This document shows, piece by piece, positions 1 to 64,000 of a stretch of 64,000 nt of DNA (position 1 is its first letter; each line of letters opens with the position of its first letter). This DNA is from Bacillus sp. REN16 (GTDB lineage: Bacteria; Bacillota; Bacilli; Bacillales; Bacillaceae_L), in NCBI RefSeq assembly GCF_020731355.1, contig NZ_JAJFZK010000001.1, forward strand, positions 1 to 64,000. Reading direction: 5' to 3'. The notes under the pieces are model-generated. The model saw nothing but the letters and a program-made list of their open reading frames with translations. It did no database searches and had not been told where the DNA came from. The translations under genes were made by a program, and so were the position numbers.

Positions 1-81
1 GAAAAAGTGTTAAATTTAATATGGATAGGTGTTTTATATATGTCTCATTTGGCTAGGTCAGTTCAGGTCATTTTTTTGTAA

Positions 82-177
82 TTATTTTTTATTAACACTT
101 GGCTTATCTTCGTATGCAGATGTAAAGATCGCTGCTAAAAAGGTCACGATTACACCTAAAATAAGGATTAATTTCAT
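82..177 (-). CDS. Small single-pass membrane peptide (31 aa), unknown function
   Basis: The reverse strand encodes a 31-residue peptide starting MKLILILGVIVTFLAAI and ending in a short polar tail (YEDKPSVNKK). A GGGAGG ribosome binding site at 186-191 lies 8 bases from the ATG at 177; a second ATG at 183 is only 2 bases away and less likely. The first 20 residues form one hydrophobic helix, so it is probably an inner-membrane peptide or a very short exported one. I do not recognise the family. It lies near the sporulation gene prkA but on the opposite strand, so a link is only a guess. Confidence 0.55.
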   Translation of the reverse strand: MKLILILGVIVTFLAAIFTSAYEDKPSVNKK

Positions 178-489
178 GTTCATTTCCTCCCTTATGTATG
201 AAGTTCAATAAGTTTGAACCCTCAAGAATACCTAAAAAACTCATCTATGTGTATTATAACCCAATTTCAATTTGGTGTGAATGTTATCTATGGACAAATT
301 GTAAACATTTTCGCACCTTTCAAAACTGGCACATACACTAGTAGTGAACTCCTTTAACATTATCCAGCAGCCTTTCCTCTATTTATACCCTTACTTTTAT
401 AAAAATATTTTTCAATTTGTCCAAACAGGAAAACAAAGGTTGTTATTTCATAATTCAGAATTGGACATGTTGAATTTTGTAAGATTAAA

Positions 490-518
490 GCATGTTAAAG
501 GACATCCTCGCATACATT
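490..518 (+). promoter_or_regulatory. Sigma-E-type promoter of prkA
   Basis: GCATGTT (490-496), 14 bases, then CATACATT (511-518). The -10 matches the Bacillus sigma-E consensus CATACAMT fully and the -35 matches KMATATT at 6 of 7 positions. prkA belongs to the mother-cell sigma-E regulon in B. subtilis, so motif and gene agree. The rest of 212-566 shows no gene or other clear element. Confidence 0.65.
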
Positions 519-566
519 TAAATAAACCGTGCAAAAGACATCAAAGATGGAGGAGGCCCCTAATTA

Positions 567-2462
567 ATGGATATCTTAAAAAAGATAGAACAGTTTCGTG
601 AAGAGGAACAACGCTTGAAGTGGGAAGGAACCTTCGCTGAATATTTGGAACTTCTAAAAGAAAAGCCTTGGGTTGCTCAGTCTGCTCATTCCAGAGTTTA
701 TAATATGGTTAAGGACGCAGGAATTGAAGAGGAAGATGGAAAGCGCAAGTACAAATTCTTTGACCACCAATTATTTGGTCTTGAGGAAGCACTTGAGCGG
801 TTAGTCGAAGAATATTTTCATCCAGCAGCCAAACGACTAGATGTTCGTAAACGAATTTTATTATTAATGGGTCCTGTGAGCGGCGGTAAATCAACACTTG
901 TTTCCATGTTAAAAAGGGGATTAGAAACGTATTCCCATACGGAGCGAGGTGCGGTTTATGCCATTAAAGGTTGTCCGATGCATGAAGACCCCTTACACCT
1001 TATTCCACATCATTTAAGAGAAGACTTTTTTGATGAGTACGGGGTTCGAATTGAAGGTAATTTGTCACCATTAAATATGATGAGATTGCAGGAAGAATAT
1101 GGCGGCAGAATTGAGGATGTAAGGGTTGAACGAATATTCTTTTCCGAGGATAAGCGTGTCGGAATTGGAACATTTAGTCCATCAGATCCGAAATCCCAGG
1201 ATATTGCCGATCTAACTGGAAGCATCGACTTTTCAACGATTGCAGAATTTGGATCAGAATCAGATCCGCGTGCCTATCGTTTTGACGGGGAATTAAACAA
1301 AGCGAACCGTGGAATGATGGAGTTCCAAGAAATGTTAAAATGCGATGAAAAGTTCCTTTGGCATCTATTATCCTTAACGCAAGAGGGGAATTTTAAAGCA
1401 GGACGTTTTGCCCTGATTTCAGCGGATGAACTCATTGTCGCCCATACGAACGAAACAGAGTATCGTTCCTTTATTGCTAATAAGAAAAATGAGGCATTGC
1501 ATTCGCGTATTATCGTAATGCCTGTACCTTATAATCTCAGAGTTTCTGAGGAAGAACGTATTTATGCAAAGATGATTAATGAAAGTGATGTCCGAGATGT
1601 TCATATTGCGCCACACACCTTTAGAGTCGCAGCAATGTTTACGATCTTAACACGATTAAAAGCGCCAAAAAAAGGCGATGTCGATATTATTAAAAAGATG
1701 AGACTGTATGATGGAGAAAGTGTGGTAGGCTTTAATGCAGTTGATGTAGAAGAGCTTAAGAGGGAATACCAGGATGAGGGTATGAGCGGTATTGACCCGC
1801 GTTATGTAATCAATCGTATTTCCTCAACCATCATCCGGAAGGAAAATCCATCTATTAATGCATTAGATGTATTGCGTTCATTAAAGGATGGCCTTGAGCA
1901 TCATTCGTCGATTTCAAATGAAGACCGTGAACGCTATTTGAACTTCATTTCAATCGCGAGACGTGAGTATGATGATATCGCGAAAAAAGAGGTGCAAAAG
2001 GCATTTGTGTATTCATATGAAGAGTCCGCGAAAACATTAATGGATAACTATCTGGATAATGTTGAAGCATACTGCAATAAAAACAAGCTCCGTGATCCAT
2101 TAACGGGCGAAGAAATGAATCCAGATGAAAAGCTGATGCGTTCAATCGAAGAGCAAATTGGAATTTCTGAAAATGCAAAGAAGGCATTTAGAGAAGAAAT
2201 CCTAATTCGTATCTCGGCATATGCACGAAAAGGCAGAAGATTTGATTACAATTCACATGAACGTCTGCGTGAGGCAATCCAAAAGAAATTATTTGCCGAC
2301 CTGAAGGACGTCGTAAAAATTACTACTTCAACAAAAACACCAGATGAGCAACAGCTGAAAAAAGTGAATGAAGTTGTAGCAAGACTAATTGATGAACACG
2401 GCTATAATTCAACATCAGCGAATGAACTGCTTCGTTATGTCGGAAGCTTGCTAAATCGATAA
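567..2462 (+). CDS. prkA: PrkA, AAA-type serine protein kinase / protease-like sporulation protein
   Basis: A 631-residue protein, the same length as B. subtilis PrkA. The N-terminal AAA+ domain carries a Walker A loop, GPVSGGKST, at about residues 102-110; the C-terminal part is the PrkA-specific domain. The family was described as a serine protein kinase and later as an ATP-dependent protease-like protein that helps mother-cell sigma-K activity during sporulation. The ATG is preceded by GGAGGAGG with 10-base spacing. A sigma-E-like promoter lies upstream and a strong terminator follows the stop. yhbH comes next, as is usual for this pair. Confidence 0.95.
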   Translation: MDILKKIEQFREEEQRLKWEGTFAEYLELLKEKPWVAQSAHSRVYNMVKDAGIEEEDGKRKYKFFDHQLFGLEEALERLVEEYFHPAAKRLDVRKRILLLMGPVSGGKSTLVSMLKRGLETYSHTERGAVYAIKGCPMHEDPLHLIPHHLREDFFDEYGVRIEGNLSPLNMMRLQEEYGGRIEDVRVERIFFSEDKRVGIGTFSPSDPKSQDIADLTGSIDFSTIAEFGSESDPRAYRFDGELNKANRGMMEFQEMLKCDEKFLWHLLSLTQEGNFKAGRFALISADELIVAHTNETEYRSFIANKKNEALHSRIIVMPVPYNLRVSEEERIYAKMINESDVRDVHIAPHTFRVAAMFTILTRLKAPKKGDVDIIKKMRLYDGESVVGFNAVDVEELKREYQDEGMSGIDPRYVINRISSTIIRKENPSINALDVLRSLKDGLEHHSSISNEDRERYLNFISIARREYDDIAKKEVQKAFVYSYEESAKTLMDNYLDNVEAYCNKNKLRDPLTGEEMNPDEKLMRSIEEQIGISENAKKAFREEILIRISAYARKGRRFDYNSHERLREAIQKKLFADLKDVVKITTSTKTPDEQQLKKVNEVVARLIDEHGYNSTSANELLRYVGSLLNR

Positions 2463-2467
2463 TTTTA

Positions 2468-2510
2468 ATAAGGGGTTAGACCAGTTGATTGGTCTAATCC
2501 CTTATTTTTC
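2468..2510 (+). terminator. Intrinsic terminator of prkA
   Basis: A long stem (AAGGGGTTAGACCA with TGGTCTAATCCCTT) followed by ATTTTT, 6 bases after the prkA stop. It separates prkA from yhbH. Confidence 0.85.
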
Positions 2511-2834
2511 AAATGAGGCTTTAGATAAGAACAAACAAAAAACTTGTGTGGCCAATTTATGTGCCAAGGGGAAACTTGTCTATTATTAAGACATACCGCC
2601 TAAATTGCGAAATCTTTTGTCAATAATACGATATTTTTGCATAGTATAGAGTAATCTACTATTGCTTCATTTTTTTCAAAGTAGTAAGAAGTGGATCTCT
2701 TTTTAATTCAGACAGGTGCAATTTTTACAGTATTTCGTTTACTGAAAGTTTACTAAAAGCAGTCAAGATAATGTATGAAGGCCAAGGCAAAAATGTGAAT
2801 GGTTATAAAAAAATAGTTTAGGAGGGGAAGAATT
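2511..2834. other. Intergenic region before yhbH
   Basis: About 320 AT-rich bases between the prkA terminator and yhbH. A promoter for yhbH must lie here because of the terminator, but I could not find a convincing sigma-A or sigma-E pair. A GGAGGGG ribosome binding site sits at 2821-2827. No small ORF with a good start was seen. Confidence 0.4.
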
Positions 2835-4016
2835 ATGTCGAAAGGTAATTCGAAGAACTTTGTCATTTCCCAAGAAGATTGGTCCCTCCATCGCAAAGGC
2901 CATGATGATCAAACAAGACACCAGGAAAAGGTACAGGATGCCATAAAAAATAATTTACCTGATTTGATAACGGAAGAAAGTATCATTATGTCAAACGGGA
3001 GAGATGTCGTTAAAATTCCAATTCGATCATTAGACGAATATAAAATCCGCTATAACTATGACAAAAATAAACACGTTGGCCAAGGGGATGGAGAAAGCCA
3101 GGTAGGTGACGTTATAGCAAGAGATGGATCAGGTCAAAATCAAGGCAAAGCGGGTCCTGGAAAAGGGCAGGGTGCAGGCGATCAAGCTGGTGAAGACTAT
3201 TATGAAGCTGAAGTTTCCATGATGGAGCTTGAAGAAGCCTTGTTTAAGGAGTTAGAGCTGCCGAACCTGAAACGAAAAGAACAGGATCAAAACATTGTTG
3301 AAAATATTGAATTTAATGATATCCGTCGTACGGGATTGATGGGGAATATTGATAAGAAACGTACGATGATGTCGGCATACAAACGAAATGCGATGGCTGG
3401 GAAACCGAGTTTCCATCCGATTTATCGTGAGGATTTGAAATTTAAAACGTGGAATGAGATTGTAAAACCAGATTCAAAGGCTGTGGTGCTTGCGATGATG
3501 GATACGAGTGGATCAATGGGGATCTGGGAGAAGTATATGGCAAGAAGCTTCTTCTTCTGGATGACTCGATTCCTGCGCACGAAATATGAAACAGTCGAAA
3601 TTGAATTTATTGCCCACCACACGGAGGCCAAGGTTGTATCTGAAGAAGATTTCTTCTCAAAGGGTGAAAGTGGAGGAACGATATGCTCATCCGTTTATCG
3701 AAAGGCATTAGAAATCATTGATGATAAATATCCAACCACACGCTACAATATTTATCCATTCCATTTCTCAGATGGAGATAATTTAACCTCAGATAATGCA
3801 AGATGTGTAAAATTAGTCAGCGAGTTAATGAAGGTTTCGAATATGTTCGGTTACGGAGAAGTAAATCAATACAATCGTCATTCTACCCTTATGTCAGCCT
3901 ATAAGAACATTGAGGATGAGCGATTTAAGTATTATATTTTAAAACAAAAAGCAGATGTCTTCCATGCCATGAAGAGTTTCTTTCATAAAGATGAAGAAAA
4001 TAAGGCGTATGCCTAA
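2835..4016 (+). CDS. yhbH: YhbH-family sporulation protein (DUF444, VWA-like)
   Basis: A 393-residue protein of the UPF0229/DUF444 family, close to the length of B. subtilis YhbH. The middle holds a von Willebrand A-like core with a MIDAS-type motif (MMDTSGSMG). A Gly/Gln-rich low-complexity stretch at about residues 95-118 links it to the N-terminal part. Members of this family sit next to prkA across bacteria, often with spoVR, and are tied to sporulation in Bacillus (sigma-E regulon) and to stress in enterobacteria. The molecular role is unknown. The start has a GGAGGGG site 7 bases upstream. Confidence 0.93.
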
Positions 4017-4018
4017 AA

Positions 4019-4042
4019 TTAGCCAGCTGAGAAGCTGGCTAT
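4019..4042 (+). terminator. Hairpin after yhbH (weak terminator)
   Basis: An AGCCAGCT / AGCTGGCT perfect 8-bp stem with a 4-base loop, 3 bases after the yhbH stop. The U tract is poor (ATTAAAATT), so termination may be partial. Confidence 0.5.
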
Positions 4043-4136
4043 TAAAATTGTTGAAAAGATGTCAGTGCAGATTTTGACGTGTATAATGTAAAATAAATTC
4101 AAACTGTAAATAGTCTCGGTAGGTGGAGTGATGTAA

Positions 4137-5666
4137 TTGACGGCTAACGAATTATGCAGAATTCTAATTGTTGACGATGAAATATTAATAAGGCAAGGAA
4201 TAAAATACTATTTGAATTGGGAAGAGGAAGGTTTTCAAATCGTTGGAGAAGCTTCAAATGGGAAAGAGGCACTTGAATTAATTGATCAGACAAATCCCCA
4301 TATTGTCATCACGGATATCGTCATGCCAATCATGGATGGTGAAGAGTTAACAAAAGAGATAAAAGCCAATTATCAGGACATCGAAGTCATTATCTTAAGC
4401 AGTTTTGGCGAGTATGATTATGTTCGGTCTACTTTCCAAAGCGGTGTTGTGGATTATATATTAAAGCCTAAGCTAGATGCACAGGGATTGTTAACTGTAT
4501 TAAAAAGAGCTCGAGAGAAAATCCCATTAACGAAAAGTACAAAGAATACGATTGAAGATTCTATTTTGATCGGACAAGCTATTGAAAAACAAATCAAAGG
4601 GTATGAAACAGATGTTAATTCAACGAAGCGCTTGAATGCATTCCCTTATAGTAGTTTTTGTTTAATAGCGGTCGACACAAATGGAGTTACCGATAACCAA
4701 ACATCTATGAGAAAAATAGTTGATGATTTAAAAACGGGTTCAATCACAAGCTATCGTTATCAACTAGAACCAAACCTTGAGTTAGTCCTGCTGAATTATA
4801 ATAAAGGACATGTACCAGAGGTGGTGAACAGGATATCTCAAATTGAGAAAACAATCCCACAAGTGGCTATTATTTTAAGTGATGTATTTTCTGCTTTTAG
4901 TAAGGTAGGAAAAGTATTTAGAGAAGACATCCTGCCTATGCTTCAATATCGGTTTTATTTCCCTGAGAAAACCTTTTTGCAGAAATCAGATCTGCCTATG
5001 AAAGCACCAACCTGTGATGCGTTTAACTTAGATCGCTTCACAGATGATTTTACACATGAGCGTTTTGATTTGGCACTTACATATGTAAGAGAATATACAA
5101 AGACGTATTCAACATGCTATACAACTGATGTGGCGAGGTTTAAATCATTTTTTGGAAATATTATATTTAATATATCCATTCTTTTGGGGAATATGGAATA
5201 CGATGTGAAGGAACTTGAAAGTATGAAGTATGAGTCTTTACAGATTATTGAGGAAGCGAAGACTGCGGATAAGGTTGTAGAGCAATTTAATATGTTTATT
5301 GAGGAGTTCTATAAATGTATCAAAACAACACGAAATTATTCTAGTAATTCAAACATGAAGATGATTCTTGAATATATACAAGATCACTATGCGGAGCCGC
5401 TTACTCTAACAGAAGTAGCCACTTATTTTCATTTTAATCCTTCTTATTTATCCAATTACTTTTCAGTTCATAATAAAGAAGGTTTTATTGAATATTTAAA
5501 TAAAATTCGCATCGAGGAAGCTGCAAAATTACTTATTAAGAGTGATATTCCAATTTCAGAAATCGGTCCGATGGTCGGTTATTCAGATCACAGTTATTTT
5601 TCAAAAATATTTAAGAAGATAAAAGGGATGTCACCTAGCCAGTATCGCAGGAAATCGATGAGATAA
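4137..5666 (+). CDS. AraC-type response regulator (YesN-like)
   Basis: A 509-residue response regulator. The N-terminal receiver domain (about 1-125) has the acidic pair DD at 13-14, phospho-acceptor Asp60 (IVITDIVMP) and Lys in YILKPK. A middle region of unknown fold follows, then two AraC-type helix-turn-helix units at about 405-509 (LTEVATYFHFNPSYLSNYF and GYSDHSYFSKIFKK). This is the YesN layout. The TTG start is chosen because GGTGGAG lies 8 bases upstream. The histidine kinase starts 10 bases after the stop. The pair probably senses a galactoside and turns on the transporter and galactosidases downstream. Confidence 0.9.
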   Translation: MTANELCRILIVDDEILIRQGIKYYLNWEEEGFQIVGEASNGKEALELIDQTNPHIVITDIVMPIMDGEELTKEIKANYQDIEVIILSSFGEYDYVRSTFQSGVVDYILKPKLDAQGLLTVLKRAREKIPLTKSTKNTIEDSILIGQAIEKQIKGYETDVNSTKRLNAFPYSSFCLIAVDTNGVTDNQTSMRKIVDDLKTGSITSYRYQLEPNLELVLLNYNKGHVPEVVNRISQIEKTIPQVAIILSDVFSAFSKVGKVFREDILPMLQYRFYFPEKTFLQKSDLPMKAPTCDAFNLDRFTDDFTHERFDLALTYVREYTKTYSTCYTTDVARFKSFFGNIIFNISILLGNMEYDVKELESMKYESLQIIEEAKTADKVVEQFNMFIEEFYKCIKTTRNYSSNSNMKMILEYIQDHYAEPLTLTEVATYFHFNPSYLSNYFSVHNKEGFIEYLNKIRIEEAAKLLIKSDIPISEIGPMVGYSDHSYFSKIFKKIKGMSPSQYRRKSMR

Positions 5667-5676
5667 GGATAATAGA

Positions 5677-7446
5677 ATGAAGAATCGTAGATTTCATCTT
5701 AAGCATAATAGCTTATTTTTAATCATGTTTTTTTTAACAGTCATAAGTATCATTTCAGTCGCCATTATTATAACTTGGACGACTCTGCGTATGGCAGAAG
5801 ATTTTTTTATCGATAAATTTAGTATCACCAATGCAAAAGTATTGGACCAAGTAACAGACAGCTTCGAATCATTTCATTATGCAATCGTCACAGCCTCTAA
5901 TAATTTATCGCAGAGTGGGACGTTGAAAACAATTCTGACAGAGGAGCAAACAAATGCAGAGAAGATGAATTCTTATTTTAACCTTCGCCAGTTAATGAAG
6001 AGAGTGGAGCCTAATCTTGAGGCATATGACGTTAGTATAACGGTACTAGGGGAAAATGGGATTAGCTATTCAACAAATCGAAATTATTGGCCGATTTCTG
6101 ATAATGAGCTATCGGAAAGTCATCTTACAGCTAGTACAAAGCGACATTTTAAAAAGCTAATCTATAATTACGACCAACGTGAGAATCTTAATTCAAAGCA
6201 AATGAGCCCATTCGTAATCGCAACACGGGCCTTATTAGAACGTGGTTCAGGCAATATATATGGGGTCATGTATTTTGCGATTCGAGAAAAGGAGTTTCGA
6301 AGTTTTTATACAAACTATACAAGCCCTGGAAATGACATCTTTGTTATCGATGGATATGGCCGAATTGTTTCGAGCAATCGTGACGAACTAATTGGTCAAG
6401 GAGACCCTGTCCTTCAAGATTATGCATCTGAGCTTAATAAAAACCCTGACAAGTACGTCATAAAGGAGTTTGATGGCAAAGCACATATTTTCTTTGGCCA
6501 ATACTTAGAGTCATTTGATTTATATATTTTAAATGTGATTGATAAGGATACGGCGGTTAGTGGATTAATTGATAAAAAAGAAATGGCTGTTACATTGAGT
6601 GTCATCATTGTCGTCGCAATTCTATTTGTATTTCTCATGTCAAGGCGAATAACAAACGCTTTGTACCGACTCGTACGTGAAATTTCAAATGCTTCAAAAA
6701 CGAACTTCCATCAATATGTATCGGTAAATGGAACGTATGAAACGAGGGAGTTGGGACAAGCATTTAACTCCATGCTGGATGAGCTTCATGATTATGTAGA
6801 CCAGCATGTTGAATCGCAAAAGAAGATACGCCACGCGGAGCTTGCTGCACTTCAGCAACAAATTAATCCGCACTTCCTTTATAATACATTAACGTCGATT
6901 AAGTTTATGGTCAAACATGGTAGTAAAGCAGAAGCTGAGGAAACTCTAAATGCATTTATCTCTATTTTACAAAATACGATTGGGAATGGTAGTGAAACTG
7001 TACAAGTAAAGCAGGAAGTTAATACCTTAAAGGACTATGTATTCATTAACCAAATGCGTTATGGCAGCCGCATCACGGTAAGTTATTTTGTGGGAGCTAA
7101 TTGTGAAGACTATATGATTCCTAAATTAATTCTTCAACCTTTCTTAGAAAACGCCTTTTTTCATGGATTCAATAGGAAGCCTGATGGTTCAATAAAGGTC
7201 TTAATTTGGAAACAGGGCGTAGATCTAATATGTGAAATTGTAGATAACGGGGATGGAATGGATTTGGCGGAGGAGAATGAACTTCCTGTCTCTAATCGAA
7301 AGCAAGACCGTTTCACTGGAATTGGTATTCGTAATGTCCATGAGCGTATCCAACTCCTTTATGGCGAAACCTATGGAGTTTCTATTACGAGTGAAATAGG
7401 CAACGGTACAAAAGTAAGAATCACATTACCTGTTGAAAAAGAATAA
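5677..7446 (+). CDS. Sensor histidine kinase (YesM-like)
   Basis: A 589-residue membrane kinase. A first transmembrane helix (about 12-35) and a second (about 305-325) flank a roughly 270-residue extracellular sensor region. A HAMP domain follows, then a His_kinase domain with phospho-His in QQINPHFLYNTL and a GHKL ATPase domain (EIVDNGDGMD; FTGIGIRNVHERI). This class pairs with AraC-type regulators next to sugar ABC transporters in Bacillus. It is 10 bases downstream of the regulator gene and clearly cotranscribed; a terminator follows. Confidence 0.9.
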   Translation: MKNRRFHLKHNSLFLIMFFLTVISIISVAIIITWTTLRMAEDFFIDKFSITNAKVLDQVTDSFESFHYAIVTASNNLSQSGTLKTILTEEQTNAEKMNSYFNLRQLMKRVEPNLEAYDVSITVLGENGISYSTNRNYWPISDNELSESHLTASTKRHFKKLIYNYDQRENLNSKQMSPFVIATRALLERGSGNIYGVMYFAIREKEFRSFYTNYTSPGNDIFVIDGYGRIVSSNRDELIGQGDPVLQDYASELNKNPDKYVIKEFDGKAHIFFGQYLESFDLYILNVIDKDTAVSGLIDKKEMAVTLSVIIVVAILFVFLMSRRITNALYRLVREISNASKTNFHQYVSVNGTYETRELGQAFNSMLDELHDYVDQHVESQKKIRHAELAALQQQINPHFLYNTLTSIKFMVKHGSKAEAEETLNAFISILQNTIGNGSETVQVKQEVNTLKDYVFINQMRYGSRITVSYFVGANCEDYMIPKLILQPFLENAFFHGFNRKPDGSIKVLIWKQGVDLICEIVDNGDGMDLAEENELPVSNRKQDRFTGIGIRNVHERIQLLYGETYGVSITSEIGNGTKVRITLPVEKE

Positions 7447-7454
7447 CACAAATC

Positions 7455-7486
7455 TGGGCTCCTTTTTGAAAGGGGTCTTTTTTATA
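7455..7486 (+). terminator. Terminator after the two-component operon
   Basis: The stem CTCCTTT / AAAGGGG, loop TTG, followed by TCTTTTTT, 8 bases after the kinase stop. Confidence 0.65.
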
Positions 7487-7645
7487 GAACAAAATCGACT
7501 AATACTTATAAAAATAATCACAATATATAAAAATCCTGCAAATTAATTTTTGAAAACGGATACAACTAGTAAAAATATCACAAATTTAGTGAAATATCGT
7601 CCTAACGAATCTGCGACTTTGGGTGCTAAGATAAATATGTAGAAA

Positions 7646-7659
7646 GGATAACGCTTTCA
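7646..7659 (+). promoter_or_regulatory. Catabolite-responsive element (cre) before the galactoside ABC operon
   Basis: Read on the reverse strand, TGAAAGCGTTATCC fits the Bacillus cre consensus TGWAARCGYTWNCW at nearly all positions. It lies about 30 bases upstream of the binding-protein start, where CcpA with HPr-Ser-P would block transcription when glucose is present. Confidence 0.7.
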
Positions 7660-7688
7660 AAAAAAGAATAATCCGAGGGGGAATATTT

Positions 7689-8975
7689 GTGAAGAAGATT
7701 TTAGCGTTATTAGTAGTTAGTATTTTAATGTTATCTGCATGTTCATCTGGGGATTCAGATAAAACAGCGGACAAGTCAAAAGATACAAATGAAATAACAG
7801 TTTGGGCATGGGACCCTAACTTTAACATCAAGGCAATGGAAATCGCGAAAGAAGCATACGCAAGTGAAAATTCTGATGTGAAAGTGAATATCGTAGAGAA
7901 TGCTCAAGACGATATTATCCAAAAGCTTAATACTGCTTTAAGCTCTGGAACAACTAAGGGTTTACCAAACATCGTATTAATAGAAGATTATCGTGCACAA
8001 AGCTTCCTGCAAGCATATCCAGATGCATTTCACAAAATCACTGGTTCAATTAATGTAGATGATTTTGCACCATACAAAATTGCTCCAACAAGCTATGAAG
8101 GAGAAAACTACGGTGTACCATTTGACACTGGTGTAGCAGGCTTTTATGTAAGAACAGACTACCTAGAAGAAGCAGGTTACTCAGTAGAAGATATCACTAA
8201 TGTTGATTGGGACAAATTTATTGAAGTTGGTAAAAAAATTAAAGAAACAACTGGTAAGGATTTGTTAACGCTTGATCCAAATGACCTTGGACAAATTCGT
8301 ATGATGATCCAATCTAGTGGATCTTGGTACTTAAAAGAAGATGGTGTTACACCAAATCTAGCAGGAAATGAAGCACTTACTAAGGCATTTGAAGTTTATA
8401 AATCAATTCTAGATGCTAATATTGCAAAACCTGTTTCTGACTGGAGCCAGTTCTTAGCTGCATTCAATAGTGGAGATGTTGCATCAGTTCCAACAGGTAA
8501 CTGGATAACACCATCAGTCAAAGCCGAAGCTTCACAATCTGGAAATTGGGCAGTCGTACCATTCCCAACTCTTCCTGGTATTGAAGGTTCTGTAAATGCT
8601 TCAAACCTAGGCGGAAGCTCATGGTATGTACTTGATGTAGCAGGTAAAGAAAATGCAGTAGATTTCTTAACAAAAACATTTGGTTCTAACGCTGATATGT
8701 ATCAAACATTAGTTACTGAAATCGGTGCGATCGGTTCTTATATGCCAGCTGCTGAAGGTGAAGCTTATCAAGCTGCAGACGAGTTCTTTGGAGGACAAAA
8801 AATCATTTCTGATTTCTCAACATGGACAGAAGAAATTCCTCAAGTGAATTATGGCTTGCATACGTATGCGCTCGAAGACATCTTAGTTGTTGAAATGCAA
8901 AACTACCTAAAAGGTAAATCAATTGACGATGTGTTAAAAGATGCTCAAAAACAAGCAGAAGCACAAGTGAAATAA
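7689..8975 (+). CDS. Sugar ABC transporter substrate-binding lipoprotein
   Basis: A 428-residue family 1 extracellular solute-binding protein. It has a lipoprotein signal with lipobox LSAC (Cys18) followed by a Ser/Asp/Lys-rich linker. The body matches the MalE/UgpB-like fold (ITVWAWDPNF near the N-terminus). The GTG start is preceded by GAGGGGG. It is the first gene of an operon with two permeases and two galactosidases, so its ligand is probably a galactose-containing oligosaccharide. This is inferred from context only. Its mRNA ends in a hairpin before the permeases. Confidence 0.9.
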   Translation: MKKILALLVVSILMLSACSSGDSDKTADKSKDTNEITVWAWDPNFNIKAMEIAKEAYASENSDVKVNIVENAQDDIIQKLNTALSSGTTKGLPNIVLIEDYRAQSFLQAYPDAFHKITGSINVDDFAPYKIAPTSYEGENYGVPFDTGVAGFYVRTDYLEEAGYSVEDITNVDWDKFIEVGKKIKETTGKDLLTLDPNDLGQIRMMIQSSGSWYLKEDGVTPNLAGNEALTKAFEVYKSILDANIAKPVSDWSQFLAAFNSGDVASVPTGNWITPSVKAEASQSGNWAVVPFPTLPGIEGSVNASNLGGSSWYVLDVAGKENAVDFLTKTFGSNADMYQTLVTEIGAIGSYMPAAEGEAYQAADEFFGGQKIISDFSTWTEEIPQVNYGLHTYALEDILVVEMQNYLKGKSIDDVLKDAQKQAEAQVK

Positions 8976-9024
8976 GGTAACACCAAAAAGTCTTAAAGAA
9001 TCTGACTCATGATATTGAGGCAAT

Positions 9025-9085
9025 GCCTCGGAAAACTCGCAACTCCTAATGTTTATGAGTGAGCTATGGCGAGATCTTCCGAGGC
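9025..9085 (+). promoter_or_regulatory. mRNA stem-loop between binding protein and permease genes
   Basis: The arms GCCTCGGAA (9025-9033) and TTCCGAGGC (9077-9085) pair perfectly, extended by CTCGC / GCGAG inside. There is no U tract. Hairpins at this place in ABC operons commonly protect the upstream mRNA and so raise binding protein over permease; this role is inferred. Confidence 0.6.
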
Positions 9086-9186
9086 TATTACTTTAACTTA
9101 CAGCGAAAAAAGACATCAATTTCCTCCAGCATTGGCGGCAAATCATGTTTTTAAATTATTTTAAGAGGCAGGGAGTTGAACATAGA

Positions 9187-10113
9187 ATGAACACAGCGAA
9201 ATCCAACGCCATTATTACCCCGAAACCTAAAAAATCTACAAGAGGTCTTCGTACGAAAAATGCCCTTATTGGCTGGTCATTTATTGCCATTGCAACGATC
9301 ATGATCTGCTGGTTTTATTTTTACCCAATGATTCAAGCATTGATCATGTCATTCCAATCAGGGACAGGAACGAATTTAACATTTGTGGGATTGGACAACT
9401 ACAAGCGTTTATTCCTGGACCCGACCTTTATTGCAGCATTAAAAAATACTGTCATTTATCTGCTAGTTCAAGTACCAGTCATGATTTTATTAGCCCTTGT
9501 ATTCTCAGTTTTGCTAAATGACAAGACATTAAAGTTTAAGGGCTTATTCCGGACAGCAATCTTTTTACCAGCTGTTACATCGTTGGTTGCCTATTCTGTT
9601 ATCTTTAAATATCTATTTGGAGTAGACGGAATTCTTAATGTAATGTTAATGAAAGTATCACTTATTTCTGAACCCATTCAATGGCTTACAGACCCATTCT
9701 GGGCGAAGGTAGCGATTATTATTGCCATTACTTGGAGATGGACAGGATACAATATGATATTTTATCTATCCTCTCTTCAAAACATTGACCCGTCAATTTA
9801 TGAAGCAGCAAAAATAGATGGAGCATCACCTATTCAACAATTTTTCAAAATTACGATACCAATGTTAAAGCCAATCATTTTATTTACATCGATCACGTCA
9901 ACCATCGGAACACTGCAATTATTCGATGAGGTTATGAATATCACTGGTGGGGGACCAGGTAACTCCACAATCACAATATCACAGTATATCTATAATATTT
10001 CATTCAAATATACACCAGACTTTGGATATGCAGCGACCGTGTCTTATGCAATCGTAATCATGATTATTTTCTTCTCAATCATTCAGTTTAAAGTGGCAGG
10101 TGATAAAAAATGA
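9187..10113 (+). CDS. Sugar ABC transporter permease (MalF/LacF-type)
   Basis: An inner-membrane permease with six predicted helices. The BPD_transp_1 signature loop is present (EAAKIDGASPIQQFFKITIP), the EAA motif that contacts the ATPase. The ATG at 9187 is chosen because AGGGAG precedes it by 12 bases; an in-frame ATG at 9145 would add 14 residues and cannot be excluded. Partner of the permease that overlaps its end by 4 bases. No ATPase gene is in the operon, so a shared MsmX-type ATPase is expected from elsewhere. Confidence 0.9.
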   Translation: MNTAKSNAIITPKPKKSTRGLRTKNALIGWSFIAIATIMICWFYFYPMIQALIMSFQSGTGTNLTFVGLDNYKRLFLDPTFIAALKNTVIYLLVQVPVMILLALVFSVLLNDKTLKFKGLFRTAIFLPAVTSLVAYSVIFKYLFGVDGILNVMLMKVSLISEPIQWLTDPFWAKVAIIIAITWRWTGYNMIFYLSSLQNIDPSIYEAAKIDGASPIQQFFKITIPMLKPIILFTSITSTIGTLQLFDEVMNITGGGPGNSTITISQYIYNISFKYTPDFGYAATVSYAIVIMIIFFSIIQFKVAGDKK

Positions 10114-10934
10114 GTAAATTCAACCGTGTAATAAGCTATGGAATACTAATTATGGCGACAATTATCTCCATTTTCCCATTTCTATGGATGATTGTAAGTG
10201 CGACGAATAAGTCAGTCGACGTAACAAAAGGCAGATTATTGCCAGGCTCACATTTAATCGAGAATTTTCAAAATCTATTAGATTCCGTTAATTTGGTGCC
10301 TGCACTAGTAAACTCAGCCAAGGTATCAATCTCGACAACCATTCTAGCATTATTAATTGGTTCGCTAGCCGGTTATGGATTTGAAATTCATAGAAGTAAA
10401 GCGAAAGACGTTGTATTCAATATTTTATTACTTTCAATGATGATTCCATTTGCAGCATTAATGGTACCGTTGTTCCGTATGTTCGGTTCCATTTCACAAA
10501 ATGCTCCATTTATGGGGATTGATACATTAACTGCGGTTGTATTACCAAGTATCACTACCGCGTTTCTCATTTTCTTCTTCCGTCAAAATACAAAGATGTT
10601 TCCTAAGGATATACTGGAGGCAGGACGAATAGACGGGTTGAGCGAATTAGGAGTGTTTTTCAAAATTTATGTTCCGACTATGAAAACAACATATGCAGCA
10701 GCAGCGATAATTACATTTATGGCTAGCTGGAATAACTATCTATGGCCATTGGTCGTGTTGCAATCTCCAGAGAATCAAACAATACCATTACTTATTTCGA
10801 ATCTAGGATCAAGCTATACACCAGATTATGGAGTAATTATGACAGCGATTGTAATCGCCACTTTACCGGCAGCAATCATCTTCTTCCTAATGCAAAAGCA
10901 TTTCGTTGCAGGAATGATGGGGTCCGTAAAATAA
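10110..10934 (+). CDS. Sugar ABC transporter permease (MalG/LacG-type)
   Basis: A 274-residue permease with about six membrane helices and the EAA loop LEAGRIDGLSELGVFFKIYV. The ATGA overlap with the preceding permease stop shows translational coupling. It forms the heterodimeric channel with that permease and depends on an ATPase not encoded here. Confidence 0.9.
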   Translation: MSKFNRVISYGILIMATIISIFPFLWMIVSATNKSVDVTKGRLLPGSHLIENFQNLLDSVNLVPALVNSAKVSISTTILALLIGSLAGYGFEIHRSKAKDVVFNILLLSMMIPFAALMVPLFRMFGSISQNAPFMGIDTLTAVVLPSITTAFLIFFFRQNTKMFPKDILEAGRIDGLSELGVFFKIYVPTMKTTYAAAAIITFMASWNNYLWPLVVLQSPENQTIPLLISNLGSSYTPDYGVIMTAIVIATLPAAIIFFLMQKHFVAGMMGSVK

Positions 10935-10961
10935 CAGTAGTAAAGGAAGGTAGTATACAAG

Positions 10962-13900
10962 ATGACGATAATTCCAAACTTGAATTGGCTAACTGATTTG
11001 AATATCTTTGCAGTAAACCGAGTACCGGCACATTCAGACCATGTCTATTATGAAAGTGTAGCGGAAGCTAAAAATAAAGCATTAATGAAACTGCGCTATG
11101 ATTTAAATGGAAACTGGAAGTTTCACTATGCAGACAATCCAAACCTAAGACCTGAAGTATTTTATGAAGTAGATTTTGATTGTCGGAGCTGGGAGAATAT
11201 TAAAGTTCCTGGGCATATCCAGCTGCAAGGTTATGGGCAACCGCAATACGTGAATACAATGTATCCGTGGGATGGACATCATGAGATTCGACCACCTGAA
11301 ATTCCTGTTGATCATAATCCAGTTGGAAGCTATGTTAAGTATTTTACTGTTCCCGATAACATGATTCAAAAACCAGTATTTATCTCGTTTCAAGGAGTTG
11401 AGTCAGCTTTCTTTGTGTGGCTAAATGGCGAATTTGTTGGTTATAGTGAAGACTCCTTTACACCTGCTGAATTTGAACTAACTCCATTTATGAAGGATGG
11501 AGAAAATAAGCTTTCGGTAGAAGTATATCAACGGAGTACAGGGAGTTGGCTGGAGGACCAAGATTTCTGGAGATTCTCGGGAATTTTTAGAGATGTGTAT
11601 CTTTATACAATACCCGAAATTCATGTTCGTGATCTGCATGTAAAAGCGGAACTAAACGAAACACTAACAGTTGGAACTCTTAATGTGAATCTTGAATTAA
11701 TGGGTACTGCTCCTTCAAACTCAAAACTTGTAGCTGAACTTTGTGATGCAAACAACGAACCCGTTTTGACAGAAAATATGAATCTCTCAGATAGCACTCA
11801 CTCATTTTCGGTGACACTTAACGAACCTAAGCTATGGAGTGCTGAAAATCCTTATTTATACAAATTATATATACAGGTTTTCAATGAATCTGGAGAACTA
11901 GTAGAAGTGATTCCTCAAAGTGTAGGCTTTAGAAGATTTGAGTTAGTTGATAAAGTGATGAAAATAAATGGTGAGCGAATCGTCTTTAAAGGCGTTAACC
12001 GTCATGAATTTAATCATCGGACGGGTCGTTCTATAACGAAAGAAGATATGCTTTGGGATATTAAAACCCTTAAGCAGCAAAATATGAACGCGGTACGTAC
12101 ATCCCATTACCCAAATCAAAGCCTTTGGTACGAGCTTTGTGATGAATATGGAATCTATGTAATTGATGAAATGAATTTGGAAACACATGGATCATGGCAA
12201 AAGATGGGTGCAGTCGAGCCATCTTGGAATGTTCCAGGTAATAAGCCAGAATGGCATGATATCGTAATGGACCGTGCTGTTTCCATGTTTGAAAGAGACA
12301 AAAATCATCCATCTATTGTAATTTGGTCATGTGGTAACGAATCGTATGCCGGTGAAGTGATATTAAGTGTTTCTAAATATTTCAAACAAGTTGACTCAAG
12401 TCGTCTTGTTCATTATGAAGGGGTATTCCATAATCGCGATTATGATGAGATAAGTGATATGGAAAGTCGTATGTATGCAAAGCCTGTTGATATTGAAAAA
12501 TATTTGAACGAACAGCCAGAAAAACCATATATCAGCTGTGAATATATGCATGCGATGGGGAATTCACTCGGAGGCATGAACAAATATACAGATTTAGAAC
12601 GTAAGTATCCGATGTACCAGGGTGGCTTCATTTGGGATTATATTGACCAATCTCTTATTAAAAAAGACCGATATGGTCAGGAGTTCCTAGCATATGGAGG
12701 GGACTTTGGCGATCGTCCAACGGATTACGGATTCTGTACGAATGGAATAGTGTATGCCAATCGAGAGCTTTCACCAAAGATGCAGGAAGTGAAGTTCCTA
12801 TACCAAAATATTAAGTTATTTCCAGATAAAGATGGCGTAAGAATTGTAAATGATCATTTGTTTACAAATACATCTGAGTATGTGTTTGAATATACGTTAT
12901 ATCGTGAAGGTGTCGAGGTGTATCGTACTTCAACGAATGTTGAGATTGCTCCGTTAAGTGAGGGGAAAGTTGCGTTCGATTGGCCTTCTAGTGTAATGGA
13001 TGTATCAGGTGAATATAGTATTGTAGCCTCATTCCGTTTAAAGAACAAAACCATTTGGGCGGATGCTGGTTATGAAATCGCATTTGGACAATTTATTTTT
13101 AATGTCGGTGAAAAAACGATAGAAATTCAAAAGGATAAAGTAAGTGATTTACGCGTTGCATATGGTGACGTAAATATTGGTGTACATGGAAGAGAGTTCT
13201 CGGTTATTTTCTCAAAACAGGCGGGTACTTTAATTTCGTTAAATTATGCTGGAAAAGAAATGATTGAAATGCCTCCTGCACCATTGTTCTGGAGAGCGAC
13301 AACTGACAATGATCGAGGGTTTTCACAAACCTATCACTCTGGAGCTTGGTTAACAGCAAGTCTTGCCCGGAAATGTGTGGGTATTGACGTACAAGAAGAG
13401 ACAGATTTCGTTCGTGTTCGCTTTGCCTACAAACTACCGATTCATAGTGAAGTGGATGTTGCAGTTGAATATACCGTACTACGAGACGGAAGTGTTAAAG
13501 TGAAATCGGTGTATCGTGGTGTTGAAGGCTTACCACAAATGCCTATTCATGCCATTTCATTTAAGGTTTCGGCAGATTATGACCAATTAGAATGGTATGC
13601 GAAGGGACCTGCTGAAAATTACTCGGATCGTTCAGAAGGTGCTAAATTAGGTATCTTCTCAAATACCGTCAAAGATAATCTTTCAGGTTATGTCATGCCA
13701 CAGGAATCTGGAAATCGCACTGGTGTTCGCTGGGTTCGTTTGACCAACAACGAAGGAACTGGAATTAAGATTTCTTCAGTTACTGAGCCAGTTGAATGTA
13801 ATTTTTCACCATATACAGCATTTGAGCTAGAAAATGCCGGGCATATTTACGAGCTTCCACCTGTGCATTATACAGTTGTTACGGTCGCAGGAAAACAAAT

Positions 13901-14003
13901 GGGTGTCGGCGGTGATGATAGCTGGGGCGCACCAGTGCACGATGAACACCTACTAAAGGCAAATGAAGATAAAGAATTTGAGTTTATCATTCAGCCAATC
14001 TAA
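10962..14003 (+). CDS. lacZ: GH2 beta-galactosidase (LacZ type)
   Basis: A 1013-residue enzyme, the usual length of LacZ. The order is a sugar-binding jelly-roll domain, Ig-like domain, TIM barrel, second Ig-like domain and C-terminal beta-sandwich (Bgal_small_N). The acid/base Glu460 is in WSCGNESYAG and the nucleophile Glu527 is in ISCEYMHAMGN. It hydrolyses terminal beta-galactosides. There is no signal peptide, so it acts in the cytoplasm on imported sugars. It is 27 bases after the permease gene and in the same operon. Confidence 0.95.
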   Translation: MTIIPNLNWLTDLNIFAVNRVPAHSDHVYYESVAEAKNKALMKLRYDLNGNWKFHYADNPNLRPEVFYEVDFDCRSWENIKVPGHIQLQGYGQPQYVNTMYPWDGHHEIRPPEIPVDHNPVGSYVKYFTVPDNMIQKPVFISFQGVESAFFVWLNGEFVGYSEDSFTPAEFELTPFMKDGENKLSVEVYQRSTGSWLEDQDFWRFSGIFRDVYLYTIPEIHVRDLHVKAELNETLTVGTLNVNLELMGTAPSNSKLVAELCDANNEPVLTENMNLSDSTHSFSVTLNEPKLWSAENPYLYKLYIQVFNESGELVEVIPQSVGFRRFELVDKVMKINGERIVFKGVNRHEFNHRTGRSITKEDMLWDIKTLKQQNMNAVRTSHYPNQSLWYELCDEYGIYVIDEMNLETHGSWQKMGAVEPSWNVPGNKPEWHDIVMDRAVSMFERDKNHPSIVIWSCGNESYAGEVILSVSKYFKQVDSSRLVHYEGVFHNRDYDEISDMESRMYAKPVDIEKYLNEQPEKPYISCEYMHAMGNSLGGMNKYTDLERKYPMYQGGFIWDYIDQSLIKKDRYGQEFLAYGGDFGDRPTDYGFCTNGIVYANRELSPKMQEVKFLYQNIKLFPDKDGVRIVNDHLFTNTSEYVFEYTLYREGVEVYRTSTNVEIAPLSEGKVAFDWPSSVMDVSGEYSIVASFRLKNKTIWADAGYEIAFGQFIFNVGEKTIEIQKDKVSDLRVAYGDVNIGVHGREFSVIFSKQAGTLISLNYAGKEMIEMPPAPLFWRATTDNDRGFSQTYHSGAWLTASLARKCVGIDVQEETDFVRVRFAYKLPIHSEVDVAVEYTVLRDGSVKVKSVYRGVEGLPQMPIHAISFKVSADYDQLEWYAKGPAENYSDRSEGAKLGIFSNTVKDNLSGYVMPQESGNRTGVRWVRLTNNEGTGIKISSVTEPVECNFSPYTAFELENAGHIYELPPVHYTVVTVAGKQMGVGGDDSWGAPVHDEHLLKANEDKEFEFIIQPI

Positions 14004-14010
14004 ATCATTG

Positions 14011-14048
14011 AAAGGTAAAGAGCTTGAAGCATCAGGCTCTTTACTTTT
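14011..14048 (+). terminator. Hairpin between lacZ and the alpha-galactosidase gene
   Basis: The stem GGTAAAGAGC / GCTCTTTACT is followed by TTT. It can act as a partial terminator that lowers expression of the downstream gene, or as a 3'-end protector for lacZ mRNA. Confidence 0.55.
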
Positions 14049-14063
14049 GGAAGGAGAACAGAC

Positions 14064-16292
14064 ATGCATATCCTTATTAATGAGCATAATAATGAATTCC
14101 ACTTAACGAACGGAAAAATTAGTTATATTTTTAACGTCTTAAAAAATGGTAGTCTTGGTCAGTTATATTTCGGGAAAGCCATCAAACATCGTAATGACTT
14201 TTCTCATTTTCAACTTACTGATATTCCAACTGCAGCAAGCTGTCATTTCTTTCAAAATGATCCTGCATTCTCACTAGAAACGATTCGACAGGAATACCCT
14301 ATTTACGGAAAAGGAGATTTCCGTGATGCAGCAATTGAGCTAGAAACGAATGAAGGAAGAATCGGTAATGGTTTCATTTTTAAGGAATATGAAATCACAC
14401 AAGGAAAACCAAAGCTTGAGGGATTACCTGCTACGTATGCAAATGAAAACGAAGCAAGTACCATAACCTTTACTTTACTTGATGAGAAAATTCAAACCGA
14501 GCTTCTCTTAACTTATACCATTTTTCATGATTATCCTGTGATCACGAGAAGTGTAGCGTTGAAAAATACTGGCTCGGACACCATTTATATTAAAAAGCTT
14601 ATGAGTTCGTCCATTGATCTTCCAGATGCTGATTTTAAAATGGTTCATTTAGCGGGAACATGGTCAAGAGAAAGACATATCGAAGAACGCGAACTTGTAC
14701 CTGGAACACATTCAATTGCTAGTATTCGAGGAGCCAGCTCCCATCATCATAATCCATTTATCGCATTGAAAAGAAAAGATGCAACAGAACATAATCATGA
14801 GGTTTATGGATTTAATTTTGTGTATAGTAGTAACTTTTTAGCTCAGGTTGAAGTTGACCATTATGACGTAACACGAGTAATGATGGGAATCCATCCTCAT
14901 CAGTTCAAGTGGCAAGTAGAAGCGGAAGAAAGCTTCCAGGCCCCAGAAGTGGTTATGGTCTACTCAGAAAATGGGCTAAACGGGATGAGTCAAACGTATC
15001 ATGATTTATATCGAAACCAGTTAATAAGTGAGCCATGGAAAAAGGAAGAAAGACCAATCTTAATTAATAACTGGGAAGCCACCTATTTTGATTTTAATGA
15101 GGAAAAGCTAGCAGATATCGCAAAGAGTGCAAGTGGACTAGGAATTGAGTTATTTGTATTAGATGATGGATGGTTTGGAAAAAGAAATGATGATACATCT
15201 TCGCTAGGTGACTGGTTTGAAGATAAGGAGAAATTACCGAATGGATTAACTTCTATCTCCCAAAAAGTGAATGAGTTAGGAATGAAATTCGGTTTGTGGT
15301 TTGAACCTGAAATGATCAACCCTAATAGCGAATTGTTCGAAACACACCCTGATTGGATTGTTGGAAGACCACATGAGCATTTAACATTTGGTCGAAATCA
15401 GCTTGTTCTTGATTTTTCAAGAGAAGAAGTTGTCAACTACCTTTATGGGAAAATGGCAGACATCATTAGGAAAACCAATCTCTCATATATTAAATGGGAT
15501 ATGAATCGAAATATTACTGATGCATTTTCAAATGCTTTGTCCATCGAACAACAGGGTGAGTTTTATCATCGTTACATTTTAGGAGTATATGCCTTATACG
15601 AAAGGTTAACATCTGAATTTCCAGCTGTGATGTTTGAATCATGTGCAGGCGGGGGCGGACGATTTGATCCAGGTATGCTCTACTATGCACCGCAGGCTTG
15701 GACAAGTGATGATACGGATGCTGTTGAAAGACTTAAGATTCAGTATGGGACATCACTCGTATATCCGATTTATAGCATGGGCTCACATGTTTCAGCTGCT
15801 CCTAATCATCAAACATTACGAACAACGTCCATTGAAACCCGAGCGAATGTAGCTTACTTTGGAACATTTGGTTATGAATTAAATCCGTTAGAGCTAAGTG
15901 CAGAAGAACGTGATGAGATAAAGAAGCAGATTGAATTTTATAAAACACATCGTACCCTTGTTCGTGACGGAGACTTTTATCGACTCTTAAGTCCATTCCA
16001 ACAAAATGAAACAGCATGGATGATCGTTTCCAAAGATAAAAAAGAAGCACTGGTCGGATATTACAAAGTGCTAGCGACTCCAAATGTAAAAAAGCAACAA
16101 ATTCTACCTTTAAAAGGACTGGATGAGTCCATCTCTTATTCAATAAATGGAACAGAGGAAATTCATTACGGTGATGAATTGATGTTCAGAGGCTTACCGT
16201 TATCAACTGAATTTAACGGTGTTAATGGAAAGCTTGCAGAGCGCGGTGGAGATTATCAGTCGATTGTATATTACTTGAATGGAAGAGAATAA
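14064..16292 (+). CDS. GH36 alpha-galactosidase
   Basis: A 742-residue enzyme of the size of the Geobacillus AgaA/AgaB and E. coli RafA group. The nucleophile Asp479 lies in IKWDMNRN and the acid/base Asp is in WTSDDTDAVERLK (about 549). The N-terminal beta-supersandwich, barrel and C-terminal beta domain are in the usual order. It removes alpha-1,6-galactose from raffinose, stachyose or galactomannan pieces. No signal peptide, hence cytoplasmic. Together with the GH2 enzyme it suggests mixed alpha- and beta-galactosides as substrate. GGAAGGAG sits 7 bases before the ATG. Confidence 0.95.
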   Translation: MHILINEHNNEFHLTNGKISYIFNVLKNGSLGQLYFGKAIKHRNDFSHFQLTDIPTAASCHFFQNDPAFSLETIRQEYPIYGKGDFRDAAIELETNEGRIGNGFIFKEYEITQGKPKLEGLPATYANENEASTITFTLLDEKIQTELLLTYTIFHDYPVITRSVALKNTGSDTIYIKKLMSSSIDLPDADFKMVHLAGTWSRERHIEERELVPGTHSIASIRGASSHHHNPFIALKRKDATEHNHEVYGFNFVYSSNFLAQVEVDHYDVTRVMMGIHPHQFKWQVEAEESFQAPEVVMVYSENGLNGMSQTYHDLYRNQLISEPWKKEERPILINNWEATYFDFNEEKLADIAKSASGLGIELFVLDDGWFGKRNDDTSSLGDWFEDKEKLPNGLTSISQKVNELGMKFGLWFEPEMINPNSELFETHPDWIVGRPHEHLTFGRNQLVLDFSREEVVNYLYGKMADIIRKTNLSYIKWDMNRNITDAFSNALSIEQQGEFYHRYILGVYALYERLTSEFPAVMFESCAGGGGRFDPGMLYYAPQAWTSDDTDAVERLKIQYGTSLVYPIYSMGSHVSAAPNHQTLRTTSIETRANVAYFGTFGYELNPLELSAEERDEIKKQIEFYKTHRTLVRDGDFYRLLSPFQQNETAWMIVSKDKKEALVGYYKVLATPNVKKQQILPLKGLDESISYSINGTEEIHYGDELMFRGLPLSTEFNGVNGKLAERGGDYQSIVYYLNGRE

Positions 16293-16683
16293 ATGTGATA
16301 ATACTTGGCTTCGAGCTAGTATTAGAAGAATGAATATTAAGATGAAAACGTGATAATGGCCAACTGAGAGGTTGGGCAATTTAGTGGATTAATAATCTTT
16401 GTAACAGAAATCGTTGTCGCACTCTAGCAGATTGAAAAGATTTAATTAATAGAAACTTAACCCTTTATTCATACTTTGTTCATATTTACAAAGTATTATT
16501 AAGACATGGAAAAGATAAGCTTTTTCATCCCCCCTTTTAAATGATCATAAATCATTTTCAACGTCCGGCCATTTGGCCGGATATTTTTTTTATGCATTAT
16601 TAAATCTGTATAACATGAATAGAATTCTGTGATTCAACCAACATAAAAATATGGAAAAAAATATAGAAAAAGGGGACAATTAC
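16293..16683. other. Long leader/intergenic region before speD
   Basis: About 390 bases with no gene. It holds a weak hairpin after the galactosidase gene (TGGCCAAC / GTTGGGCA, 16359-16378), a small palindrome AAATGAT / ATCATTT (16539-16557) and a clear terminator-like hairpin at 16564-16591. I did not find a SAM riboswitch consensus. Confidence 0.5.
16564..16591 (+). terminator. Terminator-like hairpin upstream of speD
   Basis: A perfect TCCGGCC / GGCCGGA stem, loop ATTT, followed by TATTTTTTTT. It ends about 90 bases before speD, so it may be an attenuator in the speD leader, or the final stop for the galactosidase operon. Confidence 0.7.
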
Positions 16684-17493
16684 ATGAAGCTTTCCAAATA
16701 CCAGATAACAGAGCTACATGGTTTCAATAATTTGACGAAATCATTAAGTTTTAACATGTATGATATCTGTTATACAAGGTCGTTAAAGGAACGTAATGCG
16801 TATCTTGAATATATTGATGATGTATATAATGCCGATCGCTTAACTGAAATACTAAGCAATGTAGCGGATATTATTGGAGCAAATATTTTAAATGTTGCCA
16901 AGCAAGACTACGTACCGCAGGGGGCAAGTGTAACCATCCTTGTATCAGAAGGACCAGTAGAAGAGCCGCATGCCGAAGATTTTGAAGAGTCCCCAGGGCC
17001 GATTCCAGGATCAGTTGTTGCGCAAATGGATAAAAGTCATATTACCGTTCATACTTATCCGGAATCACATCCGGACGAAGGAATTAGCACATTTCGGGCG
17101 GATATTGATGTATCAACTTGCGGGGAAATCTCTCCTCTTAAAGCGTTAAATTATATGATCCAATCGTTCGAGACCGATGTAATGACGATTGATTACAGGG
17201 TACGAGGATTTACGAGGGATGTCAGGGGACATAAACTATTTATCGACCATGAAATCAATTCCATTCAAAATTATATTCCGGACGATATCCAAGAAATGTA
17301 TCATATGATTGATGTGAATGTATATCAGGAAAATATATTCCACACAAAATGCAAACTGAAGGAATTTGATTTGGAGCATTACTTGTTTTTCAGTAATACA
17401 AAAGAAAAACTTACACCAGAAGAGGAACAAGTTATTGCTGATAAATTGATTACCGAAATGGATGAAATTTTTTACGGGAAAAATATTATTTGA
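16684..17493 (+). CDS. speD: S-adenosylmethionine decarboxylase, E. coli-type
   Basis: A 269-residue proenzyme that decarboxylates S-adenosylmethionine for spermidine synthesis. It follows E. coli SpeD closely from [13 protein letters not shown] to the C-terminal MDEIFYGKN. Self-cleavage between Lys117 and Ser118 ([15 protein letters not shown]) creates the pyruvoyl group. This is the long class-1A form, whereas B. subtilis SpeD is a short class-1B protein of about 126 residues. The ATG at 16684 has GGGG 9 bases upstream; an in-frame ATG at 16651 lacks one. There is no spermidine synthase gene next to it. Confidence 0.95.
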
Positions 17494-17500
17494 AAAAGTG

Positions 17501-17529
17501 TTGACATTAACATAAAACCTATGTAAAAT
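17501..17529 (+). promoter_or_regulatory. Sigma-A promoter of the riboswitch-terC unit
   Basis: TTGACA (17501-17506), a 17-base spacer and TAAAAT (17524-17529): a near-consensus vegetative promoter about 35 bases before the riboswitch aptamer. Confidence 0.8.
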
Positions 17530-17563
17530 TAATTTTATAATAAATATTTCGAATATTATCTCC

Positions 17564-17720
17564 TAAAGGGGAGTAGCTTTTACAGCAAAGTCGTCATTTC
17601 AGAGTGTAACCACTCTCGGCTTTGTTGGCAACTTAAATGTTGTTAGCAAGACCTTTACCGAGTTTACGGTAGAGGTCTTTATTTATGACCTTTACCAATT
17701 ACGGTAAAGGTCATTTTTGT
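17564..17720 (+). ncRNA. yybP-ykoY (manganese) riboswitch with terminator
   Basis: The conserved start AAAGGGGAGTAGC, inner hairpins and the TTGGCAAC segment fit the yybP-ykoY class, which senses Mn2+ and often controls TerC-family exporters. The closing stem is TAAAGG (17564-17569) with CCTTTA (17652-17657). Two hairpins share the same sequence: GACCTTTACCG / CGGTAGAGGTC (17650-17677) and the terminator GACCTTTACC / GGTAAAGGTC (17687-17712) followed by ATTTTTG. CCTTTA is thus used by both the aptamer stem and a competing hairpin, a clear switching design. Confidence 0.88.
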
Positions 17721-17746
17721 TTTACGATGATAGTGAGGTGAAAGGT

Positions 17747-17884
17747 ATGCTAAAGAGAAAAGTAGAAACAACTTCTTTTGAAGAATTAATTAAAAAGAAT
17801 AAAGAAGAAATTTTACGAGACAAGGAAGAGCTCGCAAAGATTGAAAAACGTTTAGATGATAAGTATGCATCATCACTGAAATAA
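17747..17884 (+). CDS. Small charged protein, FbpA/FbpB (Fur-regulated basic protein)-like
   Basis: A 45-residue highly charged helical peptide beginning MLKRKVETTSFEELIKK and ending in YASSLK. The pattern (LKRK ... SFEELI ... NKEEIL ... IEKRLD) resembles the small Fur-regulated basic proteins FbpA/FbpB of Bacillus, which act with the FsrA RNA in the iron-sparing response. The call rests on recall of the family pattern. GAGGTGAAAGG precedes the ATG. It lies between the Mn riboswitch terminator and terC, 71 bases before terC, so it is probably under metal control. Confidence 0.6.
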   Translation: MLKRKVETTSFEELIKKNKEEILRDKEELAKIEKRLDDKYASSLK

Positions 17885-17955
17885 GTTTATTCTAGTGAAA
17901 TTCATTGTTGTTTTTCCTAAATTTATAGAATAAAAGAATAGAAGGGAGACTTTTG

Positions 17956-18663
17956 ATGGAAATCTTAAGCGTAGAGTTTTTAACCGCACTTTTAGTTATT
18001 ATTGGGATTGATTTAGTGTTAGCAGGAGATAACGCCATCGTTATCGGTTTGGCAGCAAGAAAACTGCCTAAGGAACAACAAAAGAAGGCTATTATCTGGG
18101 GGACAGTAGGGGCCATTGTAATTAGGATTGCAGCAACACTAGCAGTTGTATGGCTTCTCGAAATCACAGGGCTACGACTTATCGGCGGAATCCTTCTATT
18201 ATGGATTGCCTATAATTTATTATCTGATGACAAGGGCCATGAAATAAAAGCTGTCGGAAGCTTCTGGGCAGCCATCCGTACGATTATTATTGCGGACGCA
18301 TTAATGGGTCTAGATAATGTATTAGCGGTTGCTGGAGCTGCTCAGGGTAACTTCTTACTTGTTGTATTAGGACTTATTATTTCCGTTCCAATTATGATCT
18401 GGGGAAGTACATTGTTTATTAAGTTAGTGGAACGTTACCCAATTATCATTACGATTGGTGCCGCTATTTTAGCTTGGACTGCATCAAAGATGATTGTTGC
18501 GGAACCATTCCTAAGCACATATTTTAGTAACGGTTTTGTGAAGTATGGCTTTGAAATTCTCGTTGTCGCAGCTGTAATTGCAATTGGTTATGTGAAGCAA
18601 AAGAAAGCTGCAAATACAGTCGAAGAGCAACAAGAACAACAAGTATTAAGTAAAGCTGAATAA
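17956..18663 (+). CDS. TerC-family integral membrane protein (YkoY/YceF-like metal exporter)
   Basis: A 235-residue membrane protein with about seven helices. Two TerC repeats carry the acidic membrane motifs GIDLVLAGDNAIVIG and DALMGLDNVLAVAG, which are typical of the family. Bacillus TerC paralogues (YceF, YkoY, MeeF/MeeY) export Mn2+ and help load secreted enzymes with metal. Control by the upstream yybP-ykoY riboswitch supports a Mn2+ role. The ATG at 17956 is chosen over the TTG at 17953 since GGGAG is 7 bases upstream. The C-terminal tail is Gln/Glu-rich. Confidence 0.92.
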   Translation: MEILSVEFLTALLVIIGIDLVLAGDNAIVIGLAARKLPKEQQKKAIIWGTVGAIVIRIAATLAVVWLLEITGLRLIGGILLLWIAYNLLSDDKGHEIKAVGSFWAAIRTIIIADALMGLDNVLAVAGAAQGNFLLVVLGLIISVPIMIWGSTLFIKLVERYPIIITIGAAILAWTASKMIVAEPFLSTYFSNGFVKYGFEILVVAAVIAIGYVKQKKAANTVEEQQEQQVLSKAE

Positions 18664-18669
18664 TCATTT

Positions 18670-18702
18670 AGGGCGGACTCGAATACGGGTCCGCTTTTAT
18701 AT
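18670..18702 (+). terminator. Terminator after terC
   Basis: The stem GCGGAC(TC) / (G)GTCCGC is followed by TTTTAT, 7 bases after the terC stop. Confidence 0.75.
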
Positions 18703-18810
18703 TGTATAAATAATGGTCGGAAAATGTGCATGGAATAGATTAACAACCGCATTAATCTTGAAATTATTTTTTGCATCCCATTGACCGGTGGTTAATAAAA
18801 ATAGTAGGAA

Positions 18811-18954
18811 AAAGTTGTGGAGATGCTGTATTTAACGATAGATCCGGTGGTACTGGATGGATCAAAATATGAGCAGGAAATCGGCCCTCTTCCGGCAACA
18901 TCTTATGAGGAAGGAATTAAGAGAACCTTGGATTGTATGATGAAAAATAGTTAA
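18811..18954 (+). pseudogene. Remnant of an NAD-dependent epimerase/SDR gene (C-terminal end only)
   Basis: An open stretch of about 45 codons ends in IGPLPATSYEEGIKRTLDC, the kind of tail seen in extended SDR sugar epimerases, where a PxTSYEEGIRRT segment precedes the stop. Stops occur in frame just upstream (TAG at 18805) and nothing of the NAD-binding domain remains. There is a possible start at ATG 18823, but no good ribosome binding site. It is best read as a gene relic. A strong terminator still follows it. Confidence 0.4.
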
Positions 18955-18964
18955 AAAACATTGA

Positions 18965-19013
18965 AAAAGACAGAACGACATGGTAAGATGTCATTGTTCT
19001 GTCTTTTTTTTTT
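18965..19013 (+). terminator. Strong terminator downstream of the gene relic
   Basis: AAAGACAGAACGACAT pairs with ATGTCATTGTTCTGTCTTT (one bulge) and is followed by a run of T. It isolates helD from the upstream region. Confidence 0.85.
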
Positions 19014-19135
19014 GAAACTTATAAATAAACACGTTCAATATATCCTATTATAAGTTTATAACAAATTATTGTGTTTGTCAACTATGAGATTTTTAAGATA
19101 AAGACAGAAGTTCACGTAGACGAGGAGTGGTGTTC

Positions 19136-21460
19136 ATGGAGAAGCAAAATTCAGACTGGATTCAGGAACAAGATAGACTTGAAGATGCGCTAAAGGTCAT
19201 AGAAAGTAAGAAAGCAGCTATCGAATCAATGGTGGGAAGCTTTAAAAGTGAGATTGTCGACCTTCGTAAGTCATTTTGGGAAGACGTAACTGTCAATCTT
19301 GATGAACCTGATGATGTCATTGAAACATTTCAAAGTATTAAACAGCAATCCGAGCTTATAGGTGAACGTGAAAGAAATCATCGGCAGATTTTTAAACAGA
19401 TTAAAATACTTGAAAGATTGAAGGAATCACCCTATTTTGGTCGATTTGATTTTGCCGAAAATGGAGAAACAAGTGAAGAAAAAATTTATATTGGAATTGC
19501 ATCCTTATTAGATAAAAACGAAGAAGACTTTTTAATCTTTGACTGGAGAGCACCTATCTCAAGTATGTACTATGACTATTATCCTGGGCCTGCTCAGTAT
19601 GAAACCCATTTTGAAACGATCGATGGGGAAATGACATTAAAACGGCAATTCATCATAAAAAACGGTAAGCTGAAAAGTATGTTTGATACAGGGGTTACGA
19701 TCGGTGATGAAATGCTGCAACAGGTACTTGGCAATAATGCCAATACACAAATGAAGAGCATTGTTGCTACGATTCAGCGGGAGCAGAATAAAATCATCCG
19801 AAATGAAAAAAGTCGTTATTTAATTGTGCAAGGTGTAGCTGGTTCTGGTAAAACGTCAGCTGCCTTACAGCGTGTGGCTTATTTACTATATCGGTATCGT
19901 GAGCAGCTGAGTTCTAATAATATTATGCTGTTCTCACCGAATCCCCTTTTTAATAGTTATGTCGCTACCGTTCTTCCAGAGCTTGGGGAAGAAAATATGC
20001 AACAATCAACATTTCAGGAATACGTTGAACATCGCTTAGGTGGTCTTTTTGACATAGAAGACCCATTTTCACAAATGGAATACTTATTAACAGAGATGGA
20101 TCAACCTAATTACGATGTAAGGCTTCAAGCTATTCATTACAAAGCAAACCTAGATTTTAAGGAACTCATTCAAACCTATGTAAAAGAACTTAGCGAACAT
20201 GGGATTCTTTTTAAAAACATTGGGTTTAAGAAGAAAAAGATGATATCGAAGGAAACAATTCAGGAGTATTTCTACTCTTTAGATCCGTCCATATCGATTC
20301 CAAATCGACTTTCGAAGGTTACAGAGTGGCTGATGAAAGAAGTGGTCAAATTCGAACGGAAGGAACGGAAAAAGGATTGGGTTCTCCAGGAAGCTGAATT
20401 GATGGAGAAAGAGGACCATCTTGAAATCTTTAAGCAATTGCAGAAAAAGCAGGAGTTTTCAAATGATACGTTTGATGATTATGAACGTGAGGAAAAGCTA
20501 ATTGCTAAAGAAATTGTGCGGAAGCATTTTAAACCAATAAAGGCTGCCATTAAAAAGCTGGATTACCTTGATCGCAAAGGAATTTATAAACAATTATTTT
20601 CTCATACAAAAGAACACCAGGTAACAGAAAAATGGAATGAAATTTGCTCTTCTACAATCGAAAAATTGACACAAAATCGCTTAAATTATGAGGATGCTAT
20701 TCCATTTCTATACTTACAGGATTTAATTGAGGGAAAGCAATCAAATACGAACATTCGCCATTTGTTCATAGACGAAGCACAGGATTATTCGCCGTTCCAA
20801 TTTGAATATTTAAAGCAATTGTTTCCAAATTGCCGCATGACCATCCTTGGCGATTATAATCAAGCCATCTATGCACATTCCATGAATGCACCAACTCTTT
20901 TATCACCGGAGCTTTATGAGGAAGACAAATCAGAAGTCATTCTATTGAAAAAAAGCTACCGTTCTACAAAAGAGATTGTTGATTTTTCAAAAGGAATTGT
21001 GGCTGCGGGGAATGAAATTGAACCATTTAACCGTTCAGGCGCTCTTCCATTATTCAAAGAAGTGGAAACAAAAGAGGATCTCCACAAAGAAATCTTAACA
21101 AAAATAAAGGCACTTCAAGGACAGGGACACGAAACGATTGCAGTGATTTGTAAAACAAATGCAGAAAGCAAGGAAGCCTTCAATGCGTTAAAAGATGAAG
21201 CACAGGTACGACTCATGAACCAAGAAACCTATCAATTTGATAAAGGTGTTCTTGTTTTACCAACATATTTGGCAAAAGGAATCGAGTTTGATGCAGTTAT
21301 TATTTATAATGCTTCAAATGAAGTGTACGGAAGAGAATATGAAAGAAAGCTTTTTTATACGGCTTGTACACGCGCTATGCATGAACTCCAGCTTTTTTCG
21401 ATTGGGGAAAGAAGCTTCTTCTTTAATGGTATTGGTAAGGAAGATTATATTGAAGTATAA
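19136..21460 (+). CDS. helD: HelD, RNA polymerase-recycling SF1 helicase-like protein
   Basis: A 774-residue protein, the length of B. subtilis HelD. An N-terminal coiled coil (about 1-75) precedes a split UvrD-like SF1 ATPase with Walker A in VAGSGKTSAALQR, Walker B in LFIDEAQDYSPFQ, and late motifs YRSTKEIVDFS and YTACTRAMHEL. HelD enters the RNA polymerase channels and, with ATP, frees stalled or DNA-bound polymerase. The ATG at 19136 has GAGGAG 8 bases upstream and is preferred to a GTG 9 bases earlier. Single-gene unit between two terminators. Confidence 0.93.
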   Translation: MEKQNSDWIQEQDRLEDALKVIESKKAAIESMVGSFKSEIVDLRKSFWEDVTVNLDEPDDVIETFQSIKQQSELIGERERNHRQIFKQIKILERLKESPYFGRFDFAENGETSEEKIYIGIASLLDKNEEDFLIFDWRAPISSMYYDYYPGPAQYETHFETIDGEMTLKRQFIIKNGKLKSMFDTGVTIGDEMLQQVLGNNANTQMKSIVATIQREQNKIIRNEKSRYLIVQGVAGSGKTSAALQRVAYLLYRYREQLSSNNIMLFSPNPLFNSYVATVLPELGEENMQQSTFQEYVEHRLGGLFDIEDPFSQMEYLLTEMDQPNYDVRLQAIHYKANLDFKELIQTYVKELSEHGILFKNIGFKKKKMISKETIQEYFYSLDPSISIPNRLSKVTEWLMKEVVKFERKERKKDWVLQEAELMEKEDHLEIFKQLQKKQEFSNDTFDDYEREEKLIAKEIVRKHFKPIKAAIKKLDYLDRKGIYKQLFSHTKEHQVTEKWNEICSSTIEKLTQNRLNYEDAIPFLYLQDLIEGKQSNTNIRHLFIDEAQDYSPFQFEYLKQLFPNCRMTILGDYNQAIYAHSMNAPTLLSPELYEEDKSEVILLKKSYRSTKEIVDFSKGIVAAGNEIEPFNRSGALPLFKEVETKEDLHKEILTKIKALQGQGHETIAVICKTNAESKEAFNALKDEAQVRLMNQETYQFDKGVLVLPTYLAKGIEFDAVIIYNASNEVYGREYERKLFYTACTRAMHELQLFSIGERSFFFNGIGKEDYIEV

Positions 21461-21463
21461 AAC

Positions 21464-21493
21464 TGGAGTCAGCAAATGCTGGCTCTTTAATAA
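21464..21493 (+). terminator. Hairpin after helD
   Basis: GAGTCAGCA / TGCTGGCTC, loop AA, followed by TTTAATAA. It lies 13 bases before the next start codon, so it may only lower readthrough. Confidence 0.6.
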
Positions 21494-21505
21494 GGTGGGA
21501 AAGCT

Positions 21506-22063
21506 TTGAAAAGATGTGGCTGGGTGAATGAGGATCCTCTTTATGTAGATTATCATGATCATGAATGGGGTGTTCCCGTGTACGATGATCGCTTGCTTTT
21601 TGAGTATTTGAATTTAGAGGGGGCACAGGCTGGTTTAAGCTGGTACACGATTTTAAAGAAACGAGAAAATTACCGAAAGGCCTTTGATAATTTTGAGCCA
21701 GCTAAAATCATTACATATAATGAGACGAAAATAGAAGAGCTTTTATCAAATAAAGGGATCGTCCGAAATCGGTTAAAAGTCAACGCAGTTGTCACAAACG
21801 CAAGAGCATTTTTTCGTATTGTAGAGGAATTCGGAAGCTTCCATACCTATATTTGGTCGTTTGTTGATGGAATACCGATTAAAAATCACTTTAAAACGTT
21901 AGATGAAGTCCCAGCGACAACGGACATTAGTGACCGGTTAAGCAAAGATTTAAAAAAGCGCGGGTTCAAATTTGTTGGTTCGACGATTTGCTATGCATTT
22001 ATGCAGGCAACAGGAATGGTAAATGATCATATTATAAGCTGCCATTGTTATAACCGTACATAA
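21506..22063 (+). CDS. tag: DNA-3-methyladenine glycosylase I
   Basis: A 185-residue base-excision repair enzyme of the Tag family (E. coli Tag is 187 residues). The N-terminus CGWVNEDPLYVDYHDHEWG and the segment GLSWYTILKKRENYRKAF are family signatures. Cys4, His17 and the C-terminal HIISCHC supply the zinc-snap ligands. The TTG start has AAGGTGGG upstream. Probably partly cotranscribed with helD, 45 bases away. Confidence 0.93.
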   Translation: MKRCGWVNEDPLYVDYHDHEWGVPVYDDRLLFEYLNLEGAQAGLSWYTILKKRENYRKAFDNFEPAKIITYNETKIEELLSNKGIVRNRLKVNAVVTNARAFFRIVEEFGSFHTYIWSFVDGIPIKNHFKTLDEVPATTDISDRLSKDLKKRGFKFVGSTICYAFMQATGMVNDHIISCHCYNRT

Positions 22064-22069
22064 AAGGAG

Positions 22070-22096
22070 GGCTTTCCTCATTGGAAAGCCCCTAAA
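22070..22096. terminator. Bidirectional terminator between tag and a small reverse-strand gene
   Basis: GGGCTTTCC / GGAAAGCCC, loop TCATT. It is 7 bases after the tag stop and just beyond the end of the convergent small gene. The flanking U tracts are weak. Confidence 0.6.
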
Positions 22097-22098
22097 AC

Positions 22099-22236
22099 TT
22101 ACATAACGGGTTCATCATCATCATCATCTTCATATAAATAACCCATTTCTTGTTCCCTGGTTGCTAATGTATTTGTGAGATCATGCCACCCCGAATATCC
22201 AAAAACGGTGTCAAGGAGTCTTTCAAATCGAGTCAT
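22099..22236 (-). CDS. Small acidic conserved-looking protein (45 aa), unknown function
   Basis: A 45-residue protein on the reverse strand starting MTRFERLLDTVFGYSGWHD, with a run of five Asp near the C-terminus (YEDDDDDEPVM). A GAGGTG ribosome binding site lies 6-7 bases upstream of the ATG at 22236. The good ribosome site, clean start and biased composition support a real gene; it looks like one of the short cytosolic Bacillus proteins. Function unknown. It lies between tag and proC, with its own promoter presumably in 22240-22345. Confidence 0.65.
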   Translation of the reverse strand: MTRFERLLDTVFGYSGWHDLTNTLATREQEMGYLYEDDDDDEPVM

Positions 22237-22348
22237 TGTTTTCACCTCTTTTTTGGATTAGTCTGTCCGTTCTTTTAAATTGTATGTATCATGAAAGTTT
22301 TTTTAACCTAACAATTTCCCTATAATAGGTGATAGAGGTGGATTATTT

Positions 22349-23155
22349 ATGAACAGAAAGATAGGTTTTATTGGCTGTGGAAAAATGGCTCAGGCGATGA
22401 TTCAAGGGATGCTTACTTCCAAGGTTGCAACCCCGCAGCAATTAATTGTAAGTGCAAAAACGGAGGATACCCTTCAATTCGTGGAAAAAACATTCCAAAT
22501 TAAAACTACTCAACATAATAAAGTGGTTGCAGAGAATGCTGATTATTTGTTTTTAGCTGTTAAGCCAAATCTATATGCGGAAGTGATCAACGAGGTTAGG
22601 GAAGTTGTGAAAGATAACACGATTATTATTACAATCGCAGCTGGAATTACGCTTGATTTTATCCAACAGCAATTTCAACGGCCAATGAAGACAGTACGCT
22701 CCATGCCAAATACGCCATCCTTGGTTGGTGAAGGAATGAGTGCGCTTTGCATCAACTCTTACGTGAGTAAGGAAGATTTATCTGAAATTATCCGACTGTT
22801 TGAAGGATTTGGGAAGGCTGAGGTTATTGAGGAACAACTCATGGATGCTATCCCCGCGGTGAGTGGTTCATCCCCAGCCTATGCCTTTTTGTTTATCGAA
22901 GCATTAGCTGATGGTGCTGTTATGCAGGGGATACCTAGAAAACAAGCATACAAGCTTGCCGCACAGGCTTTACTAGGTGCAGCAAAAATGGTCTTGGAAA
23001 CGGAAAAACATCCGGGTGAATTAAAGGATGAGGTTTGCACCCCAGGTGGATCTACCATTCAGGCGGTCGCAACCCTAGAAAAACAGGGCTTCCGTGCGAG
23101 TGTTATTGCCGCTATGGAAAGCTGTTCTCAAAAATCTAAAGAACTATCCCAATAA
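22349..23155 (+). CDS. proC: Pyrroline-5-carboxylate reductase
   Basis: A 268-residue NAD(P)H enzyme for the last step of proline synthesis. The Rossmann motif is IGFIGCGKMAQAMIQGM. The C-terminal dimer domain has AVSGSSPAYAFLFIEAL and CTPGGSTIQAV, both family signatures. B. subtilis has several paralogues (ProG, ProH, ProI); which one this matches cannot be told here. Single gene with its own terminator. Confidence 0.95.
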   Translation: MNRKIGFIGCGKMAQAMIQGMLTSKVATPQQLIVSAKTEDTLQFVEKTFQIKTTQHNKVVAENADYLFLAVKPNLYAEVINEVREVVKDNTIIITIAAGITLDFIQQQFQRPMKTVRSMPNTPSLVGEGMSALCINSYVSKEDLSEIIRLFEGFGKAEVIEEQLMDAIPAVSGSSPAYAFLFIEALADGAVMQGIPRKQAYKLAAQALLGAAKMVLETEKHPGELKDEVCTPGGSTIQAVATLEKQGFRASVIAAMESCSQKSKELSQ

Positions 23156-23165
23156 GAGGAAAAAG

Positions 23166-23199
23166 TCTGCAATTATCTTTTTAATTGCAGATTTTTTAG
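23166..23199 (+). terminator. Terminator after proC
   Basis: TCTGCAATTA / TAATTGCAGA stem with a U-rich 3' flank (TTTTTTAG). Confidence 0.8.
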
Positions 23200-23396
23200 T
23201 TGATTTGTTCGTTGAAAAGAACGTATAATAAAAATATGACAAATATTACAAAAGTTAGTAACAAATACAAGTTATCCAACGTCTAATGAGGTGAAAAAGG
23301 TTTCCTTCTTCATTCGTAAAAACTTCTACTTTCACTACACAATCTCTTCTATTCTCTATGCATCCTAGTCTATTTCCCATATATGAGAAGGCAAGA

Positions 23397-23462
23397 AGAA
23401 CTTACAGTAAATAGGAATATATTCTTTTTTCATTAATAAAATTCCTATGTAAGTTCTTTTGT
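23397..23462 (+). terminator. Long hairpin upstream of the VanW-type gene
   Basis: AAGAACTTAC...ATAGGAAT pairs with ATTCCTAT.GTAAGTTCTT, followed by TTGTT. It lies in the 377-base gap between proC and the VanW-type gene. It may be an attenuator for that gene or the terminator of an unrecognised short transcript. No convincing gene is seen in 23200-23396. Confidence 0.55.
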
Positions 23463-23532
23463 TAACCATTTTTAATATTTGTAACATTGTCCAAAAAGAA
23501 AAAAAGACAATAAAACTATGGGAGAGAGTAAT

Positions 23533-24459
23533 TTGAAGAAAACAACATTGCCATTATTATTAGGTGTTTTATTGATGAGCGGGTGTAGTCTCATTGAGAA
23601 AAAAGAGCCAGTAAGTGTGGAGCTCCATCATGTTGCACCTGTTGAAGTGATTGAAACAAAGCAAGTTACCGAAACACGAGAAGTTTCCATCATAGACCCT
23701 AGGGATAATAGTGTCATCGAAGTCCTAAATCGGGATGATTTCCAAAACGAAGAGGAATTAAGAGCGAAAGCCGCACAATTAGCAAGTGATTTAGCAGCCA
23801 CAATTGATCGCCCTATGAAACCAGTAAAACTAAGTAATACTGGAGAATTGCAGGGTGGAGAAAGCCGAATGATTTTAAAAGAAGATGAGCTTGTCAATAG
23901 AATACTAGATGATTCCATTTTTAATAAACAAGTTGTTCTTCCAATTGAGGAAACCAATCCAAATGTTACACCGGATCAAGTCCAAGGCATTAATGATGTT
24001 GTCCTAGGAAGCTTTACAACCTATTTCGATCCATCTGTAACCGGAAGAAACTTTAATATTACTAAGTCAGCAAATGAAGTTCACGATGTCGTGTTAGGAC
24101 CTGGCGATCGTTTTTCTTTTAACCATGTGGTTGGAAATGGATCCAAGGAGAATGGATATGCGCTAGCAACCGTTATTATTAACAAGGAATTTGTACCAGG
24201 ATATGGAGGAGGGATATGCCAAACTTCAAGCACTCTATATAATGCAGTTGCTAAAGCTGGCCTTGAGATCGTAGAACTTCACCATCATTCAAAACCTGTT
24301 GGCTATGTTCCACTAGGGGCTGATGCAACGGTTGCATACCCATACCTGGACTTTAAATTTGAGAATAATCGTCCGTATCCAGTTATCTTGAAAACAACTG
24401 TAACTGCTAGTTCAATTCAAGTTGAGGTTCGTTCCGCAGCGAATTATGTATCAAATTAA
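23533..24459 (+). CDS. VanW-domain lipoprotein
   Basis: A 308-residue lipoprotein: the signal MKKTTLPLLLGVLLMSGC gives a lipobox Cys, followed by an unclassified region (about 25-150) and a C-terminal VanW domain (about 155-290) with FNHVVGNGSKENGYA and PGYGGGICQTSSTLYNAV. VanW domains occur in cell-envelope proteins, including the vanB operon accessory protein, and their activity is not known. The TTG at 23533 is chosen because GGGAGAG lies 6-8 bases upstream and it gives a clean lipoprotein signal; an ATG at 23518 overlaps that site. A terminator follows. Confidence 0.85.
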   Translation: MKKTTLPLLLGVLLMSGCSLIEKKEPVSVELHHVAPVEVIETKQVTETREVSIIDPRDNSVIEVLNRDDFQNEEELRAKAAQLASDLAATIDRPMKPVKLSNTGELQGGESRMILKEDELVNRILDDSIFNKQVVLPIEETNPNVTPDQVQGINDVVLGSFTTYFDPSVTGRNFNITKSANEVHDVVLGPGDRFSFNHVVGNGSKENGYALATVIINKEFVPGYGGGICQTSSTLYNAVAKAGLEIVELHHHSKPVGYVPLGADATVAYPYLDFKFENNRPYPVILKTTVTASSIQVEVRSAANYVSN

Positions 24460-24471
24460 AAACATATTTAC

Positions 24472-24500
24472 TAGGTCAGCGTGGCTGGCCTTTTTTTGTT
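24472..24500 (+). terminator. Terminator after the VanW-type gene
   Basis: The stem GGTCAGC / GCTGGCC (one G-T pair), followed by TTTTTTTG. Confidence 0.75.
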
Positions 24501-24541
24501 ATAATATTGATAGTTTCGTAAATGAAAGGGGTTGCAATGTT

Positions 24542-25459
24542 TTGAGAATACTAGTTGTAGGGGCAGGAGCAGTAGGCGGGTATTTTGGAGGAAGACTACT
24601 CGAAAAGGGAGAAGAAGTAACATTCTTAGTCCGTGAAAATAGGTATAAACAATTGCAGGAGCATGGACTTCAAATAGAGAGCATTCATGGAAATGTGTCA
24701 CTGAGGCCGAAGACAATCAAGTCAGGTGAAGAAGCTGATCCATTTGACGTGATCATTCTTTCAACAAAACAGTATCACCTTGAAGGTGCTTTACATAGTA
24801 TTGAACCATATGTTGGCGAAGACACAATGATTCTTCCATTATTAAATGGTTACAGTCATGTGGATGTGATTAAATCTAGATTTAACCCTGACAACGTAAT
24901 AGGTGGTTTATGCTTTATCGAATCAACCTTGGATTCAGAAGGAAAAATTGTGCAGACAAGCCCTAACCATCGCGCTTTATTTGGAGAATTTTCTGGAGAA
25001 AGAACAGAACGTATTACCAAACTAGCCGAAACTATGTCTGGTACAAAAACAAATATTGATTTAAGTGACAACATTATTCGGGAAATATGGCATAAATACA
25101 TGTTCATCACTGGATTTTCAGGTCTTACAACTCTAATGAGATCACCGATTGGACCGATTCGTGAAGAGAAAAATGGTCAAAAGTTTATTTTACAGCTTTT
25201 TAAAGAAATCGGTTCTTTGATGCGGTCAATTGGTGCACCGATTGATGAAGATATTGAGGAAAAACATTTAAAAACAACGGATCAAATGACATTTGAAATG
25301 AAATCCTCGATGCAGCGTGATATGGAAAAAGGTTTGGATATTGAGGCTGATCAATTACAAGGCTATTTATATAAAATTGCCCAGGAAAAAGGGATCGAAA
25401 CTCCAATATTAGAGATCATTTATTCAAACTTAAAGGTTTATCAAGCACAAAGAGGATAA
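24542..25459 (+). CDS. 2-dehydropantoate 2-reductase-like protein (PanE/ApbA family)
   Basis: A 305-residue NADP-dependent reductase family member. The N-terminal Rossmann motif is ILVVGAGAVGGYFGGRL. The C-terminal helical domain includes TSSMQRDMEKG-like residues (KSSMQRDMEKGLDIEADQL), where PanE places substrate contacts. PanE reduces ketopantoate in pantothenate and CoA synthesis; Bacillus carries several paralogues, so the true substrate is open. The TTG at 24542 has AAAGGGG upstream; the longer reading from 24422 runs back into the previous gene and is rejected. Confidence 0.85.
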   Translation: MRILVVGAGAVGGYFGGRLLEKGEEVTFLVRENRYKQLQEHGLQIESIHGNVSLRPKTIKSGEEADPFDVIILSTKQYHLEGALHSIEPYVGEDTMILPLLNGYSHVDVIKSRFNPDNVIGGLCFIESTLDSEGKIVQTSPNHRALFGEFSGERTERITKLAETMSGTKTNIDLSDNIIREIWHKYMFITGFSGLTTLMRSPIGPIREEKNGQKFILQLFKEIGSLMRSIGAPIDEDIEEKHLKTTDQMTFEMKSSMQRDMEKGLDIEADQLQGYLYKIAQEKGIETPILEIIYSNLKVYQAQRG

Positions 25460-25469
25460 TGTTTGAAAA

Positions 25470-25497
25470 AGGTAGTGTGTAGACGCACTGCCTTTTT
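25470..25497 (+). terminator. Terminator after the PanE-like gene
   Basis: GGTAGTGTG / CGCACTGCC stem, loop TAGA, followed by TTTTTG. Confidence 0.8.
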
Positions 25498-25529
25498 GTT
25501 TATAATTGGGAAAAGTGGGGGTTCGCGCT

Positions 25530-25629
25530 GATTTATGGCCAATAAATTTCATTTACGGCTGTTAAATTGGATTTATGGCCAATAAATCCGATTTATAGCC
25601 AATATTTTGAAAATATAGCTAATAGCTTT
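25530..25629. repeat. Tandem 20-bp palindromic repeat array
   Basis: Five units of 20 bases start at about 25530, 25550, 25570, 25590 and 25610. The unit is GATTTATGGCCAATAAATYY; copies 1 and 3 are almost identical and the others degenerate towards the end. Each unit has partial dyad symmetry (ATTTAT...ATAAAT). It lies between two convergent genes. No coding sense is seen. Confidence 0.8.
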
Positions 25630-25644
25630 ATAACTCCATTTTTT

Positions 25645-25678
25645 TATTCAAAAAATACCCCCCTCAACAAGGGGAGAA
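25645..25678 (-). terminator. Terminator of the OsmC-family gene (reverse strand)
   Basis: On the reverse strand CCCCTTGTTGAGGGG is followed by GGTATTTTTTG, 8 bases after the osmC-type stop. Confidence 0.7.
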
Positions 25679-25685
25679 AGACATT

Positions 25686-26126
25686 TTATCCAACCACTTT
25701 TACAACTGGTTCAACCGTAACTTCGACATTGCCTTTCAGCGTTTGTGAAATGAAGCATGCCTTTTCTGCACGGTGGGCAAGCTGAATCAATTTTTCCTGT
25801 AATTCATCATCGGCTTGTTTGACAAAAATAATAGGTTTATGAACAATCTTTTCGAAGACTAAGCGCTTTCCATCCTTGCCAACGGTTCCCTCCGTTTCAA
25901 CCTCAAGATGAGTGTATTCAAGTTCACGGTTCGAAAGAATAGCGGAAAGGGTAAGCATATAGCAATTTGTTGCGGCAGCAATTAACAATTCCTCTGGATT
26001 TGCACCAATTCCAGGTCCGTCAAGCTGCTTTGGAGCCGAGACGACTGTATGGAGTCCATCAGTGGTAATCGTGCCCTCCCCATTTCTGTTTCCCATCCAA
26101 GTACCTTTCACAGTAAAAGAACTCAT
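25686..26126 (-). CDS. OsmC/Ohr-family peroxiredoxin-like protein
   Basis: A 146-residue OsmC-family protein. The two cysteines expected of the family are present (AATNCYMLTL and EKACFISQTL), which reduce organic hydroperoxides. The sequence looks more like the YhfA/SACOL1771 subgroup than Ohr. The ATG at 26126 has GAAGGGA about 9 bases upstream; an ATG at 26135 and another at 26144 give longer versions. Single gene, convergent with the PanE-like gene. Confidence 0.85.
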   Translation of the reverse strand: MSSFTVKGTWMGNRNGEGTITTDGLHTVVSAPKQLDGPGIGANPEELLIAAATNCYMLTLSAILSNRELEYTHLEVETEGTVGKDGKRLVFEKIVHKPIIFVKQADDELQEKLIQLAHRAEKACFISQTLKGNVEVTVEPVVKVVG

Positions 26127-26562
26127 ATTGTTCATTCCCTTCATCTATTTTTCTAACAATCTACTTCTATTATATGCACAAAAAATGGAAACAAGGAAGA
26201 GATATATCAGAAAAAACAAAAAGCTGATTTCGCATAAAACGAAAATCAGCTTAGTATACAAAGGGAATGCCACATATGCCGTCCCCATATTGTTTCACAA
26301 CCTGCACTCTCACAGGTGGGTGTTTGCATAAATTGCGCCACCTTCCAATAAATAAAAGGCCTGGTGTTGCAGTTTAATCTCTTAAACTCCCAATAAATTA
26401 GTATTCGGTTGAAACAATAGTAGGAAACAAACATCACAGCATGTATTGCTTATGTCTTTATTTTACCGAACCCTCTACTAATTGAAAATAGGTGGTTGTT
26501 ACCAAATTCATTCCCATTCAGTTTAAATTTGAATATAATAGACGTAGAAGGAGGCAGTGTTG
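26127..26562. other. Intergenic region with one hairpin
   Basis: About 435 bases between divergent genes. One clear hairpin, AAGCTGATTTCG / CGAAAATCAGCTT (26220-26252), is followed by little U on either side. No gene with a good start was found; the open frames here look accidental. Confidence 0.45.
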
Positions 26563-27492
26563 ATGACTTGTACGGATTTTACGTTTATGACCGATGACGG
26601 GGTCACGATATTTTGTAAAAAGTGGGAAAATGATGGTCAGGTAATACCAAAAGGAGTCGTCCAAATTGCCCATGGGATGGCTGAGCATATCGAACGCTAT
26701 GATTTATTTGCAAAGGGACTTACAATGGCAGGATATGTCGTTTATGGAAATGACCATCGTGGCCATGGGAAAACAGGTGCGAACTCAAATCAGGCGGGAT
26801 TTTTTGCAGATGAAAATGGGTTTGATAGAGTTGTTGAAGATATGCATCAGCTCACCAAAATTATGAAAAAGGATCATCCTAATGTTCCGATTTTTCTATT
26901 TGGACATAGCATGGGCTCCTTTTTATCACGGAGATACATACAAATCCATGGTGAGCAATTAGCGGGTGTGATACTATCTGGAACAGGAGGAGACCCTGGT
27001 TTCATTGGCAAAGTCGGACTTGGAATTGCCAAGTTTGAAATGAAGCGAAAAGGAAAGACAACCAAGAGTCCGCTTATGAATAAGCTTACGTTCGGCAGCT
27101 ATAATAAAGCATTCAGTCCAACTAGAACTGAATTTGATTGGCTTTCAAGGGATGACAAGGAAGTAGACAAGTATATCGATGATCCACTTTGTGGAGGAAT
27201 TTTCACAGCTGGCTTCTTCTATGACCTTGTAGGAGGAGTAGCAAAAGTAAATAACCATAGCGCAAATAAAAATGTTTCAAACGGCTTACCAATGTATTTT
27301 ATTGCCGGGGATCAAGACCCTGTTGGTAACTATTCAAAAGGAGTTCTCCAAGCAGCGGATCTGTACAAAAAAATAGGAATCAAGGATGTAACTGTCCAAC
27401 TGTATGAAAATAGCCGGCATGAGATCTTAAATGAACTTAACAAAGAGGAAGTATTTAATGATGTTATCAATTGGCTAGACTCGCACATATAA
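26563..27492 (+). CDS. Alpha/beta hydrolase, monoacylglycerol lipase / lysophospholipase-like
   Basis: A 309-residue serine hydrolase of the PldB/Hydrolase_4 family. The nucleophile elbow is GHSMGS, the catalytic Asp is in AGDQDPVG, the His is in ENSRHEIL, and the oxyanion HGM is in AHGMAEHIERYD. No signal peptide. It probably cleaves monoacylglycerols or lysophospholipids; the substrate is not certain. The ATG at 26563 is 8 bases after GAAGGAGG. Confidence 0.88.
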   Translation: MTCTDFTFMTDDGVTIFCKKWENDGQVIPKGVVQIAHGMAEHIERYDLFAKGLTMAGYVVYGNDHRGHGKTGANSNQAGFFADENGFDRVVEDMHQLTKIMKKDHPNVPIFLFGHSMGSFLSRRYIQIHGEQLAGVILSGTGGDPGFIGKVGLGIAKFEMKRKGKTTKSPLMNKLTFGSYNKAFSPTRTEFDWLSRDDKEVDKYIDDPLCGGIFTAGFFYDLVGGVAKVNNHSANKNVSNGLPMYFIAGDQDPVGNYSKGVLQAADLYKKIGIKDVTVQLYENSRHEILNELNKEEVFNDVINWLDSHI

Positions 27493-27530
27493 AAAAGGTG
27501 TCCCAAAGGCCTTAGCCTCTGAAACACCCG
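27493..27530 (-). terminator. Terminator of the small YjcZ-type gene (reverse strand)
   Basis: On the reverse strand GGTGT...AGGC / GCCT...ACACC is followed by TTTTTTAT. It may also serve the convergent hydrolase gene. Confidence 0.65.
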
Positions 27531-27581
27531 AAAGAGGAGATATTACAGGGATACGCGGTGGATGCGCTTAAAACCTAGTGA

Positions 27582-27680
27582 CTAGTAGCTTGCAAAAGAA
27601 ACTCCTACAATGATTAATAGGACAAATAGAACCACAATTAACGCAAAGTTGTTGTTGCGTCCGCCTCCATCATAGCTCAT
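27582..27680 (-). CDS. YjcZ/SscA-family small sporulation protein
   Basis: A 32-residue peptide: MSYDGGGRNNNFALIVVLF, then a hydrophobic helix ending GVSFASY. The Gly/Asn-rich head followed by one membrane helix ending near a terminal aromatic residue is typical of the YjcZ family of very small Bacillus proteins, several of which are spore-associated. GGAGGTG lies upstream of the ATG at 27680. It is too short for normal gene callers. Confidence 0.85.
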   Translation of the reverse strand: MSYDGGGRNNNFALIVVLFVLLIIVGVSFASY

Positions 27681-27799
27681 AGGTAGCACCTCCTTTTTTC
27701 AAGAGATACCATATAGTATGGGAGAGCAACGAATGTGAAATGGACAAACATGGAAAAATTGAAAAAAAGGTTCAAACCTATTTTTTATGAACGAACAAA

Positions 27800-27843
27800 A
27801 AACAAAAAACAACATCCTCTAATATGCAGGGGATGTTGTTTCG
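27800..27843 (-). terminator. Terminator of the TauE/SafE permease gene (reverse strand)
   Basis: On the reverse strand AACAACATCC / GGATGTTGTT is followed by TTTTG. It begins directly after the stop codon. Confidence 0.8.
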
Positions 27844-28716
27844 TTATCCAACTTCTTTTTCCTTAAGACGAATTTTAACTGTATGGTGTAAGAAATGTAA
27901 AAGCATATATAAGCAATAGGTAAACAGAATGAGCAACCCGAAAAAGTCTAAATGGAAAAGCTTAAATACGAGACTCACCCCAGTTGCGATATATAGACCC
28001 GCTAAGAAATGTTTAACCTGTTTATCTTCGTAAACTTTTGTAACTTTTGCGCCAAGCTGTCCTCCAACAAGTGCGCCAATAATCAGGCTTCCAATTACGG
28101 CAAAATCAAGCTCGACAGTTGATGCATAGGTCGTAAATCCCGCCACAACAATCATGAATACACTTAAGAGGCTTGTACCAACCGCATATTTTGGCTGGAA
28201 AGCAAGCACGCCCATTAATAATGGCACAATAATAAAGCCGCCGCCTACTCCTAATGCAGTTGAAACAAAGCCTGCGAATAACCCAATTAACACGATTTTG
28301 ACATAAGCATATTTCGTTTTAGTATTGGTTTGCTCCTTACTAGGAGGTTTACTAACAAGTATTGAAATTGAAAAATACAAGATGAGTGCTAAATACATCA
28401 ATGGAATGACAGTGTTTTCTAATTGGTATCTTCCTAAGAAAATCACAAATGGGTGGGCTAGTTGCGTCGCTAGTATCCCACTTATTCCAATAATAATGGA
28501 TGTCTCCCATTTAATATTTTTTAGTCGAAAATGGGCTACCACTCCGGAGAGTGAGGTAGCAACTGTATACAATAAGCTTGTTGCGATTGCAATTACTGGA
28601 GCAAATCCCATAAGGATTAGCGTTGGTGTAAGGATAAAGCCACCGCCAATACCAAAAAAGCCGGACATTACGCCAATACTAAGGCCTAATATGAGGTAAA
28701 TAAGTAAGTCCTGCAA
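27844..28716 (-). CDS. TauE/SafE-family (TSUP) anion permease
   Basis: A 290-residue membrane protein with about eight helices in two repeats, each with a Gly-rich motif (GFFGIGGGFILTP and TALGVGGGFIIVPLLMG), the hallmark of the sulfite/organosulfonate exporter family. Substrate unknown. The TTG at 28716 is chosen because AAAGGAG lies 7 bases upstream; the longer reading begins inside that site. Given the sulfatase locus about 4 kb away, a role in sulfur anion export is conceivable but not supported by linkage. Confidence 0.87.
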   Translation of the reverse strand: MQDLLIYLILGLSIGVMSGFFGIGGGFILTPTLILMGFAPVIAIATSLLYTVATSLSGVVAHFRLKNIKWETSIIIGISGILATQLAHPFVIFLGRYQLENTVIPLMYLALILYFSISILVSKPPSKEQTNTKTKYAYVKIVLIGLFAGFVSTALGVGGGFIIVPLLMGVLAFQPKYAVGTSLLSVFMIVVAGFTTYASTVELDFAVIGSLIIGALVGGQLGAKVTKVYEDKQVKHFLAGLYIATGVSLVFKLFHLDFFGLLILFTYCLYMLLHFLHHTVKIRLKEKEVG

Positions 28717-28808
28717 TGGTAAACTCCTTTCATTGTTCACTTCTGTCTTCTGTAAATTTTATAGGAAAAAAGCCATTTCCGTATGTGCACGGACCCATTT
28801 TTGTAAAA

Positions 28809-29720
28809 TTAGACAAGAAGATTATCAAAAATGGGCGGGTGATCTAGGAAAGGCGCCTCACAATTGATTTTTTCATTAGTGAGCGGATGTTCTAAGCTTA
28901 TTCGGGCTGCATGTAGTGCCTGCCTTGGAACAATGGGTTGTCCGCCATATAATGTATCACCTGCAAGCGGATAGCCTAGATGGCTCATATGAACCCGAAT
29001 TTGATGGGTCCTCCCTGTTAAAAGCTCAAGCTCCACTAGTGTCATTTTTTTATTTACAAAAGTTTGAACGACTTTAAATGTAGTTATTGCCTTTTGCCCT
29101 CTCTGGGATACCCTTCTGCGAGTTGGGTGGTGACGATCCCGACCAATGGCCGCATCAATTGTCCCCTTTTTTTGTTTGATGATTCCGTGTACCAAGGCTA
29201 GATAGGTTCGTTTGATTTCCCTTTTTTCAAGTCGGCGATCCAAAATGGCTGAGGCAAGTTTATGCTTCGCAAAAATGACCGCACCTGTTGTATCACGGTC
29301 AAGGCGATGTATATGGCGAACCTTGGTGAACACACCGTTTGCTTGAAAATGATAGGCAATCGCATTCGCAAGTGTGCCCAGTTGATTTTCTTCGTTCGGA
29401 TGCGTATCCATTCTTGGTGGTTTGTTGGCAATCAAAAGATGATCATCCTCAAATAAAATGTTTAATTCAGGAATATATTCTGGCTGAACTCCATAATCCT
29501 CTTCAATAAAAAGATGGACTCGCAGTTTATCATTGTGTGCCAGTGGAGTATTCCAGTATATAGATTCTCCATTTAGTCTTACACCTTTTTCCATCCGTAA
29601 TTGATGAATCATTTGCTTTGGCATCGACCATGCATTTTTAAGGATATCTTCAATGGTTAAGCCTTCCCAATCCCTAGGAACGGACAGTTCCAGCCATTCA
29701 CCTGCTTTTTTTGTTAACAT
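28809..29720 (-). CDS. yhcT: RluA/RluD-family rRNA/tRNA pseudouridine synthase
   Basis: A 303-residue pseudouridine synthase with an N-terminal S4-like region (about 15-80) and the RluA catalytic domain. The catalytic Asp is in HRLDRDTTGAVIFAKH. Size and position next to yhcU match B. subtilis YhcT, whose target base is not known to me. Single gene on the reverse strand. Confidence 0.9.
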   Translation of the reverse strand: MLTKKAGEWLELSVPRDWEGLTIEDILKNAWSMPKQMIHQLRMEKGVRLNGESIYWNTPLAHNDKLRVHLFIEEDYGVQPEYIPELNILFEDDHLLIANKPPRMDTHPNEENQLGTLANAIAYHFQANGVFTKVRHIHRLDRDTTGAVIFAKHKLASAILDRRLEKREIKRTYLALVHGIIKQKKGTIDAAIGRDRHHPTRRRVSQRGQKAITTFKVVQTFVNKKMTLVELELLTGRTHQIRVHMSHLGYPLAGDTLYGGQPIVPRQALHAARISLEHPLTNEKINCEAPFLDHPPIFDNLLV

Positions 29721-29914
29721 ATAATCATCCTTTTGATTATCTTTAGTCTTTGAATTCTTTTAAAAGTATATCCAATCCACATAGTGAATGGAAGAGAAAG
29801 GTGGATATATAGGAAAGACTTACCGTACCAAAAGTAAATAATCCTATGTTATTCTATACTTAACTTTATTCAGCATTCACCCACATTGTTTGTAAGTAGG
29901 GATGAATGTAATGG

Positions 29915-30055
29915 GTCTTCAATTCAGTGTGGGGTTCCAACACCGACTGAATACAGTTATAGCCTCCGGCGGATGCCACGATTTTTCAAAGGAAATTTTT
30001 CGAGCTTGCTCGAAAAAAATCGGGCGCAAATACGCCAAGGCGCATTTGATTATAT
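29915..30055. repeat. REP-like structured intergenic element
   Basis: A structured, GC-richer stretch with nested dyads: GTTCCAACACC near the left, CTCCGGCGGA, a CGATTTTT...AAAAATCG pair enclosing TTTTTCGAGC / GCTCGAAAAA (29996-30017), and GCGCAAATACGCCAAGGCGC at the right. I believe similar copies occur across Bacillus genomes, but that is recall. It stands immediately upstream of the yhcU start and stays open in the yhcU frame, which could mislead gene callers. Confidence 0.55.
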
Positions 30056-30080
30056 TGGAGATATAAGGGTGGGTTTTACA

Positions 30081-30482
30081 TTGAAAATTGTAGTAGCATC
30101 AACTCCAGAGCAGGAACATCACATTACAGAGCTAATTGATTACATGTATTCTTCCATCTTTCCAACCTACTTTGAGGATGAGTATATTGGAAAATTTGAA
30201 GAATGGAATGTGTTAGCGCCAAAAGAGGAAGACGTCTACTATAACCGAACATTGGATAAGGCTTTTAAAGTCATGTCAAGCCTTCAAGCGATAATTGCTG
30301 TTCTGGAAACGATTCGAGAAGAGGGCTACCAGAAAAACCATGGGGATATTTTTGCGAAAAATGTGCAAATTTTGAATGATTACGGTTATTTGTTTCCTTT
30401 CACAATTGAAGAATTTCAAAGTGTGAACAATCCAGAAGTGTTAAGTAAATATTCAAAGCCAGCTAATCAATATTTAGCTTAA
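30081..30482 (+). CDS. yhcU: YhcU-like conserved protein (DUF5365)
   Basis: A 133-residue protein beginning MKIVVASTPEQEHHITELI and ending YSKPANQYLA, with the pattern of B. subtilis YhcU. Function unknown; it is soluble and moderately acidic. The TTG at 30081 is chosen because AAGGGTGGG lies upstream and homologues start there as far as I recall. Reading further upstream only translates the repeat element. Its place next to yhcT and near yhcW matches B. subtilis. Confidence 0.85.
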   Translation: MKIVVASTPEQEHHITELIDYMYSSIFPTYFEDEYIGKFEEWNVLAPKEEDVYYNRTLDKAFKVMSSLQAIIAVLETIREEGYQKNHGDIFAKNVQILNDYGYLFPFTIEEFQSVNNPEVLSKYSKPANQYLA

Positions 30483-30549
30483 TACATAAAGGCGACGGCA
30501 GCCTTTAACACAAATGGCGTAAGGCACCTGCCAATCGTCGACAAGCACG

Positions 30550-30587
30550 AAAAAATCCCTGCTCAATTCGAGAGCAGGGATTTTTCG
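30550..30587. terminator. Bidirectional terminator between yhcU and the thioredoxin-like gene
   Basis: AAAAATCCCTGCTC / GAGCAGGGATTTTT with U tracts on both strands. It serves two convergent genes. Confidence 0.9.
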
Positions 30588-31067
30588 TTATTTCAAACTT
30601 GCCATTGCGCCTTCGAACCATTGTTTGTATTCATTATGGTCAGGATGATACCCAACAAGACGTGAAACTTCCTCACCATTTTCAAAATGAATTAAAGTAG
30701 GTGTATATTCAATACCATAATCTTTCCAGCCTTCTTCAAACTCTAGAAGATTGAATTTCTTTAAGTCAAGTCCCATCTCATCGACCATTGGAACGATGAC
30801 AGGAGTTGTTTTTTGGCAGTGTGAACATGTTGGACTGTAAAAATAAACAGTCATTGATTCGCCATTTTCTAACTTAGATGCTAATTCATTAGGCAGAATT
30901 TGATTTTGGTAGTTCGGATCATCAAGCTGCGCTGTTGTTGCAGGGTCTAATTTTTCTTTTCCGAATGGATTTCCTTCTGCTTTTTGTTTGTTTTGTGTAG
31001 TAGTTACATATGCGAGCGCACCAAAAATAGCAACGATTACAACTGTAAAAATGACAATCTTTTTCAA
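30588..31067 (-). CDS. Membrane-anchored thioredoxin-like oxidoreductase
   Basis: A 159-residue protein with one N-terminal membrane helix (MKKIVIFTVVIVAIFGALAY) and an extracytoplasmic thioredoxin fold whose active site is CSHC (YSPTCSHCQKTTP). A cis-Pro follows in YTPTLIHF. It probably makes or handles disulfides outside the membrane with the DsbB-like protein encoded just upstream. The TTG start has AGAAGG upstream and lies 2 bases after the bdbC-like stop, so the two are translationally linked. It is shorter than BdbD (about 220). Confidence 0.85.
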   Translation of the reverse strand: MKKIVIFTVVIVAIFGALAYVTTTQNKQKAEGNPFGKEKLDPATTAQLDDPNYQNQILPNELASKLENGESMTVYFYSPTCSHCQKTTPVIVPMVDEMGLDLKKFNLLEFEEGWKDYGIEYTPTLIHFENGEEVSRLVGYHPDHNEYKQWFEGAMASLK

Positions 31068-31069
31068 AT

Positions 31070-31510
31070 CTATTTTCCTTCTTTCAACTTTTTTAGTGTA
31101 ATAAAACTGGTAATTGCAATGGTTGTAAAACCTATTAGGGCAAGAAAAGGAATGGTGACAAAACCAAACCAGTTTATGTATTGGCTTGTACAAGGGACGA
31201 TTCCACATGCAAGTGAATTCTCACCAACTGTTGGCACTTTTTGAACAAGGTAATGGTAGATCGAAATGGAGCCGCCAATTAAAGATAGTATAAATGTATA
31301 GAGTGCAATGGAGTAATTTTTTTTAAAAATAGCGATTCCCAAGATAATGACAAGAGGGTACATAAAAATTCGCTGGTACCAGCATAATTCACATGGCACG
31401 AATTTGAGAATTTCAGAAAAATAAAGACTGCCAAGTGTGGATATCAAAGCAGCAGCAAAAGCAATAAATAAATACGTCTCTAGTATCTTTTCAGTTATTT
31501 TAGAGTTCAT
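31070..31510 (-). CDS. bdbC: DsbB/BdbC-family thiol-disulfide oxidoreductase
   Basis: A 146-residue membrane protein with four helices and two extracytoplasmic Cys pairs, CELC (PCELCWYQR) and C-x5-C (ACGIVPC), the DsbB layout. It would pass electrons from the thioredoxin-like partner to quinone. The ATG at 31510 is preceded by GAGGT; an ATG at 31522 overlaps that site. Confidence 0.9.
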   Translation of the reverse strand: MNSKITEKILETYLFIAFAAALISTLGSLYFSEILKFVPCELCWYQRIFMYPLVIILGIAIFKKNYSIALYTFILSLIGGSISIYHYLVQKVPTVGENSLACGIVPCTSQYINWFGFVTIPFLALIGFTTIAITSFITLKKLKEGK

Positions 31511-31689
31511 CTTATACCTCATTTCACATAACTATACTCAAAATTATAGTATCACTAGAGGAGATTGTAAAATGTAAAATCTTGAACTGAAGATACTTTT
31601 GTGAACAAAGTGTGTCAGTTTAGGGAAATGGACTTTCTTATACATTACCTTATAATAGAAGGTGGATTAGAAGGACAGGAGATGATCTT

Positions 31690-32349
31690 ATGATAAAAGC
31701 AGTTATTTTTGATTTTGATGGATTGATATATGATACAGAAACAAATGAATATAACGTACTAAACGAAATCTTTCAGGAGCATGGTTCTGAGCTGCCAATG
31801 TCTGTTTGGGGCAAGGTGATTGGAACGCAAGCGGGTTTTAATGCCCTTGCATATTTAGAAGAGCAAATTGGGAAAAAGATTGACCACGAAGAATTGACTA
31901 AGATAAGACAGGACAGGTTTAATGAACGAATGAAGAATGAAGGAGCACTACCTGGTGTCGAGGAATATCTATCTGCCGCAAAGAAAGCAGGCTTAAAAAT
32001 CGGGTTAGCATCAAGCTCAGATTTTAATTGGGTTTCTACTCATTTAAAAAACCTTTGCCTATTTGATTATTTTGAGTGCATCCGTACATCAGATGATGTT
32101 GAAAAGGTAAAACCAGACCCATCACTTTATCTAGAGGCGGCAAAATGCTTGGGTGTAGCACCCGAAGAATGTCTTGTCTTTGAAGATTCCGCAAATGGGG
32201 CGCTAGCAGCGAAACGTGCAGGAATGTATTGTGTAATAGTACCGAACCAGGTCACTAAGGATTTGGATTTCTGTGAGGTTGATGACCGATTGGAATCGAT
32301 GGCATTGGTGGAGTTAAAACAATTGATTCAAAAAATTGAAAATAAGTAG
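31690..32349 (+). CDS. yhcW: HAD-family phosphatase (beta-phosphoglucomutase-like), YhcW
   Basis: A 219-residue HAD hydrolase with motif I DFDGLIYDTE, motif II (ASSSD), motif III Lys in VKPDPSLY and motif IV EDSANG. It matches the pattern of B. subtilis YhcW from FDFDGL to the C-terminus. Substrate unknown (sugar phosphate likely). It is the last backbone gene before the accessory locus: the lyase gene starts 11 bases after its stop. Confidence 0.9.
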   Translation: MIKAVIFDFDGLIYDTETNEYNVLNEIFQEHGSELPMSVWGKVIGTQAGFNALAYLEEQIGKKIDHEELTKIRQDRFNERMKNEGALPGVEEYLSAAKKAGLKIGLASSSDFNWVSTHLKNLCLFDYFECIRTSDDVEKVKPDPSLYLEAAKCLGVAPEECLVFEDSANGALAAKRAGMYCVIVPNQVTKDLDFCEVDDRLESMALVELKQLIQKIENK

Positions 32350-32360
32350 GGGGAACAAAT

Positions 32361-34340
32361 GTGGGGATATTGGTAGATGAAGAAGCATTTTTAAGAGAAG
32401 CAGTGGGAAAGTATTCGAATAAAGAAACAGAAGAAACTTTACATAGGGCTAAGTTAGCATGTAAAAACACCTTTATTTTTACTCACCCTTGGGATATGGA
32501 ACGGTGTGAGGAAGAAATTCATTTTCCTAAATCAATAGATTGGACTTACTGTTTTAATGGTGATGAAGAATGGGCTTTTATGTTAAATCGCCAGCGTTTT
32601 ATGGCTGAAATAGGTATGGCCTATTTGTTAGAAAAGAATGAAGAATATGTGACCCACTGGAAAAGAATTTTTTATGAATGGGTTAAAGCGAATGAAGACA
32701 ATCGCATTCACCCATATACCTTTCGAAAAATAGATGCAGGAATTCGTGTTACAAATTGGTTAAAGGGTTATCAATACATACAGCAATCTCCACTTTGGGA
32801 TGAATCAGACAACGCTGTTTTTCTTCAACAATTGAAAGAGCATGGAAACTTTTTAAGTAAGCCATTTAGAGCTTTTGATTTTCAGAGTAATTGGGGATTT
32901 TTGGAGTTGAACGGACTGATTCAAGCAGCATTCTTGATGGATGAAGATACAAGGAACCAATGGATAAACGAAAGTCTCCAGCGTATTAATAAAATGATTC
33001 CTTTACAAATCTACAACGATGGCTACCAAAAGGAACAATCGCCAATGTATCATCATGAAGTGCTTCATTGTTTAGTAGAAATAAAGTTAATTTTAGAAAA
33101 AAATAAGTATGAGGTCCCGTACTATATTACGGATGCTGCCAATCGAATGTATACGGCATCGTTTCAATTAATGAAACCTAATCGACATCAACCAATGCTT
33201 GGCGATAGTGATGATACAGATCTACGGGGTATTCTTGCAACCGGAGCCGTTTTATTAAACCGCCCAGATTTAAAGTCGTTGACAGACGAATCTTTTATGT
33301 TTGAAGCACTCTGGTACTTCGGAAAAGATGGATTACAAAGATTTCATGCATTAAAATCTAAGGAACCATTATTTACTTCGGCAAATCTTGCGGACTCTGG
33401 TGTAACCGTTTTCCGCAGCGGGTGGGCTGAACAGGATGAATACCTCCTTTTTGACCATGGAATAATGGGGCATGTAAACAAAGGCCATGGACATGACGAT
33501 ACCTTGCATATTGAATTAATGGCTGGGGGCAGAGAGTTTTTAATGGACGGCGGACGTTATACCTATTGCGAAACGGAAGAAAGAAAATATTATAAAGAGG
33601 CAAAACGCCATAATACAATCACTGTTGATGGCTTTTCTGCTTCAGAATATGTGAATACATGGGAGTGGAAAAACGCAGCTAGGCAGGTAAATGAGTTTAG
33701 CCGTACCGAAGGAAAATACCAATACGCAGAGGCCGGACATACTGGCTATTGGCGCTTGGAATCCCCTGTTCATGTAACGAGAAAAATGATTTATTGCCCA
33801 TCAAAATATTGGTTTGTCCTTGATATTTTTCAAACAAACGGGGTACATAACTATGAACAATATTTGCACTTTCCTGAAAAAACACCGATAGAATGGACAG
33901 AAAATGGGGAGTTAACGACCACGTATCCAAATGGCACTAATTTAAAGATCATCCCATTGAATCTGACTCAAACAGATCATGTAACGATCAATAAGGGGAA
34001 GATATCAAGACATTATAATAAAGAAACTTCCGCTCCATCTGTTCTAGTTCAATATAAGGATAAAGGTTCATTCGTTGCTCCCTTCCTTATGATGGCGCTA
34101 ACAAAGGAAAAAGATGTTAAAACAAGAAAACTAGAAGTATCACACTTAAATGGAGCAATCAAGAATGAAATGGAAGCTGTAGCCTATGAAATATCAATAG
34201 ATGGTAAAAAAGATATTTTAGTATTTTCATTAAATGGTGCCGATAGTTTACTAGTTGAAGATTTTCAATTATGCGGGGAAACAGTAGTCATTTCTGAACA
34301 GGATGATCGAGGATTTAAGATTCACAATTTAAAGGCTTAA
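32361..34340 (+). CDS. Heparinase II/III-family polysaccharide lyase, cytoplasmic
   Basis: A 659-residue protein with an N-terminal alpha/alpha-toroid (about 20-330) and a C-terminal beta-sandwich (Hepar_II_III, about 340-650). The conserved stretch VNKGHGHDDTLHIELMAGG holds the Tyr/His-type site region, and FQSNWGFLELNGLI carries an Asn expected in these lyases. No signal peptide, so it should act on imported uronic-acid oligosaccharides. The exact PL family cannot be set by eye. The GTG start has GGGGGG upstream. It follows yhcW by 11 bases with no visible promoter, yet its function belongs with the locus further downstream. Confidence 0.85.
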   Translation: MGILVDEEAFLREAVGKYSNKETEETLHRAKLACKNTFIFTHPWDMERCEEEIHFPKSIDWTYCFNGDEEWAFMLNRQRFMAEIGMAYLLEKNEEYVTHWKRIFYEWVKANEDNRIHPYTFRKIDAGIRVTNWLKGYQYIQQSPLWDESDNAVFLQQLKEHGNFLSKPFRAFDFQSNWGFLELNGLIQAAFLMDEDTRNQWINESLQRINKMIPLQIYNDGYQKEQSPMYHHEVLHCLVEIKLILEKNKYEVPYYITDAANRMYTASFQLMKPNRHQPMLGDSDDTDLRGILATGAVLLNRPDLKSLTDESFMFEALWYFGKDGLQRFHALKSKEPLFTSANLADSGVTVFRSGWAEQDEYLLFDHGIMGHVNKGHGHDDTLHIELMAGGREFLMDGGRYTYCETEERKYYKEAKRHNTITVDGFSASEYVNTWEWKNAARQVNEFSRTEGKYQYAEAGHTGYWRLESPVHVTRKMIYCPSKYWFVLDIFQTNGVHNYEQYLHFPEKTPIEWTENGELTTTYPNGTNLKIIPLNLTQTDHVTINKGKISRHYNKETSAPSVLVQYKDKGSFVAPFLMMALTKEKDVKTRKLEVSHLNGAIKNEMEAVAYEISIDGKKDILVFSLNGADSLLVEDFQLCGETVVISEQDDRGFKIHNLKA

Positions 34341-34348
34341 AAACAGAT

Positions 34349-34379
34349 CGGGTGGCTTCATTAATAGCCACCCAACCCC
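34349..34379. terminator. Terminator between the lyase gene and the reverse-strand regulator
   Basis: A GGGTGGC / GCCACCC stem with loop TTCATTAATA. The 3' flank is poor in T on both strands, so efficiency is uncertain. Confidence 0.6.
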
Positions 34380-35063
34380 TCAAGACATATTATTTATTAT
34401 GTCGATTACCTCATGTTGTACAAGCAGCTTTATGACTTCCTTCGTATTTCGTCTATCAAATTTTTTTAAGATACTATTCACTTGCTTTTTGATTGTATCT
34501 ATTTCGACACAACGCAGTTTGGCTATTTCTTTCCGAGAATAGTTATTACATAATAACTTTAAAACAATCAATTCGGATGGTGTTAGGGTTGATATGATTT
34601 TAAATATGGAAGAAAAATTAGCTTCTAATTGTTTTATTCTAGCAAATTCTTCACGAATTTTACTTGCGATAACTGGCCGAATTGGAGATGTATTTGTGAT
34701 GGCACAGTTAATTGCTTCAATGATTTCCTCTTTTGCCGCATTTTTTAGAACATAGTCCACTATCCCTGTTTGAAAAGCAGCGAAAACAAGATTATTATCC
34801 TGATGTACTGTTAGTATAATAATCTTAGTATCTGGTAACTGGCTGCTAATTTCTGAAGAAGCATTTATACCAGCCATATAATCTTCCATTTCAATATCCA
34901 TTAAGATAATATCAGGTTTCTTTGCTAATGACACTCTGACCGCATCCTGACCAGTTCCAACGGAATCAGTTAATACAAGGTTGGATTCATTTGAAATAAT
35001 ACGTTCTAAACGTCTACGATGTGCTTCAATGTCATCTGCAATAAGTATATCAATTTTTTCCAT
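34380..35063 (-). CDS. LuxR/NarL-type response regulator
   Basis: A 227-residue regulator. The receiver domain has DD at 10-11, phospho-acceptor Asp56 (IILMDIEME) and Lys in YVLKNA. The C-terminal LuxR helix-turn-helix is at about 160-220 (LTPSELIVLKLLCNNYSRKEIA). Its kinase gene lies just upstream on the same strand, 28 bases away, and is broken. It is inserted in the polysaccharide locus and divergent from the transporter, so it may control that operon. Confidence 0.88.
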   Translation of the reverse strand: MEKIDILIADDIEAHRRRLERIISNESNLVLTDSVGTGQDAVRVSLAKKPDIILMDIEMEDYMAGINASSEISSQLPDTKIIILTVHQDNNLVFAAFQTGIVDYVLKNAAKEEIIEAINCAITNTSPIRPVIASKIREEFARIKQLEANFSSIFKIISTLTPSELIVLKLLCNNYSRKEIAKLRCVEIDTIKKQVNSILKKFDRRNTKEVIKLLVQHEVIDIINNMS

Positions 35064-35091
35064 ATTAATCGCCTCCTAACGAATTAGTTAA

Positions 35092-36590
35092 TCAAAGAAA
35101 AAGTGGTAAAAAGATACTAAATTGTGTGCCTTTATTTTGAACACTATCGATTTCTATTTTTCCTTCATGGCCTGAAACAATTTTATGACAATAGGAAAGT
35201 CCTATTCCCCAATTTGTTGAGGATGATTTCGTCGAATAAAAAGGGGGAAAATCTCATTAAAATTATCGGTCTGTATGCCACTCCCATTATCTTTGATTAT
35301 GATAACACCCCAATCGCCGATTTCCTCAACTTCAACTTCCACTATGCCTGTTTCTGCTGAAACAACTTCTAATGCGTTTTTAATCATATTATAGATGGAT
35401 TCTTGTAAATGATCTTCATCACCGCGAACAATAATTGAATGATTGGCTGGGTGGTATTTCAATAAAATCTTTGAATTTTTTAAATTAACCCTTTTTAAAG
35501 CGGTTTTGACAGGAATGTCCAGATCAATAGCCTGGAAATTCAAAGTAATTTGATTTAGTTTGTTACCGGCATCTTCAATTCGATTAAACGCCTGCTGACA
35601 ATAATCATGGATCAGATCAAGACTATAATGAGCCTCCTCATCATTACCAGCCCGTTCTTTTAAATACTCCGCTTCTGAACGTATTGCAACTAAATGATTT
35701 TTGATTGAATGGGTGAAAGCACGTATCCCCAAAGAAGCGGTGTCAATTCTTCGGTCAGTAGTATGGACTAGGTTTTTATAGTACATCTCAATTGAATTAT
35801 ATTTAAAAACGATATAAGCCATAAATACTAAAATAAGGACGGCTATTAACGGGAAAATTTGTATATTCAATAAAAAATTACTCATACTTGGATGTAAATA
35901 ATTTGGATAATCGGTACTAAAAGTGGCCCTTACCAGTATGTCTGGTGCCCAAGAGAACATAGATAAATAAACACATGCTAGCAGAAATAAACCAATAAGG
36001 TTAAAAAGGGTGTATCTTTTAATAAAACGAATATGTGAATGTGCGATATAGTACCGAATGAATAGAACAATACCGATAACAATAAATCCAATATTTAAAT
36101 ACATAAAGGCTTTGTCAACTACTTTAATGTAGGAATTGTAAAGTCCATGCAGGTTATGATCAATTGCTACGTTTTGTAAAAATAGGTTTATCTTCGGATC
36201 ATAGAAAATGTACTGCATGATTGCAATTATCGTGAGAACGATGTACCATGGGATCATTTTTCGATTGCCTATTCTGCTATTTGTATATGAAATAGAGAAT
36301 AATAGAAAACAAAGATAAAATAGAATTGCCCCAAAATTCAACAGCCGAATCAGAAAATTTGGATCGAAATTTTGCAGCACCAGATAATTCCAGGAACCTG
36401 GGGTGAAGTTAAAAAACTTACTCACAATTTTATAAGAAATATTGGATTTACTAAGATAGAGCACCAAACCAATAAAAGATAGTGTATAGCCAATTGTTAA
36501 ACTAAAGAGAAAAATGGTGGAGTAACTCGTTATATTTCGATAGATTAAGATAATTGTAATGGATAATAGCAAAATCGCGATAAAGAACAT
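35092..36590 (-). pseudogene. Sensor histidine kinase with a one-base frameshift before the G2 box
   Basis: The open frame (35202-36590) encodes 462 residues: about seven N-terminal membrane helices, an H box (THSIKNHLVAIRSE), an N box (YNMIKNALEVVS) and G1 (DNGSGI). It then runs off after FPLF into a short wrong tail. In the neighbouring frame the protein continues without a gap as YSTKSSSTNWGIGLSYCHKI and on to FSIFLPLFL, stopping at 35092. The break lies in a C5-T5 run near 35247; one extra T restores about 500 codons. Without the shift the G2 box and ATP lid are lost. It could be a true mutation, a sequencing error or recoding. Confidence 0.85.
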
Positions 36591-36659
36591 TTCTGTCCCC
36601 CTTGAAGTATGTATTTAAAAATGAAGTAAAAGGGGAATGAAATTTTCACCTTTTACAAA

Positions 36660-36711
36660 AAAGTTTGAAAAGTTACAATAAAGTAAGCCTTTACACAAGG
36701 CAATTATACTA
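36660..36711 (+). promoter_or_regulatory. Probable regulated promoter between the kinase gene and the ABC operon
   Basis: The AAGTT/AAGT motif occurs at 36661, 36670 and 36681, about one helical turn apart, followed by the palindrome GTAAGCCTTTAC and a -10-like TATACT (36705-36710). No good -35 is seen, as expected for an activator-dependent promoter. The palindrome resembles a cre site but has GG in place of the central CG. Confidence 0.4.
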
Positions 36712-36740
36712 AATAAATGAAGTTAAAAGGGGGAAATATT

Positions 36741-38042
36741 TTGAAAAAGGTATTTAGTTATCTAATCTTTATTGCACTCGTCCTGTTTTTAGCAGCTTGT
36801 GGTGACTCTGCATCAGGTGATGGAGAAAAGACTGATGACTCTTCTAGTAAAAAAGAATCTGGAGAAGTTGCTTTAAAAGTAGCGGTATTTCCAGCAGATT
36901 TACCAACATTTGAAAGCGCATACGAAAAGTTCAAAGAAGAAAATCCAGATATCAAAGTAGAATTTGAAACATTCCCGCAAGAACAATACTATGAAAAAAT
37001 TAGAATGCAGCTTTCTGGTGGTATAGGTTATGACGTCTTTGCGGGTCAAATCGATACAATGATGGATACTGGTATTATTGAGCCACTTGATTCTTATATT
37101 GAAAAAAGTGATTTAGATGTAGCAGGATTTGCTTCTATGTATGATGCAATGAAGTACGATGAAGGAGTTTTAGGACTACCTTATCGTAAATCAAATAATA
37201 TGATGTTCTACAACAAAGATTTATTTGATCAAGCTGGTGTGGAATACCCAAGCGAGGACATGACTTGGGAGGAATTCCGTGAGGTTGCTAAGAAACTCAC
37301 TAGCGGAAGTGGTGCAGATAAAACTTACGGTGCGTATATTCAACAATGGCCTCAGCTTTGGTATATGCAAGGTGTCCAAACTGGAGCATCCATTATTGAT
37401 AAAGATTTAAGCATTTTCGAAGATTCTCTTCAATACCGTATGGATTTGGAAAAAGATGGTTCTATTATGAGCTGGTCAGAACAAGTTTCAACAGGTGCGC
37501 ATTATAATGCAGCCTTTCAAAAGGGAAATGTTGCAATGAATATCATTGGTGATTGGCATGTTGCCCAGCTTCGTCAAGCTGAAGAAGAAGGAAAGTTATC
37601 CTTTGACTGGGATGTCGTTCCTGTACCACATCCTGAGGGCGTAGAGGCAAATACGACACTTGCGTTACCAGTTTCTCTCATGTTGAATTCCAAGTCAGAA
37701 AACAAAGATGCGGCATTTACATTCCTGAGCTATATGACAGGTAAACAAGGCGCTGAAATCTTTGCTGGCGACGGATATCTTACTGGTTATGTAGATGAAG
37801 ATGTTAAATCTATTTATCTAGGAGATGGGTCACTAAAGCCCGTAAATGCACACTATTTCTTGGAAACTACTGAATACCCAGAGTATCCGATGTACGTTGG
37901 GGTTAAAAATATTGTAGTGCAGCAAATTTACAAACAAGAAGGAGAACTTGCTCTAATCGGTGAACAGACGGCAGATGAAGCCATCAAGAATATTGCAAAG
38001 CGTGTTCAAGACGAATGGGCTAGTAAATACGCTGATAAATAG
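36741..38042 (+). CDS. Oligosaccharide ABC transporter substrate-binding lipoprotein
   Basis: A 433-residue family 1 solute-binding protein. Its signal MKKVFSYLIFIALVLFLAAC ends in the lipobox LAAC, followed by a Ser/Asp-rich linker and the binding fold. The TTG at 36741 is chosen because AAAGGGGG lies 7 bases upstream; an ATG at 36717 would put extra residues before the signal. First gene of the operon with PL8 lyase, sulfatase and GH88 genes, so it most likely binds unsaturated glycosaminoglycan oligosaccharides. Confidence 0.9.
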   Translation: MKKVFSYLIFIALVLFLAACGDSASGDGEKTDDSSSKKESGEVALKVAVFPADLPTFESAYEKFKEENPDIKVEFETFPQEQYYEKIRMQLSGGIGYDVFAGQIDTMMDTGIIEPLDSYIEKSDLDVAGFASMYDAMKYDEGVLGLPYRKSNNMMFYNKDLFDQAGVEYPSEDMTWEEFREVAKKLTSGSGADKTYGAYIQQWPQLWYMQGVQTGASIIDKDLSIFEDSLQYRMDLEKDGSIMSWSEQVSTGAHYNAAFQKGNVAMNIIGDWHVAQLRQAEEEGKLSFDWDVVPVPHPEGVEANTTLALPVSLMLNSKSENKDAAFTFLSYMTGKQGAEIFAGDGYLTGYVDEDVKSIYLGDGSLKPVNAHYFLETTEYPEYPMYVGVKNIVVQQIYKQEGELALIGEQTADEAIKNIAKRVQDEWASKYADK

Positions 38043-38128
38043 GTATCAATGACACCAAAACATGGTGGGATGAGCACTGTATTAACAAATACGGTGCTTC
38101 ATTCTTATCATAGAAGGGAAGAAAAACG

Positions 38129-39028
38129 ATGAGTAAAAATAACAAAAAAAATACGACATTAAAAAAGAGAAATCGCCTCGTTGGTTATTCGTTTCTTCTG
38201 CCAAATATCTTAGGTTTTCTAGCTTTTATTTTCCTGCCAGTGATTGCGTCATTTTTAATGAGTTTTACGTCATGGAATGGGTTTGGAAAAATTGAATTTA
38301 TTGGGTTAGAGAATTACGTGAGATTGATTGGGGATACGGATTTTAAAATTTCATTAGTAAACACCGTATTATTTACCCTCATTTCAGTGCCTGTTACTTT
38401 ATTTTTATCAATCTTAATTGCGGTAGCAATTAACAAAGGGATGCGATTTGTAAAAGTGTTCCGTACAGCAGTTTTTTTACCTTATGTAACCTCAACAATT
38501 GCTGTAGCCGCTGTCTGGCAACTCATTTTTAATCCTACGGCTGGACCCGTTAATGGATTTTTATCGAACCTTGGGATTGAAAATCTACCAGGATGGTTTG
38601 CTTCTCCTGATTGGGCACTCGTATCCGTATCCATTGTATACATATGGCATTCTGTCGGATACTACATGATTATCTTTTTAGCAGGTTTGCAAGGAATTTC
38701 AGATGATGTTTATGAAGCGGCAAACATCGATGGCGCAGGGCCCATTACAAAGTTCTTTAAAATTACATTGCCAATGCTATCGCCAATTATGTTCTTTACT
38801 TCTATTATTGCAATCATCAATTCCTTTAAAGTGTTCGACTTTATCTACGCGTTAACAGGAGGAGGACCAGGTCGTTCTACGCAAGTGCTAGTGTACGATA
38901 TTTATACAACAGCCTTTAAGGAGTATGAATATGGGTATGCTTCTGCAATGGCCTATGTTCTGTTTATTTTAATTCTTATTTTTGCTTTATTAAATTATTT
39001 AGGGCAACGAAAATCCCTTAATGCATAA
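38129..39028 (+). CDS. ABC transporter permease, MalF-like (glycosaminoglycan locus)
   Basis: A 299-residue permease with six membrane helices and the EAA loop YEAANIDGAGPITKFFKITL. AAGGGAAG lies upstream of the ATG. It pairs with the next permease; both need an ATPase not present in the window. Confidence 0.9.
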   Translation: MSKNNKKNTTLKKRNRLVGYSFLLPNILGFLAFIFLPVIASFLMSFTSWNGFGKIEFIGLENYVRLIGDTDFKISLVNTVLFTLISVPVTLFLSILIAVAINKGMRFVKVFRTAVFLPYVTSTIAVAAVWQLIFNPTAGPVNGFLSNLGIENLPGWFASPDWALVSVSIVYIWHSVGYYMIIFLAGLQGISDDVYEAANIDGAGPITKFFKITLPMLSPIMFFTSIIAIINSFKVFDFIYALTGGGPGRSTQVLVYDIYTTAFKEYEYGYASAMAYVLFILILIFALLNYLGQRKSLNA

Positions 39029-39059
39029 CGAATTTAGACAAAGAGGAGGGAATCGATTT

Positions 39060-39941
39060 ATGGAATTAGTAACGAATTCAAAAAAAGTGGAATTGAAGAA
39101 AAATCATAAAAAACTACTGCCAAAAATGAAACTAGGCACCATCATGAAATATGTATTTATAATTGCCTTGTCACTCTTAATGGTAATTCCTTTTATTTGG
39201 ATGCTTTCTTCTTCTTTTAAGGCAGAATCTGAAATATTTGGAATTCCTATTCAGTGGATACCAGAAACGTTTTACTGGAGTAATTATGTAGAAGTGTGGA
39301 CGAGGGTACCGTTTCATATTTACTATTTGAACACATTAAAAATAACTGTAATCACGGTAATTCTCAACGTGATCACAAGTTCAATGGCAGGATATGCGTT
39401 TGCGAAAGTAAGATTTCCGGAACGCGATAAATTATTCTTCCTTTATTTAGCAACGATGATGATTCCGTATCAAGTGATGATGATTCCGCAATTTATGTTG
39501 ATGAGTGAGCTTGGACTAGTGAATAATCATTTATCGCTCATCTTATTGGGAGCATTTAACCCATTTGGAGTATTCTTGTTCCGCCAATTTTTCACATCTA
39601 TCCCTGATGAATTATTAGAGGCTGCAAGAATTGATGGTTTAAATGAATTTGGAATATATCTCAGAATTATTTTGCCATTGTCGAAACCGGCAATTGCGAC
39701 CTTAGTTATCTTTTCTTTCATGCATACATGGAATGACTTCCTTGGACCATTGATTTATTTAACATCGGATCATCTATACACGATCCAATTAGGGATCCAG
39801 CATTTTGTGACCGAATATAACACTGAGTACGCCTTATTAATGGGGGCTGCAGTTTCTGCGATTATCCCGACTGTTATTGTCTTTTTCTTAGCGCAAGACC
39901 ATTTCGTTAAAGGAATTGCATCATCGGGTATTAAAGGATAA
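39060..39941 (+). CDS. ABC transporter permease, MalG-like (glycosaminoglycan locus)
   Basis: A 293-residue permease with about six helices and the EAA loop LEAARIDGLNEFGIYLRIIL. The ATG at 39060 is chosen since GAGGAGGG lies 9 bases upstream. The in-frame ATG at 39021, inside the previous gene, would add 13 polar residues and has no ribosome site. Confidence 0.9.
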   Translation: MELVTNSKKVELKKNHKKLLPKMKLGTIMKYVFIIALSLLMVIPFIWMLSSSFKAESEIFGIPIQWIPETFYWSNYVEVWTRVPFHIYYLNTLKITVITVILNVITSSMAGYAFAKVRFPERDKLFFLYLATMMIPYQVMMIPQFMLMSELGLVNNHLSLILLGAFNPFGVFLFRQFFTSIPDELLEAARIDGLNEFGIYLRIILPLSKPAIATLVIFSFMHTWNDFLGPLIYLTSDHLYTIQLGIQHFVTEYNTEYALLMGAAVSAIIPTVIVFFLAQDHFVKGIASSGIKG

Positions 39942-40048
39942 AAAATGAATTAGTGGTGAAAAGTATTATGTCCCCACTGTTTCAAATTCTCCAAAGGAAC
40001 GACGACATGAGTGGCATTAAGAAAACATAATTGGGAGTGTAGAAAAAA

Positions 40049-43000
40049 ATGAGATCTATCAGAAGAATAGGAATACTAACTGTGATTTGCTTCTTAGTAT
40101 TAACTAGTCTTACAGGAAATCAATTTTTTGCGAATGCCAACAATGTCAATAATGCAAATTTATTAAACCCCGGATTTGAAGAAACGGTTGACCCGGGCGG
40201 GGGGTGGGATGGGTTAGGAGCATCAAATTGGAATGTTTGGGTGCCAACTGGTGATCCCATTGTTTCAATCTCAGAAGAAGCGAGAATGGAAGGTAAATAT
40301 GGCCTATTGATTCGAGCGAATGAAACAGCACGTACGTCTGTTAATCAGGATATTCCTGTCACAGGCGGGGACCATTACCGGGTTAGCAGCTGGCTTAAAA
40401 CAGATAACATTGTTAGCGGTCAGGGGGCTAGGATCCGCATTACCACATTTGTAGGGGATCAACAATTGGATTTAATTTATTCGGATCGATTCACAGGAAC
40501 TCATGACTGGACAAAGATTGAAAAGGATTTAGATCTTCCGGCAGAAGTTGATCGAATTCGAGTTCAGCTTTTCTTTGAAACTGGAACGGGTACAGCAATG
40601 TTTGACAATGTGTCCGTAGAGCATATTAACCCTGCAAAAAAGATTACTATTCATGAAGAGGAAATCACATTAGTAGAGCAGGAAAGCACCAAGTTACATT
40701 TAATGGTTGAACCCTCAAATTCTAGCTCTACAATAACTTGGTTGTCCTTGGATGAGAAGGTTGCAATGATTGAAAACGGAAAGGTTTTTGCAGTTGGAGA
40801 AGGTGAAACTAAGATTATTGTCTTTTCAGACAATGGTTTACAAGATAGCGTTACCGTGAAAGTAAGTCGTAATGAAGAAATGGCAAAGCCAGAATTAGAA
40901 AAAATTAGTTTAAAGCCTGCTGAACTAGCATTAGTTACTGGTCAAGTAAGAGTCATTGATGTGATATCTCAACCACAAGATGCGGTTACGGATAATCTCG
41001 TTTGGTCTTCTTCCAATCAGGAGGTCGTTAATGTTAAAAATGGTGTAGTCGAAGCCTTAGGTGCAGGATCAGCAGTTGTTAAGGTGCAGAATGAAGAGGG
41101 TACTTTAACAAGTGAAACAACGTTTACTGTTACTGAGGCTATTAAGGATGAATACGACGGGCTCAGAAAAAGATGGGAGAGTTCGCTAACTTCCAATGAA
41201 TATTACGATCCAACCAATGAGCGAATGATTCAAGTAATTGAAAACCAAACCACTAAAGCAGAACATTTGTGGAGGACCATGAACAAAAACCAAGAGAGAT
41301 CCTTCTTATGGATTGAGTATTCTGCCTTCGATAATTCCTCTGATATTCGGGATAGTTATCGTAACTTAACAGCTATGGCGAAATCATTTGCAAATGAACA
41401 TTCCACTTTATATCAGAATCCGGAATTATTTAAGGATATTGCTTCTGGATTAGAATGGCTTTATGAAAATCACTATAATGAATCAATTAGTCAATGGAGC
41501 AATTGGTGGCATTGGGAAATCGGAGTTCCTAAGGAGTTAAATGATTTAATGGTACTCTTATACGATTATGTAGATTTAGATACCGTTCATCGTTATTTAG
41601 CTGTAGTCGATCATTTTCAGCCAGATCCCACAAAATCGGGAGCAACTACACCAAATAATTACCGAGAAGCAGTTGGTGCAAACCGTATAGATGTAAGTAA
41701 AGTCGTTGCTGTTCGAGGTGTAATTGTAAAGGATAGTGGGAAAATCGCAGCTGCGCGCGATGCACTTAGTCAAACCTTCCTAAATGTTACTCAAGGAGAT
41801 GGTTTTTATGAGGACGGTTCCTTTATCCAGCATGAAGATGTTGCATACACTGGCTCCTACGGTAATGTCCTCCTAGAAGGGTTAACAGATATGTTAGAAC
41901 TATTAAGTGATTCTACTTGGAAGGTCACTGACCCTAATGTTGAAAATGTGTATGAATGGGTGGGGAAATCATATGAACCGCTAATGTACAAAGGTGCACT
42001 AATGGATATGGTGCGAGGAAGAGCGATTTCAAGGTCATTCTTACAAGACCATCAAGCGGGGCAAACAATCATTAAAACTGTTATACGGATGGCGGAATTT
42101 GCACCAGAACCATATGCTCAAAAATATAAGGCTATGGCAAAATTCTGGATTGAAGAGGATGAATATTATAACTACTTTAAAAATACAAGTAACTTCAAGG
42201 ACTATTCACTTGCACAAGATTTAATCAATGATGCATCCGTCATTTCAAGAGGAGAACTGGATCTTCATGTAACTTATGCAAATATGGATCGGATTATTCA
42301 CCGTAAAACAGGATATGCATTTGGTATAAGCATGTACTCAAAACGTGTACAAAACTACGAAGATATGAATAACGAAAATCGAAAAGGCTGGTATACCGGA
42401 GAAGGAATGACATATTTGTATAATGGCGACCTGGCCCAATATAGTGATGATTTTTGGGCGACAGTTAATCCTTACCGGATGCCAGGAACTACCATTGATA
42501 CTATGCATAGAGCAGATGGCAGCGGTGAGCATAATTCCACACAAACATGGGTGGGCGGTTCAACGCTCAATACTTACGGAACTGCTGGAATGTCTTATGA
42601 TGCATGGAATAGCACTTTAGTAGCTAAGAAATCATGGTTTATGTTCAATGATGAAATTGTTGCACTAGGAGCAGGAATTTCAAGTGATGAAACGAGAAAC
42701 GTGGAAACGATTATTGAAAATCGAAAAATTCGAGATGATGGTTCAAACCGGCTAATTATTAATGGAGAAATTCAGGATGGCAAAGAAAAAACGCTTACTG
42801 CGAATTGGGCATTCCTTGAAGGGACTGTAAAAGGTGCTGATATCGGTTATTACTTCCCTAACGAAAAACAAATTACTGTAAAAAAGGAAGAAAGAACAGG
42901 CGCATGGTCTGACATTAATTATACAGAACCAACAGATAAGGTTAGCAGGTCGTATGCATCGATGTGGATTAACCATGGTGTTGCACCGCAGCAAGATACG

Positions 43001-43435
43001 TATGCATATGTCCTTCTTCCAAGTAAGAGTCAAGAACAAACAGAACAATATGCTCTCAACCCTGATATTGAGATTTTGAAAAACGATGATGCTGTTCAGG
43101 CGGTTTATGATAAAAGAGAACATATCGTTGGGGCAAATTTCTGGACTAATGAGAGGCAGACAGTTGGACCTTTAACCGTTGACCAGCAAGCTTCCATTAC
43201 AATGCAGGCAAAAGATGGGGTTCTAGAAATTGCAGTTTCTGACCCGACCATGGAAAACGAGGGTTATATCGAAATTGAAATTGAAGGTAAGGCATTTTCT
43301 GTATTAGAAGCTGATAAGAACATTGAAGTAGTGAAAACAAAACCTTCAATTAAATTAAAAGTAAATGTAAAAGACGCAAAAGGTGAAACTTTTAAAACAA
43401 AACTAAAACTTATTCCAAATCAATATAAGTTTTAG
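40049..43435 (+). CDS. Secreted PL8 polysaccharide lyase (chondroitin/hyaluronan type)
   Basis: A 1128-residue exported lyase: signal peptide (about 1-30), a carbohydrate-binding-like beta-sandwich (about 35-190), two Big2-like Ig domains (about 195-365), then the PL8 alpha/alpha toroid, central super-sandwich and C-terminal domain. Catalytic residues align with Streptococcus pneumoniae hyaluronate lyase: Asn545 (GANRIDVSK), His595 and Tyr604 (IQHEDVAYTGSYG), with the same 50 and 9 residue spacings; the aromatic patch Trp486-Trp487 is in SNWWHWEIG. PL8 also includes xanthan lyases. No cell-wall anchor motif is seen, so it is released or held by its N-terminal domains. It starts extracellular breakdown. 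Confidence 0.93.
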   Translation: MRSIRRIGILTVICFLVLTSLTGNQFFANANNVNNANLLNPGFEETVDPGGGWDGLGASNWNVWVPTGDPIVSISEEARMEGKYGLLIRANETARTSVNQDIPVTGGDHYRVSSWLKTDNIVSGQGARIRITTFVGDQQLDLIYSDRFTGTHDWTKIEKDLDLPAEVDRIRVQLFFETGTGTAMFDNVSVEHINPAKKITIHEEEITLVEQESTKLHLMVEPSNSSSTITWLSLDEKVAMIENGKVFAVGEGETKIIVFSDNGLQDSVTVKVSRNEEMAKPELEKISLKPAELALVTGQVRVIDVISQPQDAVTDNLVWSSSNQEVVNVKNGVVEALGAGSAVVKVQNEEGTLTSETTFTVTEAIKDEYDGLRKRWESSLTSNEYYDPTNERMIQVIENQTTKAEHLWRTMNKNQERSFLWIEYSAFDNSSDIRDSYRNLTAMAKSFANEHSTLYQNPELFKDIASGLEWLYENHYNESISQWSNWWHWEIGVPKELNDLMVLLYDYVDLDTVHRYLAVVDHFQPDPTKSGATTPNNYREAVGANRIDVSKVVAVRGVIVKDSGKIAAARDALSQTFLNVTQGDGFYEDGSFIQHEDVAYTGSYGNVLLEGLTDMLELLSDSTWKVTDPNVENVYEWVGKSYEPLMYKGALMDMVRGRAISRSFLQDHQAGQTIIKTVIRMAEFAPEPYAQKYKAMAKFWIEEDEYYNYFKNTSNFKDYSLAQDLINDASVISRGELDLHVTYANMDRIIHRKTGYAFGISMYSKRVQNYEDMNNENRKGWYTGEGMTYLYNGDLAQYSDDFWATVNPYRMPGTTIDTMHRADGSGEHNSTQTWVGGSTLNTYGTAGMSYDAWNSTLVAKKSWFMFNDEIVALGAGISSDETRNVETIIENRKIRDDGSNRLIINGEIQDGKEKTLTANWAFLEGTVKGADIGYYFPNEKQITVKKEERTGAWSDINYTEPTDKVSRSYASMWINHGVAPQQDTYAYVLLPSKSQEQTEQYALNPDIEILKNDDAVQAVYDKREHIVGANFWTNERQTVGPLTVDQQASITMQAKDGVLEIAVSDPTMENEGYIEIEIEGKAFSVLEADKNIEVVKTKPSIKLKVNVKDAKGETFKTKLKLIPNQYKF

Positions 43436-43553
43436 TTTAACAGCAGAAGTCCCCTACTTATTAAAGTGGGGGATGAGTGCAAAAGAGGCAAACAATTCAA
43501 TCTGACTCAAGGCAGGTCGAATAATCTATAACACATTTTGGAGAGTGAGTTAA

Positions 43554-44996
43554 ATGGAGAGTAACCCGAGACCCAACCTAGTGTATATATTTGCGGATCA
43601 ATGGAGAAGACAGGCGGTGGGTTATGAAGGGGAAGATCAAGTAATCACACCCAATATAGATGCTTTTTCCGAAGAAGGTACCGTTTTCTCAAATGCATTA
43701 ACGGTATCACCATTATGCTCGCCCCACCGTGCATCCTTACTTACAGGAAAATATCCAATAAGCACAGGTGTATTTACCAACTGTAAAGTTGGTGCAGACG
43801 TAATGCTGCAACCAGATGAAATTTGTATAGGTGATGTACTGGCAGACTCAGGATACGAAACCTGCTATATCGGAAAATGGCATTTAGATTTACCTGAACT
43901 TAATGTGTCTGATAATCCTGTTTCTGGTGCTAATGGATGGGATGCCTACACACCGCCTGGTCCAAAACGACATGGATTTCAGCATTGGTATTCATACGGA
44001 GCATGGGACGACCACTTAGCTCCTCATTACTGGGGAGATAGCCCCGAAAAAATAAAAGTTCAACAATGGTCTCCCGAACATGAAACAGATAAAGCGATTG
44101 AGTTTATTGAAAAGCGGAATCAAGATAGCGCTTTTGCACTCTTTGTTTCTTGGAATCCACCACATAGCCCGTTTGATCAGGTACCAGATAAATATCGAAA
44201 AGTATATGAAGGGACAGACATCAAGTTCCGAGAAAATATAGAAATTCAAGATCCCCTATTGGTACATACAGGGGAACATATAGAAGGTGGAGAAGAGAGA
44301 CTAAAAGAGAATCAACTTAATTATTTTGCTGCAATAACAGGATTAGATGAACAGTTTGGTAGGATTCTAGAAACGTTAAAAGAGAAAAAACTTGAGGAAA
44401 ATACAATTGTTGTACTTACTTCAGATCATGGTGAAATGATGGGATCACATGGGCTAATGGCGAAGCATGTATGGTATGAGGAGTCGATCGGAGTACCGTT
44501 TATCATTCGTTGGCCAAATAAAATTCCATCCGTCAAATCAGATGTATTACTAAATACGGTTGATATTATGCCTACTATTTTATCATTAATGAAACTGACA
44601 ACGCCTGATACAGTCGAGGGGACAGATCTGTCGGATTACATTATTAAACAAAGCAATGATGGACCTGGCCATGCATTTATAACTTGCTATCCTGGTCGAA
44701 AAGAGGCATTAGAACAGTTCCAAAATGCAGGAGTTAGTAATCTCGCCTATGGGTGGCGTGCGATAAGAACGAAAGAATATTTGTATGTGATTCATAATGG
44801 GTATTCTCCTGAGGATGCGCAAAACCGATTATTTTATAAATTAATGGAGGATCATTATCAACAACGCCCGGAAACAATCCTAGAACCGGAAAAACATCCA
44901 ATCGTTTCAAGTTTAGAGGAAAAATTATGCAATTGGTTAAAAGAAATGAATGATCCATTTTTACTAAATCAAACGAAAAAGGCGGTAGAACAATGA
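43554..44996 (+). CDS. Cys-type sulfatase 1, cytoplasmic
   Basis: A 480-residue alkaline-phosphatase-fold sulfatase. The activation motif is Cys55-Ser-Pro-His-Arg59 (LCSPHRASLLTG), a C-x-P-x-R site whose Cys becomes formylglycine. Metal ligands are in IFADQW and LTSDHGEMMGSHGL; signature II is YIGKWHLD. There is no signal peptide, so desulfation happens inside the cell. It overlaps the GH88 gene by 4 bases (ATGA), which suggests action on the same sulfated disaccharide. The sulfate position is unknown. Confidence 0.92.
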   Translation: MESNPRPNLVYIFADQWRRQAVGYEGEDQVITPNIDAFSEEGTVFSNALTVSPLCSPHRASLLTGKYPISTGVFTNCKVGADVMLQPDEICIGDVLADSGYETCYIGKWHLDLPELNVSDNPVSGANGWDAYTPPGPKRHGFQHWYSYGAWDDHLAPHYWGDSPEKIKVQQWSPEHETDKAIEFIEKRNQDSAFALFVSWNPPHSPFDQVPDKYRKVYEGTDIKFRENIEIQDPLLVHTGEHIEGGEERLKENQLNYFAAITGLDEQFGRILETLKEKKLEENTIVVLTSDHGEMMGSHGLMAKHVWYEESIGVPFIIRWPNKIPSVKSDVLLNTVDIMPTILSLMKLTTPDTVEGTDLSDYIIKQSNDGPGHAFITCYPGRKEALEQFQNAGVSNLAYGWRAIRTKEYLYVIHNGYSPEDAQNRLFYKLMEDHYQQRPETILEPEKHPIVSSLEEKLCNWLKEMNDPFLLNQTKKAVEQ

Positions 44997-46192
44997 CTGT
45001 AATTGTAAATGAAGTAAAAACAGAAAAGATTATAGATAAGGCAAGATTTGAACAGAATTCCAAAGTAGATCGCGCATTCGTTGAAAAAGCAATTGACCAT
45101 GTTTTAGCGAAAATTGACCAAAGTCTAGATATTTTCACAGATTATTTTCCAGATTCAAATAGCCATAATCAAGTGTATCCTCCAATCGAAAACGTAGAGT
45201 GGACGACAAGCTTCTGGACAGGAATGCTGTGGCTTGCTTATGAATGGACGGGGGATGAAAAATATCGAAAAGTTGCAGAAAAGCAGCTAGACAGTTTTGC
45301 AGAACGTCTAGAAAAAAGAATTGAAGTTGATCATCATGATTTAGGATTTCTATATTCGTTGTCATGTGTGAATGCTTATCAATTAACTGGAAATGAAAAG
45401 GCAAAGGAAACAGCCATTAAAGCGGCTGACCTTTTAATTACTAGGTATTACGACAAAGCGGGAATTATCCAAGCATGGGGAAATCTTAATGATCCAGCAG
45501 AACGTGGCAGAATGATTATTGATTGCAATCTGAATCTACCATTACTCTACTGGGCATCTGAAGTTACAGGCGACAAAAAATATCATCAAATTGCAGAAAG
45601 CCATGTCAAACAAGCAGCAAAATATATTGTGAGGGAAGATGCTTCTACATTCCATACGTATTATATGGATCCGGAAACGGGTGAGCCATTGTATGGAAAT
45701 ACAAGACAAGGATATTCCGATGATTCTTGTTGGGCACGCGGTCAAGCATGGGGAATCTACGGTTTTCCGTTAAGTTATTCATATACGAATGATTGGAGCC
45801 TAATTGAATTAACAAAAAAACTGACAAACTACTATTTAAATAGAATACCTGAGGATTATATTTGCTATTGGGATTTAATCTTTACTGATGGTGAGGAAGA
45901 AAGAGATAGCTCTGCAGCGGCTATTACGGCATGTGGATTACTTGAATTAACGAAGTATCTGCCACTAACCGATGAAGATAAAAAATTATACGAAAATGCT
46001 GCATTATTGATGGTTCAATCACTTTATGAAAACTATCGAACTGAAATTGATAGTGAAGCAAATGGAATTCTAAAGCATGCGGTCTATTATAAAGGCGGCG
46101 GTCGCGGAATTGATGAAAGCTGTATTTGGGGAGATTACTACTATTTTGAAGCCCTCATTCGGTTGGCAAAAGACTGGAAAAAGTACTGGTAA
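44993..46192 (+). CDS. GH88 unsaturated glucuronyl hydrolase
   Basis: A 399-residue alpha/alpha-barrel enzyme that removes the 4,5-unsaturated uronic acid from lyase products. Key residues Asp116 (HHDLGFLYS) and Asp177 (MIIDCNLNLPLL) are 61 residues apart, as Asp88 and Asp149 are in Bacillus sp. GL1 UGL. There is no signal peptide, so it is cytoplasmic. The released uronate needs the Kdu/Kdg enzymes, which are not encoded here. Translationally coupled to sulfatase 1. Confidence 0.93.
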   Translation: MTVIVNEVKTEKIIDKARFEQNSKVDRAFVEKAIDHVLAKIDQSLDIFTDYFPDSNSHNQVYPPIENVEWTTSFWTGMLWLAYEWTGDEKYRKVAEKQLDSFAERLEKRIEVDHHDLGFLYSLSCVNAYQLTGNEKAKETAIKAADLLITRYYDKAGIIQAWGNLNDPAERGRMIIDCNLNLPLLYWASEVTGDKKYHQIAESHVKQAAKYIVREDASTFHTYYMDPETGEPLYGNTRQGYSDDSCWARGQAWGIYGFPLSYSYTNDWSLIELTKKLTNYYLNRIPEDYICYWDLIFTDGEEERDSSAAAITACGLLELTKYLPLTDEDKKLYENAALLMVQSLYENYRTEIDSEANGILKHAVYYKGGGRGIDESCIWGDYYYFEALIRLAKDWKKYW

Positions 46193-46253
46193 ACAAATAG
46201 ATGGGTTAATGTAACATAATGTCGACATCTAACTAGAGAAGGGGAAGACGGAT

Positions 46254-46853
46254 ATGGGAATAAACGACAGTAAATTATATAGGGCAATGGATTTTATCAT
46301 GAACACCTTTTTATTAAACTTAATTTGGGTTCTCACGTGTATTCCCATTATCACGATTTTTCCTGCAACAGCTGCTATGTTTGGAGTGGTCCGTGAATGG
46401 AAAAGAGAAGGCGATATCAGGATATTCGCCTCCTTTTTCCGTTATTTTAAAGAAAATATAAAACAAGGAATTGTCCTCCAGTTAATCTGGTTATTCATTG
46501 CCTTTCTTTTTATCATTAACTTTAATTTCACGAACCAAATTCCATCCAATGTGAAGTATTTGTTATTCATGCTCTATTTCTTGGTGTTACTCTTATTTAT
46601 CTTTACTTCGATGTACTTATTCCCAGTCATGGTTCAATTTAAAGTGACTTGGATGCAAGCAATTCGAAATGCTCTTATATTATCGATTAGCAATCTTCAA
46701 TATACTCTTATATTGCTATTGATTCTGATTATTGGTGCTGTTACTATTTATTATTTTGCAGGAGCTACAATGTTAATTTTTAGTATAGCTGCATATTGCA
46801 TTTATAGTGTTGCGGACCGTACTTTTAGTAAGGTAACAGAAGAAGTACTCTGA
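46254..46853 (+). CDS. DUF624 (YesL-like) membrane protein
   Basis: A 199-residue protein with about five membrane helices, opening GINDSKLYRAMDFIMN. DUF624/YesL proteins are found in Bacillus polysaccharide-use operons next to YesMN-type systems and ABC transporters; their function is unknown. It is the last gene before the terminator of the transporter-lyase operon. Confidence 0.85.
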   Translation: MGINDSKLYRAMDFIMNTFLLNLIWVLTCIPIITIFPATAAMFGVVREWKREGDIRIFASFFRYFKENIKQGIVLQLIWLFIAFLFIINFNFTNQIPSNVKYLLFMLYFLVLLLFIFTSMYLFPVMVQFKVTWMQAIRNALILSISNLQYTLILLLILIIGAVTIYYFAGATMLIFSIAAYCIYSVADRTFSKVTEEVL

Positions 46854-46874
46854 AAATCAAAAAAAAGCAGAAAG

Positions 46875-46917
46875 TTAAGTAGTGGAAATTAATTATCTAA
46901 CTACTTAATTTTTTTAG
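46875..46917 (+). terminator. Terminator of the transporter-lyase-sulfatase operon
   Basis: TTAAGTAGT / ACTACTTAA stem followed by TTTTTTT. Confidence 0.85.
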
Positions 46918-46968
46918 TTATCGGGTTGAGCCGTCAACTGAACGGTGGTATTTTAAAAATGTATTAGT

Positions 46969-46996
46969 TTGAAAGTCCCAACATGCATGGTATTAT
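46969..46996 (+). promoter_or_regulatory. Promoter of the GntR regulator gene
   Basis: TTGAAA (46969-46974), 16-base spacer, TATTAT (46991-46996), about 45 bases before the start codon. GTCAAC upstream (46933) is also found in the next promoter, so it might be part of an operator. Confidence 0.55.
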
Positions 46997-47041
46997 TAAC
47001 TTGTTGAATATTGAAAATCGTTAGAAGAGGATGAAGGCAAT

Positions 47042-47773
47042 ATGGTTAACCCATTAAATCATGGGACATTTATTCCACTTTATTATCAGCTAAAAGAAAT
47101 CATTGAGAAGAAGATTGAAACGGGCGAATGGAAGCCAGGTGACAAGATTCCTTCTGAAAATGACTTACGGACATCCTATAATGTAAGTCGAAATACAGTT
47201 CAAAAAGCATTAAATGACCTCGTTACAGAAGGGTTGTTAGAAAGAATTCAAGGAAAAGGAACATTTATATCTAAACCCAAAATAGAGCAATCCTTAACTA
47301 GTTTTTATAGCTTTAGTAAAGTTATGGAGAATAAAGGGATGAACCCAAAAGATATTCTTTTGAACTTAGATATCCAAACTGTTCCTAATAAAATAGCTAA
47401 GGAACTTCAAATTAGTGTTGAAGAAAAAGTGGTAACGTTACAGCGTATTCGTACGGCTAACAACGAACCTATTATCCTGGAGACATCTTATATACCAAGT
47501 AAGTTAGTACCTGGGTTAAGACGTGAAGATATCGAAGCATCTTCTTTATATGGTTTATTAGAAAATAAATATGAGATTATTGTATCGAAAGCAGTCGAAG
47601 CATTTGAACCCGTTCTAGCAAGTAAAGAAGAGAGTAAATACCTGCAGATTGAAGAGGGTGCGCCTAGTCTTTTATTAGACCGTACTGCATATGATATTCA
47701 AGGTAATCCGGTAGAATTTTGCCGCTCAATTGTTAGAGGAGATCGCTGTAGGTTCTATACAGAACTTCTCTAA
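47042..47773 (+). CDS. GntR/HutC-family transcriptional regulator (UTRA domain)
   Basis: A 243-residue regulator. The N-terminal winged helix (about 10-75, PLYYQLKEIIEKKIETGEW and NVSRNTVQKALNDL) is followed by a UTRA ligand domain. NagR/AgaR-like members bind amino-sugar phosphates. Its place directly before the amino-sugar operon makes it the likely repressor of that operon, with GlcN-6-P or GalN-6-P as possible effector (inference). Confidence 0.9.
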   Translation: MVNPLNHGTFIPLYYQLKEIIEKKIETGEWKPGDKIPSENDLRTSYNVSRNTVQKALNDLVTEGLLERIQGKGTFISKPKIEQSLTSFYSFSKVMENKGMNPKDILLNLDIQTVPNKIAKELQISVEEKVVTLQRIRTANNEPIILETSYIPSKLVPGLRREDIEASSLYGLLENKYEIIVSKAVEAFEPVLASKEESKYLQIEEGAPSLLLDRTAYDIQGNPVEFCRSIVRGDRCRFYTELL

Positions 47774-47791
47774 AATTTTTTGAAAATAAAA

Positions 47792-47821
47792 TTGCACCCA
47801 ACAACCTGTCAACGGTATAAT
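47792..47821 (+). promoter_or_regulatory. Promoter of the amino-sugar operon
   Basis: TTGCAC (47792-47797), 18-base spacer, perfect TATAAT (47816-47821). The spacer holds CAACAACCTGTCAACGG, a possible GntR operator placed to block polymerase. Confidence 0.7.
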
Positions 47822-47873
47822 GAGAATACAGTATATTTAAAACAAATTTTTGTAGTGAGGGGAGAGTGAGAAG

Positions 47874-48800
47874 ATGAAACGAGCATTAGGAGTGGATATT
47901 GGAGGAACGAAGATTGCTGCGGCAATTATTGATGAAGAGGCAAACATTCTTTATCGTTCGGAGGTACCAAGTGATCCATCAGATAAAGAAAAGATGTTTG
48001 AGCAAGTAGTGAACGTAATTAACAATGTATTGGATGAATCCCATTTAAACATACAACAAATAGAGGGCATTGGTTTAGGAGTACCAGGAATTTTAGATCG
48101 AGATTCAGGTATTGCTATTTTCCAAAATAATTTACCCTGGAAGGGCTTTCCGATTGTAAAACGAATAAAGGAAGCTTTTCCAGTAGAAAAAGTTGTGATT
48201 GATAATGACGTTTATATGGCGGCGTTTGCGGAGTGGCAAATGTATGGAGCAAATCAAAATGAAACCTTTGTTTACTTTACGATCAGTACTGGTATTGCGG
48301 TTTCAATCATTCATAACGGAGATTTTATCCGAGGAATGGGATTTGCAGGTGAGCTAGGACTATTTCCTGTGAAAGCGGCGAATGGAATAGAAAGACTTGA
48401 GCAAGCGGCAGCAGGTCCAGCCATTCAAAGATTGACGAACAACACGATGACGTCCAAAGAAGTGTTAGAAAAGTATCAGCAACAGGATGAATATGCACAT
48501 TCTGTGATTTCAAATGTAGTTGAATCACTTGCCCATGGCTGTTATGCCATAACCTGTATATTGGACCCTCAAAAAATAGTCTTTGGGGGAGGCGTTATTA
48601 ATAATAATGCTTTTCTTCTTCCATTAATCAAGCAGAAAATGGAAGAGTACTGCATTCCAGACCAGAAAGCTGCTGTTAGCCGATTACATATAAGTCAATC
48701 AAAGGGAGACGCTGGTGTACTTGGTGCAGGACTCAGAGTGTTCAATAGGAAGGGTGTTGAAGACTGTGGAAAAACCAAACATCTTATTAATCACGAGTGA
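47874..48800 (+). CDS. ROK-family sugar kinase, probable N-acetylgalactosamine kinase
   Basis: A 308-residue ROK protein. The ATP site is GVDIGGTKIAAAI and the catalytic Asp is in VIDNDVYMAAFAE. The usual ROK zinc motif (G-H then C-x-C-G-x2-G-C-x-E) is missing: the region reads GELGLFPVKAANGIERLEQ. There is no N-terminal DNA-binding domain, so it is a kinase, not a repressor. With agaS, an NagA-type deacetylase and tagatose genes in the operon, GalNAc is the likely substrate, as with AgaK in non-PTS pathways. It overlaps the next gene by about 35 bases. Confidence 0.85.
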   Translation: MKRALGVDIGGTKIAAAIIDEEANILYRSEVPSDPSDKEKMFEQVVNVINNVLDESHLNIQQIEGIGLGVPGILDRDSGIAIFQNNLPWKGFPIVKRIKEAFPVEKVVIDNDVYMAAFAEWQMYGANQNETFVYFTISTGIAVSIIHNGDFIRGMGFAGELGLFPVKAANGIERLEQAAAGPAIQRLTNNTMTSKEVLEKYQQQDEYAHSVISNVVESLAHGCYAITCILDPQKIVFGGGVINNNAFLLPLIKQKMEEYCIPDQKAAVSRLHISQSKGDAGVLGAGLRVFNRKGVEDCGKTKHLINHE

Positions 48801-50277
48801 TCAACAGCACTTTAATACGATAGGAGCATTTAATTCAGAAATTCAAACACCAAACCTTGACCGCCTAGTTGAGGAGGGTATTACATTTCAGCGAGCATAC
48901 TGTCCTAATCCAACCTGTACACCGTCACGCGCATCCATTATTACGGGAATGTATCCGAGCCAGCACGGGGCATGGACTCTAGGAACAAAATTATTAGAAG
49001 ATCGACATACAATAGGGGAATACTTACAGAAAAATAATTATCGTACTGCATTGGTAGGAAAGGCTCATTTCCAACCAACTAAAACAACCGAGGAATACGA
49101 GTCGGTAGAATCCTATCCATTATTAGCAGATTTAGAGTATTGGAAGTCATTTGATCAAGAATTTTATGGGTTTGAGCATGTTGAACTGGCAAGAAACCAT
49201 ACAAATGAACATCTAGTTGGGCAACACTATGCTTTATGGATGGAAGAAAAGGGCTGTGAAAATTGGCGGGATTATTTTCTTGCACCCACGGGTAACATGG
49301 ACCCAGAAATAAAATATACATGGGATATTCCTGAAGAGTATCACTATGATACCTGGATAGCGGAAAGGACAAACGCTCTGCTAGAAGATTACGTGAAAAA
49401 TGGTGAGAATTTCTTTCTATGGTCTAGCTTTTTTGATCCCCATCCACCTTATCTTGTACCAGAACCGTGGGATAAGATGTATGATCCAGAGCAATTGACC
49501 ATACCAAAAGGAAAGGAAGGGGAGCATAAGCAAAATCCCCCTCATTTTCAATTAACTCAGGAACTGAACCCTGATTTCAGCTCTTACATGGAAACTGGTT
49601 TTGGAATTCATGGATACCATTCACATCGTGACGTGGAGGAGGAAGATCATAAGAAGCTTACTGCTACCTATTTCGGAATGATTAGTATGATGGATAAATA
49701 TATCGGAAAAATAATTGATAAGCTTGATGAACTTGGTATTGCTGATAATACGATCCTTGTTTTTACAAGCGATCATGGTCATTTCTTTGGCCAGCATGGT
49801 CTTCAGTATAAAGGCGGGTTTCATTACGAAGATTTGATTAAGGTACCTTTTATTGTCCGATATCCAGGACAAATTCCAGCAGGAGTTGTTTCGGATGCGT
49901 TGCAATCATTGGTCGATCTTTCACCTACTTTTATGGATTTTGCAGGTTTGGAGCTGCCAATTGACATGACGGGTATCAGTCAAAAGGAAGTTTGGACAGG
50001 AAAACAAAGCAGTGCCCGTGATCATATCGTTTGTGAATTCCGCCATGAACCTACGACCATTCATCAAAAAACGTATGTAGATGAGCGGTATAAAATAACA
50101 GTTTACTATAACCAATCATATGGGGAGCTATTTGATTTGCAAGAGGATCCCAACGAAAACCACAATCTATGGAATAATCCAGATTACGCTACCTTGAAAA
50201 TGGAGCTCTTGCTGAAATATATTTGGGCTGAATTGGGGAAAGAACTTCTCCCGATGCCACGGATATCCCATGCATAA
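48766..50277 (+). CDS. Cys-type sulfatase 2, cytoplasmic
   Basis: A sulfatase of about 503 residues. The activation site is Cys51-Thr-Pro-Ser-Arg55 (PTCTPSRASIITG), the classic C-x-P-S-R form. Metal site segments are ITSDQQHFNTIG and FTSDHGHFFGQHGL; signature II is LVGKAHF. No signal peptide. The start is uncertain: GTG at 48766 has AGGAAGGG 11 bases upstream, while GTG 48754 and TTG 48757 are too close to it. Lying between the kinase and agaS, it may act on sulfated GalNAc or GalNAc-sulfate disaccharides. Confidence 0.92.
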   Translation: MEKPNILLITSDQQHFNTIGAFNSEIQTPNLDRLVEEGITFQRAYCPNPTCTPSRASIITGMYPSQHGAWTLGTKLLEDRHTIGEYLQKNNYRTALVGKAHFQPTKTTEEYESVESYPLLADLEYWKSFDQEFYGFEHVELARNHTNEHLVGQHYALWMEEKGCENWRDYFLAPTGNMDPEIKYTWDIPEEYHYDTWIAERTNALLEDYVKNGENFFLWSSFFDPHPPYLVPEPWDKMYDPEQLTIPKGKEGEHKQNPPHFQLTQELNPDFSSYMETGFGIHGYHSHRDVEEEDHKKLTATYFGMISMMDKYIGKIIDKLDELGIADNTILVFTSDHGHFFGQHGLQYKGGFHYEDLIKVPFIVRYPGQIPAGVVSDALQSLVDLSPTFMDFAGLELPIDMTGISQKEVWTGKQSSARDHIVCEFRHEPTTIHQKTYVDERYKITVYYNQSYGELFDLQEDPNENHNLWNNPDYATLKMELLLKYIWAELGKELLPMPRISHA

Positions 50278-50317
50278 CAATGAATATCGAATTCTATTAA
50301 AGTGAGGAGATGCTTTT

Positions 50318-51466
50318 ATGTTGAAGTTAGATGGAGCTACTCATACGGCTTCTGAAATTTTCCAACAACCATTAGTTTGGAAGAAGTCAATTTCTCTTTT
50401 TGCAGAGAAAAGGAATGAATATAAGGGTTTTTTACAGGAAATCTACTCAAAGCATGAAGTTGTTAAAGTTATTTTAACCGGTGCTGGAACTTCTGCTTTT
50501 ATCGGTGATATTCTGGCACCAATCTTTAAACAAGAGGGAAAAAATAAAGTCTTTTTTGAAGCTGTTCCAACAACCGATATTGTGTCTAATCCAACTGAAT
50601 ATTTGGTTTCAGAAATACCGACAATTCTTGTTTCGTTTGCACGCTCCGGACAAAGTCCTGAAAGTGTGGCAACAGTAAATCTTGGGCAGCAGCTAATAAA
50701 AGACTTTTATCAAGTAGTCATTACTTGTAATAAAGACGGTCAGCTCGCAAAAAACGTTCAAGACGATAAGAATAGTATTGTTATTCTGCTGCCTGAGGAA
50801 GCGAATGATAAATCGTTAGCCATGACTAGTAGCTTTTCTTGCATGATGTTAATGGCATACGCATTGTTTACGAACAATCCTTCTTTTGACCAAGAGATGA
50901 ATCTAGTTATTGAGAATGGTCAGCATTTAGTCACTACGGTAAATACAACAGTAGATACGGTATTGGAATATGATTTTAATCGTATTATTTATCTTGGATC
51001 AGGGCTGCTTGGCCAATTGGCCCACGAAGCCTCTTTAAAAATGCTAGAGCTAACAGCTGGAAAAGTGGTTGCAGCATTCGAATCTTCATTAGGCTTCCGT
51101 CATGGTCCAAAATCAATTCTTAACGATCAATCTGTTGTTGCATTGTTCGTATCAAGTGACCCTTATACGAGAAAATATGATCTTGATATTCTTAAAGAAA
51201 TCTCAGGAATTCCAGGTGTAAAAGTGATCGCCTTAAGTGAAAAATTAGACGAAACAGTAGAACAATATGCTGATTGGAAAATTCCTGTGAACACATCAGG
51301 TGAATTAGTGAAAAACGATTTTTACTTAGCTTTATTATATATTGTCTTTGCCCAAACATTGGCAATGAAGAAATCTATAAATCTAGGCATTTCACCTGAT
51401 AATCCGAGTCCAGATGGTGTAATTAGCCGTGTCGTTCAGGGCGTAACAATCTACGATTACAAGTGA
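50318..51466 (+). CDS. agaS: AgaS, D-galactosamine-6-phosphate deaminase/isomerase
   Basis: A 382-residue protein with two SIS domains (LTGAGTSAFIGD and YLGSGLLGQLAHEASLKMLELTAGKV). FGSSLGFRHGPKS-like residues (ESSLGFRHGPKS) are typical of the AgaS/GlmS family. AgaS turns galactosamine-6-phosphate into tagatose-6-phosphate and ammonia. It fixes the amino-sugar branch as galactosamine rather than glucosamine, although some AgaS-like proteins have other specificities. Confidence 0.9.
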   Translation: MLKLDGATHTASEIFQQPLVWKKSISLFAEKRNEYKGFLQEIYSKHEVVKVILTGAGTSAFIGDILAPIFKQEGKNKVFFEAVPTTDIVSNPTEYLVSEIPTILVSFARSGQSPESVATVNLGQQLIKDFYQVVITCNKDGQLAKNVQDDKNSIVILLPEEANDKSLAMTSSFSCMMLMAYALFTNNPSFDQEMNLVIENGQHLVTTVNTTVDTVLEYDFNRIIYLGSGLLGQLAHEASLKMLELTAGKVVAAFESSLGFRHGPKSILNDQSVVALFVSSDPYTRKYDLDILKEISGIPGVKVIALSEKLDETVEQYADWKIPVNTSGELVKNDFYLALLYIVFAQTLAMKKSINLGISPDNPSPDGVISRVVQGVTIYDYK

Positions 51467-51491
51467 GATGTTAGTTAAAGGAAGAATGACA

Positions 51492-52637
51492 ATGACATAC
51501 TATTTGAAAGCTGAAAAGTTTCTGTTAGAAAACGAGGAGAAAATGGGTGGCTACTTATTCATCAAGGACGGGAAATTTGGATCTTTTGTAAGTCAGATCC
51601 CAGAGGGAGCAACAGTAGTTGATTATAGTGGCTACACGATTGCACCAGGTCTCTTCGATACTCATATTCACGGTATAAAAGGTCATGACATTATGGATGG
51701 AGAAGTTGAAGCAATCAACGAAATATCTAAAACGCTATTATCACTTGGTGTGACACGATTCTTACCTACTACTTTAACGTCTTTAAAAGATGACTTAGAT
51801 CGTGCAATCATCGCGATTCGTGAAGCAGTAGAAAACGGTCTTCCGGGTGCTCAATCAGAGGGGATTTTTTTAGAAGGCCCATACTTCACGGAACTTCATA
51901 AAGGAGCACAAAACTCAAGCTACTTCAGGGATCCAGATGTTGAAGAATTTCAATATTGGCAACAATTAGCGGATGGTTCAATTAAAAAAATTGCAATTGC
52001 ACCTGAAAGACAAGGGGTTTTCGATTTTATTCGAAAAGTGACCGAAGAAGGTGTATTGGTGAGTATTGCTCACACTAATGCAAGTTTTGAATGCTGCAAG
52101 GAGGCAGTGGATGCTGGGGCCAGGAACTATGTCCATTTATTTAACGGAATGACTGGATTGCATCACAGAACGCCTGGTGTAGTTGGAGCGGCATTAGTGG
52201 ATGACCGAGCCTTTGCTGAACTGATTTGTGATGGTTTCCATGTTCATCCTGATGTTTCCGCACTTGCCTTACGGATTAAGGATGACAAGCTAATACTAAT
52301 TACAGACTGCATGCAAGCAGGATTAATGCCTGACGGTAATTATCACCTTGGTGAATTTTCAGTTGTCATGAAAGATGGAGTCGCCAAATTAGAAAGCGGT
52401 TCCCTTGCAGGCAGTACGCTGAAGTTAATTGATGGCGTTAAAAATCTGCAAGAGTGGAGCAGCGAATCTTTATATAAAATATGGCATCTTGGCTCACTAA
52501 CTCCTGCAGTAAGTTTAGGGAAAGATACTCAGTTAGGCAGTATTTCACCGGGAAAGATTGCAGATTATGTCGTATTGAATAACCAATTTGAAGTTCAAGC
52601 AACAGCTGTTGCTGGGGAAGTAAAATATCAGAAGTAA
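51492..52637 (+). CDS. nagA: N-acetylhexosamine-6-phosphate deacetylase (NagA/AgaA type)
   Basis: A 381-residue amidohydrolase. The N-terminal site is PGLFDTHIHGIKGHD; metal and substrate residues lie in FLEGPYF, SIAHTNA and VHLFNGMTGLHHR; the catalytic Asp is in LITDCMQAG. It removes acetate from GlcNAc-6-P or GalNAc-6-P; the context favours GalNAc-6-P. The ATG at 51492 has AAAGGAAG 7 bases upstream; earlier ATGs at 51468 and 51486 do not. Confidence 0.92.
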   Translation: MTYYLKAEKFLLENEEKMGGYLFIKDGKFGSFVSQIPEGATVVDYSGYTIAPGLFDTHIHGIKGHDIMDGEVEAINEISKTLLSLGVTRFLPTTLTSLKDDLDRAIIAIREAVENGLPGAQSEGIFLEGPYFTELHKGAQNSSYFRDPDVEEFQYWQQLADGSIKKIAIAPERQGVFDFIRKVTEEGVLVSIAHTNASFECCKEAVDAGARNYVHLFNGMTGLHHRTPGVVGAALVDDRAFAELICDGFHVHPDVSALALRIKDDKLILITDCMQAGLMPDGNYHLGEFSVVMKDGVAKLESGSLAGSTLKLIDGVKNLQEWSSESLYKIWHLGSLTPAVSLGKDTQLGSISPGKIADYVVLNNQFEVQATAVAGEVKYQK

Positions 52638-52697
52638 TTGGATATGTCTTAGAACACGATTGCAAGTAAAAATTCCTAGATAAGGATGATGATAGAT

Positions 52698-53573
52698 ATG
52701 GTATCTGTTCAACCAAAGAGTTATATACAAAATACAAAAGAAATGTTGTTAAAAGCAAGTCGTGAGGATTATGCTGTACCGGCATTTAATATTCATAACC
52801 TCGAAACAATCCAAACAGTTGTGGAAGCTTGCGTTGAAATGAGGTCGCCAGTTATTCTAGCAGCTACTCCGGGTACAATGAAGTATGCTGGGCGAGCCTA
52901 TATTCAAGCGATTGTAGAAGTTGCGGCTAAGGAAAATGATATACCAATCGCTCTTCATCTTGACCACCATGAAACCTATGAATCTATTGTAGAGTCCTTG
53001 GAATTAGGAACAAAATCGGTGATGATTGATGGGTCCCATTTATCATTCGAAGAAAATATTGCCCTTGCGAAAAAAGTAGCTGACAAGGCTCATGAATATG
53101 GGGCTACTGTCGAGGCAGAGCTAGGTAAACTAGTAGGGCAAGAAGATGACCTTATCGTTGAGGCGAAAGATGCTGCCTATACAGATCCTGATACAGTAGA
53201 AGAATTTGTAGCACGAACAGGTATTGACTCACTTGCAGTTGCGATTGGAACAGGTCATGGTTTATATGAAACAAAGCCGAATCTTGATTTTGCTCGACTA
53301 GCTAAAATCAAGAGTTTGGTCGATGTACCAATTGTATTACATGGTGCCTCTGGCATTTCAAAAGAAGATGTTCAAAAATGTATTTCTTTAGGATGTGCCA
53401 AGGTTAATATTTCAACCGAATTAAAAATTCCGTTCTCTGAAGGTTTACGTGGACACTTGATTGAAAACCCACAAGAAACAGATCCAAGAAAATATTTTGG
53501 ATTAGCAAAAGCGAAAATGAAGGAAGCAGTAATTGAAAAGATCCTGATCTGTATGAGTAACGGAAAAGCATAA
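52698..53573 (+). CDS. gatY: Class II tagatose-1,6-bisphosphate aldolase (GatY/KbaY type)
   Basis: A 291-residue zinc aldolase. The opening DYAVPAFNIHNLETIQ, active site LHLDHHE, and GKLVGQEDDL plus LHGASGISKEDVQ segments match the GatY/KbaY/FbaA group. It splits tagatose-1,6-bisphosphate into glyceraldehyde-3-phosphate and dihydroxyacetone phosphate. The ATG at 52698 is chosen since AAGGA lies 11 bases upstream; ATGs at 52686 and 52689 overlap that site. The step comes after the kinase encoded next. Confidence 0.9.
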   Translation: MVSVQPKSYIQNTKEMLLKASREDYAVPAFNIHNLETIQTVVEACVEMRSPVILAATPGTMKYAGRAYIQAIVEVAAKENDIPIALHLDHHETYESIVESLELGTKSVMIDGSHLSFEENIALAKKVADKAHEYGATVEAELGKLVGQEDDLIVEAKDAAYTDPDTVEEFVARTGIDSLAVAIGTGHGLYETKPNLDFARLAKIKSLVDVPIVLHGASGISKEDVQKCISLGCAKVNISTELKIPFSEGLRGHLIENPQETDPRKYFGLAKAKMKEAVIEKILICMSNGKA

Positions 53574-53581
53574 CCTTGATG

Positions 53582-53647
53582 AGGTGGGGAATCAAAAACC
53601 TGTGTGTGATTAGACGCGCAAGGCGATGGTCCTCACCTTTTTTTAAA
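53582..53647 (+). terminator. Attenuator-like hairpin between aldolase and kinase genes
   Basis: AGGTGGGGA / TCCTCACCT closes a 46-base loop and is followed by TTTTTTT. It lies inside an otherwise continuous operon, so it may reduce kinase expression. Confidence 0.55.
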
Positions 53648-53670
53648 ATAATGAGGTGAGGTGTATATTC

Positions 53671-54615
53671 ATGATATTAACCATTACGTTAAATCCTTCT
53701 GTCGATATAAACTACAAGTTGGATCAGTTTAGTTTAGATGGAGTGAATCGAGTCAATCATGCTGGCAAAACAGCAGGTGGGAAAGGACTAAACGTAGCCC
53801 ATGTACTAAGGCAATTAGAGGAAGAGACAGCTGCATCTGGATTTCTGGGTGGTAGTTTAGGAGATTTTATTCGGAAAGAAATAAATAATAAAGGTATCAA
53901 AGATTTTTTTGTAGAAATTGAAGGTAACACAAGGAATTGCATTGCAATCATTCATGAGGGCAAGCAGACTGAAATATTAGAAAGCGGACCTAATATAAGT
54001 CAAAAAGAATCAGTAGATTTCTTAGAAAGATATGCAGAAGCCGTACAGCAGTCAAGGTATGTTACGATTTCAGGGAGCACTCCACAAGGAATCAACGACG
54101 AATATTACAGCCAATTAATCGAGCTGGCTCATAAGTTTCATAAGCCTGTTTTATTAGATACAAAAGGTTCCCTGCTTAAAGTAACATTGCAAAGTAAGAA
54201 TAAACCATATTTAATCAAACCAAATCAAGAAGAATTAGGAGACTTGATTGGGACCGCGTTAACGAGTGAAAAAGAGATTTTATCAGCTTTACAACAAGAG
54301 ATTTTTCAAGGGGTAGAATGGGTAGTTGTTACCTTAGGTGGAAAAGGTGCGATTGTAAAGCATAGGGAGAATCTCTATCGGGTCCGAATACCCAAAGTAA
54401 AGGTTGTAAACCCAGTGGGCTCCGGAGATTCGGTTATTGCTGGTTTCGCTGCCGGATTATCGCGTGGTTTTAAGGAAGAAGACCTTATTAAATTCGGTCT
54501 TGCTATGGGTACAATTAATACCTTGGAAGAGAAAACTGGAAGTATTGACGTGAATAAGATAAATTGGTGTTTGGAAGAAATGAATGTAGAACAAATCGTA
54601 CAGGAATTTATCTAA
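53671..54615 (+). CDS. lacC: Tagatose-6-phosphate kinase / 1-phosphofructokinase (PfkB family)
   Basis: A 314-residue PfkB-family kinase. The start LTITLNPSVDINYKL, the first signature near GGKGLNVAHVLRQL and the catalytic GSGDS in NPVGSGDSVIAGFA fit the LacC/FruK/AgaZ-type group. By context it makes tagatose-1,6-bisphosphate for the aldolase next to it. The ATG at 53671 has GAGGTGAGGTG upstream; a GTG at 53656 is inside that site. Confidence 0.88.
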   Translation: MILTITLNPSVDINYKLDQFSLDGVNRVNHAGKTAGGKGLNVAHVLRQLEEETAASGFLGGSLGDFIRKEINNKGIKDFFVEIEGNTRNCIAIIHEGKQTEILESGPNISQKESVDFLERYAEAVQQSRYVTISGSTPQGINDEYYSQLIELAHKFHKPVLLDTKGSLLKVTLQSKNKPYLIKPNQEELGDLIGTALTSEKEILSALQQEIFQGVEWVVVTLGGKGAIVKHRENLYRVRIPKVKVVNPVGSGDSVIAGFAAGLSRGFKEEDLIKFGLAMGTINTLEEKTGSIDVNKINWCLEEMNVEQIVQEFI

Positions 54616-54672
54616 TTTTAGCCTCGTTGCCGATCATGTCCTAACCTAAGTGATAAGATTCACATAACTTTT

Positions 54673-54700
54673 TTGAATTTTTTACTAATATGGATATAGA
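54673..54700 (+). promoter_or_regulatory. Possible promoter of the sulfatase-maturase pair
   Basis: TTGAAT (54673-54678), 16-base spacer, TATAGA (54695-54700), just before the maturase ribosome site. It could let the two maturases be made apart from the upstream operon; no terminator is seen after the kinase gene. Confidence 0.35.
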
Positions 54701-54723
54701 TGACACGAAGGTAGGGGATATAG

Positions 54724-55971
54724 GTGAGTACATGTGGGGTAACAACAGCTAATGTAACGGGAGTTCTTTGGAAAACGGTATCAGAGGCTTGTAATCTAGC
54801 CTGTGAATATTGTTACTATAGCAAATGTAAAGGCAGAATTGATAACTTAAATCGTATTGAAGATGATGTACTGGAAAAGTTTATTAAGGAATATATGGCG
54901 ATATCGAATGGTGTGGCTTCTTTCGTATGGCAAGGTGGAGAACCACTCTTAGCGGGATTAGAATTTTTTAAAACGGTAGTATCCCTTCAAGCCAAATATG
55001 CAAAACGAAATACAATTATTAGCAATTCGATTCAAACAAATGGGACGTTAATCACACGTGAATGGGCAGGATTTTTTAAAAAATACAATTTCTTAGTTGG
55101 CGTTAGTCTTGATGGTCCGAAACATATTAATGATGCAAAGCGGGTTACAGGCTCAGGAGGTGGGAGCTTTAACTCGATTATGAAAGGGATTCAGCATTTA
55201 AGAGATGAGAATGTAGATTTTAATATCCTAACTGTCATTCATGAGGGAAATGTCACTAAAGGTAAAGAACTGATGGAGTTTTACATAGAAGAGGAATTTC
55301 AATTTGTTCAATTTATTCCATGTATGGATTTTAAATCACAAGAAGTAGGTCAATTAGGAAGATACACGATAACACCCAAACAGTATGGTGATTTCTTATG
55401 CCAGGTATTTGATATTTGGTACAATGACGGAAATCCTTTTCTATCTGAGCGATTTTTTGATAATATGTTGGCCGTCTATCTTCACCAAGAGGCGGAAATA
55501 TGTATTCACCGTAAGACGTGTCCAAAAACATTAATTTTGGAACAAAATGGAGATGCATATCCCTGCGATTTTTATATTCATGAAGACTATTATTTAGGCA
55601 ATGTGGGCAATGATCCACTAATTGATATTATTAATCATAAGAAATTTAATGAATTTACGAGTTTAAAAGAAGATCTGTCCGAACAGTGTTTGAACTGCGA
55701 GTTTCTTCATCTATGTCATGGAGGATGTCCGAGAGCTCGCAGCTGGGATCCGCAGAAACAAACGAATGTAGAATATTTCTGCCAAAGCTATAAACAAATT
55801 TATCGATATGCAGACGAAAGAATGCAAAAGGTAGCAGATAAAGTGAAGGAAAGAAGATTAGGAGAATACATTCAAAATGGCGGAAGGCCTCCTGAAAGAA
55901 ATGAACTTTGCATATGCGGCAGCGGGAAAAAGTTTAAAAAATGCTGTGGGAAATATACCGTGTTAACTTGA
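54724..55971 (+). CDS. Anaerobic sulfatase-maturating enzyme (anSME, radical SAM) with SEC-C motif
   Basis: A 415-residue radical SAM/SPASM enzyme. The 4Fe-4S motif is Cys23-x3-Cys27-x2-Cys30 (ACNLACEYC). SPASM cysteines follow (CIHRKTC, YPCDFYIHED, QCLNCEFLHLCHGGCPR), matching anSME signatures. It converts the active-site Cys or Ser of sulfatases to formylglycine without oxygen. The last 25 residues form a SEC-C zinc motif (ELCICGSGKKFKKCC), an extra module not needed for catalysis in studied anSMEs. The GTG start has AGGTAGGGG 6 bases upstream. FGE is encoded 78 bases downstream. Confidence 0.93.
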   Translation: MSTCGVTTANVTGVLWKTVSEACNLACEYCYYSKCKGRIDNLNRIEDDVLEKFIKEYMAISNGVASFVWQGGEPLLAGLEFFKTVVSLQAKYAKRNTIISNSIQTNGTLITREWAGFFKKYNFLVGVSLDGPKHINDAKRVTGSGGGSFNSIMKGIQHLRDENVDFNILTVIHEGNVTKGKELMEFYIEEEFQFVQFIPCMDFKSQEVGQLGRYTITPKQYGDFLCQVFDIWYNDGNPFLSERFFDNMLAVYLHQEAEICIHRKTCPKTLILEQNGDAYPCDFYIHEDYYLGNVGNDPLIDIINHKKFNEFTSLKEDLSEQCLNCEFLHLCHGGCPRARSWDPQKQTNVEYFCQSYKQIYRYADERMQKVADKVKERRLGEYIQNGGRPPERNELCICGSGKKFKKCCGKYTVLT

Positions 55972-56049
55972 TTCATTGGGAGGGGTATAGAAAACCAGCA
56001 GGAATAAGTAAGAAAATAACGAATTGTTATATTGAAGGAGTGAATCAGC

Positions 56050-57012
56050 ATGAGTAATGAAATCAAGTCTTGTTGTTCAGTAAGTAGAACAGCAATAGAG
56101 CCTCAAGTGAAAAAAACTTCAAGTGAACCAAAGATAAATTCAGAAAAACAGTCATCATTCGACGATATGGTTTATATCCCCGGTGGAGAATTCTTAATGG
56201 GAACAGATTTGAAAGAAGGATTTCCAGCGGATGGAGAAGGCCCGATTCGTAATGTAAAAGTAGATCCCTTTTATATGGATACTTATGCGGTTACGAATGC
56301 ACAGTTTGCCGAGTTCGTGAATGATACAGGATATAAAACAGAAGCGGAAAGTTTCGGATGGTCATTTGTGTTCTATCAATTAATCTCGAAGGAAGTAGCA
56401 AAGACTGTTAAAAATCAGGTCGCGTCTACACCGTGGTGGTGGGTAGTAGAAGGTGCGTATTGGAAACAGCCTGAGGGAGCAGATTCCTCAATTGAAAACC
56501 GAATGGACCACCCAGTCATTCATATTTCATGGAACGATGCCATGAACTATTGCAAGTGGGCTGGGAAGCGACTTCCGACCGAGGCTGAGTGGGAATTTGC
56601 AGCAAGAGGAGGTCTGCAGCAAAAGATTTATCCTTGGGGAGATGAATTGAATCCAAACGGTGAATATCTTTGCAATATTTGGCAAGGTAACTTTCCAAAT
56701 GAAAATACAAAATTAGACGGGTACTTATCGACTGCACCTGTCACTGCATTTCCTGCTAACGGCTATGGGTTATATAATATTGTTGGAAATGTATGGGAGT
56801 GGTGTGCGGATTGGTTTAGTCCTAATTTTCATGTATTTGAGAGTCGGGATCATCCGAAAGGACCATCTACTGGACAAAACAAAGTGATGCGTGGCGGGTC
56901 CTATCTTTGCCATCATTCGTACTGCAATCGGTACCGGGTTGCTGCTAGGAGTTCGAATACACCTGATAGCTCAACCGGAAATCTTGGCTTCCGATGTGTG
57001 AAGGACGCTTGA
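56050..57012 (+). CDS. Formylglycine-generating enzyme (FGE, SUMF1-type), oxygen-dependent
   Basis: A 320-residue FGE-sulfatase domain protein. The opening VYIPGGEFLMGTD and VGNVWEWCADW are typical. The key segment GGSYLCHHSYCNRYRVAARS carries Cys287 and Cys292, spaced as Cys336 and Cys341 in human FGE, followed by NTPDSSTGNLGFRC; so this is an active copper/oxygen FGE, not just a domain relative. It oxidises the Cys in C-x-P-x-R sites to formylglycine; both sulfatases here have such sites. The N-terminal 35 residues are polar and start with CCSVSR. No signal peptide. Confidence 0.93.
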   Translation: MSNEIKSCCSVSRTAIEPQVKKTSSEPKINSEKQSSFDDMVYIPGGEFLMGTDLKEGFPADGEGPIRNVKVDPFYMDTYAVTNAQFAEFVNDTGYKTEAESFGWSFVFYQLISKEVAKTVKNQVASTPWWWVVEGAYWKQPEGADSSIENRMDHPVIHISWNDAMNYCKWAGKRLPTEAEWEFAARGGLQQKIYPWGDELNPNGEYLCNIWQGNFPNENTKLDGYLSTAPVTAFPANGYGLYNIVGNVWEWCADWFSPNFHVFESRDHPKGPSTGQNKVMRGGSYLCHHSYCNRYRVAARSSNTPDSSTGNLGFRCVKDA

Positions 57013-57033
57013 GTATACTATATTGAATTGAAA

Positions 57034-57071
57034 AACCACGAAGGAATCTAATTATAGGTCCTTCGTGGTTA
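57034..57071. terminator. Bidirectional terminator at the end of the sulfatase locus
   Basis: AACCACGAAGGA / TCCTTCGTGGTT stem between FGE (+) and the HPr-like gene (-). Confidence 0.8.
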
Positions 57072-57084
57072 CTATTGCAAAGTA

Positions 57085-57330
57085 TCAAATGAACTTCTCA
57101 AGCCATTCAAACGCTTCGTCTTCATCCGGACCTTCAACACGAACCGTTATGATTTGTCCTTCTCGAATAGCAGCTCCCATTAATCCTAAAATACTTTTGG
57201 CATTATAAGATCTATTCTTAAAACGAAATTCCACATCACTCGTAAACCTGCTTAAGTTCTGAACTAATTCCCCGGCTGGCTTAGCATGCAGTCCTTCCTT
57301 GATCGTAACTGTCACTTCTTTTTCAATCAA
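57085..57330 (-). CDS. HPr-family phosphocarrier paralogue
   Basis: An 81-residue HPr-like protein with both regulatory sites in register: His15 (EGLHAKPAGELV) and Ser46 (KSILGLMG). Crh of B. subtilis lacks His15, so this is not Crh. It is not in a ptsHI operon. TTG start with AAGGAG upstream. It might carry phosphate to a PTS or GlpK, or serve CcpA as a corepressor after Ser46 phosphorylation. It stands alone, between the sulfatase locus and glpK. Confidence 0.88.
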   Translation of the reverse strand: MIEKEVTVTIKEGLHAKPAGELVQNLSRFTSDVEFRFKNRSYNAKSILGLMGAAIREGQIITVRVEGPDEDEAFEWLEKFI

Positions 57331-57461
57331 AGCATTCCACTCCTTACAAGAGTTAATTTTAAAACGACCATTACTACATTTATTCTGGAAAAATATTTTT
57401 AGACCTAAAAAAACTTTCCTTCACAGGTAGATAAAAAGAGGCAAGCATGTTTTAATTTTAA

Positions 57462-58982
<1,521 letters not shown>

Positions 58983-59031
58983 AAAATATGATAAGATAAA
59001 GTTAAGTTAATAATTCGGTAGGAGATTGGGG

Positions 59032-59088
59032 AGAGACCGCAGGAGCATTGTCACTATTGTGCAATGTCTTTTGTGGTCTCTTTTTTTC
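59032..59088 (+). terminator. glpD leader terminator (GlpP-type antitermination site)
   Basis: AGAGACCGCA / TGTGGTCTCT with an inner CATTG / CAATG stem, followed by TTTTTTT, 27 bases before glpD. It resembles the B. subtilis glpD leader, where GlpP with glycerol-3-phosphate prevents termination. The upstream GGTAGGAGATTGGGG would be the leader RNA contact region. Confidence 0.75.
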
Positions 59089-59114
59089 TACCTATTTTTA
59101 AGGAGTGGAAATAA

Positions 59115-60776
59115 ATGACACAGTTTTCAAGTATAGATAGAAGATCGATTTTGGAGGACATGGAGAAGGAGGTTCAAGATTTATTTATTATTGGTGGAGG
59201 AATCACGGGTGCTGGAATTGCCCTTGATGCTTCAAGTCGCGGACTCAAAACGGCTCTTGTTGAAATGCAGGACTTTGCGGCCGGGACTTCTAGCCGTTCT
59301 ACAAAGCTTGTGCATGGTGGACTTCGTTATTTAAAGCAATTTGAAGTTGGTTTAGTAGCAGAAGTGGGGAAGGAAAGAGCCATCGTTTATGAAAATGGCC
59401 CACATGTAACAACTCCTGAATGGATGCTGTTGCCTTTTCATAAGGGCGGTACCTTTGGGAAATTTACAACTTCTATCGGTCTTCGGGTTTACGACTTTTT
59501 GGCAGGAGTGAAAAAATCTGAAAGAAGAATGATGTTAAGTGTTGAAGAAACATTGGAAAAGGAACCACTCATCAAAAAAGATGATCTTAAAGGCGGCGGC
59601 TATTATGTTGAGTATCGGACAGATGATGCACGTCTAACGATTGAGGTTATGAAAAAAGCCATTGAAAAAGGGGCAAAAGCGGTCAACTATGCCAAGGTTG
59701 AATCATTTATTTATGAAAATGAAAAGGTAAAAGGAGTAAAAGTAATTGATCAACTGACAGGTAAAGAGTATCAAATTTTTGCAAAGAAAATCGTCAATGC
59801 AACAGGGCCTTGGGTTGATAAAATGCGTGAAGTTGACAAATCGAAAAAAGGCAAAGTATTAAGGCTTACAAAAGGTGTTCATATCGTAATCGACCAATCC
59901 AAGTTTCCGTTAAAACAAGCCGTATATTATGATACTCCAGATGCACGGATGGTGTTCGCAATCCCACGTGATGGAAAGACATATGTCGGCACAACAGATA
60001 CATTTTATGACAAAGATGCTGTACATCCAACCGTTACAGCAGAAGACCGGGCTTATCTGATTAATACCATTAACTACATGTTTCCAACTGTAAATGCAAA
60101 GGATTCCGACATCGAATCGAGCTGGGCTGGAGTACGTCCACTAATTTATGAAGAAGGAAAAGATCCTTCAGAAATCTCACGTAAGGATGAAATCTGGGAA
60201 TCTGATTCGGGATTAATCACAATCGCAGGTGGAAAATTAACAGGCTACCGCAAAATGGCCGAAACCGTGGTTGATAAGGTAGGGAAGCTCTTGCTGGAAG
60301 AAGGGTATAAACCTTGCCAAACGAAGGAAATGACGATTTCCGGGGGGGATGTTGGAGGATCAAAAAATTATCCAGGATTTGTTGCTGAGAAAATCGAGCA
60401 GTTAGTAAAAGAGTTCCAGCTTACTCATGAGGATGCTAGAAAACTCACGAAATTATATGGTTCGAACATTGAGATTGTGAAAGGAATCATGGCTGAATCA
60501 AAAGATAATGTCACCGACACTGGCCTTCCGCTACCCATCTTGGCATCTATGGAGTATGGGATCCAATACGAAATGGTTACAAAACCAATTGATTTCCTGA
60601 TTCGCCGGACAGGTGCGATGTTCTTCAACATTGATTGGGTAAACCAGTGGAAACAACCGATAATTGCTTACATGGCTGAGAAGTTAAACTGGAGCGAAGA
60701 AGAGAAACAAGGCTACGAAGCTGAAGTTGAGTCTTATATTAAAGACGCAACTCAGCCGAGTGGGGAAGATATGTAA
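59115..60776 (+). CDS. glpD: Aerobic glycerol-3-phosphate dehydrogenase
   Basis: A 553-residue FAD enzyme. The dinucleotide motif is [17 protein letters not shown], followed by [15 protein letters not shown] and the C-terminal DAO_C domain. It oxidises glycerol-3-phosphate to dihydroxyacetone phosphate at the membrane and passes electrons to quinone. AAGGAG precedes the ATG. Follows glpK with its own controlled leader. Confidence 0.96.
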
Positions 60777-60786
60777 GTTTGGTGAT

Positions 60787-60822
60787 AAAAAATCAGGCGG
60801 AGGGATCCGTCTGATTTTTTAT
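60787..60822 (+). terminator. Terminator after glpD
   Basis: AAATCAGGCGGA / TCCGTCTGATTT stem followed by TTTATTG. Confidence 0.85.
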
Positions 60823-60855
60823 TGTATTTGGCCAACGATTCAGTATATCCGATGA

Positions 60856-61008
60856 GTGAAAAGTAGAAGGAAATTTACCGTAAAAGGGATTAGCGGTATA
60901 TCAGGGGAGAAAAAAATAGAAGATGATATACCGTAAAAAGGATTAGCGGTATATCGGAGGAGTGAAAAGTAGAAGGTGATATACCGTAAAAGGGATTAGC
61001 GGTATATC
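60856..61008. repeat. Tandem 53-bp palindromic repeat array before pgcA
   Basis: Three units with a 53-base period. Each contains GATATACCG, a 13-base core TAAAARGGATTAG and CGGTATATC: perfect 9-bp arms in copy 2 (60925-60955) and copy 3 (60978-61008); copy 1 has a changed left arm (60872-60902). The linker GAGTGAAAAGTAGAAGG is shared by copies 1 and 3. A degenerate piece continues at 61031 (GATATAATGG). No coding sense. Confidence 0.85.
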
Positions 61009-61214
61009 AGAAGTGGAAAAAGCAATTAGTGATATAATGGTGAAGAGTTTTATAATTTCAGTACATACGGTCAGTAATCGTGTCTTTTTCCTCATTTTCA
61101 TTTGAAATCGTACAATCTATGGTAAAATAATTGGAAATGAACAGGATTTTATATAGAATATATAGAAGATAAACTAGACATCATTTTACAACTAAAACGG
61201 GAGGTTCATCGTAC

Positions 61215-62945
61215 ATGAGCTGGATGGATAAGTATAACCAATGGCTGAATGCGCCGGGGTTAGATCAAGAAATCAAAAATGCATTACTTGAAAAGAAAGA
61301 AAATCATAAGGAACTTGAAGAATGTTTTTATAAAAATCTCGAGTTTGGAACTGGTGGAATGCGTGGGGAAATTGGACCAGGTACAAACCGTATGAATATA
61401 TATACGATCCGTAAAGCGTCTGCTGGGCTTGCTGCTTTTATTGAGTCTTACGGTGAAGAAGCAAAGCGTCGCGGAGTTGCAATTGCATTTGACTCCCGTC
61501 ATAAATCACCTGAATTTGCAATGGAAGCTGCGAAAACCCTTGCTACACATGGGATTCAAACCTATGTCTTTGATGAACTTCGACCTACACCAGAACTTTC
61601 ATATGCGGTTCGTCATTTAAATGCTTTTTCTGGAATTGTAGTGACAGCAAGCCATAACCCTCCAGAATATAATGGCTATAAAGTATACGGCTCCGATGGT
61701 GGACAACTGCCGCCTGAAGCTGCTGATACTGTGATTGAAAAAGTAAATGCCATTGAGAACGAACTTGAATTAACAGTTGGCAGCGAAGAAGAATTAAAGG
61801 CTGCTGGACTCATTCAAATCATTGGAACTGAAATTGATAATGCATATACAGAAAAACTAAAAACAATCTCGATTAATCCTGAGCTTTCGCAGACTGGTGT
61901 AAAGGTTGTATTTACACCACTTCATGGAACAGCTAATAAGCCAGTTCGTAATGGTTTAAAAGCATTTGGATACGAGAACGTTACAGTCGTGAAAGAACAA
62001 GAACTTCCAGATCCAAATTTCTCAACAGTTAAATCACCAAACCCGGAAGAGCACGCAGCATTTGAACTTGCAATTGAAGAGGGTAAGAAGATCGATGCTG
62101 ACATTTTAATCGCAACCGACCCGGATGCAGACCGTTTAGGAGTAGCTGTAAAAGATGACATAGGTGAATATGTCGTTTTGACAGGTAACCAAACAGGGGC
62201 GATTTTACTTCACTACATTTTGTCAGAAAAGAAAAAGCAAGGCATTCTTCCTGGAAATGGCGTCGTTCTTAAGACAATCGTTACATCTGAAATTGGACGA
62301 GAAATCGCTAAATCATTTGGTCTTGACACAATTGATACGCTGACTGGCTTTAAATTTATTGGTGAAAAAATCAAGGAATTTGAAAAGTCTGCTGAATATA
62401 AATTCCAATTTGGCTATGAAGAAAGCTATGGCTACTTAATCGGGGATTTTGCTCGTGATAAGGATGCTGTCCAAGCGGCGTTATTAGCCGTTGAGGTTTG
62501 CGCCTATTATAAAAATAAAGGCATGACAATGTATGAAGGCTTGATGGAGATATTCGAGAAATATGGTTATTATCGTGAAGGGCTTGAATCCTTAACATTA
62601 AAAGGAAAAGAAGGGGCAGAGCAAATCAACAGTCTTCTTGCAAGCTTCCGCAGCCAGCCTCCAACTGTTGTTGCTGGTCGTAAGGTAACACGTATTGAGG
62701 ATTATAAAGAAAGTGTTCGCACTAATGTTGAGGAAGCTCACAAAGAAGAAATTAAGCTTCCTAAATCAAATGTCTTAAAATACTTCCTTGAAGATGGTTC
62801 ATGGTTCTGCCTGCGTCCATCTGGAACAGAGCCAAAAGTAAAATTCTATTTTGGTGTAAAAGGAAATTCGCTCGAAGACAGCCAAAATGTGTTAAAAGAA
62901 ATTTCATCGGATGTCATGGAACAAGTTCATAAAACCTTAAAATAA
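61215..62945 (+). CDS. pgcA: Alpha-phosphoglucomutase / phosphomannomutase
   Basis: A 576-residue phosphohexomutase, close to B. subtilis PgcA (YhxB). The phosphoserine loop is [15 protein letters not shown], the metal loop DPDADRLGV, the sugar loop GYEESYGYL and the phosphate loop [12 protein letters not shown]. It interconverts glucose-1-P and glucose-6-P for UDP-glucose, needed for teichoic acid glucosylation and glycolipids. Position after glpD matches B. subtilis. Confidence 0.95.
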
Positions 62946-62973
62946 AACAAGGCCCTCGGGTCTTGTTTTTTTA
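62945..62973 (+). terminator. Terminator after pgcA
   Basis: ACAAGGCCC / GGGTCTTGT stem followed by TTTTTTT. Confidence 0.85.
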
Positions 62974-62995
62974 TGTAAATAAGTCTTTCTACATC

Positions 62996-63107
62996 CAGCT
63001 TCAGCGCCTAGCCCCTCGAGGTCACAAGCCAATCTGTCAAGAAGGTCAAAGAACAACCTACTAGCCAGCTCGTCTTGTGCTTGTCGGGGCTGTTCAAGGC
63101 GCTTCCG
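62996..63107. repeat. Interspersed REP/MITE-like Bacillus element
   Basis: A GC-richer element starting CAGCTTCAGCGCCTAGCCCC and ending CGGGGCTGTTCAAGGCGCTT: the outer arms CAGCGCCTAGCCCC and GGGGCTGTTCAAGGCGCT pair with a small internal loop. The centre is variable (two further short dyads). I recall near-identical end sequences being common between genes in Bacillus genomes. No ORF inside. Confidence 0.65.
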
Positions 63108-63113
63108 CATTAG

Positions 63114-63353
63114 TTACATATGAGCAGCTAATTCTTCCATGCTTTCCGTGGATGCATGATCGATATAGCGGAGCAAAGAATATAACTGTCGTTCGATAAC
63201 TGAATAATCTTTTTCAAAATTATATGCATGTAGAAAGTGTTCAATTTTTTTCGAAAGGAAATCATCCTTTGTACGAACCATAAGAATAAGTAGGTTATCC
63301 CATTGGGAACGATGCGTGTAGTAAAGTGCTTTGTCATAATCTACAGTATTCAC
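63114..63353 (-). CDS. yhdB: YhdB-like small protein
   Basis: A 79-residue soluble protein starting MNTVDYDKALYYTHRSQWD with repeated short helices. The pattern and the place downstream of pgcA match B. subtilis YhdB, function unknown. GTG start with AAGGAGGG upstream. Confidence 0.8.
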   Translation of the reverse strand: MNTVDYDKALYYTHRSQWDNLLILMVRTKDDFLSKKIEHFLHAYNFEKDYSVIERQLYSLLRYIDHASTESMEELAAHM

Positions 63354-63554
63354 TGCTATTCCCTCCTTCTTAGGAGTTGATTATAGTTTGTGGAGAAAAC
63401 AAGAATTTTCTCGGTGTAAATCTTGGACAAGAAGCCAAAATAATTTTGAATACATAAATGAGGGCCGTTTAAAATTTTCTGGAAAAAATAAAATGACTAA
63501 TATCACTTGTAAAAGTGCAAAATACAATTGATTTTTACATAGGAGGTAATGTCA

Positions 63555-63908
63555 TTGGTTAAACGCTTATTCATTCCAGTTTTATGCAGTATGTTTCTCT
63601 TGGGAGGCGGCCTTGTAAGTGCACAACAGAAGCCGCCTCAAAAACCACCACAACAGGGACAACAGCTTCCAACAGATTATGAAAAATGGGGTAAGATTGC
63701 AGTTGATGTGGCGAAGTTAAATTACCCGGACAGTAAAATTAGTGATTATCAATACAAAGGCCGGGAAGAAATTACGGATAAGCAATCAAAGGATACATTT
63801 GAATTAACCATTCAAACAAAAGATCGTACGCTTACTGCAAAGGTAATGATCCTGTTTAATCCGCAAACAGAATCGCTTTTATCTTTAAGTATTGAAGAGG
63901 TAAAATAA
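63555..63908 (+). CDS. Secreted DUF3889 protein (YhdC/YqzG-like)
   Basis: A 117-residue exported protein: signal peptide MVKRLFIPVLCSMFLLGGG ending near VSAQQ, a short Pro/Gln-rich linker (KPPQKPPQQGQQLP), then a DUF3889 domain with YEKWGKIAVDVAKLNYP and YKGREEI. Function unknown; the family is small, secreted and Bacillus-specific. The TTG at 63555 has AGGAGG 8 bases upstream; an ATG at 63549 is only 2 bases from it. A terminator follows. Confidence 0.82.
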   Translation: MVKRLFIPVLCSMFLLGGGLVSAQQKPPQKPPQQGQQLPTDYEKWGKIAVDVAKLNYPDSKISDYQYKGREEITDKQSKDTFELTIQTKDRTLTAKVMILFNPQTESLLSLSIEEVK

Positions 63909-63914
63909 CCATTT

Positions 63915-63940
63915 AAGGCCACAAATTGTGGCCTTTTCAT
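63915..63940 (+). terminator. Terminator after the DUF3889 gene
   Basis: AAGGCCACAA / TTGTGGCCTT stem followed by TTC. No gene is seen in the last 60 bases of the window. Confidence 0.8.
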
Positions 63941-64000
63941 GTTAAAAAAGAATAACATTGGATTCCCCCATTCATCATTTTGACCAATTACTCATAAATT

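Follow-up and report, generated by a model that had tools for sequence, protein, structure and literature searches.

A probable recent one-base deletion that would inactivate the sensor histidine kinase beside a putative glycosaminoglycan locus in Bacillus sp. REN16

The stretch of 64,000 nucleotides of the Bacillus sp. REN16 genome analysed here (the window) contains a sensor histidine kinase gene whose reading frame ends early, while the missing end of the protein is encoded in a neighboring frame. This locus raises the question whether the kinase has been inactivated by a recent mutation, whether a base was merely dropped from the assembly, or whether the cell switches or recodes the gene at the homopolymers next to the break. 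The features around the break are the following:

36590..35202, minus strand: truncated sensor histidine kinase ORF with ATG start, 462 aa, ending in ...DNGSGIQTDNFNEIFPLFIRRNHPQQIGE*
35204-35202, minus strand: premature stop codon TAG that ends the kinase ORF
35092..35244, minus strand: conserved C terminus of the kinase in the -1 frame, 50 codons plus stop, including the G2 box and the final part of HATPase_c
35247-35243, minus strand: C5 run (GGGGG on the plus strand), where the indel lies in comparison to the orthologues
35242-35238, minus strand: T5 run, of the same length as in the intact orthologue of the sister species
35244..35250, minus strand: heptamer U_UUC_CCC of the X_XXZ_ZZN type, in-frame, weak class

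The truncated ORF encodes a membrane-rich N terminus, an H-box (FTHSIKNHL), the HATPase N box and the G1 box. Its final ~10 amino acids, shortly past NEIF, are out of frame. In the -1 frame the gene reads ...FPPFYSTKSSSTNWGIGLSYCHKIVSGHEGKIEIDSVQNKGTQFSIFLPLFL* up to the stop at 35092, the conserved part of this tail being PFYSTKSSSTNWGIGLSYCHKI...FLPLFL. For comparison we used the intact orthologue of the sister species (G007 = L032), which is 76% identical and lies at the same locus between the same neighbours. The Pfam domain HATPase_c (model length 111) is split over two frames in REN16, with positions 1-63 in the ORF and 59-109 in the tail; the intact sister protein (P0001) covers positions 1-109 in one frame. 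A complete HATPase_c with its N, G1, F and G2 boxes is thus not found in any single frame of the broken kinase. Because the tail shares about 90% identity (90.4%) with the C terminus of the orthologue and ORF and tail cover complementary parts of HATPase_c, we take it that the frameshift is not due to chance. This agrees with the sequence-only reading, which had described a one-base frameshift with an early stop in the ORF and an otherwise intact end, G2 box included, in the next frame. The gene is present as a single copy in the genome, and a search of the plasmid collection with the kinase DNA gave zero matches.

The DNA alignment sets GAGATTTTC-CCCCTTTTTATTC of the window against GAGATTTTCACTCCTTTTTATTC of the sister; in codons, the sister reads GAG ATT TTC ACT CCT TTT TAT and REN16 reads GAG ATT TTC CCC CTT TTT ATT. 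Both sequences have five T here, so the run has kept its length. All six intact orthologues, which share 42-96% mutual identity, have TTY ACN CCN TTY at this site. Their ACN codon (Thr) is invariant, and it is here, upstream of T5, that one base is absent in REN16. The C5 run occupies the place where the orthologues have CACNCC or similar, and no orthologue has a counterpart of the C tract. Read from this alignment, the shortest route to the REN16 sequence would be the loss of one base of the Thr codon plus one substitution. These two changes together create the C5 run, which would probably be a consequence of the deletion rather than its cause. It had been proposed that adding one T to the T5 run mends the gene. 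Inserting a T does restore the frame, but T5 is not the site of the lesion, as the run is already full-length in the intact sister. For the same reason the relative lends no support to T6 as the expected true sequence, and the homopolymer explanation is not supported, the missing base being part of the threonine codon upstream of the T run.

The sequence-only reading had listed a sequencing error and a recent inactivation among its options, and both are kept as the leading readings. We consider it probable that a recent, ordinary one-base deletion, real in the strain, inactivates the sensor kinase. A sequencing or assembly error, with the gene intact in the organism and the base dropped from a draft of 73 contigs, is somewhat unlikely but has to be taken seriously. 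The frameshift is isolated within an otherwise conserved gene, and a gene free of further decay is just as compatible with an error. Furthermore, Antonov et al. expect many isolated, BLASTp-validated frameshifts to be sequencing errors (PMC3711429). However, at the position of the missing base the expected true sequence (a Thr codon and then CC) contains no long homopolymer, and the usual miscount of a homopolymer would not explain the loss. An original C6 would likewise place Pro where the orthologues have the invariant Thr.

The frameshift load of the assembly was assessed as well. The sample, 585 kb in total, consisted of 404 kb from contig C1 together with two regions at the FtsZ_C genes, and was compared with ~680 kb of the sister genome (~120,000 aligned residues in ~350 orthologous genes). 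Several further candidates, which lay at the starts of genes or in ORFs of very small size, were excluded as start-site or non-coding differences, part of them after inspection base by base. The REN16 assembly contains three frameshifted genes, that of the sister a single one. Besides the sensor kinase, the REN16 cases are a gene for a xylose-isomerase-like TIM-barrel protein (G000:C1:160549, L060 ~16549) with a two-base insertion (GGGGACTATT vs GGGCTATT in the sister), and a small, poorly conserved gene on C60 (G000:C60 ~154,150, L075 ~11,150) that lost one base (CT-A7 vs CTT-A7 in the sister). Only in the last of the three does a long run (A7) adjoin the lesion. The frameshift in the sister assembly (L098 ~393-414, G007:C29 ~40,400) concerns one base at a TTT run; the REN16 copy of the affected gene is intact. 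We judge this load to be ordinary and the genome not to be unusually rich in errors, which favours, without proving, a real mutation in the kinase gene.

In order to estimate the age of the lesion we compared selection ahead of and beyond the break. In comparison with the sister, Ka/Ks amounts to 0.118 for the part preceding the shift and to 0.109 for the tail of 50 codons, values which point to purifying selection in both parts. Over the whole kinase 26 amino-acid changes are unique to REN16 and 21 to the sister (binomial p 0.56); in the tail the numbers are 1 and 0. Under neutral evolution of the tail along the entire REN16 branch, one would expect it to carry 24 to 67 non-synonymous changes, depending on Ks, and at most 5 are observed. 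No relaxation of selection after the break is thus seen in the kinase, as would fit a very recent event. Since purifying selection persists up to and beyond the break, the lesion should be young relative to the divergence of the two species, if it is not an error.

Further options would have the frame restored in some cells, on some ribosomes or in some mRNAs. The first of these, reversible phase variation in which slipped-strand changes of C5 or T5 toggle the kinase, is very unlikely. Two homopolymers do lie side by side, and poly(A) tracts can switch two-component genes, as in the case of agrA of Staphylococcus aureus (PMC6686034). However, the 585 kb of the REN16 genome contain T5 at 3063 and C5 at 255 places when both strands are counted, and the combination C5T5 at 6. 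The orthologues lack the C tract altogether and the length of the T run has not changed, so that the site offers no long or conserved hypermutable tract. The earlier proposal of phase variation finds no footing in runs that are this short, common and partly absent from the relatives.

The second option, programmed -1 ribosomal frameshifting at U_UUC_CCC, would yield some full-length kinase in which Pro replaces the conserved Thr. The motif lies in the correct phase, nothing interrupts the -1 product, and purifying selection still acts on the tail. On the other hand, motifs with CCN in the A site are on average less shift-prone than those with UUN or AAN, and in E. coli shift-prone heptamers without stimulators reach only 2-10 times the background of ~0.05% (PMC4066793). 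The RNA downstream of the shift is no more stable than shuffled sequences (z 0.48), and all six orthologues encode the kinase in one frame, none of them with U_UUC_CCC. Apart from the phase of a weak-class slippery motif, neither a downstream structure nor a conserved transition between frames was found, and recoding on the T run, as suggested by the sequence-only reading, is not supported for the same reasons. We regard programmed frameshifting as highly improbable. The same low probability applies to the idea that the lineage retains the shifted gene and makes low amounts of full-length kinase by -1 slippage at this heptamer; if true, such slippage would lower the dosage of the sensor without loss of the gene.

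Finally, transcriptional slippage on C5 or T5 might mend the frame in some mRNAs. Homopolymers exist at the site, but they are only 5 nucleotides long compared with a criterion of ~9 A/T, the length from which selection against slippage is visible in a large share of bacterial genomes (PMC1088944). We give this option next to no weight. Altogether no evidence singles out the site as a switch.

A recent deletion is the favoured reading. One base would recently have been dropped from the invariant Thr codon of the FTPFYSTK motif in the ATP-lid region of the HATPase domain, upon which ribosomes would run out of frame for ~10 codons before being halted by the TAG. The product would retain the membrane sensor, the phospho-acceptor helix and the G1 box, and would be without the G2 box, the final beta strands and what follows of the ATP lid; such a truncated kinase would very probably be unable to phosphorylate its regulator. 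When aligned with solved kinases such as ZraS (9jfj), the missing segment covers their ATP lid, their G2 box and their last strands, so that autophosphorylation has very probably been abolished. As in a pseudogene, the frame is broken in comparison to intact orthologues and part of a required domain is gone. From one assembly we infer that the deletion is truly present in the genome, and with it that the kinase is dead.

The consequences would extend to the neighboring genes:

34380..35063, minus strand: cognate NarL/LuxR-like response regulator, intact
32361..34340, plus strand: heparinase II/III-like protein, convergent with the regulator gene
36717..43435, plus strand: solute-binding protein, two ABC permeases and PL8 polysaccharide lyase, divergent from the kinase gene
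43554..57012, plus strand: remainder of the putative glycosaminoglycan locus, with two sulfatases, GH88, DUF624, GntR-UTRA, ROK kinase, SIS, amidohydrolase, class II aldolase, PfkB, radical-SAM sulfatase maturase and sulfatase-modifying-factor-like protein

The response regulator had been described as intact, and this was borne out: it has 227 aa and shares 89% identity with its sister orthologue. Judged by its encoded functions, amino-sugar catabolism among them, the gene set would fit the use of a sulfated glycosaminoglycan, e.g. chondroitin sulfate. The regulator would be deprived of its own kinase and the adjoining locus mis-regulated, a reasonable suggestion of the sequence-only reading. 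At the far end of the locus (54724-57012) the radical-SAM (anaerobic) sulfatase maturase adjoins the sulfatase-modifying-factor-like protein, and two alternative routes of sulfatase activation may lie side by side there.

Within the genus, which by the best public match would be Fredinandcohnia/Ferdinandcohnia (Bacillaceae), the kinase gene is present in 2 of the 9 genomes searched (both numbers include REN16). Orthologous kinase-regulator pairs in other Bacillaceae and relatives (L032, L033, L034, L102-L104) show the same kinase architecture. Elsewhere in the order, similar genes for a regulator, a transporter or a lyase are adjacent, as far as the stretches are readable. The orthologous kinases associated with a PL8 lyase or an ABC transporter are all intact with FTPF(Y/F)STK, whereas the REN16 copy is broken. 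A second kinase-regulator pair (L035), also intact, lies in the sister genome beside a sulfatase and an ABC-type substrate-binding protein. This second kinase is a paralogue (29% identical) whose best match in REN16 is the broken kinase itself; a search of the REN16 genome with it revealed no separate full-length counterpart. Another histidine-kinase match, with one internal TAA stop, lies at G000:C73:137996-138409 and is possibly a second broken kinase of this genome.

The kinase gene should be annotated as frameshifted, and the relevance of the case lies mainly in annotation and quality control. Until the base has been checked, the strain is unsuited for inferring the normal control of the glycosaminoglycan locus. 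The case also shows that a homopolymer adjoining a frameshift need not be its cause. Among known systems, Agr loss and phase variants of S. aureus (PMC6686034) are similar in that small indels inactivate a two-component system at an otherwise intact locus. Reversible changes of a poly(A) tract have been demonstrated there, in contrast to the REN16 tract, which is not conserved and is known from one assembly sequence. There is also a close likeness to frameshift pseudogenes and the singleton fs-genes of GeneTack (PMC3711429), which share a one-base shift in a conserved gene, unshifted orthologues and an unconvincing recoding signal. The REN16 kinase does not differ substantially from these and is a fresh instance of them.
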